NCBI GenBank assembly: GCA_023265875.1
Contig: JAHFSF010000005.1
Coordinates: 1 to 38,910, forward strand
DNA from: Gammaproteobacteria bacterium
GTDB lineage: Bacteria > Pseudomonadota > Gammaproteobacteria > Steroidobacterales > Steroidobacteraceae
Direction: 5' to 3'
DNA: 38,910 bases
A program made the translations under genes and the position numbers. The notes under the pieces were generated by a model. It was not told where the DNA came from. It saw only the letters and a list, made by a program, of their open reading frames with translations, and did not search any database. Shown here one piece after another: positions 1 to 38,910 of this stretch; positions within the stretch are counted from its first letter, which is position 1, and every line of letters starts with the position of its first letter.

Positions 1-390
1 GGCGGTCGCCGGATCGACGAGCCGGCGGAACGCAAACACAAAATCCCCGGCGACGAGCGCATCGCCATTCGACCAGCGGGCGGACGGGCGCAGGCTGAAT
101 GTATAGGCCCGGCCGTCGCCGGATGTGGACCACGATGCGGCCGCGCCGGGAATGACGCTGCCATCCGGCGCCATCGAGACGAGTCCTTCATAGCAGTCGC
201 GCAGGATGGTCATTGCCGCTTCCATGCGCGCGAGCTGCGGGTCGATCGAATCGGGCTCGCTGCCGTTGCCGCGCCGCAGTTCTTTTGCCGCGGGCGCCGA
301 TTCGGTTCCGCCACAGGCTGTCAGCAGCCAGGCCATCGTCGCGCAGGCCGCGAACAGCCTGGTGAATCCGGAACCGTGCAGCCGCTTCAT
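1..390 (-). CDS. Peptide ABC transporter substrate-binding lipoprotein (OppA/DppA-like, SBP family 5), N-terminal part, truncated by the window edge
   Basis: Reverse-strand translation from ATG at 390: [87 protein letters not shown]...; lipobox LTAC and typical SBP_bac_5 opening. Start codon overlaps the mnmG stop (ATGA). Confidence 0.85.
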
Positions 391-2117
391 GCGGCGCGTG
401 CGCCCTTCTTCAGGTGGACGAGCAGGATGGAAACCGCGGCGGCCGTGATGCCCGGGAGCCGTGAGGCCTGCCCGACGGTCACCGGCCGCGATTCCAGAAG
501 ACGCTGGCGCGCCTCGTTGGACAGACCGGGAACGGCGGCGTAATCGATGGACTCCGGCAGCCGCGTTTCCTCGTGGCGCCGCTGGCGCTCGATCTCGGCC
601 TGCTGGCGCTCGATGTAGCCGGCGTACTTCGCCCGCACTTCGATCGCGAGCGCGACCTGCTCGGCAAGCCGCACATCGTCCTGCGGCGGCGCGCTGCCGG
701 CCGTTTCGATCGCAACCCGCTTGCGGGAGAAGAAATCCCAGCGCGCATCGTCCACCAGCCCGAGGTCGCGGCCGACCGGCGTCAGCCGGAAATCCGCGTT
801 GTCCTCGCGCAGCAGCAGCCGGTACTCCGCGCGGCTCGTGAACATCCGGTAGGGCTCCACGGCTCCCCGCGTGATCAAATCATCCACCAGCACCCCGAGG
901 TAGGCCTCGTCGCGGCGAGGCCACCAGGGTTCCCGCCCGGACACCGCGCGCGCGGCGTTGATGCCGGCCAGCAGGCCCTGCGCCGCCGCTTCCTCGTAGC
1001 CGGTCGTGCCATTGATCTGGCCCGCGAAATAAAGACCCGCCAGCGGCTTCGTCTCGAGGCTGTAGCTGAGGCCACGCGGGTCGAAGTAGTCGTACTCGAT
1101 CGCGTATCCCGGCCGCGTCAGCTCTGCCTGCTCGAAACCGCGGATGCTCCGCACGAAGGCTTCCTGCACGTCGGCCGGCAGGCTCGTCGAAATCCCGTTG
1201 GGATAGACGATATCCGTGTCGAGGCCTTCGGGCTCGACGAAGATCTGGTGCGAAGTCCTGGCGGCGAAGCGCACGACCTTGTCCTCGACCGAGGGGCAGT
1301 AGCGCGGGCCGATCCCCTCGATGAGGCCGGTGAACATCGGCGAGCGATCGGTCGCGCCGCGGATGATCTCGTGCGTGCGCTCATTCGTCGCCGTGATGTG
1401 GCAGCAGACCTGCCGCGGATGCTCGTCGCGCCGGCCGAGGAACGAGAACACGGGCCGCGGCTCGTCGCCGGCCTGTGGCCGCATCACGGAGTAATCGAGC
1501 GTGCGGCCATCGAGACGCGGCGGCGTGCCGGTCTTCAGCCGCCCCACCGTAAATGGCAGCTCGCGCAGCCGCGCCGCGAGGCGATTCGACGGCGGATCGC
1601 CCACCCGGCCGCCCTCGCGGCTCTCGAGACCGACGTGGATGCGCCCGCCGAGAAAGGTGCCGACCGTCAGCACGACGGCGCGTGCTGCAATCGTCTCGCC
1701 GGCGGATGTCACGACGCCCATCACGCGATTGCCAGCGACGACCAAGTCCGCGACTTCCGCCTCCCGCAACGCGAGCAGCGGCCCGGCATCCAGCTGCGCC
1801 CGGATCGCACATCTATAAAGAGTGCGGTCCGCCTGCGCGCGTGTCGCCCGCACTGCCGGACCCTTGCTCGCGTTCAGCGTGCGGAACTGGATGCCCGCGC
1901 GGTCGGCAGCGACCGCCATCGCGCCGCCCATCGCATCGATCTCCCGCACCAGGTGCCCCTTGCCGATGCCACCGATCGCCGGATTGCAGCTCATCTGGCC
2001 GACAGTCGCGAGGCTCTGCGTCACGAGCAGCGTGCGCGCGCCCATCCGGGCGGCTGCAAGTGCCGCCTCGGTGCCGGCGTGGCCGCCGCCGATGACGATG
2101 ACGTCGAAGGAATGCAT
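387..2117 (-). CDS. mnmG: tRNA uridine-5-carboxymethylaminomethyl(34) synthesis enzyme MnmG (GidA)
   Basis: [34 protein letters not shown]...[22 protein letters not shown]...; start chosen at internal Met (2117) because the upstream ORF extension is non-homologous-looking. Confidence 0.97.
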
Positions 2118-2142
2118 GTCCAGGGTCCGATTCCGGGGCGCC

Positions 2143-2171
2143 ATAGTACCGTGCCCGCCGAAGGCTGATAA
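2143..2171 (-). promoter_or_regulatory. Candidate sigma70-like promoter for mnmG (TTATCA, 17 bp, TACTAT on the minus strand)
   Basis: Reverse complement reads TTATCA-GCCTTCGGCGGGCACGG-TACTAT about 25 nt upstream of the mnmG start; spacing is ideal but both hexamers are imperfect. Confidence 0.3.
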
Positions 2172-2209
2172 TCCGGAACCATGGCCGGGCAGCCGACGTC
2201 GAAGAATCC

Positions 2210-2722
2210 ATGAGCCGCTGCCGTACCGCCCTGGCCCTCGCACTGGCATCGCTTGCCGTGGCGTCCGGTGCTCTGGCCCAGCTCACGACCGTGCCGATGA
2301 AAGGCATCGGCAACGAGTGGGTCAAGAAGCTCGACCTGCGCGGCCGCATGGACTGGGAGTGGATCGAGACCTATCCCACGCAGGTCTATTTCGCGACGCG
2401 CAAGGATTCCGAGCGCAGCGGCGACATCGTAACGATGTGGACGCGAGTGGAGTATCGGCAGGTACAGAGCCCTTCATCGCACTTGAGCAGTGTCAGCCGC
2501 GATGACTGGGACTGCAGGAAGCGCCAGCGTTCCACGCGCGGGCTGGTCTTCTACCAGTGGAACAACCTCGAGGACGAGGATCCCGAACGCTCGACCAACC
2601 TGCTGCGCTACTGGGAAAAGATCGTGCCCGGCACGGTCGGCGAGACGCTGCTCGAATTCGCCTGCAGCATCCGGCCGGTCCAGCCGCTGATCACGCCCGC
2701 GCCAGAATCCGGGGGAACCTGA
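2210..2722 (+). CDS. Exported surface-adhesin E-like family protein
   Basis: Signal peptide [26 protein letters not shown] pattern ([19 protein letters not shown]...[14 protein letters not shown]) resembling the adhesin E family. Confidence 0.6.
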
Positions 2723-2773
2723 TCGCTGCGCAACGGTCCTAACGATACGCCTGGAAACGTCACGGAGGACTCC

Positions 2774-3355
2774 ATGCTGCGCATCATCACGCTGATCGGC
2801 TTGTGTTTCATCGCCACCCTCGCGCAGGCGGCCGACAACGGCTTCTACGCCGGAGCCGGCCTCACGCAAAGCGATTACGGGCTCGCCAATCCTGGACGCG
2901 GCTCACCCTTCGACGATGAGACCCATGGCTACAAGCTGATCTTCGGCTGGCGGCCGCTCGACAGCTTCAGCATCGAAGGCAACTACGTGGACCACGGCGA
3001 CGCGACGGTGCCGTCGGGCATCGTCTGCATCCAGTTCATCACCGCGCCCTGCCCGGCAAAGGCCAGCCTCGCCGCGAAAACCGCTGCCGTTTTCGCGGTC
3101 GGTTACCTGGACCTGCCGCTCGTGGACCTGTTCGTCAAGGCCGGCATCGATTCCTGGCAGTTCGACGGCCACACGACCGGCGGATTCGTCCCCGTCTTCA
3201 AGGTCAACAAAGACGGGACGGACCTCGCCATTGGCGCTGGCGCACAGCTGCGCTTCGGCAGCATCGGCGCGCGCCTCGAGTACGAGCGCTTCGAATTCGT
3301 CCGCGACCAGCACCTCGATACGATTTCGCTGAGCCTGACCTATACGTTTCTGTGA
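2774..3355 (+). CDS. Outer membrane beta-barrel protein (OmpA-like/porin-family fold)
   Basis: Signal peptide, alternating amphipathic strands, GFYAGAGLTQSDYG... start and LSLTYTFL terminal strand. Confidence 0.7.
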   Translation: MLRIITLIGLCFIATLAQAADNGFYAGAGLTQSDYGLANPGRGSPFDDETHGYKLIFGWRPLDSFSIEGNYVDHGDATVPSGIVCIQFITAPCPAKASLAAKTAAVFAVGYLDLPLVDLFVKAGIDSWQFDGHTTGGFVPVFKVNKDGTDLAIGAGAQLRFGSIGARLEYERFEFVRDQHLDTISLSLTYTFL

Positions 3356-3358
3356 GCC

Positions 3359-3991
3359 TCAGGCCCACTCGGTCAGGCCTTCGCGCTCGTAGAGCACCCT
3401 GAACGACGGCCGCGCTTTCATGCGCGCGACGTAGCTCGCGATAGCGGGCCATTCGGTCGCGGGCTTCGGCATGTTGCGCGACCAGCGCATCAGCATCGTG
3501 GCGTAGAAATCGACGGCCCAGACGCGGTCGCCCACCAGGCAGGGCCCGCCGGCGCCGAGTTGCGCCTCGATCCGGCCCCAGGCGGCTTCGATCCGGGAAC
3601 GGGCGCCTTCCTTGACGGCTTCCGCATTCGCCGGGCCGGCAACACGGTCCGGATAGAACCAGTCGCGGTCGGCCGGCTGCAGTGTGTTCGCCAGGTGCAG
3701 CATCCACGTCAGGTAAGAGCCGCGTCGCGGGCTGCCCGGCGGCGGGGCGAAGCCCGCTTCCGGGTGCCGCTCGGTCAGCAGCATCAGGAGCGCCGCGCAT
3801 TCATACAGCGGCTGGCCGTCCACGACCAGGGTCGGCACCACACCGTTCGGGTTCAGTTTCAGGTATTCCGGGGTCTTGTGCTCGCCGGCATCCAGGTCCA
3901 CCTTCTGCAGTTCAAAGGGCACGCCGAGTTCGATCAGGAGCCAGTGCACTGCGAAACTCGCGGTTCCGGGTGAGTAATGGAGCGTGTACAT
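3359..3991 (-). CDS. Glutathione S-transferase family protein
   Basis: MYTLHYSPGTASFAVHWLLIELGVPFELQKVDLDAGEHKTPEYLKLNPNGVVPTLVVDGQPLYECAALLMLL: GST N-terminal thioredoxin-like domain. Confidence 0.9.
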   Translation of the reverse strand: MYTLHYSPGTASFAVHWLLIELGVPFELQKVDLDAGEHKTPEYLKLNPNGVVPTLVVDGQPLYECAALLMLLTERHPEAGFAPPPGSPRRGSYLTWMLHLANTLQPADRDWFYPDRVAGPANAEAVKEGARSRIEAAWGRIEAQLGAGGPCLVGDRVWAVDFYATMLMRWSRNMPKPATEWPAIASYVARMKARPSFRVLYEREGLTEWA

Positions 3992-4043
3992 GGATTGCGG
4001 TCCTCCTTGGTGCAAACTATAGGGGACGCGGGGTCGCCGAGGT

Positions 4044-4904
4044 ATGGTCATGCATACGGGAAGCTGCCTGTGCGGTGCGGTCCGCTACGAAGTCGACGGT
4101 CCGTTCGGCATGATGGCCAATTGTCATTGTTCGATGTGCCGCAAGCACCACGGCGCGATGTTCTCGACCTTCGTCTCCGCGCCGGATGCGGGTTTCCGCT
4201 GGATCTCCGGGCAGGACCACATCGAAACCTTTGCGTCGTCGGAACACGGCCGCCGGCCGTTCTGCCGGACCTGCGGCTCGGTGACGCCGATGCTGCTGCC
4301 CGGCATGGGCCTCGTCTTCGTGCCGGCCGGCAACCTGCAGGAAGATCCGGGCCTGAAGCCGCAGATGCACATGTTCACCGGCTCGCGCGCGAGCTGGTAC
4401 GCGATCACCGACGCGCTGCCGCAGCACGAAGGCTACCCGCCACAGTTCGGCGGCGGCATGGGCATCGACCGGCCGTCGCCGAAGCCGATGCCCGGCGTGA
4501 CGCAGGGCAGCTGCCTGTGCGGAGCCATTGCCTGGGAACTTTCCGGCAAGGCCGAGCGCATGCAGAACTGCCATTGCTCGCGCTGCCGCCGCGCGCGCAG
4601 CGCCGCCCACGCGACCAATGCGTTCTACCAGCAGGAGCAGCTGTCGTGGGTCCGCGGCAAAGCCGACGTGCGGAGTTATTCGCTGCCGGAAGCCAGGTAT
4701 TTCGGGCAGGATTTCTGCCGGCACTGTGGCAGCCCGGTGCCGCGCGTGGTCGCGGCGACCGGCCGCGCGGTCGTGCCCTGTGGCAGTCTCGACACGGATC
4801 CTGGAATAAGGCCGCTCGGGAACATCTTCGCGACCAGCAAGGCGCCCTGGTACGAGATCACCGACGGCCTGCCGCAGTGGGAGGCTTATCCTGCGCGCGC
4901 TTAG
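4044..4904 (+). CDS. Tandem-domain GFA (glutathione-dependent formaldehyde-activating/CENP-V-like) zinc protein
   Basis: Two GFA repeats: GSCLCGAVRYEV...NCHCSMCRK...FCRTCGS and GSCLCGAIAWEL...NCHCSRCRR...FCRHCGS. Confidence 0.88.
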   Translation: MVMHTGSCLCGAVRYEVDGPFGMMANCHCSMCRKHHGAMFSTFVSAPDAGFRWISGQDHIETFASSEHGRRPFCRTCGSVTPMLLPGMGLVFVPAGNLQEDPGLKPQMHMFTGSRASWYAITDALPQHEGYPPQFGGGMGIDRPSPKPMPGVTQGSCLCGAIAWELSGKAERMQNCHCSRCRRARSAAHATNAFYQQEQLSWVRGKADVRSYSLPEARYFGQDFCRHCGSPVPRVVAATGRAVVPCGSLDTDPGIRPLGNIFATSKAPWYEITDGLPQWEAYPARA

Positions 4905-5331
4905 TGCGCTCGCGGCGACTGCATGGCTGCTCGTTGCCTGCGGATCGTCGCAGACCCCGGAAGATGAAATCCGTGCGCTAATCGACGCAGCGGAGACGGC
5001 GGCGGAATCGCGCAATGCAGCGGCCCTGCGCAGCATGGTCGCGGATGACTACCAGGACGGCGAAGGCCGCGGCGCCGACGAGATCCGCCGCTACCTGCAC
5101 GGCTACCTGATCGCGCACCAATCCATTCACCTGATCACGCGCATCGACGACATTGAACTGCAGGGCCGGGAACTCGCCCGGCTACAGGTGACCGTCGGCG
5201 TGCTGGACCGCGAAGCCGATGCGGATTCGGCCTGGGACCTGGCCGGCGACATCCATCATTTCAACCTGCGGCTTGCACGCGAGGACGGCGAGTGGCGCGT
5301 CACGCGCGCCGACCGGCAACCGGACCGCTAG
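4891..5331 (+). CDS. NTF2-like lipoprotein; start codon uncertain (no in-frame ATG/GTG/TTG near the signal peptide)
   Basis: Frame reads LRALSALAATAWLLVACGSSQTPEDEIRALIDAAETAAESRNAAALRSMVADDYQDGEG...; lipobox LVAC and NTF2-like body. The supplied ORF track starts later at 5035. Confidence 0.65.
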   Translation: MRALSALAATAWLLVACGSSQTPEDEIRALIDAAETAAESRNAAALRSMVADDYQDGEGRGADEIRRYLHGYLIAHQSIHLITRIDDIELQGRELARLQVTVGVLDREADADSAWDLAGDIHHFNLRLAREDGEWRVTRADRQPDR

Positions 5332-5549
5332 TCCGCGTCCTCGGGCGCGTTCCAGCGCTCGCGGAAGGCCTGCACGGCCTCCGAGTAGATCGCTGCGTGC
5401 CGGCGCGACAGCAGCAGGGCTGAAGGCGGGCAGACGCGCGCGCGGATCACGCCGAGATCGGCCGCTGCGTCGAACAGGCTGGGATACCAGCGTTCCCACT
5501 CCGGCAGGATCGCCTCGACGGTGTCACGAAGGCTCATCGGATCGCGCAT
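5328..5549 (-). CDS. Small hypothetical protein (69-73 aa)
   Basis: MRDPMSLRDTVEAILPEWERWYPSLFDAAADLGVIRARVCPPSALLLSRRHAAIYSEAVQAFRERWNAPEDAD; starts within the 3' end of the upstream lipoprotein gene, same strand. Confidence 0.55.
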   Translation of the reverse strand: MRDPMSLRDTVEAILPEWERWYPSLFDAAADLGVIRARVCPPSALLLSRRHAAIYSEAVQAFRERWNAPEDAD

Positions 5550-5994
5550 CCGTGACCGGTGGCGCGGGTGTGTTGGAATTCCAGATGTCGCGGTGGATCA
5601 GCCAGCGGCCGTCCACTTTCTTCCAGAGCTCGATGAACTTGCCGCTCTCGTTCGCCGCGCCGTCCGCGCCCTTGATCCTGAAGCTGCCCTGCCGGTGGGC
5701 GAAATTGCCGAGAACCAGCGTCTCGACGGTGGCAATCTCAAAGGCCGGAGCGCCCGGCGGGTTGGTCCTGGCGACAAATTCCTGGATCGCCGCGCGGCCG
5801 TTGACGATTTCCATGTCCGGCGGCAGCAGTTGCGCGTCTTCGGTATAGAGCGCCGCGACGCCCGCCGCGTCGTGGGCCGCATAGTGTTCGACCCAGGCAT
5901 CCGCGACGCCCTGTGGAAAAGGCTCGGGTGCCGGGCTCTGCGCGCAGCCCGCGGCCAGCAAGCCCGGAATGAACATCAGCATCACCCTGTTCAT
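5524..5994 (-). CDS. NTF2-like/DUF4440-type lipoprotein (paralogue of 6005-6481)
   Basis: MNRVMLMFIPGLLAAGCAQSPAPEPFPQGVADAWVEHYAAHDAAGVAALYTEDAQLLPPD...; lipobox LAAGC and NTF2-like sequence. Confidence 0.8.
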   Translation of the reverse strand: MNRVMLMFIPGLLAAGCAQSPAPEPFPQGVADAWVEHYAAHDAAGVAALYTEDAQLLPPDMEIVNGRAAIQEFVARTNPPGAPAFEIATVETLVLGNFAHRQGSFRIKGADGAANESGKFIELWKKVDGRWLIHRDIWNSNTPAPPVTDARSDEPS

Positions 5995-6004
5995 CCCCGT
6001 TCCC

Positions 6005-6481
6005 CTAGGACGCCGGCGCAACTTCCGGCATCGATGCCGGCGGCGGCGCATTCGGGCTCCACATGTGGCGATGGATGAGCCAGGCGCTGCCCACCTTGGT
6101 CCACAACTCGATGAACTTGCCCAGCCGCGGCTCACCCTCTTCAGGGTAGATCGCACTGTAAGTGCCTTCCCGGAACCAGTAATCGCCGAGCTGCATGGTC
6201 TCGACTCCCGACAGTTCGATGCGCACCTGGCCGGGATTGAAGGACCTCCAGAACTCCTCGATCGCGTCATGGCCGCTGACGATCGGCTGGTCCGGTGGCA
6301 GGACTGCAGCGTCGGGGCTGTACATCAGTGCCAGCCCGGCGGTGTCACCGCTGTTGAACGCGGCGAGCCAGCCATCGGCTGTCGCCTGCGGAAAGGGCTC
6401 GGGCGCCTTCGCACTCTCGCAGCCGGCGAGGCCAGCCAGTGCCATCAAGGCGATCCATGGGGCAACATGAAAGCGGTTCAT
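6005..6481 (-). CDS. NTF2-like/DUF4440-type lipoprotein
   Basis: MNRFHVAPWIALMALAGLAGCESAKAPEPFPQATADGWLAAFNSGDTAGLALMYSPDAAVLPPD...; tandem homologue of the next gene (shared APEPFPQ, AVLPPD/AQLLPPD, GKFIELW.KV...WLIHR). Confidence 0.82.
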   Translation of the reverse strand: MNRFHVAPWIALMALAGLAGCESAKAPEPFPQATADGWLAAFNSGDTAGLALMYSPDAAVLPPDQPIVSGHDAIEEFWRSFNPGQVRIELSGVETMQLGDYWFREGTYSAIYPEEGEPRLGKFIELWTKVGSAWLIHRHMWSPNAPPPASMPEVAPAS

Positions 6482-6541
6482 GGCGCGTCCCCCTCTGGTT
6501 TGCCTTGCCCGATCATACTCCCGTCATCGCCGCCCGCAGAG

Positions 6542-7669
6542 TCAGTAGCCTTTCTGGACATCCACCTCCGACAGCAGGCGCCCGCCGGCGACGAAACGGC
6601 GGAGATTCTCCCGCACGATCAGCCAGCGCGATCCATCGCCGACATCCACTGCCGCCGCAACATGCGGCGTGATCAGCACATTCGGCGCATGCCACAGGGG
6701 GTGGTCGGCCGGCAGCGGTTCGGGATCCGTCACGTCGAGCCCGGCCCCGCCCAGGCGGCCGTCCTCGAGCGCCGCGACCAGGTCGGCCGTCACGACGCTC
6801 GCGCCGCGCCCGACGTTGATAAACAGCGCGCCGCGTTTCGCCGCATCGAAGAACTTGCGGTCGTAGATGCCGCGGGTTTCCGGTGTCAGCGGCAGCGTGT
6901 TGACGATGAAATCGGCTCGCCCTGCAAATGCCTGCAATTCCGGGCTGAGGCCCACCTCGCGGACAAATGGCGGACCCTCGCGGCTCGAGTTCCGGATCGC
7001 GATGACGGTCATGCCGAACGCCTGCGCGCGGCGCGCCACCTCAGTGCCGATGCCGCCGAGGCCGACGACCAGCAGCGTGCGGCCCTGGAGCGACCACATG
7101 CGCTCTTCCGGGACTGCTTCGTCGGACCATTCGCCGCGCGCCTGCAGCGGCACATAACTCGCAAATCCACGCGCGAGGCCCAGCATGAAAGCGAGCACGT
7201 GCTCGGACATCACCGGGCCGGCGATCTTCTGCATGTTGGTCAGCACGATGCCGCGCCCTGCGAAGCCCGGCAGCGTGACGCAATGTTCGACGCCCGCGCT
7301 GAACACCTGGATCCAGCGCAGGCGCACGCCGGCGTCGACCACGGGCCCGGTGCAGAAGCCGATCACCGCCTCGGCATCGCGAGCCAGCCGCGCGGCTTCA
7401 TCGGCATCGTGCGCCTCGACCAGTTCGATCCCGGGAACTGCTGATGCGAGCCAGGCCAGGCGCTCCGGGTCAGTGGCGGGGACGACAATCCGCGCGGGCA
7501 GGTGCCAGCCGGGCAGCTCGGAGACCGGCCGCGCGGACTCCCTGAGGCCGAGTTCCGTGATCAGGCGGGTCGTTTCGGCGTCAGTCGACTGCGCCCCGGC
7601 CTGCGCCCCCAACAGAATCAACAGGCTCGCGGCGACCAGCGGCAGGGAGTTGTTCCGGCAGGATTTCAT
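6542..7669 (-). CDS. D-2-hydroxyacid dehydrogenase family protein with an N-terminal signal peptide
   Basis: MKSCRNNSLPLVAASLLILLGAQAGAQS signal; Rossmann motif VVGLGGIGTEVARRAQAFGM; ...FINVGRGASVVTADLVAALEDGRLGGAGLDVTDPEPLPADHPLWHAPNVLITPHVA. Confidence 0.9.
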   Translation of the reverse strand: MKSCRNNSLPLVAASLLILLGAQAGAQSTDAETTRLITELGLRESARPVSELPGWHLPARIVVPATDPERLAWLASAVPGIELVEAHDADEAARLARDAEAVIGFCTGPVVDAGVRLRWIQVFSAGVEHCVTLPGFAGRGIVLTNMQKIAGPVMSEHVLAFMLGLARGFASYVPLQARGEWSDEAVPEERMWSLQGRTLLVVGLGGIGTEVARRAQAFGMTVIAIRNSSREGPPFVREVGLSPELQAFAGRADFIVNTLPLTPETRGIYDRKFFDAAKRGALFINVGRGASVVTADLVAALEDGRLGGAGLDVTDPEPLPADHPLWHAPNVLITPHVAAAVDVGDGSRWLIVRENLRRFVAGGRLLSEVDVQKGY

Positions 7670-7744
7670 GTCGCCAAAGATACATGATCGATCCGGCCGG
7701 CGCGTTTACAATACGACCACAAAGAACCACATCGGGGACCTGTC

Positions 7745-8386
7745 ATGCGCCTCCTGTCCGTGCTGATGCCGCGCGAGCGGCACTTCTTCACGCTGTTCAA
7801 CAACCACGCTTCGCTCGTGGTCCAGGGCGCCGCCACCCTGGTCGAGATGCTGGCCGGCTATTCCGACAATGGCCGGCGCGACGCCTATGTCGAGAAGATC
7901 CAGTCGCTCGAAAGCGCGGCCGATGACGTCACGCACGAGACCGTCGCGCTGATGCACAACACCTTCATCACGCCCTTCGACCGCGACCAGATCAACAAGC
8001 TGATCCAGCGCATGGACGACATCCTGGACCTGATGCAGGACACGGCGGAATCGCTGATGCTGTACGACGTCCACGTGCTGACCCCGGAAGTTTCCCAGCT
8101 CGCGGATCTCGTCCACGTCTGCTGCGTCCGCGTCCAGGACGCCGTCACGAAACTCTCGTCGATGGACAACGGCCCGGCAATCCTGAAGATCTGCCAGGAG
8201 ATCGACCGGCTTGAGACGGACGCGGATCGCGTGACGCAGGCGGCCATCTCGAGGCTGTTCCGCGAGGAGCAGGACGTGCGCCAGCTCGTGAAACTCAAGG
8301 CTGTCTACGAGCTGCTCGAGCTGACGACCGACAAGTGCCAGGACGTCGCGCTCGTCATCGAGGGCGTCGTGCTGGAGAACGGCTGA
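7745..8386 (+). CDS. DUF47/PhoU-like accessory protein of a PiT phosphate transporter
   Basis: MRLLSVLMPRERHFFTLFNNHASLVVQGAATLVEML...; helical PhoU-like repeats; directly upstream of the PiT gene. Confidence 0.88.
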   Translation: MRLLSVLMPRERHFFTLFNNHASLVVQGAATLVEMLAGYSDNGRRDAYVEKIQSLESAADDVTHETVALMHNTFITPFDRDQINKLIQRMDDILDLMQDTAESLMLYDVHVLTPEVSQLADLVHVCCVRVQDAVTKLSSMDNGPAILKICQEIDRLETDADRVTQAAISRLFREEQDVRQLVKLKAVYELLELTTDKCQDVALVIEGVVLENG

Positions 8387-8388
8387 CG

Positions 8389-9390
8389 ATGGACGTCGGG
8401 ATCGCCACGCTGACGCTGGTCATGCTGGTCGTCATCGCGCTGGTATTCGACTTCATGAACGGCTTCCACGATTCGGCAAATTCGATCGCGACGATTGTCT
8501 CGACCGGCGTGCTGAAGCCCTACCAGGCGGTGCTCTGGGCCGCTTTCTTCAACTTCGTCGCGATTACGCTGTTCGAGCTGAAGGTCGCCGCGACTGTCGG
8601 CAAGGGCATCGTCAGTCCCGACATCGTGGACAATTACGTCATCTTCGGCGCGCTGATCGGCGCGATCGCGTGGGATGCCATTACCTGGTACGGCGGCATC
8701 CCGTCGAGCTCATCGCATGCGCTGATCGGCGGCATGCTGGGTGCGACCATCGCCAAGGCCGGCACCGGGCCCCTTCTCGCACCGGGTATCATCAAGACGT
8801 CGACCTTCATCGTTATCTCGCCCTTGCTTGGCATGCTGCTTGCGGGACTACTGACCGTTGCCGTGTCATGGATCTTCCGACGAAGGACACAGCGCGTGAC
8901 TGACCGCTGGTTCAGGCGTCTGCAATTGCTTTCTTCCGCGCTCTACAGCATCGGCCACGGCAGCAACGACGCGCAGAAGACGATGGGCATCATCTGGCTG
9001 CTGCTGATCTCCGCCGGGCTTACGACCACGGCGCACCTGCCCTTCTGGGTCGTCATTTCCTGCTACGTCGCGATCGCGCTCGGCACGTTGTTCGGCGGCT
9101 GGCGCATCGTCAAGACCATGGGCCAGCGCATCACCAAGCTGAAACCGGTCGGCGGCTTCGCGGCGGAAACCGGCGGTGCGATATCGCTGTTCCTTGCGTC
9201 GAGCTTCGGCATTCCGGTCTCGACGACCCATACGATCACCGGCGCAATCATCGGTGTTGGCTCGACCCGGCGCGTGCGCGCGGTGCGCTGGGGCGTCGCC
9301 GGCAATGTCGTCATCGCCTGGATCCTGACAATCCCGGCCTCGGCGCTGATCGCCGCCGGCGCCTGGTGGGTGGGTCAGCGGCTATTCTGA
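8389..9390 (+). CDS. Inorganic phosphate transporter, PiT family
   Basis: [23 protein letters not shown] and [19 protein letters not shown] PiT signatures; start set at 8389. Confidence 0.93.
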
Positions 9391-11658
9391 GCGGCCACCG
9401 CCGTCCTGCAGCCGCAACGCGTTGCCGACCACCGACACGGATGACAGGCTCATCGCGAGCGCTGCGATCATCGGGCTCAGCAGCAGTCCGGACCACGGAT
9501 AGAGCAGCCCGGCCGCGATCGGCACGCCGAGCGCGTTGTAGATCAGCGCGAAGCCCAGGTTCTGCCGCATGTTCGCGACGGTCGCCGCCGAGATCGCGCG
9601 CGCCCGTGCGATGCCGCGCAGGTCGCCTTTGACCAGCGTCACCTGCGCACTCGAGATGGCCACATCGGTGCCGGTGCCCATCGCGATACCGACATCCGCG
9701 GCAGCGAGCGCCGGTGCATCGTTGATGCCGTCACCCGCCATCGCGACCCGCCGGCCTCCCGCTCGCAGCGTTGTGATCAGCGCGGCCTTGTCCGCTGGCC
9801 GCATCTCGCCGTGTACCTGCTCGATGCCGGTCGCGGCGGCAACTGCCTTCGCGGTCGCGGCGGCATCGCCGGTCGCCATCACGATCCGAAGCCCTGCTTC
9901 GCGCAGCTCCGCCAGCGCTTCCGCTGTCGTCGCCTTGACCGGATCCGCGACCGCGATCAACCCTGCCAGGGTTCCGCTGACCGCGAGAAAAACCACGCTC
10001 GCGCCGCCGTCGCGGAGCGCAGAAGCCGGTGCCGAAAGCGGCGCCGTATCGATGCCCAGATCGGTCATCAGCGCGGCGCTGCCGAGCGCGAGTTCCAGAT
10101 CATCCACCCGCCCACGGACGCCGAGGCCGGTGCCCGACTTGAATGTCTCCGGTTTCGCGAGCGTCAGACCCCGGGCGCGCGCTTCGGCGACGATTGCATT
10201 CGCGAGCGGATGCTCGCTGCCCTGGTCCAGGCTGGCGGCCAGTCGCAGCAACTGCGCCTCATCGAAGCCGCGGGCAGGAATCGCGGCGCGAAACGCCGGC
10301 CGGCCCTCGGTCAGCGTGCCGGTTTTGTCGACGATCAGCGTATCCACGACGCGCAGCGTTTCGATCGCCTCGGCATCGCGGAACAGGACGCCAGACTGGG
10401 CGGCGCGGCCAACGGCGACCATGACCGACATCGGCGTCGCAAGGCCCAGCGCGCAGGGGCAGGCGATGATCAGCACCGACACGGCGTTCAGCACCGCGTA
10501 AGTCCAGGACGGCTCCGGCCCGAGCCAGCCCCAGGCCACGAAAGTCACCGCGGCGGCCGCGAGCACGGCGAGCACGAACCAGTACGACACACGATCGGCA
10601 AGCCGCTGCATCGGCGCGCGCGAGCGCTGCGCCTGGGCCACGAGCTGCACGATCTGCGCGAGCATGGTGCCGGCGCCGACGCGGTCGGCGCGTATCACGA
10701 GGCTCCCGTTCACGTTCTGCGTCCCGCCGATCACGCAGTTGCCCGGCTCCTTCTCGACCGGCAAGGATTCGCCGGTCAGCATGGATTCATCGATGCTGGA
10801 ACGGCCCTCGAGCACTTCGCCATCGACCGGAACCTTTTCGCCCGGCCGGACGCGCAGCCGATCCCCTACCTGCACCGTTTCGAGCGGCACGTCTTCCTCG
10901 CTGCCGTCGGCCCGGATGCGCCGCGCGGTCGGTGGCGCGAGACGAAGAAGTGCCTTGATTGCCGCCGAAGTCGAGGAGCGCGCGCGCAGTTCCAGCAACT
11001 GGCCCAGCAATGTCAGTGACACGATGACGGCCGCCGCCTCGAAGTAGACGCCGACGCGGCCGTGCTCGTGGAACGAGGCGGGAAACCAGTCCGGCACCAA
11101 TGTCGCCGCGAGGCTGTAGAGGAAAGCCGCGCCGACACCGGTACCGATCAGTGTCCACATGTTCGGATTGCGCGTCGCGATCGATTGCGCCCAGCGCTGG
11201 AAGAACGGCCAGCCGGCCCATAGCACCACCGGCCCCGACAGCACGAGCTCCAGCCAGCTCCGCAAGCCAGCCGGCGGAAACGCCAGCCGGTGACCCAGCA
11301 TCGCGAGCCCCAGCACGATGACCGTCAACGGCAGCGTCCACCAGAATCGCCGCCGGAAATCCGTCAGTTCCGGAAGTTCCCCGTCGTCCGCATGCGGCAG
11401 CAACGGTTCGAGCGACATGCCGCAGATCGGGCAGTGGCCCGGCGCGACCCGGATGATCTCGGGATGCATCGGGCAGGTGTACTGCGCGGCGGCAGGAGAC
11501 TTCCCGATCGCGGCAGTCTCCGGCTGCAGGTAGCGGGCAGGTTCCGCTGTGAATTTCACGCGACAGCCGGCCGAACAGAATCGGTAGTCTTGCCCGGCAT
11601 GGGTCGCCTGATGTGGCGAATCGGCTTTCACCTCCATGCCGCAGACAGGATCGATCAT
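9382..11658 (-). CDS. copA: Copper-type heavy-metal-translocating P-type ATPase with N-terminal YHS and heavy-metal-binding domains
   Basis: [32 protein letters not shown] (YHS), [56 protein letters not shown]. Confidence 0.92.
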
Positions 11659-11673
11659 GATGCTGTCCGTTGC

Positions 11674-12618
11674 CTAGTTCCGGAGCTGCGACGACCAGTG
11701 GATGTGGACGATCTTCCAGCCGGCTTTCGAAGCGCGCAACACCATCGTTTCGGTGCCCAGGATCGTCACTGGCTTGCCGTCATGCTGCGCCTGCAGCTCG
11801 CTTTCGCTCGCGACCCAGGCAAGCTCCCCGCTGATACGGGCGCTGCGGCGCAACAGCTTCTGGTGCGCGGTCTTCAGGAACTCCGCGTCCTCGCCGGCAT
11901 GATGGCCCAGGTACTCCGCCGCCGAATGTTCACCGCCGCCGGCCTCCAGGATGATGACCTGCGGGTCCAGTTCCGCTGCGGCCGCGTCGAGATCCCCAGC
12001 TGACAGTTCGGCGAAAAAGCGATCCACGGTCGCAACGGCCGCCTGCGCCGGATCCGACACGTCCACCTGCGCGGCATCGGCATGCGCGGGCGTTTCTCCG
12101 TGGCCATGAGAATGGCCGCCACTCGACTCGACCAGTTCGTGGTAGTCGGCCGCTGACATCCCGGGCAACTGCCGGACAAACGCCACCATGCCCCAGATGG
12201 ATTCATCATCCATGCTCTTTCCCCAGGCGGGCATGGCGGTCATCTTGATGCCGTGCTTGATGGTCCAGAACGTGGCCGCGGGATCTTCAATGTCGGATCT
12301 CGTGAGATCCGGCGGCGCCGGATTGAGGCCGATGCTGATCTCAGTGCCGTCCGCGCCGGGTTCGAGGTGACAGTCGGCGCACATCGCGTCATAGTTTCCG
12401 GCGCCGGCCCTGATCAGCGCCTCGCCGTCGAGATCAGGCACGACCACAGACTCCGACCGTGATTCGATCGCGCGGTTGCGGGTGGTCTCCAGCGCCCATG
12501 CGGTGAGCGGCCAATGCGGCTCATCCGCTGCGATGTTGTAGGCGCCTGACCAGATGAACGCACCAGTCGCCACGATCACCAGCGCCAGTGTTGCCAACAA
12601 CCAGATGATCGTCTTCAT
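11674..12618 (-). CDS. Membrane-anchored/exported class I cytochrome c fused through a His-rich linker to an NTF2-like domain
   Basis: MKTIIWLLATLALVIVATGAFIW signal anchor; single heme motif CADCH; linker GGHSHGHGETPAHADAA; C-terminal DPAQAAVATVDRFFAELSAGDLDAAAAELDPQVIILEAGG...WKIVHIHWSSQLRN NTF2-like. Confidence 0.82.
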   Translation of the reverse strand: MKTIIWLLATLALVIVATGAFIWSGAYNIAADEPHWPLTAWALETTRNRAIESRSESVVVPDLDGEALIRAGAGNYDAMCADCHLEPGADGTEISIGLNPAPPDLTRSDIEDPAATFWTIKHGIKMTAMPAWGKSMDDESIWGMVAFVRQLPGMSAADYHELVESSGGHSHGHGETPAHADAAQVDVSDPAQAAVATVDRFFAELSAGDLDAAAAELDPQVIILEAGGGEHSAAEYLGHHAGEDAEFLKTAHQKLLRRSARISGELAWVASESELQAQHDGKPVTILGTETMVLRASKAGWKIVHIHWSSQLRN

Positions 12619-12628
12619 AGGATTTCCC

Positions 12629-14029
12629 TCAGCTTCCATATTTCATTTTTAAATGGTCGACCGACATCGATTCCAGTGGAGGCACGGATTGCGCCTTGTG
12701 TCCACGCCGAACCGGCGCCCCGAAATCAGCGTCATTGCTGACGCGTTGCGCGAGCGTGCCGCGCGGATTCAAATACCAGTCCGGCTCGCGGTAATCGCCC
12801 GGTGCCTGATCGTCGCGGACTTTCACGACCGTGAACATGCCGCCCATCTCAAGATTTCCGAAAGCTCCCTGCCCGCCCAACATCTGGAGCGTGTTTTCTG
12901 GTCCCTGTATATGTCCCATGTCCGCGTGCTCCTGGTGCTCCGCCATGCCGGCCTCGCCCATCGACATGTAGCCGGGCAACATCCGCCGCACGGCTTCGTC
13001 GAGTTCCCCCCGCTTCACGCCGAGCGGATTCGCCACGGTATGCCCCATGGCGTTCATCGTGTGATGCGACATGTGGCAATGCAGCGCCCAATCGCCGGGC
13101 ACCGCGACAAACTCCAGATCACGGGTCTGGCCAACCGCGATTGTTTCAGTCGCTTCGGATCGCCACAGCGACCGTGGCCAGCGACCGCCGTCCCCGCCCG
13201 TCACGTGAAACTGCACACCATGCAGATGGATCGGGTGATTCCACATCGACAGATTACCGACGCGGATCCGCACCCGCTCGCCGGTTCGCGCCAACAGCGG
13301 TTCGATGGCCGGAAAGACCTTGCTGTTGAATGTCCAGAGGTCGAATTCCTGCATGATCGCGGGGTCCGGCCGGTAAGTGCCCGGATGCAGCGCCCAGTTG
13401 TGCAGCAGGAAAGCATAATCCCGGTCGATGCGCTGCGGTTCGCCGCCGCGCGGATGGATGATGAACATGCCCATCATCCCGACCGCCAGCTGGACCATCT
13501 CGTCGGCATGCGGGTGATACATGTGCGTGCCGTTCTGCCGCAGGGTGAATTCGTAGGCGTAGGTTTCACCCGGCGCGATGTGCGGTTGCGAAAGGCCACC
13601 GACGCCGTCCATGCCGGATGGCAGCAAAATGCCGTGCCAGTGGATTGTCGTGTGCTCCGGGAGCCGATTCGTCACGAGGATCCGCACCCGGTCGCCTTCG
13701 ACGGCTTCGATCGTCGGGCCCGGTGTCGTGCCGTTATAGCCCCAGCACTTCGCGCGCGAGCCCGGCGCAAACTCGTGTTCCACTTCCTCGGCAACCAGAT
13801 GGAATTCCTTCACGCTGCCGATCATGCGGTGCGGCAACGTCCAGCCATTCAGAGTCCGCACCGGCGTGAGGCCGGGCGCGCCCGAAGTCGGCGGTGTCAT
13901 CCGCGGGGCACCAGTCGGTTCGGCGTGGATATCATGATCCTGAGCAGTGGCGCGCTCGGCCAGCGCCGCGAGTGGTAACAGGCTGCTCGCGCCAGCCCAG
14001 CGGAACCAGTTGCGCCGCGTGATGTTCAT
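12629..14029 (-). CDS. Multicopper oxidase (copper-resistance type), Tat-like signal
   Basis: MNITRRNWFRWAGASSLLPLAALAERATAQ; copper motifs TTIHWHG, HMYHPHADE, HPIHLHGVQFH, HCHMSHHTMNAM; Met-rich region after the last copper motif. Confidence 0.92.
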   Translation of the reverse strand: MNITRRNWFRWAGASSLLPLAALAERATAQDHDIHAEPTGAPRMTPPTSGAPGLTPVRTLNGWTLPHRMIGSVKEFHLVAEEVEHEFAPGSRAKCWGYNGTTPGPTIEAVEGDRVRILVTNRLPEHTTIHWHGILLPSGMDGVGGLSQPHIAPGETYAYEFTLRQNGTHMYHPHADEMVQLAVGMMGMFIIHPRGGEPQRIDRDYAFLLHNWALHPGTYRPDPAIMQEFDLWTFNSKVFPAIEPLLARTGERVRIRVGNLSMWNHPIHLHGVQFHVTGGDGGRWPRSLWRSEATETIAVGQTRDLEFVAVPGDWALHCHMSHHTMNAMGHTVANPLGVKRGELDEAVRRMLPGYMSMGEAGMAEHQEHADMGHIQGPENTLQMLGGQGAFGNLEMGGMFTVVKVRDDQAPGDYREPDWYLNPRGTLAQRVSNDADFGAPVRRGHKAQSVPPLESMSVDHLKMKYGS

Positions 14030-15441
14030 GGTTGCTCTCCCTGGTCCATGTGCTCGATCTCGTCCACACCGATGGTCGACGCGCCCGCTTCTTCGTCGCC
14101 GGGCAGCGAGCCGCCGACGGCAGCGCGCAACGCAGTCCGGGCGATCCAGTAATCGCGCACGGATTCGAAGTATGCCTGCCAAGCCTCGTATTCATCCCGC
14201 TTCGCCCGGATCAATTCAAATACGCCATCCAGCATGAAATTGACCCGTTCCTGCCGGCGCGCGACCGCGGAGGCGGCGCTTGGCACGAGGCTGTCGCGAT
14301 AGCGATCGGTGATGTCGCGCGCGATCGTCACTCGCTCGATTCCGGTGGAAACCTCGTTTTCCACGTCACGCACGAGGGCATCGCGGCGTGCGCGCGCATC
14401 GAGCAGGCGGGCTTCTGCACGCTCGACTGCGCCCTGCCCCTGATTGAAGAGCGGTAGCTCGAAAATCAATTTCGGTCCGCGCAACTTGCTTCCGTCTGGC
14501 TCGCGTTCGCTTTCGTATCCAGCCTCCACGGATCCCAGCAGCCGCCAGTTTTTTGTGACGCCGAGGGAATCCTCGAGTATCGAAACCTCGTCGCGCACGG
14601 CGGCCAGGTCAAGCCGCTGATTCAAGGCCTGAGGCAGGAGCTTGTCACCGGGCAGCGGCACTTCGGGTGGCGCCGGCAATCGATCGATAGTCTGCCAGGC
14701 CGCGTCGGCCCGCAGCCCCAGCAGCCTGGCGAGGCCCGCCCTGCTGGCCGCGGCGTTGGACTGCGCACGCAGGGCATCGATGCGCGCCCGCGCGGCGGCC
14801 GCAGTCTGCAGGTCCAACTGCAGCCGGTTAATGTTACCGGCTTCGTAATAGCGCTGTGCCAGCGCCGCTTCGTTTTCCGCGGCCTGCGCCACCGCATCGC
14901 GCATCGCGGCGATCTGCAGGGCGCCGAGATGTGCGTACCAGGTCGCCTCGACCTCGCGCGCCAATGCAACCAGATCGGCGGCGACAGTAAGCTCCAGGCG
15001 CCGGAACTCCGCTGTCGACAGGCGACGGCGTGACGACAGCAGCAGCAAGTCGGCAAACGTCGCCGAAATTCCCTGCTTGGTCTGGTCCCGACCACCGTTG
15101 CTCGGATCCAGCCAGGCAAACGACAGCGTCGGATTCGCAATCCGCGCCGCTTCCTGCAGATCAGCGTGGGCGCTGCCGAGTCTTGCGTACAGCCGATGGA
15201 TACCGGGGTTCCGTGTAAACGCGAGTTTAAGCGCGGCGGATAGGGTCATCGGCGTCTCAAATTGAGGCGCGGCCTCGGCGTTGGCCTCGCCCGTGTCCGG
15301 CGCCCATTGCGGCGCGGCACCCACTCTTTCATCGACGCGTTTGGCAACATTGTCCGTCGCACGGTCGATCGGCACGACGGCACAACCGGCACCGGAAACC
15401 AGCGCGGCCGTCAGAACGGCTGCTCGAATCAAGATCTTCAT
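14026..15441 (-). CDS. TolC-family outer membrane efflux-type lipoprotein
   Basis: MKILIRAAVLTAALVSGAGCAVVP...MTLSAALKLAFTRNPGIHRLYARLGSAHADLQEAARIANPTLSFAW...; TolC coiled-coil repeat pattern; ATGA overlap with the multicopper oxidase start. Confidence 0.88.
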   Translation of the reverse strand: MKILIRAAVLTAALVSGAGCAVVPIDRATDNVAKRVDERVGAAPQWAPDTGEANAEAAPQFETPMTLSAALKLAFTRNPGIHRLYARLGSAHADLQEAARIANPTLSFAWLDPSNGGRDQTKQGISATFADLLLLSSRRRLSTAEFRRLELTVAADLVALAREVEATWYAHLGALQIAAMRDAVAQAAENEAALAQRYYEAGNINRLQLDLQTAAAARARIDALRAQSNAAASRAGLARLLGLRADAAWQTIDRLPAPPEVPLPGDKLLPQALNQRLDLAAVRDEVSILEDSLGVTKNWRLLGSVEAGYESEREPDGSKLRGPKLIFELPLFNQGQGAVERAEARLLDARARRDALVRDVENEVSTGIERVTIARDITDRYRDSLVPSAASAVARRQERVNFMLDGVFELIRAKRDEYEAWQAYFESVRDYWIARTALRAAVGGSLPGDEEAGASTIGVDEIEHMDQGEQP

Positions 15442-15537
15442 TTCCGACCCTCGATGCGGGCTCGCGGCTGAGCCCGGAATACGTCAGGCCAGCACAACAT
15501 CGGCTGTTGCGCCGGTTGCCTTGCTCGCGGGTAGCCC

Positions 15538-15939
15538 TCAGGCCGGGGGTCGGAAAGGCGCGCCGATGGCGCGCAGGACGTGGAATGTGTCCAGGAATTC
15601 GGTGCTGACCTGAGAATTCGTCGATTCGCCTCGCATCACCCTTGACTGCAATGTGGCGATCGGTGGTGCGTAGCAGCCGCAACCGCAGGCTTTGCCATCG
15701 CAGCACTTGTGCGTGGGCGCACCAGAAGCTGCGCCCGCCGGCGCCTGATGCTGCATTCCGTCGTGCTGGTGATGTTGTGCGTGCAGGGCGTTGTCCGGCG
15801 CGGCCACCGCCGGTATCACGGCGCCGTTCAATATCAAGGCCAATGCCAGCACTGCGTGAAGGAGATATCGGGTCCGCGGCAGGGGTCTGGGTCGCACGAA
15901 GAAAGACTGCACCGGAGCGCCAATAATCGCAAGACCCAC
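15538..15939 (-). CDS. CopL-like small Cys/His-rich metal-binding protein (start may be GTG at 15897)
   Basis: Signal-like TRYLLHAVLALALILNGAVIPAVAA; HAQHHQHDGMQHQ and HKCCDGKACGCGCYAPP metal-ligand clusters; first gene of the copper operon. Confidence 0.65.
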   Translation of the reverse strand: MGLAIIGAPVQSFFVRPRPLPRTRYLLHAVLALALILNGAVIPAVAAPDNALHAQHHQHDGMQHQAPAGAASGAPTHKCCDGKACGCGCYAPPIATLQSRVMRGESTNSQVSTEFLDTFHVLRAIGAPFRPPA

Positions 15940-15985
15940 GGGGTTGTGCTGGCGTCATCTGCGCCGGGTTGAGACAATCCTGCGC

Positions 15986-17320
15986 ATGCCCTCCGAACGC
16001 GATTCCGTCCTTCATAGCTGGTGCGTGCCGGCCGACTGGAACGCGCCCACCGTGGTCGGCGGGCGGGGCGCGAAGCTTTCACTCGAGGACGGCCGCGAAT
16101 TGCTCGACATGTCGAGCCTGGTCGAGTGCAGCAATCTCGGCCATCAGCATCCGCGCCTGGTCGCCGCGATCCAGAAGCAGGCGGGGGAGCTCAGTTTCGT
16201 CACCGCCGCCTGGGGCGCGGCGCCCCGCAAGGCGCTCGCCGAAAGACTGCTCGAACTCTCCGGCTTCGAGGGCGGGCTCGTATTCTTTACGCTGGGCGGC
16301 GCGGATGCGAATGAGAACGCCGTGCGCATCGCGCGCCAGGCGTCCGGCAAGGGCCACGGACTCGTCATTACGCGCGACCGTTCCTATCACGGCGCCAGCT
16401 ACATGGACATGGCGCTCTCGGGCGACAGCCGCACAGCACACCAGGTCGATGCGAATGCCTGGGGAGTGCGCCATGTCCCGCCACCTTATTCGTACCGCTG
16501 CCCGTTCGGAAGCCAGTCGCCGCATGACTGCGGCCTGAAGGGCGCGGCCGCGGTCGCGGATTGCATCGAAATGGAAGGTGCCGGGCGCGTCGCCGCTGTG
16601 CTGATGGAGCCGAACGCCGGCAGCAACGGCATCGTGGCGCCGGACAGTTTCTGGCCCGCGCTCCGCGATGCGACGCAGGAACGCGACGTGCTCCTGATCG
16701 CCGACGAAGTCATGAGCGCGTTCGGCCGCTGTGGCGAATGGTTCGCCTGGCAGCGCCACGGCGAACAGGGCCGCCCGGACATCATGACGCTCGCCAAGGG
16801 CCTGACCGGCGCGGCCGTGCCGCTCGGCGCCGTCGTCATGAGCGCCGCCATCGCGCGCCGCATCGAGCACGAGATGTTCTACAGCGGCCTGACTTACTGC
16901 GGCCACCCGCTGTCCTGCGCCGCGGGCCTCGCCGCGCTCGACGCCTATCGCGACGAGAAACTGATCGAGCGTTCCCGAACGCTCGGTGCCAGGCTCTTCG
17001 GCGAGCTGCAAGAGCTCCATTCACGCCACCCGGTGATCGGCGAGGTGCGCGGCGGTCACGGCCTGTTCGCGGTCCTCGAGCTTGTCGCCGATCCCGTCAC
17101 GCGCGCGCCGCTTTCGCCCTGGCCGCAGCAATCCGAGCCACAGCGCGCGATGCTGCGCGCTGCGCTCGACGCCGGCGTCTCCTTCGGCTCACGCGGCAAC
17201 CTGCTGATTGTCGCACCGCCACTCGTCATCGAGGAGTCCGACCTCGCCACGGCCATTTCACTGCTCGACCGCCTGCTGGGCCGTTTCTTTCCCGCTCCCG
17301 GCATGGAGAAGAAGCCATGA
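15986..17320 (+). CDS. Class III PLP-dependent aminotransferase (taurine-pyruvate/omega-amino acid type)
   Basis: MPSERDSVLHSWCVPADWNAPTVVGGRGAKLSLEDGRELLDMSSLVECSNLGHQHPRLVAAI...LLIADEVMSAFGRCGEWFAWQ...PDIMTLAKGLTGAAVPLGAV. Confidence 0.88.
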   Translation: MPSERDSVLHSWCVPADWNAPTVVGGRGAKLSLEDGRELLDMSSLVECSNLGHQHPRLVAAIQKQAGELSFVTAAWGAAPRKALAERLLELSGFEGGLVFFTLGGADANENAVRIARQASGKGHGLVITRDRSYHGASYMDMALSGDSRTAHQVDANAWGVRHVPPPYSYRCPFGSQSPHDCGLKGAAAVADCIEMEGAGRVAAVLMEPNAGSNGIVAPDSFWPALRDATQERDVLLIADEVMSAFGRCGEWFAWQRHGEQGRPDIMTLAKGLTGAAVPLGAVVMSAAIARRIEHEMFYSGLTYCGHPLSCAAGLAALDAYRDEKLIERSRTLGARLFGELQELHSRHPVIGEVRGGHGLFAVLELVADPVTRAPLSPWPQQSEPQRAMLRAALDAGVSFGSRGNLLIVAPPLVIEESDLATAISLLDRLLGRFFPAPGMEKKP

Positions 17321-18885
17321 GCTTTCGCCTGACTTACGCAACCATGTTCAATCCTCCGGAGGCGATGCACGAACGCTTCGAGAAAGCGCTCGCAACCATG
17401 CGCGGCCGGCTCGGCAAGACGCACCCGATGTTCATCGACGGCAGGGACGTGGCCGCGGCAGCGACCGAGGAACGCGCGAGCCCGATCGACAGCCAGATCA
17501 AGACCGGCCGCTTCCCGCATGCGAACCCAAAGGAGTTGGATGCCGCGATCGCGGCAGCGCAGCGCGCATTTCCGGCCTGGCGCGACGCGGGCATGCCTGC
17601 GCGTGTTGCGCAGATGCGCAAGGTCGCCGACATCCTCGAGGGGCGCGTCTACGACATCGCTGCGGCGCTCGTGCTCGAGGTCGGCAAGAACCGGCTCGAA
17701 GCGCTCGGCGAGGCGCAGGAGTGCGTGGACTTCTTCCGCGTCTACGCGGATGACTTCGAGTCGCACAAGGGCTACGAGTTCGACCTGCCGAACGACCCCT
17801 CGAACGCTTTTGTCTCGCGCAACAAGAGCGTGATGCGCCCCTACGGCGTCTGGGCCGTGATCGCACCGTTCAATTTCCCGATCGCGCTCGCCGCGGGCCC
17901 GACCGCCGCCGCGCTCGTGACCGGCAACACCGTCGTGGTGAAATGCGCCTCCGACACCCCCTGGGCCGGGCGGCTGCTCGCCGACTGCATCCGCGATGCG
18001 GGCCTGCCGGCCGGTGTTTTCAATTACGTCAATGGCCCGGGCGCCGAGATCGGCGAGCAGCTGGTGCGCGATGCGCGGGTCGCCGGCGTCACGTTCACGG
18101 GATCGGTCGCCGTCGGCCGGGCGATCATGGCCGAGATCGCGGCCGGCCGTTACCCGCGGCCTTACATCGCCGAGATGGGAGGCAAGAACCCCACCATCGT
18201 GACCGAAAACGCGGACCTCGACCGCGCGGCCGCCGGCATCGCGCGCTCGGCCTACGGCATGGGCGGGCAGAAGTGCTCCGCGCTGTCGCGCCTGTACGTG
18301 CACGAGAAAGTCGCCGACCCGCTGCTCGCGAAGATCGAGCAGGAGATCGACAAGATCAGGATCGGCGACCCGACCGAGCGCGCGACGGGCCTCGGTCCGG
18401 TCGTCAACAAGCGCGCGCACGAGAGCTACGCGCGTCACGTCGCCGAGCTCAGGAGCCGCGGCGCCAGGTTCCGGCGCGGCGGCAAGCAGCCGTCGGAAGG
18501 CATGTTCGGGCGCGGTTTTTACGTCGAGCCCGTGCTGGCGGAGGCGGATCCCTCGGATCCGCTCTGGAAGCACGAGATGTTCCTGCCGATTCTGATGGTC
18601 CAGCGCTACCGCGATCGCGACGCCGCGATGCGCCTCGCGAACGACACGGACATGGGACTCACCGCCGGCTTCTACGGCTCGCCCGACGAAGTGAAATGGT
18701 TCCAAGACAATATCGAGGCCGGCGTGACCTACGCGAACCGCGGCGCAGGTGCGACGACGGGCGCCTGGCCGGGTTACCAGCCCTTCGGCGGCTGGAAAGG
18801 TTCGGGTTCTTCCGGCAAGGCGATCGCCTCCGCTTACTACCTGCCGCTCTACCTGCGCGAGCAGTCACGCACCGTGGTCGACTGA
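17317..18885 (+). CDS. NAD(P)-dependent aldehyde dehydrogenase, L-glutamate gamma-semialdehyde (P5C) dehydrogenase-like
   Basis: VIAPFNFPIALAAGPTAAALVTGNTVVVK, GVTFTGSVAVGRAI, EMGGKNPTIV, GQKCSALSRLYV; 522 aa; ATGA overlap with the upstream gene. Confidence 0.9.
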   Translation: MSFRLTYATMFNPPEAMHERFEKALATMRGRLGKTHPMFIDGRDVAAAATEERASPIDSQIKTGRFPHANPKELDAAIAAAQRAFPAWRDAGMPARVAQMRKVADILEGRVYDIAAALVLEVGKNRLEALGEAQECVDFFRVYADDFESHKGYEFDLPNDPSNAFVSRNKSVMRPYGVWAVIAPFNFPIALAAGPTAAALVTGNTVVVKCASDTPWAGRLLADCIRDAGLPAGVFNYVNGPGAEIGEQLVRDARVAGVTFTGSVAVGRAIMAEIAAGRYPRPYIAEMGGKNPTIVTENADLDRAAAGIARSAYGMGGQKCSALSRLYVHEKVADPLLAKIEQEIDKIRIGDPTERATGLGPVVNKRAHESYARHVAELRSRGARFRRGGKQPSEGMFGRGFYVEPVLAEADPSDPLWKHEMFLPILMVQRYRDRDAAMRLANDTDMGLTAGFYGSPDEVKWFQDNIEAGVTYANRGAGATTGAWPGYQPFGGWKGSGSSGKAIASAYYLPLYLREQSRTVVD

Positions 18886-19737
18886 ATGACTGAGTTCCTG
18901 CCGCTCGCGAAGGCGATCGAGAAGCACGTGCCGGACGGCGCATCCATTGCGCTCGAGGGATTCACGCACCTGATTCCATTCGCAGCCGGGCATGAACTGA
19001 TCCGGCAGGGCCGGCGGGATCTGCATTTGATCCGGATGACGCCGGACCTCATCTATGACCAGTTGATCGGCATGGGCGCCGCGCGGCGGCTGACATTCTC
19101 CTGGGGCGGCAATCCCGGCGTCGGTTCGCTGCACCGGCTGCGCGATGCCGTCGAGCAGGCCTGGCCGCGCCCGCTCGAGCTTGACGAGCACAGCCACGCC
19201 GGCATGGCGGCGGCCTATCGCGCAGGGGCCGCGCGATTGCCCTTCGGCGTGCTGCGCGGCTACATCGGCACCGACCTGCCGGCCCACAACCCGCGCATTC
19301 GCGCCGTCACCTGCCCCTACACCGGCGAAGCGCTCGCGACGGTGCCCGCACTCAATCCCGACGTCACGATCCTGCATGCACAGCGCGCGGACCGCCTCGG
19401 CAATGTCGCGATCGAGGGCATCATCGGCGCGCAACGCGAGGCGGGTCTTGCGGCGAAGACGCTGATCGTCACGGTCGAGGAAATCGTCGACGAACTGCCA
19501 CCGGCCATGAACGGCGTGCTGCTGCCGCATTTTGTGGTCGGCGTCGTGTCACCTTGTCCCGGTGGGGCCTGGCCATCTTATGCGCAGGGCCGCTATGGGC
19601 GCGACAATGATTTCTACCTGCGCTGGGACGAGATCGCGCGCGATCGCGCGCGCTTCTCCGCATGGATGGGGCGGCATGTGCTCGGGACCCCCGGCCATCG
19701 CGAATTCCTCGACAGCCTGCGGCAGGGAACGGCATGA
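18886..19737 (+). CDS. CoA-transferase family protein, alpha subunit (GctA/CatI/IpdA-like)
   Basis: PDGASIALEGFTHLIPFAAGHELIRQGRRDLHLIRMTPDLIYDQLIGMGAARRLTFSWGGNPGVGSLHR...; ATG directly follows the ALDH stop (TGAATG). Confidence 0.85.
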   Translation: MTEFLPLAKAIEKHVPDGASIALEGFTHLIPFAAGHELIRQGRRDLHLIRMTPDLIYDQLIGMGAARRLTFSWGGNPGVGSLHRLRDAVEQAWPRPLELDEHSHAGMAAAYRAGAARLPFGVLRGYIGTDLPAHNPRIRAVTCPYTGEALATVPALNPDVTILHAQRADRLGNVAIEGIIGAQREAGLAAKTLIVTVEEIVDELPPAMNGVLLPHFVVGVVSPCPGGAWPSYAQGRYGRDNDFYLRWDEIARDRARFSAWMGRHVLGTPGHREFLDSLRQGTA

Positions 19738-20510
19738 GCGACTACAGCCGGGACGAGATGATGACCGTCGCTGCGGCGCGCCTGCTGTGGGACGGCTGCA
19801 TCACTTTCGTCGGCATCGGCCTGCCGAGCGCCGCCTGCAACCTTGCCCGGTTGAGCCACGCGCCGGGGCTCGTGCTGATCTATGAATCCGGCACGATCAA
19901 CACCAGGCCGACCGTACTGCCACTGTCGATCGGCGACGGCGAACTGGCCGAGACCGCCGCCTGCGTCGTGCCGCTGCCCGACATCTTCAGCGATTACCTG
20001 CAGGCCGGTCGCATCGATGTCGGTTTTCTCGGCGCCGCGCAGATCGATCGTCACGGCAACCTGAACAGCACCGTCATCGGTCCCTACGGGAAGCCGCGCA
20101 CGCGCCTGCCTGGCGCCGGTGGGGCGACCGAGATTGCGGCGCAGGCGAAGCAGGTCTTCATCGTCATGAAAGCCTCGCCCAGGAGTTTCGTCCCCAGGCT
20201 CGACTTCCAGACCAGCGGCGGGCATTTTGCGGGTCGCGCGGCGAGCGGGGCGCGCGGCGGCGGTCCCGCCGTGGTCGTGACCGATGTCGGGATCCTGAAA
20301 CCGCAGGCGGCGAGCGGCGAACTCGTACTCACCGTACTCTATCCGGGCATTCCAGCCGAGGAAGCGCGCGCCGCGATCGGGTGGCCGCTCACGATCGCAC
20401 AGGAACTGGAATCCATGCCTGCGCCCACCGCCGCTGAACTTGCCGTGCTGCGCGCGCTCGAAGCCCGCACCGCGGCCGCCCATCGCCAACCAGTGAGATT
20501 GCCAACATGA
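19734..20510 (+). CDS. CoA-transferase family protein, beta subunit (GctB/CatJ/IpdB-like)
   Basis: MMTVAAARLLWDGCITFVGIGLPSAACNLARLSHAPGLVLIYESGTINTRPTVLPLSIGDGELAETA...DVGFLGAAQIDRHGNLNSTVIG; ATGA overlap. Confidence 0.86.
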   Translation: MSDYSRDEMMTVAAARLLWDGCITFVGIGLPSAACNLARLSHAPGLVLIYESGTINTRPTVLPLSIGDGELAETAACVVPLPDIFSDYLQAGRIDVGFLGAAQIDRHGNLNSTVIGPYGKPRTRLPGAGGATEIAAQAKQVFIVMKASPRSFVPRLDFQTSGGHFAGRAASGARGGGPAVVVTDVGILKPQAASGELVLTVLYPGIPAEEARAAIGWPLTIAQELESMPAPTAAELAVLRALEARTAAAHRQPVRLPT

Positions 20511-21856
20511 ATGCACGCATACAGACGGGACACCAAATGAAGAATCCACACATCAAGACCGAACTGCCGGGGCCGAAGGCGCGTGCGATGGTCGCTCGCG
20601 ACACGCTGGTCGCGTCGCCTTCCTATCCGCGCGACTATCCGTTCGTGATTTCCCATGCCCGCGGCACCGAAGCCTGGGACGTCGACGGCAATCGTTTCCT
20701 AGACTTCGCCGCGGGCATCGCGGTCTGCGCCACTGGTCATGCGCACCCGCAGGTCGTCGCCGCCGTGCGCGAGGCGGCGGGCCAGTTCCTGCATATCTCG
20801 AGCGATTACTGGCATGAGGGAATGACGGCGCTGGCGGAGCGGCTTTCGACAATCGTGCCGCTCAGCGAGCCCGGCATGAGTTTTTTCTGCCAGTCGGGCA
20901 CGGAAGCGGTCGAAGGTGCCTTGAAGCTCGCGCGCTACGTCACCGGCCGGCAGCGCATCATCGCGTTCCTCGGCAGCTTCCATGGCCGCACGATGGGCTC
21001 GCTGGCGCTGACCTCGAGCAAGTACACGCAGCAGGCTGGATTCGCTCCGGTCATGCCGGGCGTCACCCATGTGCCCTACCCGAACACCTATCGGCCGCTG
21101 TTCGCGGGCGCCGACCAGGGCCGCGCCGTGCTCGATTACATCCGCATGCTGTTCGAGCGCAATTTGCCGGCAGCCGAGGTCGCGGCGATCGTGGTGGAGC
21201 CCCTGCAGGGCGAAGGCGGCTACCTGGTGCCGCCGGACGGGTTCCTCGCCGGCCTCCGCCAAATCTGCGACGAGCACGGAATCCTGCTCGTGTTCGACGA
21301 AGTGCAGTCCGGAATCGGTCGTACCGGGCGCATGTTCGCCTGTGAGCACTCCGGGGTCAGGCCTGACATCATGACGCTGGCCAAGGGCCTCGGCTCCGGC
21401 ATGCCGATCGGCGCCGTCGTCGCCAGGCGCAGCCTCATGCAGAAGTGGAAGCGCGGCGCGCACGGCAACACCTTCGGCGGCAACCCGCTCTGTTGCGCGG
21501 CAGCGAATGTCACGCTCGACCTCGTGCGCGAGCAGTACATGGCGAATGCCGCGCGCGTCGGCGCGCACTTCATGCGGCGGCTCGCCGAGCTCAAGCCGGC
21601 ATACCCCTGCATCGGCGACCTCCGCGGGCGCGGCCTGATGATCGGCGTGGAAATGATCGAGCGCGATGGTTCGCCCGCCCGCCCGCTGGTGGAGCGGCTG
21701 CTGCATCGCGGCTACCAGAATGGGCTGTTGCTGCTGTCCTGCGGCGTCAGCACGCTGCGCTTCATGCCGCCGCTCTGCGTGAGCGAGGCAGAGGTGGACG
21801 AGGCGATGGGCTATCTGCGGCAAAGTCTCGACGAGGCGCTGGCGGGCGCCGCGTGA
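20507..21856 (+). CDS. Class III PLP-dependent aminotransferase (4-aminobutyrate/ornithine aminotransferase type)
   Basis: KTELPGPKARAMVARDTLVASPSYPRDYPFVISHARGTEAWDVDGNRFLDFAAGIAVCATGHAHPQVV...LLVFDEVQSGIGRTGRMFACEH...DIMTLAKGLGSGMPIGAVV. Confidence 0.92.
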   Translation: MNARIQTGHQMKNPHIKTELPGPKARAMVARDTLVASPSYPRDYPFVISHARGTEAWDVDGNRFLDFAAGIAVCATGHAHPQVVAAVREAAGQFLHISSDYWHEGMTALAERLSTIVPLSEPGMSFFCQSGTEAVEGALKLARYVTGRQRIIAFLGSFHGRTMGSLALTSSKYTQQAGFAPVMPGVTHVPYPNTYRPLFAGADQGRAVLDYIRMLFERNLPAAEVAAIVVEPLQGEGGYLVPPDGFLAGLRQICDEHGILLVFDEVQSGIGRTGRMFACEHSGVRPDIMTLAKGLGSGMPIGAVVARRSLMQKWKRGAHGNTFGGNPLCCAAANVTLDLVREQYMANAARVGAHFMRRLAELKPAYPCIGDLRGRGLMIGVEMIERDGSPARPLVERLLHRGYQNGLLLLSCGVSTLRFMPPLCVSEAEVDEAMGYLRQSLDEALAGAA

Positions 21857-24381
21857 GGCGCGCCGGCTGCGCCCTGTTCATTGCGTCGGCGCTGCTGTGG
21901 GCGGCCGGCGCCGCTGCCCAGCGTGAACCGGTACTGAAACAGGTTGAGCTGCCGCACAGCTATTACTGGCGCGAACTCTACCTGCCCCAGCTGACGACCG
22001 GCCCCTCCGCTGCGGCATTCATGCCTGCTGGCGACGAACTGATTTACAGCATGGCGGGTTCCCTGTGGCGCCAGCGGATCGGATCGGATGAGGCTGTCGA
22101 GCTCACCCATGCCGACGCGGCCTATGATTACCAGCCCGATGTGGCGGCGGACGGCGGCAGCGTCGTTTTCACGCGTTACGACGGCCGCTCGATGGAACTC
22201 TGGCGGCTTGATTTCGCGACCGGAAGGGAACGGGCATTAACCCGCAATGGCGGCGTGAATGTCGAGCCGAGGCTGTCGCCCGACGGCCGGCGCATCGTCT
22301 GGGTGTCCACGGCCGGCACGGGTCATTTCAACCTGATGATCGCTGATCTTGGCCGCGGTGAGCTCGCGAACCAGCGCTTCCTGGTGGCGCCACGTCAGAG
22401 CAGCATCGATCGCTACTACTACTCTGCGCACGATCACGCCATCAATCCATCCTGGTCACCGGACGGCAACCGCGTCTACTACGTCGGCAATGCCGAAGTT
22501 GCCTGGGGCAGTGGCGACATCCGCTGGGTGTCCGCGGCCGCAGTGGACCAGAGCCACGAGCCCGGGATCGTGCATCGGGAAGAAACGGCCTGGGCTGCAA
22601 GGCCGGAGGTAGCGCCGGACGGCCGGCGGATTCTCTATTCGAGCTTTCACGGCAGGCAGCGATACCAGCTCTGGCTCACGACCGTGGACGGCGCTGCCCC
22701 GCTGCCGCTCACCTTCGGCGATTTCGACCGGCGCAACGCACGTTGGTCGCCGGGCGGAGCACGCATTGCTTACATCAGCAACGAGCGTGGCAATACCGCT
22801 CTGTTTGTCCAGGAATTCATCGGCGGTACCCGCACCGAAATCGCCGCCAAGACGCGCCATTACCTGCGCGTACCGGCGTCGCTCTTGCTCGACATACGAG
22901 ACGCTGAAGGCCAGCGCGTTCCCGCGCGGGTGATGGTGCTTGGCAGCGACCGTCGCTGGCATGCGCCTGCGGACGCTTGGATGCACGGCGACGATGGGTA
23001 CGACCGCGCGCTGTATCCCAGCGAGCCCCATTACTTTCATTGCGCCTCGCCTTGCGAACTCGAGCTGCCCGCCGGCGCCGCGTCACTCAGCGTGCAGCAC
23101 GGCTTTCGCCACCTGCCATGGCGCGAAGTCGTCGACCTGGCTCCGAATGCCCGCCGCGAAATACGGATCGAACTGGCCGGCAACCCGTTGCCGGTGGCGT
23201 TCGGGCGCCACGTGAGCGCCGATCTGCACGTCCACATGAACTACGGCGGTCATTACCGCAACACGCCGGAACGCCTGCTGGCCCAGGCCCGGGCCGAGGA
23301 TCTTGACGTCGTCTACAATCTGATCGTCAACAAGGAGGAGCGCATTCCGGATGTCGCCGAGTTCGGCGCGGCGACGGCCCCGGCCGGAAATGCGGGCATG
23401 TTGCTGCAGGCGCAGGAGTTTCACACCAGCCTCTGGGGTCACCTCGGCCTGCTGAACCTGTCGGATCATCTGTTGCTGCCGGACTTCACCGCCTACCGAC
23501 ACACCGCGTTTGCAAGCCCGTATCCGCACAATGGCGCCGTCGCCGACCTCGCGCATGCGCAGGGCGCGCTGGTCGGCTATGTCCATCCCCTCGCTGCCGA
23601 GATCGTGCCGGCCAGGGAGCGCTCGCTGAGCTACGAGCTTCCCGCCGACGTCGCGCACGGCAAGGTGGACTACCTCGAAGTCGTCGGCTTCTCCGATCAT
23701 CGGCTGACCGCGGATGTCTGGTACCGGCTGCTCAATCTCGGCTACCGGCTGCCGGCTGGCGCCGGGACTGACGCGATGGCCAACTACGCATCGTTGCGCG
23801 GGCCCGTCGGCGTCAATCGCGTGTTCCTCGATACCGACGGCGAGCGCACGCCAGCCGCGCTTGCCGCGGCACTGAAGGGCGGGCGGACATTCGTCAGCAA
23901 CGGTCCGTTGCTCGGTCTCGAGTTCGCCGGCCAGCGCCCCGGTGGCGTGTTGCGGGATGCACGGGGTCCCATGCCTTACCGTGTGGCGCTGCGCTCACCC
24001 GTTGCAGTAGACCATCTCGAAATCGTACACAACGGCAGAATACTCAAGACCTTCGAGCTCACCGGCGAGCGGCAGAGCTTCGACGAGAGCGGCGAATTGA
24101 CACTGCCGGGCGGCGGCTGGCTATTGCTGCGCGCCTGGAACGATCACGCCGATCCGCTGGTATTCGATCTTTTCCCTTATGCGACGACCAGCCCGATTTA
24201 CTTGGAGCTGCCGGGTGGCCCGGACAGTGTGGCGGAAGATGCTGCATATTTCGTGGCCTGGATGAACCGTGTCATCGAGGCGGCGACGGCCAATGGCGAT
24301 TACAACGACGAACGCGAACGCCGCACGACCATTGAGTACCTGCGGTGGGCGCGCGATCAATACCTCGAGCGGAGCCGGTGA
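21853..24381 (+). CDS. Exported TolB-like beta-propeller protein with C-terminal CehA/McbA-type (PHP-like) metallohydrolase domain
   Basis: GTG start; VRRAGCALFIASALLWAAGAAAQ signal; repeated xxSPDGxxIxxxS propeller blades; DLHVHMNYGGHYRNTPERLLAQARAEDLDVVYNLIVNKEERIPDV, EVVGFSDH, AGTDAM. Confidence 0.8.
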   Translation: MRRAGCALFIASALLWAAGAAAQREPVLKQVELPHSYYWRELYLPQLTTGPSAAAFMPAGDELIYSMAGSLWRQRIGSDEAVELTHADAAYDYQPDVAADGGSVVFTRYDGRSMELWRLDFATGRERALTRNGGVNVEPRLSPDGRRIVWVSTAGTGHFNLMIADLGRGELANQRFLVAPRQSSIDRYYYSAHDHAINPSWSPDGNRVYYVGNAEVAWGSGDIRWVSAAAVDQSHEPGIVHREETAWAARPEVAPDGRRILYSSFHGRQRYQLWLTTVDGAAPLPLTFGDFDRRNARWSPGGARIAYISNERGNTALFVQEFIGGTRTEIAAKTRHYLRVPASLLLDIRDAEGQRVPARVMVLGSDRRWHAPADAWMHGDDGYDRALYPSEPHYFHCASPCELELPAGAASLSVQHGFRHLPWREVVDLAPNARREIRIELAGNPLPVAFGRHVSADLHVHMNYGGHYRNTPERLLAQARAEDLDVVYNLIVNKEERIPDVAEFGAATAPAGNAGMLLQAQEFHTSLWGHLGLLNLSDHLLLPDFTAYRHTAFASPYPHNGAVADLAHAQGALVGYVHPLAAEIVPARERSLSYELPADVAHGKVDYLEVVGFSDHRLTADVWYRLLNLGYRLPAGAGTDAMANYASLRGPVGVNRVFLDTDGERTPAALAAALKGGRTFVSNGPLLGLEFAGQRPGGVLRDARGPMPYRVALRSPVAVDHLEIVHNGRILKTFELTGERQSFDESGELTLPGGGWLLLRAWNDHADPLVFDLFPYATTSPIYLELPGGPDSVAEDAAYFVAWMNRVIEAATANGDYNDERERRTTIEYLRWARDQYLERSR

Positions 24382-24392
24382 AAGAGCCAGCC

Positions 24393-26390
24393 ATGAGGCG
24401 GATCTGCCTCGCATTGATCGTGTGCGCACTGCCACTATCTGCGCTCTCCGACGACAGGCGTTTCGACATCGACGACCTGCTCCGCATCGCCGATCTCACG
24501 GAACCGGCGTTCTCGCCGGATGGCGAATTCCTCGTCTACACCGTCTCGACGAATGACCTCGACAAGGACGAGCCACGGTCAGAAATCTGGCGCGTGCGCT
24601 GGGATGGCAACGATCGCCGCCGGTTGACGCAGACGCCCGCTGGCAGCGCGTGGCACGCCGAGTGGAGCCCCGACGGACAACGGATCGCGTTCCTGTCCGA
24701 CCGCGGCGGCGAGGATGCGACGACGCAGGTCTGGGTGATGCCGGCCGCCGGCGGCGAGGCCGAGAAATTCACGGACTTCCCCGGCGGTGTCCTCGACTAT
24801 ACCTGGGCGCCGGATGGCCGCCGGCTTGCCATCATCGCGCGCGACCCGGAGCGGCCCGCGGGAGCCGCGAAACCGCCGAAGCCGGCGCCGATTGTCATCG
24901 ATCGCTACCAGTTCGAGGAGGACTTCATCGGCTGGCTGACGGAACGCCGCCAGCATCTCTATCTGTTCGAGTTCGAGGGCCGCAAGATGACGCCGCTGAC
25001 CGCGGGCGCGCATGACGAATACCTGCCCTCCTGGTCCCCGGACGGAAAGCAGGTCGCCTACGTGACCAGGCGCGGCGCGGATCCGGACCGCCACCGGAAC
25101 TGGGACATCTACCTCGTCGAGCCGCGCGCCGGAGCCGGGGAGCGCCCGCTCACCCGCTTCACCGGCGCCGATCTCGATCCGTACTGGGAGTCGCGGCCCG
25201 ACTGGAGCGCCGACAGCCGGCGCATCGTCTATCTGCAGGGTGGCGAGGACCGCCTGGGCGAGTACGCGCCTTCCCAACTGGCCATCATCGACGTCCAGTC
25301 CGGCGCGACGACCCTGCCTGCCGCAATTGATCGCTCCTTCACCCGGCCGCGTTTCACCCCGGATGGCAAATCGGTGCTGGCGCTGATCGAGCACAGCCGG
25401 GTAACCTGGCTGTCGCGCATCGACCTTGTGAACGGCAGGATCACGGCGCTGACTTCCGGTGCGCGCTTTGACTTCGATTTCGCGGTCGCGCCGAATGGCC
25501 GCGTTGCCGTGCTCGGCGGCGATGATCAGCATCCGCACGAAATTTCCGCTGTTGAGCGGCGCGGCCTGCGCGCCCTGGCCGACCACAATGAGTTCCTGCA
25601 GCAACGCCGCCTTGCGCCGGTCGAGCCGATCGAGTTCGACAGCGCCGACGGCACGCGTATCGACGGGTTTCTCGTGAAGCCGCTCGATTACCAGCCGGGA
25701 CGCCGCTATCCGACGATCCTCAGGCTCCACGGCGGCCCGGTTTACCAGTTCAGCCATGAATTCATGGCGGACTGGCAGGTTTTTGCCGCGCAGGGTTACG
25801 CCGTCCTGGCCGCGAATCCGCGCGGCGGCTCCGGCCGCGGCCTCGAATTCGCAACCGCGATCTACGCCGACTGGGGCAACAAGGATGTGGCCGACGTGCT
25901 GGCTGCGGTAGATCATGCCGTCGCGCTCGGCATCGCCGACCCGGAACGCCTGGGAGTCGGCGGCCGCAGCTACGGCGGCATGCTGACCAACTACGTGATC
26001 GCGCGCGATGCCCGGTTCAAGGCTGCCATCAGCGGCGCCGGCGAGTCCAACATCATCGGGATGTACGGCACCGACCAGTACATCGATGAATACGAGCATG
26101 AGCTCGGCAAGCCCTGGGTCGACCGGGCCGCCTGGGACCGGGTCAGCTTTCCGTTCCTGCACGCCGACCGGATCACGACGCCGACGCTGTTCTATTGCGA
26201 GGAACGCGACGTCAACGTGCCCTGCATCGGCAGCCAGCAGATGTACCAGGCGCTGCGCTCACTCGGCGTGCCGACGCAACTCGTGGTCTATCCGGGCGAG
26301 TGGCATCCGGTCACCGTGCCGAGCTACCTGCGCGACCGCATGCAGCGGCAGCTGGACTGGTACGGCCGTTACTTGAGCAGCCGCCCGTAG
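24393..26390 (+). CDS. S9-family (prolyl oligopeptidase) exported serine peptidase
   Basis: Signal MRRICLALIVCALPLSALS; TolB/DPP-IV-like propeller; catalytic GGRSYGGML and C-terminal YPGEWHP. GTG at 24378 (GTGA overlap with the upstream stop) is an alternative start. Confidence 0.92.
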   Translation: MRRICLALIVCALPLSALSDDRRFDIDDLLRIADLTEPAFSPDGEFLVYTVSTNDLDKDEPRSEIWRVRWDGNDRRRLTQTPAGSAWHAEWSPDGQRIAFLSDRGGEDATTQVWVMPAAGGEAEKFTDFPGGVLDYTWAPDGRRLAIIARDPERPAGAAKPPKPAPIVIDRYQFEEDFIGWLTERRQHLYLFEFEGRKMTPLTAGAHDEYLPSWSPDGKQVAYVTRRGADPDRHRNWDIYLVEPRAGAGERPLTRFTGADLDPYWESRPDWSADSRRIVYLQGGEDRLGEYAPSQLAIIDVQSGATTLPAAIDRSFTRPRFTPDGKSVLALIEHSRVTWLSRIDLVNGRITALTSGARFDFDFAVAPNGRVAVLGGDDQHPHEISAVERRGLRALADHNEFLQQRRLAPVEPIEFDSADGTRIDGFLVKPLDYQPGRRYPTILRLHGGPVYQFSHEFMADWQVFAAQGYAVLAANPRGGSGRGLEFATAIYADWGNKDVADVLAAVDHAVALGIADPERLGVGGRSYGGMLTNYVIARDARFKAAISGAGESNIIGMYGTDQYIDEYEHELGKPWVDRAAWDRVSFPFLHADRITTPTLFYCEERDVNVPCIGSQQMYQALRSLGVPTQLVVYPGEWHPVTVPSYLRDRMQRQLDWYGRYLSSRP

Positions 26391-27514
26391 TGGGACAAAA
26401 GCGCCTGCAGGTCCGCGTGCGGCAGCGCCTTCGCGTAGCGGCCTTCGGTGCCTTCCATGTCGCGCGCCGCGACCATCGCGTTGACGATCGCTTCCTCGGT
26501 CGCCTGCACGGTGGCTGCGAACAGCGGGCTGAGCTCACCGTTCGGGATGAACTCGGCGAGCGCGAGCGGTGCCCCGCGCATCGCCGCGGCATTGGCGGTC
26601 GAAAACGCGATGAAGATGTCACCCGAGCCATTGTCGGCCGTCGAACCCGTGCGCGCGAGGCCGAGCGCCGCGCGTTTCGCAATGCGCTTCAACTGGTGCG
26701 GCAGCAACGGCGCGTCCGTCGCAACCACGATGATGATCGAACCGCTCTCGGAGGCCTTCGGGTCGTTTTCGCTGTAGACACGATGTTCGCGCAGATGCTG
26801 GCCGACCGGGACGCCCGCGATGCGCAGGCCATCGCGCAGCCCGTGGTTGGCCTGGACCAGCACGCCGACGATATGTTCGCGGTTGCCAAAGGCCACGCGC
26901 CTGGACGCGGTGCCGATTCCGCACTTGAACTCATAACAGATGGTGCCGGTCCCGGCGCCGACGTTGCCCTCTTCGACCGGCCCCGCTGCTGCCTTTTCCA
27001 GCGCTTCGTCGACATGCCGGGCGCGCACGTGAAAACCATTGATGTCGTTCAGGTACCCGTCCCAGGTCTCGGCCACGACGGCCGACGACCACCAGTAGCC
27101 GGTGGCATCCGGTCGGCCCTGGCGCACGCGCCAGGCGATCGCGGCATCGTGCACGACGCCGACACTGTGCGTATTCGTGAGCAGCACCGGGCCTTCGAGT
27201 TCTCCCGATTCCTCCAGCCAGGTCGTGCCGGTCATCTCGCCCGCGCCGTTCAGCGCGAACCAAGCGCCGAAGGCGTGCAGAGCAAGGCTGTCACGGCCGC
27301 GCGGCAGGATGGCCGTGACACCCGTCCGCACCTTGCGCCCGCCATCGAGGTCCTCCATCAGGGTCACCTGTCCGACCGTCACGCCGGCCACATCGGTGAT
27401 CGCATTCAGCGGTCCCGGCACGCCGTCGAACGGTACGCCGAGTTCGCGCGCCCGCGGCCCGGCTTCGCAGGCCAGGGTCACAAGCGTCAATATCAATGTC
27501 AGGATGTAGCGCAT
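26369..27514 (-). CDS. P1-family (DmpA/BapA-type) autoprocessing aminopeptidase, exported
   Basis: MRYILTLILTLVTLACEAGPRARELGVPFDGVPGPLNAITDVAGVTVGQVTL; GNVGAGTGTICYEFKCGIGTASR; autocleavage-type region ASESGSIIIVVATDAPLLPHQ. Confidence 0.92.
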   Translation of the reverse strand: MRYILTLILTLVTLACEAGPRARELGVPFDGVPGPLNAITDVAGVTVGQVTLMEDLDGGRKVRTGVTAILPRGRDSLALHAFGAWFALNGAGEMTGTTWLEESGELEGPVLLTNTHSVGVVHDAAIAWRVRQGRPDATGYWWSSAVVAETWDGYLNDINGFHVRARHVDEALEKAAAGPVEEGNVGAGTGTICYEFKCGIGTASRRVAFGNREHIVGVLVQANHGLRDGLRIAGVPVGQHLREHRVYSENDPKASESGSIIIVVATDAPLLPHQLKRIAKRAALGLARTGSTADNGSGDIFIAFSTANAAAMRGAPLALAEFIPNGELSPLFAATVQATEEAIVNAMVAARDMEGTEGRYAKALPHADLQALLSHYGRLLK

Positions 27515-27553
27515 GGCGGGGATTTTCATGGGCCGTATTGACTCGGCACCGAC

Positions 27554-27700
27554 ATGCTAGCGCAGGATCGCACCCTCGTGCTGGCCCGCGGCTGGACCAA
27601 TGGCCTGCCCTGCTTGCATTCGGCACTGACCCAGGCCCTTGATTACCGCAGCTACAATGTGGAAGTCGCCGATTCCCAGTCGGTCGGAGTCCCAAAATGA
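27554..27700 (+). CDS. Possible 48-aa small ORF upstream of and ATGA-overlapping the amidohydrolase
   Basis: ATG at 27554 to TGA at 27698-27700: MLAQDRTLVLARGWTNGLPCLHSALTQALDYRSYNVEVADSQSVGVPK; below the ORF-track length cutoff; no clear Shine-Dalgarno seen. Confidence 0.35.
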   Translation: MLAQDRTLVLARGWTNGLPCLHSALTQALDYRSYNVEVADSQSVGVPK

Positions 27701-29004
27701 ACGTGCGGCAGATCCTCCACTCCTGGTTGCTCGCCATCACGATCCTGCTCACCGCGCCGCAGGCTGTTGCCGAAACGGTGATCGTGCGCGCCGGCCGCCT
27801 GCTCGACGTCGAGAGTGGTGGTTATCTGCAGGACCAGGCGATCCGCATCGAGGACGGTCGCGTCATATCGGTCGGACCGTACCGCGCGACATCTCCCGCC
27901 GATGCGCACCTGATCGACTGGTCGGCCAACACCGTGCTGCCGGGACTGATCGATCTGCACACGCACCTGATCGGCCCCAACTCCTCGAGCAATGTGCTCG
28001 CACCGCTCCTGACCTCCGAATCACAGGATGTGCTGCTCGGCGTGACCCACGCGCGCGCAACGCTTGCGGCGGGTTTCACGACTGTGCGCGATGTAGGAAC
28101 CTACCGGGCCTTCACGGACGTTGCGCTACGCGATGCCATCGCCGCTGGTGTCGTCCCCGGGCCACGCATGTTCGTCGCGGGCGCCTATATCACGGTCAGC
28201 AAAGGCGGTGGGGAGCTGACCGGAATGGCGCCGGATGTCGTCGTGCCCGCCGACATGCGTCGCGGTGTTGCCAATTCCGCAAACGAGGTTCGTCAGCGCG
28301 TGCGCGAGCTGCTGGCTGGAGGCGCCAATTTCATCAAGGTCATCGCAACCGGAGCCGTATTCACATCCGGTACCAAGCCGTCCGCCCCCGAATTCACCGA
28401 GGCGGAATTGCGGGCTGCGGTCGAGGAAGCGGCGAATGCCGGCACTTATGTGATCGCCCATGCCCACAGCGCCGAGGGCATCAAGCGCGCGGTGCGCGCC
28501 GGCGTTCACTCGATCGAACATGCCTCCTACCTCGACGACGAAGGTATCGCGCTGCTGCTCGAGCACGGTACCTGGCTGGTCGAGGACGTCTACAACGGCG
28601 ATTACACCGAAGAAGTCGGCCGCCGCCAGGGCTGGTCCGGGGAAATCATGCGCAAGAACCGCGAGACGACCGATATCCAGCGCGTCGGTTTCGGAAAGGC
28701 CGTACGGGCCGGCGTGAAAATCGGCTTCGGCACCGATGCCGGCATATTTCCGCACGGCGAAAATGCCCGGCAGTTCGCGTACATGGTGCGGTTCGGGCTG
28801 ACGCCGCTTGGCGCGATCCGTGCAGCGACGATCGATGCGGCCCGGTGCCTTGGCCAGGAGCGTGAACTCGGCTCGATCGCGCCCGGAAAATTCGCCGACC
28901 TGATCGCCGTGGACGGCGATCCGCTCAAGGACATTGAGACGTTGCGCAGGATCGCCGGCGTCATCAAGGAAGGCAGGCTGTTCCACGCGGAGGACGACCG
29001 ATGA
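27697..29004 (+). CDS. Exported metal-dependent amidohydrolase (imidazolonepropionase-like / Xaa-Arg/Lys dipeptidase-like)
   Basis: Signal MNVRQILHSWLLAITILLTAPQAVAE; NTVLPGLIDLHTHLIG, VIAHAHSAEGIKRAVRAGVHSIEHASYL, GTDAGIFPHGENARQF. Confidence 0.87.
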   Translation: MNVRQILHSWLLAITILLTAPQAVAETVIVRAGRLLDVESGGYLQDQAIRIEDGRVISVGPYRATSPADAHLIDWSANTVLPGLIDLHTHLIGPNSSSNVLAPLLTSESQDVLLGVTHARATLAAGFTTVRDVGTYRAFTDVALRDAIAAGVVPGPRMFVAGAYITVSKGGGELTGMAPDVVVPADMRRGVANSANEVRQRVRELLAGGANFIKVIATGAVFTSGTKPSAPEFTEAELRAAVEEAANAGTYVIAHAHSAEGIKRAVRAGVHSIEHASYLDDEGIALLLEHGTWLVEDVYNGDYTEEVGRRQGWSGEIMRKNRETTDIQRVGFGKAVRAGVKIGFGTDAGIFPHGENARQFAYMVRFGLTPLGAIRAATIDAARCLGQERELGSIAPGKFADLIAVDGDPLKDIETLRRIAGVIKEGRLFHAEDDR

Positions 29005-30320
29005 ACCAGCGCGAGCTCGGATTCTGGATGTGCACGGCTCTCGTGGTCGGCAACATGATCGGCATGGGCATCTTCGTGCTGCCCGCCTCGCTTGCGCCGT
29101 TCGGCTTCAACGCCTTCCTCGGCTGGGCCGCGACGGTCCTCGGCTGCGTGCTGCTCGCGGTGGTCTTCATGATTCTCGTGCGGCGGATGCCGGAAGCCGA
29201 CGGCCCATTCGCCTACATTCGCGCGACGCTCGGCGAGACGGTGGCGTTCGCCGCATTATGGTGCTACTGGATCTCCATCTGGATCGCCAATGCGGCCCTC
29301 GCGGTCGGCGCCGCGGGCTACATCACGGGCCTGGTCCCGTCGCTCGGGCGCATTCCGCCGGCCATCATCGCCGCGAGCCTCGTGTGGCTCTTCGTACTGG
29401 TCAACCTGTTCGGGGCGCGCTCCGGCGGCCGTATGCAGGTACTGACGGTCGCGCTCAAACTCGTGCCGCTCGGCCTCGTGATCCTGCTCGGCCTGTGGAC
29501 GCTCGTCGTCGATCCCATGGCCTACGCGGCGAATGTCCCGACCGTGCCAATCAACCTGCATGACACGATGGCCGCCTCGACGATTGCGCTGTTCGCAATG
29601 CTCGGCATCGAATCCGCGACAGTGCCGGCCGGCCGCGTGCAGAATCCCGAGAAGACGATTCCACGGGCAACGATCGTCGGCACGCTGCTGACGGCCGGTG
29701 TCTACATTGCCGTCACAGCCATTTCGACGCTGCTGGTGCCACAGGAGACGCTCGCAGCTTCGAATGCCCCTTTCGTCGACGTGCTCGACCGGCTGCTGGG
29801 CGTTGGCAATGGGCGATGGCTCGCCCTGTTCGTCGTCATCAGCGGCCTCGGCTGCATCAATGGGTGGACACTCGTGGTCGCTGAATTGACGTGCACGCTC
29901 GCCTCGCGGCAATTGCTGCCGCCGGTCTTCGCAAAACGCAATCGCCCCGGCGCACCCGCGCCCGCCCTGCTGCTGGTCGGTCTGCTCAGCACGGGCGTCG
30001 CGCTGCTGAACTACCGGGAGTCGCTGGTCAAGGGTTTCACCTTCCTCAGCATCATCACGACCGCCGCCAATCTGCCGGTGTACCTGTGCTGCTCGCTGGG
30101 TCTCCTGTGGCTATGGCAGCGCGATCGTGCCGGCCTGCCGCGCCTCACCTGGCTGTACGGCGCCGGCGGCCTGGCATTCTCGATCTACGCTTTCATCGGC
30201 GTCGGCACCGAGCCCTTCTTGTGGGCGCTCGCCCTCGCCTCCGTCGGCGTGCCGGTCTATTTCTGGATGCGCCATCGCCATCCACCGGCTGCGGTCGCTG
30301 CGTCCACGCTGCCGCCGTGA
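29001..30320 (+). CDS. APC-superfamily amino acid permease (AdiC/PotE-like)
   Basis: MNQRELGFWMCTALVVGNMIGMGIFVLPASLAPFGFNAFLGW...; about 12 hydrophobic segments; ATGA overlap with the amidohydrolase. Confidence 0.9.
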   Translation: MNQRELGFWMCTALVVGNMIGMGIFVLPASLAPFGFNAFLGWAATVLGCVLLAVVFMILVRRMPEADGPFAYIRATLGETVAFAALWCYWISIWIANAALAVGAAGYITGLVPSLGRIPPAIIAASLVWLFVLVNLFGARSGGRMQVLTVALKLVPLGLVILLGLWTLVVDPMAYAANVPTVPINLHDTMAASTIALFAMLGIESATVPAGRVQNPEKTIPRATIVGTLLTAGVYIAVTAISTLLVPQETLAASNAPFVDVLDRLLGVGNGRWLALFVVISGLGCINGWTLVVAELTCTLASRQLLPPVFAKRNRPGAPAPALLLVGLLSTGVALLNYRESLVKGFTFLSIITTAANLPVYLCCSLGLLWLWQRDRAGLPRLTWLYGAGGLAFSIYAFIGVGTEPFLWALALASVGVPVYFWMRHRHPPAAVAASTLPP

Positions 30321-30342
30321 GCCAGGAATCGAGGCTGAGCGG

Positions 30343-31347
30343 ATGCGGCACAACAAGAAACTCGCACTGATCGGCGACATCGGCGGCAGCAATGCACGAT
30401 TCGCGCTGACCGACCCGGCAGCGCCACAACCGGAGTTGCTGCAGCAACAAAATCTGCCCGCATCCGAGTTCGCCAGCCTGCAGCAGGCCGCGGGTTTCTA
30501 CTTGCGGTCGGCCGGCGTCAACCCGCAGCGGGCGTCGCTCGCCGTGGCCTGCCCTGTAAGTGGCGACGCTGTTCGCCTCACCAACCGCAGCTGGGCCTTC
30601 AGCAGGGAAGAATTGCGCCGTGCGCTCGGCTTCGACGAACTCCTGGTGCTGAACGACTTTGGCGCCGCCGCCCGGACCATTCCCGCCCTCGGCGACAACG
30701 ACCGGGTAGTGCTGTATGGCGCGCTGCCTACACCGCCACGCGGCCCAGTCAGCGTCCTGGGCCCGGGTACGGGCCTCGGCGTTGCGTTATTGGTCGGCAA
30801 TCAGCAATCGGGCTGGCGGGTCGTGGAGACCGAGGGCGGGCACGTCAGCTTCGCGCCACAGGATTCAGAAGACTCTCTCGTCGCCGCGTGGCTCGCTGCC
30901 CGCCACGGCCGTGTCTCCAATGAGCGGCTGTTGTCTGGCATCGGACTATCGCAAATCGATGCCGCGCTCGCCGGCCGCAACCCGGATCGGGCCTCGACGC
31001 CTGATGCCTCGCTGCGCGACCCTGCCGCCATCGTCGCCGCCGCAGTGGCCGGCAACGACGTCTCAGCCCGACGTACCCTGGCCCGGTTTTGCGCCGTTCT
31101 CGGCAGCGTGTCCGGTGACGCCGCATTGATTCACGGCGCCCAGTCAGTCGCTATTGCGGGTGGCATCGTGCCGCGCTTCATCCCGTTCCTGCGATCGAGC
31201 GCATTTCGCGAGCGCTTCCTCAACAAGGGTCGTTTCGCCGTCTACCTGGAATCGGTCGCCATCCAGGTGGTCACGCACCCTGCCCCTGGCCTGCTCGGCG
31301 CCGCCCTGGCGCTACGCACCGAAAGACCTGGGCATCCGTCGCCATGA
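30343..31347 (+). CDS. glk: Glucokinase
   Basis: MRHNKKLALIGDIGGSNARFAL...LVLNDFGAAARTIPAL...SVLGPGTGLGVALLV...VVETEGGHVSFAP. Confidence 0.93.
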   Translation: MRHNKKLALIGDIGGSNARFALTDPAAPQPELLQQQNLPASEFASLQQAAGFYLRSAGVNPQRASLAVACPVSGDAVRLTNRSWAFSREELRRALGFDELLVLNDFGAAARTIPALGDNDRVVLYGALPTPPRGPVSVLGPGTGLGVALLVGNQQSGWRVVETEGGHVSFAPQDSEDSLVAAWLAARHGRVSNERLLSGIGLSQIDAALAGRNPDRASTPDASLRDPAAIVAAAVAGNDVSARRTLARFCAVLGSVSGDAALIHGAQSVAIAGGIVPRFIPFLRSSAFRERFLNKGRFAVYLESVAIQVVTHPAPGLLGAALALRTERPGHPSP

Positions 31348-31449
31348 CCGCCGGGGCCGCTGCCACACACGCCGTCGAGGCACTTGCTCGGCTAAGCTAC
31401 CGACTCAGACGATGGTGCGGCAATCCCTGAACATCAGTCCGATCGCCCG

Positions 31450-32226
31450 GTGGGTCGACATATGCGACAAGCTGCTAACGACGACGCTGACGGTCACGGC
31501 CCGAAGCGCAATCTCGAGTACCTCGGCGAGTACTACGCAGGCTCGACCGTCGCCGACTACGACCGCAAGCGCGAGGGCCGCGGGAGTTGGCAGGCGGAAC
31601 AGCGGGCGCTGGATGATTTCCTGGGCATCATTGCGCTGCCGCCGGGAAGTGCAGTACTCGACGTGCCGGTCGGCACCGGCCGGTTTCTCGAAACCTACGC
31701 GCGGCTCGGCTTTGGCGTGACAGGCATCGACATCTCGACTGACATGGTCTCGACGACCCGCAAGCGCGGCGCCGCAATTGGCCTGAAAGACGCCGTCTTC
31801 GAGCTCGGCGACGCCAGCCGGCTTCGGCTCGCAGACAAGAGCATGGATCTCGCGGTATCCGTCCGCTTCCTGAATCACCTGGAACTCGACACCATCCGCA
31901 CCGTCATCGCGGAACTGGCGCGCGTGTCACGCCATTTCCTGATCCTTCATGCACGGGTTGCGCTGGTTCAAGACGGTGATTTCGGCTCCGGCACGGCGCT
32001 GAATGCCGCACGCCGGGGCGCTGAACAACTGGCGGCGCTCGCCGCCCGGTTGTTCAAGAAGAAGAAGGTTGCGGACCGCGCCGCGACGATTCACGCGGCT
32101 GCCGACCTCTACGGCGTCTTCGAGCGCGCGGGCTTACGCGTCCTCAAGGACGTCAGCGTCAACCGTCGCGCCCATCTCGGCTTCGAGGCGCGGATGTATC
32201 TGCTCGCGGTTGACCCAGCGCGATAG
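31450..32226 (+). CDS. Class I SAM-dependent methyltransferase (start may be 31462)
   Basis: SAVLDVPVGTGRFLETYARLGFGVTGIDISTDMVSTTRKRG SAM-binding motifs. Confidence 0.85.
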   Translation: MGRHMRQAANDDADGHGPKRNLEYLGEYYAGSTVADYDRKREGRGSWQAEQRALDDFLGIIALPPGSAVLDVPVGTGRFLETYARLGFGVTGIDISTDMVSTTRKRGAAIGLKDAVFELGDASRLRLADKSMDLAVSVRFLNHLELDTIRTVIAELARVSRHFLILHARVALVQDGDFGSGTALNAARRGAEQLAALAARLFKKKKVADRAATIHAAADLYGVFERAGLRVLKDVSVNRRAHLGFEARMYLLAVDPAR

Positions 32227-32240
32227 CGAAATCCGCGTGG

Positions 32241-33569
32241 TCATTTCCCGATGCAGAAACTCGAGAAGATCGAGCCGAGCAGATCATCGCTCGTGACTTC
32301 GCCCGTGATCTCGCCCAGCGCCCGCTGCGCAAGGCGCAAGTCCTCGGCCACGAGTTCGAAAGCCGCGCGCTCCGCCAGCCGCGCCTTGGCCGATTCCAAT
32401 AGTCGCCGGGCGCGCTCGAGTGCATCGAGGTGGCGCCGCCTTGCCGAATACGCGCCGGCATCACCGGAGCGGTAACCGGCCGCAGCCTTCAATCGTTCGC
32501 GCAGGGCCGGCAGGCCCGCGCCGGTCAGCGCCGAGATGGCGACGCCGGCGGCCGCGGGTGGCGCAGCAAGGTCGATCTTGTTCCATACCGTCAGCACCGG
32601 CGGATCCTGCCGCAGCGATTCGAGTTCGCCAGCGGCCGCGCCGATGCTGGCGTCCACTACGTACAGCACGAGGTCTGCGCGGCGCATCTCGGCACGCGCG
32701 CGCCGTATTCCCTCCTCTTCGATCGCTTCGGAGCTTTCGCGGAGTCCCGCCGTATCGATCACGTGCAGGGGAAGCCCGTCAATGACGATCTTCTCGCGCA
32801 GCACGTCGCGCGTCGTGCCCGGGAATTCCGTCACGATGGCGGCCGGGTGCCCCGCCAGCGCATTCAGCAGACTCGACTTGCCGGCATTCGGGCGACCGGC
32901 GATGACGACGGACAATCCTTCACTGAGCGCGCGGCCCTGGCGCGCGGCCTGCCCGATGCTTTCGAATCGCGCCTCGATGTCGGCCAGCCGCACGCGCACC
33001 TCGGCACTCTCGAGAAATTCGGCATCCTCATCGGGAAAATCGATCGCCGCCTCGATGAAGACCCGCAGCTCCATGATGCGCTGGGCGAGCGCGGCCACTT
33101 CCCGGGAGAACTCGCCCGCCAGCGATCCGAGCGCCGCCCGCGCGGCCTCTGCGGAACCGGCCCCGATCAGGTCAGCGATCGCCTCCGCCTGGGCAAGATC
33201 GATCTTGTCATTGAGGAATGCGCGCTCTGTGAATTCGCCGGGGCGCGCCATGCGCGCGCCGAGTTCGATTGCCCGCGCCACCAGCAGGTCCATGACGACC
33301 GGGCCGCCGTGTCCATGAAGCTCCAGCACATCCTCGCCAGTGAATGAGCGCGGGGCCGGGAAATAGAGCGCCAGGCCGCTATCGATTGCCTGGCCCTTGA
33401 CATCCCTGAAGTCGGCGGAGCTCGCGTAGCGCGGTGGTGGCATCCGTCCCACGATGGCTTCGCCGATCGCGCATGTCGCCGGCCCGGAAATCCGCACGAT
33501 GCCGATGCCGCCGCGGCCGGGCGGTGTCGCTGCTGCAACGATGGTGTCGGTGTCAGCGCGGGTCAGCAT
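32241..33569 (-). CDS. mnmE: tRNA uridine-5-carboxymethylaminomethyl(34) synthesis GTPase MnmE
   Basis: MLTRADTDTIVAAATPPGRGGIGIVRISG...GRPNAGKSSLLNALAGHPAAIVTEFPGTTRDVL...C-terminal FCIGK. Confidence 0.97.
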   Translation of the reverse strand: MLTRADTDTIVAAATPPGRGGIGIVRISGPATCAIGEAIVGRMPPPRYASSADFRDVKGQAIDSGLALYFPAPRSFTGEDVLELHGHGGPVVMDLLVARAIELGARMARPGEFTERAFLNDKIDLAQAEAIADLIGAGSAEAARAALGSLAGEFSREVAALAQRIMELRVFIEAAIDFPDEDAEFLESAEVRVRLADIEARFESIGQAARQGRALSEGLSVVIAGRPNAGKSSLLNALAGHPAAIVTEFPGTTRDVLREKIVIDGLPLHVIDTAGLRESSEAIEEEGIRRARAEMRRADLVLYVVDASIGAAAGELESLRQDPPVLTVWNKIDLAAPPAAAGVAISALTGAGLPALRERLKAAAGYRSGDAGAYSARRRHLDALERARRLLESAKARLAERAAFELVAEDLRLAQRALGEITGEVTSDDLLGSIFSSFCIGK

Positions 33570-33593
33570 GTTGCGACGCCCACCGCACGCGTT

Positions 33594-33697
33594 TCAGGGC
33601 CTGGTGTAAGTCAACCAGACGCCCTCGGTGTCGCCGTTTTCCAGCTGCGCCTCCAGATCGGCGAATTGCCAGCCGTCCTTTTAAATTCAATCTTCAT
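33594..33697 (-). pseudogene. Frameshifted micro-ORF between yidC and mnmE
   Basis: Minus strand: GGGAGG then ATGAAGATTGAATTTAAAAGG...; frame 0 gives MKIEFK then leaves frame; the -1 frame reads KDGWQFADLEAQLENGDTEGVWLTYTRP*. Total 104 nt, i.e. one base short of a 35-codon ORF. Confidence 0.5.
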
Positions 33698-33718
33698 GGC
33701 ATTGCCTCCCGGGTGATT

Positions 33719-35419
33719 TCAGCTTGAGCGGCGCTTCTTGTCCTCGGCCTCGACCACGCGGTTGATTTTCCACTGCTGTGCGATCGACAACGCGGTGTTG
33801 GTCAGCCAGTACAGCACGAGGCCGGACGGGAACCACATGAACATCGCCGTCATGACGACCGGCATGAATGCAAACACCTTCGCCTGCACCGGATCTGGTG
33901 GCGTCGGGTTCAGCTTGAACTGCAGGAACATCGCCCCGCCCATCAGGATCGGCAGCACGAAGTACGGATCGCGCGCGGACAGGTCCTGGATCCAGCCCAT
34001 GAACGGCGCCTGGCGCATCTCGACGCTCTCCAGCAGCACCCAGTAGAAAGCCAGAAAGAACGGGATCTGCACGACGACTGGCAGGCACCCGGCCACCGGA
34101 TTGATCTTTTCACGCTTGTACAGCTCCATCATCGCCCGGGCCTGTCCTTCGCGATCGTCCTTGTAGCGCTCCTGAATGGCCTTGAGCCGCGGCGCGACGG
34201 TGCGCATCTTCGCCATCGAGCGGCCGCTCGTTTCAGCCAGCTTGTAGAACACCGCCTTGATCAGGATGGTCACCAAAATAATGGTCCAGCCCCAATTGCC
34301 GACCACGCCGTGGACTTTCGACAGGATCCAGAACAGCGGCTGGGCAAGGATCGTCAGCTTGCCGTAGTCGGCCGTGAGCTCGAGCTTCGGCCCCGCCGCC
34401 TGCAGTTGCTTCTGCAGTTTCGGCCCGATGAAGAGCGACTCGCTGAATTCTGCGCTGCCACCCGCCGGCACGACCTGGCCGGGCCCGACCACGCGCAACA
34501 GGAAATCCCGGTCCTTAACGCGCAATTCGTATTGCCAGGCCTGCCCGGCCGTCGGCACGATCGCGGATACGAAATGGTGCTGCATTGCCGCGACCCACCC
34601 GTTCGTCACCGTCTTCGACAGCGCCTGGTCTTCCTTGTCCTTGACATTGAGCTTCTTGTAGCTCTCGCCGTCATAGATGGCCGGCCCGCGGAAGGCGTAG
34701 GTTTCGACATTGAACATCGAGCGCTTCTGCTCCTCCCAGTGCCGCAGGAACTGCGCATAGGAAGCGAGCCGAACCGGCTCTGCGCCCGCGTTCGTCACGC
34801 GATAACGGATATCGACCGCATAGTTCCCGCGGTGGAATCCATACGTCTTCACGACCGCGAGCCCCGCGGCATCCGACCAGCGCAGTGGGACCTGCAGTTC
34901 GTCGGCGCCCGCAGCAAGGCGGTACACCGTGCCGCTGGCGCTGAATTGCGCCTTGTGGTTCGGCTCGGCGCGTCCTGCCTCCCCGCTCGTCAGGCCCGAC
35001 TGGAACAGAAACAGCGCGTCCTCCGACTCCGCATCCAGCAGCCGTACCGGTATCGTCGGATCGTCCTTCTGCCGCGGGTATTGCGGCAGTTCCGCGCGCA
35101 CGATGTCGCCACCCGCCAGGCTGAGGTCCAGGTCCAGCACGTCGGTCGTGACATGGACCCGGTCCGCGCCGGCGGTGATGTCATTCGGGGCTGGCAGCGG
35201 TCCTGCTGCCGCAGGCGCCGCCTGTCCGGTAACGCTCGGCAGTTCGTCAGCCAGGACTTCGCTGGCCGGCGGGGTGCTTTGCCCCGGGGCCGCGGGCGCG
35301 GCCGGCGCCGCCGTCGTCACCGGAGCCCCCGGCGTGCCGTAATCCTTCATCCACGCATCCACGTTGAGCCACAGCAGAAGCAGCAGGCCGACCCACAGGA
35401 ATATGCGCTGCTGGTCCAT
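33719..35419 (-). CDS. yidC: Membrane protein insertase YidC
   Basis: [28 protein letters not shown]...GNWGWTIILVTILIKAVFYKLAETSGRSMAKMR...; start at 35419 overlaps the yidD stop. Confidence 0.97.
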   Translation of the reverse strand: MDQQRIFLWVGLLLLLWLNVDAWMKDYGTPGAPVTTAAPAAPAAPGQSTPPASEVLADELPSVTGQAAPAAAGPLPAPNDITAGADRVHVTTDVLDLDLSLAGGDIVRAELPQYPRQKDDPTIPVRLLDAESEDALFLFQSGLTSGEAGRAEPNHKAQFSASGTVYRLAAGADELQVPLRWSDAAGLAVVKTYGFHRGNYAVDIRYRVTNAGAEPVRLASYAQFLRHWEEQKRSMFNVETYAFRGPAIYDGESYKKLNVKDKEDQALSKTVTNGWVAAMQHHFVSAIVPTAGQAWQYELRVKDRDFLLRVVGPGQVVPAGGSAEFSESLFIGPKLQKQLQAAGPKLELTADYGKLTILAQPLFWILSKVHGVVGNWGWTIILVTILIKAVFYKLAETSGRSMAKMRTVAPRLKAIQERYKDDREGQARAMMELYKREKINPVAGCLPVVVQIPFFLAFYWVLLESVEMRQAPFMGWIQDLSARDPYFVLPILMGGAMFLQFKLNPTPPDPVQAKVFAFMPVVMTAMFMWFPSGLVLYWLTNTALSIAQQWKINRVVEAEDKKRRSS

Positions 35420-35640
35420 CAGCCGCGCCTGGCCGGCACCGGGTCGTAACCGTCCCCGCCCCACGGGTGGCAGCGGCAAACGCGCCCGACGGACATCCAG
35501 CCACCGCGCCAAGCGCCGTGTATTTCGATCGCCTCGAGCGCATAGGCCGAACAGCTCGGCTGGTAACGACAATTGCTGCCGAGCAGCGGGCTCAGCAGCC
35601 AGCGATAGAGCCGGATCAGCAACTGCAGAAGTGATTTCAT
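35419..35640 (-). CDS. yidD: Membrane protein insertion efficiency factor YidD
   Basis: [62 protein letters not shown]. Confidence 0.96.
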
Positions 35641-35972
35641 TGCGGGCCCGGAATTTCCTGCCAGAGGCGCCCGAGGCTCGTGAAAATTTCCGCGTTGCTC
35701 GCAAGCCCCGCGCCGGCACGCGCCGTCACCAAGATATCTACCGCGGGCATCTCCGCGCGGCGCAGCCGGAATGATTCGCGGATCAGCCGGCGCACGCGAT
35801 TTCGCTTGACCGCGTTGCCCGCGGCCCGCTTGCTGACGGCCATGCCGAGGCGAGGCCCGGCGCCGGCGTTACCAATCCATTGCAGCATGAAGAAGTCGTC
35901 CGCGCGGCGGTCACGGCTGCTGCGCGTCCGCGCAAACTCGGCAGCGGAACAGAGTTTTTGCGGGCCCCGCAA
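35637..35972 (-). CDS. rnpA: Ribonuclease P protein component
   Basis: [32 protein letters not shown]; position between rpmH and yidD. Confidence 0.95.
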
Positions 35973-36001
35973 TTGGTAGCGTCGTGTCGTAGGCTCACTC
36001 G

Positions 36002-36148
36002 TCAGCGGGCTTCAGTAACCGCAAGCCGCCGGCGGCCCTTGGCGCGGCGGCGCTTCAGGACCTGGCGGCCTTTTTTCGTCGCCATGCGGGCCCGAAATCC
36101 GTGGGTGCGCTTGCGCTTGATCTTGCTCGGCTGGTAGGTGCGCTTCAT
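36002..36148 (-). CDS. rpmH: 50S ribosomal protein L34
   Basis: [48 protein letters not shown]. Confidence 0.98.
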
Positions 36149-36290
36149 GGCGGCGATCCCAAACCCTTGAAAACTAAAGACCTGCCGTTGTCGGCAAAGG
36201 GCGGCAAGGTTACGGAGCCACGCCCCCGCTGTCAACCGCGGGTCGCTCCGTTTCCAGATGTCTTAGTTCACACGGACAACCTCGCGCGGC

Positions 36291-36299
36291 TGTGGATAA
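36291..36299 (-). promoter_or_regulatory. DnaA box (TGTGGATAA = TTATCCACA on the minus strand) in the rpmH-dnaA gap
   Basis: Exact match to the consensus 9-mer in the 36149-36375 intergenic region. Confidence 0.75.
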
Positions 36300-36375
36300 C
36301 TCTGGCGCGGCTCCGAACGTGACGATAGACTCCCAAGCCTTCCTTCGCCCGACCACCAGACGAGAGGGGTAGCTC

Positions 36376-37698
36376 GTGCAGGGCTCGCTTTGGCACCACT
36401 GTCTGCGCCAATTGGAGGCCGAGGTGCCGGAGCAGCAGTTCAATACCTGGCTGCGCCCGCTGCAGGCGGTCGAACGCGACGGTTCGTTGCTGCTACTGGC
36501 GCCCAATCGCTTTGTCATCACCTGGATCGAGCAGCATCTTTACTCCCGCATCCAGGAGCTCGTCGCGGCGGCCGGCACCGGCCCGGTCTTGCGCGTCACC
36601 CTCGAGGTCGGCTCGCGGCGCGAGGCGCCGCCCCCTCCTGCCACCGCGGGCCACAGCCAGCGGCCACCTACCGTCACGGGGAGCCGCTTCAACCCGGACT
36701 TCACTTTCGCTACCTTCGTTGAGGGCAAGAGCAACCAGCTTGCGCGCGCCGCCGCCGTCCAGGTCGGCGAAAACCCCGGGCGCGCCTATAACCCGCTGTT
36801 CATCTATGGCGGCGTCGGCCTGGGCAAGACCCACCTGATGCAGGCCGCCGGGAACCTGATGCGCGACCGCCGCCCCGTGGCGCGTATCGCCTATGTGCAT
36901 AGCGAGCGCTTTGTCAGCGACATGGTGCGCGCCCTGCAGCACAACGTCATCGCCGAGTTCAAGCAAGCCTACCGCACCCTCGACGCGCTGCTGATCGACG
37001 ATATCCAGTTCTTCGCCGGCAAGGACCGTTCCCAAGAGGAATTTTTCCACACTTTCAACGCCCTGCTTGAAAGCCAGCAGCAGATCATCCTGAGCTGCGA
37101 CCGCTACCCAAAAGAGGTCGCCGGCCTCGAGGAAAGGCTTAAATCCCGCTTCGGCTGGGGCCTGACGGTCGCCATCGAGCCGCCCGAACTGGAAACCTGT
37201 GTCGCCATCCTGATGGCCAAGGCGCAGGCCGCGGGCAGCATCCTCCCGGAAGAGGTCGCGTTCTTCATCGCCAAGCGCATCCGCTCCAATGTTCGCGAGC
37301 TGGAGGGCGCACTCCGCCGCGTGCTGGCAACCGCGCGCTTCACCGGCCGCCCCATTACGCTCGAGTTTGCCCGCGAGGCCCTGCGCGACTTGCTGGCTCT
37401 GCAGGAACGCCAGGTCACCATCGAAAACATCCAGAAAACCGTCGCGGAGTATTACAAGATCCGCCTCGCGGAGCTGCTTTCAAAGCGCCGCAGCCGCTCG
37501 ATCGCCCGTCCGCGTCAGGTGGCAATGGCCCTCGCGCGCGAGCTCACCAGCCACAGCCTCCCAGAAATAGGGGATGCCTTTGGCGGGCGCGATCATACGA
37601 CCGTCATCCACGCCTGTGCTCGCATCCGCAGCTTGCGCGAAAGCGAGCGCCGCACCAGCGAAGATTATCTAAGCCTGTTGAGAATCCTGACCGGTTGA
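36376..37698 (+). CDS. dnaA: Chromosomal replication initiator protein DnaA (GTG start)
   Basis: GTGCAGGGCTCGCTTTGG...; [42 protein letters not shown]. Confidence 0.98.
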
Positions 37699-37905
37699 TG
37701 TGGATAATGGGCCGTGTTGTTGTGGGCGGCTTTTGCTCCACAGCGGCTCCACAGGGGAACCAGAAGATGGCGGCAGCTTACGCATGGTCTTGTTGTTCTC
37801 GCAAGTTGCTGCAGACCATCGCTTTTCCGGGCTTTTCCACGGAAAATGCGCGGCCCAATATCTACTACAGTTATCAAGAACCATAAACCAGAACCAGGTG
37901 CACAG
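37699..37905. promoter_or_regulatory. dnaA-dnaN intergenic region, candidate oriC or dnaN regulatory region
   Basis: Consensus DnaA box TGTGGATAA at 37699-37707; tandem GCTCCACAGCG/GCTCCACAGGG at 37735-37756; TTTTCCACG at 37833; inverted repeat TTTTCCACGGAAAA at 37833-37846; more AT-rich tract just before dnaN. Confidence 0.5.
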
Positions 37906-38910
37906 ATGAAATTCAGTGCTGAACGCGCAGACCTGCTTACTGCACTGCAGTCGGTTATCGGCGTGGTCGAACGCCGCCAGACGATGCCAATCCTGGCAAA
38001 TCTGCTGCTTTCGGCGAAGGATGGGAACTTGCTAATTACCGCGACAGATCTTGAGGTGGAATTAGTCGCTCGCGCACCAGTCAAGTCCGGGGTTGATGGG
38101 AAATTGACGATCCCAGGACGCAAGTTCCTCGATATCTGCCGCTCTTTGCCCGAGGGTATGACTCTGTCTCTTTCTCACGAGGCTGCTAAAGCTACGGTGA
38201 GGGCTGGCCGGAGCCGCTTCGTTCTAGCGACACTGCCCGCGGAAGACTTTCCAGTCATCGATGAGCTGGCCGAACACAAAACCTTGGAACTTTCACAGGC
38301 CGACCTCAGGCGGTTGCTGGACAAAACCCACTTTTCCATGGCGCAGCAGGACGTTCGCTACTACCTGAACGGCATGCTGCTGGAAACGGATGGCAAAATG
38401 TTGCGCACGGTCGCGACTGACGGACACCGTCTGGCGCTGTGTGAAATGGATCTGCCGACCAGCGGTGGCAACCAGCAAGTCATCGTGCCACGCAAGGGCG
38501 TCCTGGAATTGCAGCGCCTGCTAGGCACTGAGGGAACCGTTGCGATCACGATTGGCTCGAATCACGTTAGAGCCCAGATCGGCGATGTTCGACTCACTTC
38601 GAAGCTAATTGACGGCAGGTTCCCGGAATACGGCCGCGTGATTCCGGCCGCGCCGCCGCGGGCGGTAGTCGCCGATCGCGAGACGCTCCGCGCGGCGCTG
38701 CACCGTACGGCGATCCTGGCGAACGAAAAATACCGGGGCATCCGGCTGGCGCTGAAAAGGAATTCGCTGACGCTGCAGGCGCACAACCCGGAGCAGGAGG
38801 AAGCGGAAGAGCAGGTGGAGGTCAAATACCAGGGCGACGAGCTGGAAGTTGGATTCAATGTGACCTACCTGCTGGAGGCGCTGGCGGCGGTGGATGGGGC
38901 CGAGGTGGAA
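37906..38910 (+). CDS. dnaN: DNA polymerase III beta sliding clamp, truncated by the window end
   Basis: MKFSAERADLLTALQSVIGVVERRQTMPILANLLLSAKDGNLLITATDLEVELVARA...; open frame to the window end. Confidence 0.97.
   Translation, partial: MKFSAERADLLTALQSVIGVVERRQTMPILANLLLSAKDGNLLITATDLEVELVARAPVKSGVDGKLTIPGRKFLDICRSLPEGMTLSLSHEAAKATVRAGRSRFVLATLPAEDFPVIDELAEHKTLELSQADLRRLLDKTHFSMAQQDVRYYLNGMLLETDGKMLRTVATDGHRLALCEMDLPTSGGNQQVIVPRKGVLELQRLLGTEGTVAITIGSNHVRAQIGDVRLTSKLIDGRFPEYGRVIPAAPPRAVVADRETLRAALHRTAILANEKYRGIRLALKRNSLTLQAHNPEQEEAEEQVEVKYQGDELEVGFNVTYLLEALAAVDGAEVE

Follow-up and report, generated by a model that had tools for sequence, protein, structure and literature searches.

Introduction

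3-Oxoadipate is so far known mainly as an end product of aromatic-ring breakdown, and genome annotation reads PcaI/PcaJ, PcaF and PcaR as markers of aromatic degradation. β-Lysine is a non-protein amino acid that occurs in antibiotics, in osmolytes of archaea and in modified EF-P, and its known degradation runs via N6-acetyl-β-lysine (the Barker pathway of Pseudomonas and the yod/kamA operon of Bacillus). Class III aminotransferases are combined with semialdehyde dehydrogenases in DavT-DavD (5-aminovalerate/glutarate) and GabT-GabD (GABA), while ornithine catabolism employs ornithine aminotransferase and P5C dehydrogenase.

The operon described here encodes two aminotransferases (AT1 and AT2), a semialdehyde dehydrogenase (ALDH) and a CoA-transferase of two subunits (A and B). 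With the lower branch of the β-ketoadipate pathway it shares the association of CoA-transferase, PcaF and PcaR, found together in loci of the Dyella/Lysobacter type, but its upper part consists of two aminotransferases and an ALDH and not of ring-cleavage enzymes. A class III aminotransferase, a two-subunit CoA-transferase and β-keto acid chemistry are common to the N6-acetyl-β-lysine route as well; however, lysine 2,3-aminomutase, N-acetyltransferase and deacetylase are missing from the operon, and its second aminotransferase and ALDH would yield a dicarboxylate. The pairing of a class III aminotransferase with a semialdehyde dehydrogenase recalls DavT-DavD and GabT-GabD, but there are two aminotransferase subfamilies, the ALDH is P5CDH-like and not SSADH-like, and the CoA-transferase is predicted to be of the 3-oxoadipate type. 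Finally, the enzymes of ornithine catabolism are the nearest to AT2 and ALDH, yet the ALDH falls below the P5CDH cut-offs, and AT1 and the CoA-transferase are locked into the same operon. We put at close to an even chance the reading that the operon serves the catabolism of a diamino acid, in which two deaminations and one oxidation would give 3-oxoadipate, β-lysine (3,6-diaminohexanoate) being the substrate that fits all parts.

Operon Architecture

Seven overlapping or abutting genes follow one another in the window, i.e., the whole stretch of 38,910 nucleotides analysed (Table 1). The initial annotation had described them as one operon with consistent overlaps, and all junctions, re-read in the sequence, bear this out: ATGA overlaps link AT1 to ALDH, subunit A to subunit B and subunit B to AT2, ALDH abuts subunit A at TGAATG, and GTGA joins AT2 to the TolB-CehA gene by overlap and the latter to the S9 peptidase gene. 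For the S9 peptidase an alternative ATG start at 24393, directly ahead of the signal peptide, is equally good. Pfam and NCBIfam profiles confirmed the family of each of the seven genes, including the noted set of class III aminotransferase, semialdehyde dehydrogenase and glutaconate-type CoA-transferase. Beyond 26390 the cluster also encodes an S58 aminopeptidase, a Cc2672-like dipeptidase of the Arg/Lys type, and an AdiC-like transporter, whose gene overlaps that of the dipeptidase by ATGA. Between 15400 and 30700 no consensus sigma-70 promoter and no convincing terminator were seen, which is uninformative in a GC-rich region.

Table 1. Genes of the operon and of its extension, with positions in the window.
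Gene product	Position	Strand	Profile or structure match
AT1, class III aminotransferase (PRK06062-like, Toa/omega-aminotransferase side)	15986..17320	+	Pfam Aminotran_3; NF004718 389 bits, cut-off 472
ALDH, L-glutamate-semialdehyde/pyrroline-5-carboxylate dehydrogenase-like	17317..18885	+	PRK03137 391 bits, below cut-off; TIGR01237 (P5CDH NCBIfam equivalog) 357 bits, below cut-off of 660
CoA-transferase subunit A, GctA/PcaI-type	18886..19737	+	Pfam CoA_trans
CoA-transferase subunit B, GctB/PcaJ-type	19734..20510	+	Pfam CoA_trans; YESG motif
AT2, ornithine/lysine omega-aminotransferase-like (PRK05769 family)	20507..21856	+	NF004426 569 bits, cut-off 552
Exported TolB-propeller + CehA/McbA metallohydrolase, accessory	21853..24381	+	NF038032 216 bits, cut-off 80
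Exported S9 prolyl-oligopeptidase-family peptidase, accessory	24378..26390	+	Pfam Peptidase_S9
Exported S58/P1 aminopeptidase (DmpA/BapA family; β-aminopeptidase family)	26369..27529	-	Pfam S58 389 bits, above threshold (membership at family level)
Exported amidohydrolase, Cc2672-type Xaa-Arg/Lys dipeptidase	27697..29004	+	Best PDB match Cc2672 3mtw, E 4e-99
APC-family basic amino acid transporter (AdiC-like)	29001..30320	+	TIGR00905 246 bits, cut-off 409; AdiC 3ncy, E 8e-50

Conservation of the Core

Both aminotransferases occur together in 43 loci, which belong to two gammaproteobacterial groups and to Gemmatimonadota, and the strand and order of AT1-ALDH-(CoA-transferase A/B)-AT2 are identical in all 43, i.e., far beyond chance. 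The co-location that a gene-neighbourhood check was to reveal is thus conserved, and the combination of exported hydrolases with catabolic enzymes recurs across genomes; the proposed seven-gene unit, by contrast, holds for this four-enzyme core only, since the CehA and S9 genes are accessory. The S9 peptidase lies near the core in 16/16 loci of the Dyella/Lysobacter type, in 2/19 of the window's own family and in none of five window-clade or other MAG loci, and the TolB-CehA gene in 13/16 and 11/19 of the first two groups, respectively. Peptidases and the transporter for basic amino acids often accompany the core, though not consistently. The core itself also varies: six of the 20 own-family operon genomes do not contain a CoA-transferase of the operon type, and Gemmatimonadota copies have lost either the ALDH cysteine or the ALDH gene and have gained a DDAH-like gene, which adjoins AT1 in all five mapped loci. 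AT1 is narrow in distribution, since a search of its phylum with a strict cut-off, covering 398 other genomes, matched only the window's own genome.

Relationships of the Enzymes

The PLP lysine motif of AT1 (TLAKGLTG/TVAKGLTG) is present in all aligned copies, and AT1 relatives of 37-42% identity adjoin methylmalonate-semialdehyde dehydrogenase in Deinococcus and Natrialba, which suggests a β-amino-acid:2-oxoacid aminotransferase. The ALDH retains the active-site Cys and Glu (motifs GGQKCSALSR and AEMGGKNP), its best PDB match is P5C dehydrogenase 3qan (E 6e-84), and a Rhizobium plasmid carries a relative, 40.5% identical, next to KamA-family genes and a class III aminotransferase. AT2 exceeds the cut-off of the PRK05769 ornithine/lysine omega-aminotransferase model, and its best PDB match is 7vno (a 454-aa aminotransferase of P. 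horikoshii; E 8e-105), which we take to be PH1423. This enzyme acts on L/D-Orn and L/D-Lys, and weakly on 5-aminovalerate (PMC9986279). With two aminotransferases of differing type and an ALDH resembling P5CDH, a diamino acid is a better candidate substrate than a mono-amine.

Subunit A of the CoA-transferase is 66-69% identical to a gene in pca clusters of Rhizobium/Sinorhizobium and 61% identical to a gene of a Vibrio hydroquinone cluster, and the glutamate-bearing YESG motif of subunit B is kept in all aligned copies. In Rhizobium (L028) the relative shares its locus with PcaF, PcaR, a PcaB-like lyase and one subunit of an intradiol dioxygenase; in Vibrio (L060) it is found with the hydroquinone dioxygenase PnpD and an alcohol dehydrogenase of the Fe type known from maleylacetate reductase. 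Because its relatives adjoin PcaF, PcaR and protocatechuate or hydroquinone genes, the enzyme was grouped with 3-oxoadipate CoA-transferases, and activity on 3-oxoadipate is predicted. Models of the classical PcaIJ/ScoAB enzymes gave 21 and 38 bits, far below cut-off. The initial annotation had assigned the operon to 5-aminovalerate degradation via glutarate or to degradation of the β-alanine type, beside which we weighed that of cadaverine. The enzyme classes would be the same, PH1423 has its weak activity on 5-aminovalerate (PMC9986279), and the CoA-transferase fold includes glutaconate CoA-transferase, but one aminotransferase would suffice for 5-aminovalerate, the CoA-transferase relatives sit in 3-oxoadipate clusters, and the PcaF and PcaR genes described below would have no role, so that we regard these assignments as highly improbable.

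PcaF, PcaR and the Probable Origin of 3-Oxoadipate

PcaF and PcaR lie near AT1 in all 16 loci of the Dyella/Lysobacter type; in Dyella (L007) both exceed their cut-offs (627 over 597 and 304 over 285 bits, respectively) and stand divergent to AT1. It had been noted that no regulator is encoded nearby, which is true of this window, but a PcaR-type gene is divergent to AT1 in 16/16 of those loci as well as in some own-family and Gemmatimonadota loci. It has this position also in two loci without CoA-transferase (L139 and L142), and the cut-off for this PcaR/PcaU-type IclR regulator is exceeded in L007 and L142. Neither PcaF nor PcaR is near the window operon, and in genome G000 a PcaR/PcaU-type match, below cut-off, lies away from the operon.

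PcaF, the 3-oxoadipyl-CoA thiolase, is above cut-off in 23 of 24 operon genomes, and in 15/15 genomes searched of the Dyella/Rhodanobacter/Lysobacter type the sole such PcaF sits at the operon. The window MAG (77% complete) has no PcaF above cut-off, and at E 1e-150 seven of the 20 genomes of its family that carry the operon gave no match. The association of AT1 with PcaF within the family is weak (13/20), since the PcaF matches seem to represent PaaJ from a phenylacetate cluster. The intradiol ring-cleavage dioxygenase (PF00775) is absent from 20/24 operon genomes and from 12/15 of the Dyella/Rhodanobacter/Lysobacter type, which argues against an aromatic upper pathway as the source in the latter. 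Given the sole PcaF at the operon, 3-oxoadipyl-CoA in these genomes is therefore probably not derived from aromatic rings. Should 3-oxoadipate come from an amino acid here, aromatic catabolism would be wrongly attributed to many bacteria of the genera Dyella, Rhodanobacter and Lysobacter and to many lake bacteria.

Proposed Pathway and Alternatives

Beside the observed gene content, order, conservation, catalytic motifs and genomic link to PcaF/PcaR, we infer the following order of steps. AT2 would remove the terminal amine of β-lysine, giving 3-amino-6-oxohexanoate, which may cyclise to a five-membered, P5C-like pyrroline; the P5CDH-like ALDH would convert the pyrroline to 3-aminoadipate, and AT1 would turn the β-amine of the latter into the 3-oxo group of 3-oxoadipate. 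CoA-transferase A/B would then form 3-oxoadipyl-CoA, to be split into succinyl-CoA and acetyl-CoA by a thiolase, for which the candidates are PcaF beside the operon in the Dyella/Lysobacter type and PaaJ elsewhere in the genome in relatives of the window. We consider 3-oxoadipate the probable product; for β-lysine as the substrate the chances may fall somewhat short of even. A basic amino acid is suggested because AT2 resembles the Orn/Lys enzyme, ALDH P5CDH, the carrier AdiC and the dipeptidase Cc2672, and a β-amino acid because of the neighbours of AT1 relatives (methylmalonate-semialdehyde dehydrogenase), the S58 family and 3-oxoadipate. The absence of a dedicated lysine 2,3-aminomutase, the KamA anti-correlation given below, the own-family genomes without CoA-transferase or PcaF and the lack of a PcaF above cut-off in the window MAG count against the β-lysine route.

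Those six own-family genomes that have AT1-ALDH-AT2 without a CoA-transferase would be accounted for by a route from α-lysine, as would the missing lysine 2,3-aminomutase. AT2 would form 2-aminoadipate semialdehyde from L-lysine, ALDH 2-aminoadipate and AT1 2-oxoadipate, a 2-oxoacid dehydrogenase would yield glutaryl-CoA, and the CoA-transferase would serve a salvage or side step. AT2, ALDH, the carrier and the Arg/Lys dipeptidase are all compatible with lysine; this route is nevertheless unlikely, as it leaves PcaF/PcaR at the operon and a CoA-transferase putatively of the 3-oxoadipate type without a role, and AT1 relatives are found in β-amino-acid contexts. Rather less probable still is a route in which peptides and (methyl)arginine supply ornithine, AT2 and the P5CDH-like ALDH convert it to glutamate, and AT1 and the CoA-transferase serve a separate β-amino acid. 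The strict order in 43/43 loci argues for a single pathway, and PcaF/PcaR would again be idle, although AT2 matches ornithine aminotransferase, ALDH matches P5CDH, and the Cc2672-type dipeptidase and AdiC-like carrier are in keeping with this route. It is also favoured by the DDAH-like gene that adjoins AT1 in the five mapped Gemmatimonadota loci, but the ALDH is dead or lost where DDAH occurs. The ALDH loss and DDAH-like gain in Gemmatimonadota hint at arginine-type substrates and count against the β-lysine route as well.

Possible Source of β-Lysine

The S58 aminopeptidase has DmpA (1b65, E 1e-107) and BapA (3n2w, E 1e-83) as best PDB matches, and the PDB matches closest to the dipeptidase and the transporter are Cc2672 and AdiC, respectively. 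Cc2672 cleaves Xaa-Arg/Lys (PMC11342369). The exported hydrolases may release β-lysine, which the AdiC-like carrier would import. More tentatively, we suggest a non-aromatic entry into the β-ketoadipate pathway, in which an exported β-aminopeptidase and dipeptidase free β-lysine and import, double transamination and oxidation, controlled by a PcaR-type regulator, lead to 3-oxoadipate; such a direct β-lysine route would dispense with N-acetylation and serve mainly scavenging in bacteria that make no free β-lysine through a dedicated mutase. If so, β-lysine has a dedicated scavenging pathway that is testable in culturable strains. Open-access literature yielded nothing that connects β-lysine with 3-oxoadipate or 3-aminoadipate with lysine.

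An outside source of β-lysine would be needed, because a dedicated lysine 2,3-aminomutase was not found in the operon genomes tested, where most KamA-family matches are EpmB. Two weak AblA-like matches (G004 and Lysobacter L097) lie far below the model cut-off, and the TIGR03820 cut-off was reached in none of the 246 genomes of the order sample; in-house production by KamA is thus unsupported. Own-family genomes that carry the operon less often contain KamA-family genes (6/20) than those without it (33/43; Fisher p 0.0007, uncorrected for kinship).

Gene content and conservation of the operon

Re-reading of the junctions in the sequence bore out the seven genes and their overlaps exactly as the initial annotation had described them. 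According to family searches, the two class III aminotransferases belong to different subfamilies (AT1 is PRK06062-like, AT2 matches PRK05769 over cut-off), the ALDH is pyrroline-5-carboxylate (P5C) dehydrogenase-like, and of the remaining genes two encode CoA_trans subunits, one a TolB/CehA metallohydrolase and one an S9 peptidase. Of the genes that follow, those for the dipeptidase and the carrier share an ATGA overlap. The copper-resistance block upstream is unrelated to the operon; at a same-genus locus (L004) metal-efflux genes likewise lie upstream. The mnmE and mnmG genes are often a neighbour pair, and ~30 kb including the operon sits between the MnmG and MnmE ends of the window.

Features of the window and of compared loci
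Feature	Location	Strand	Remarks
GidA/MnmG	window 387-2249		
Copper-resistance block	window 9382-15939	-	P-type ATPase with YHS domain; cytochrome c and SnoaL-like protein; multicopper oxidase; outer membrane efflux protein
Seven-gene operon	window 15986-26390	+	
S58/DmpA-family aminopeptidase	window 26369-27529	-	past S9 gene; family and PDB matches
Cc2672-type Xaa-Arg/Lys dipeptidase	window 27697-29004	+	beyond S58 gene; PDB match
AdiC-like basic amino acid carrier	window 29001-30320	+	beyond dipeptidase gene; family and PDB matches
MnmE, YidC, DnaA	window 32241-37698		
DDAH-like gene	L041:6239-7063		Gemmatimonadota
Rieske oxygenase	L007:18612-19865		Dyella; glycine betaine monooxygenase-like
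AT1-ALDH insertion	L143:10964-15349		own family; two CrtO-like FAD oxidoreductases
Propionate/acetate-CoA ligase-like gene	L142:15344-17260		near PcaR

About 50 loci were gathered by a CoA-transferase A scan and AT1 searches of genomes. The gene-neighbourhood check upheld the core: in each of the 43 loci that carry the two aminotransferases, those core genes that are present (AT1, ALDH, CoA-transferase A and B, AT2) keep co-location, strand and order. The operon is real, and its conservation is wide: it occurs in Dyella/Rhodanobacter/Lysobacter/Pseudoxanthomonas-type genomes, in Gemmatimonadota (6 of 298 genomes) and in the window's own family; AT1 occurs in 21 of 246 genomes of the order sample, own genome included, all from the own family among the matches listed. 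Since CehA, S9, S58, dipeptidase and carrier genes are frequent yet variable companions, S9 being missing from the window's closest relatives, the proposed seven-gene unit stands in its genes and overlaps, but what is conserved is a catabolic core of five genes, accompanied by genes for uptake and hydrolysis that are exchangeable. Of 20 operon genomes from the own family, the window MAG not counted, 6 have the AT1-ALDH-AT2 core but gave no CoA-transferase of the operon type genome-wide. The ligase-like protein of L142, whose operon lacks the CoA-transferase, might supply CoA activation.

Predicted product

As a model, the logic initially proposed (hydrolysis outside, then deamination, oxidation and activation with CoA) stands; the pathway named for it, 5-aminovalerate via glutarate or beta-alanine type, gives way to 3-oxoadipate, to which the context of CoA-transferase, PcaF (3-oxoadipyl-CoA thiolase) and PcaR (IclR-type regulator) points and which is probably the product. 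In Rhizobium, CoA-transferase relatives (66-69% identity, subunit A) adjoin PcaF and a PcaR-type regulator, beside an intradiol dioxygenase subunit, a PcaB-like lyase and an alpha/beta hydrolase, while a Vibrio relative (61%) adjoins hydroquinone 1,2-dioxygenase and an Fe-type alcohol dehydrogenase; both contexts yield 3-oxoadipate. At the operon itself, PcaF and PcaR stand divergent in 16/16 Dyella/Lysobacter-type loci. Comparison of PcaF match positions with operon locus ranges showed the operon copy to be the sole PcaF over cut-off in the 15 such genomes searched, 12 of which gave no intradiol dioxygenase, which argues strongly that the amine operon is their source of 3-oxoadipyl-CoA. The window MAG (77% complete) gave no PcaF over cut-off; in its relatives the thiolase resembling PcaF is apparently the PaaJ of a phenylacetate cluster, PaaA being identified upstream of it at L157. 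No published description of the operon or pathway was found in the open-access literature searched.

Candidate substrate

In PDB searches, the nearest solved relative of AT2 is P. horikoshii 7vno, which we take to be ornithine delta-aminotransferase PH1423; those of the ALDH, carrier and dipeptidase are P5C dehydrogenase, AdiC and Cc2672. PH1423 is active on L/D-Orn and L/D-Lys (PMC9986279), and Cc2672 is an Arg/Lys enzyme (PMC11342369). These four relatives point to a basic amino acid. In Deinococcus and Natrialba, the plasmid relatives closest to AT1 (37-42%) adjoin a methylmalonate-semialdehyde dehydrogenase of the CoA-acylating type, a beta-alanine/beta-aminoisobutyrate context. Together with the S58 family, which holds known beta-aminopeptidases, and the 3-oxoadipate end, this suggests a beta-amino acid.

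Beta-lysine, a natural compound that is both basic and a beta-amino acid, is tentatively predicted as substrate. Two transaminations and one oxidation would convert it exactly to 3-oxoadipate, and on chemical grounds its mono-aldehyde would form a five-membered, P5C-like pyrroline, suiting the ALDH. On a Rhizobium plasmid a 40.5% ALDH relative adjoins a class III aminotransferase and a KamA (lysine 2,3-aminomutase family) gene, with an annotated lysine 2,3-aminomutase further along, which is suggestive, not strong. As no convincing lysine 2,3-aminomutase was found in operon genomes, where typed KamA matches were mostly EpmB, beta-lysine would need to be obtained by scavenging, for which the exported hydrolases and the carrier leave room without proving it. 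Within the own family KamA/EpmB-family genes occur, among matches listed, in 6/20 genomes with the operon vs 33/43 without, an anti-correlation confounded by, and possibly due to, kinship alone.

Operon variants

In Gemmatimonadota the ALDH motif GQKCSALSR is replaced by GQRPDAPSY (L041), GQKHSSLSH (L107/L152) or GQRPSAPSH (L109/L153), all without the aligned catalytic Cys, and in L073 and L154 the gene is absent; the series is a stepwise loss of a single pathway step. L041, L073, L152, L153, L154 and L155 have a gene resembling dimethylargininase (DDAH), either divergent to AT1 or close to it, that scores below family cut-offs; given both features, the substrate there may differ. The L143 insertion also holds a GcvT/TMAO-demethylase-like gene, and the Rieske oxygenase lies between S58 and dipeptidase at L007 and 13/16 Dyella/Lysobacter-type loci; N-methylated precursors are possible.
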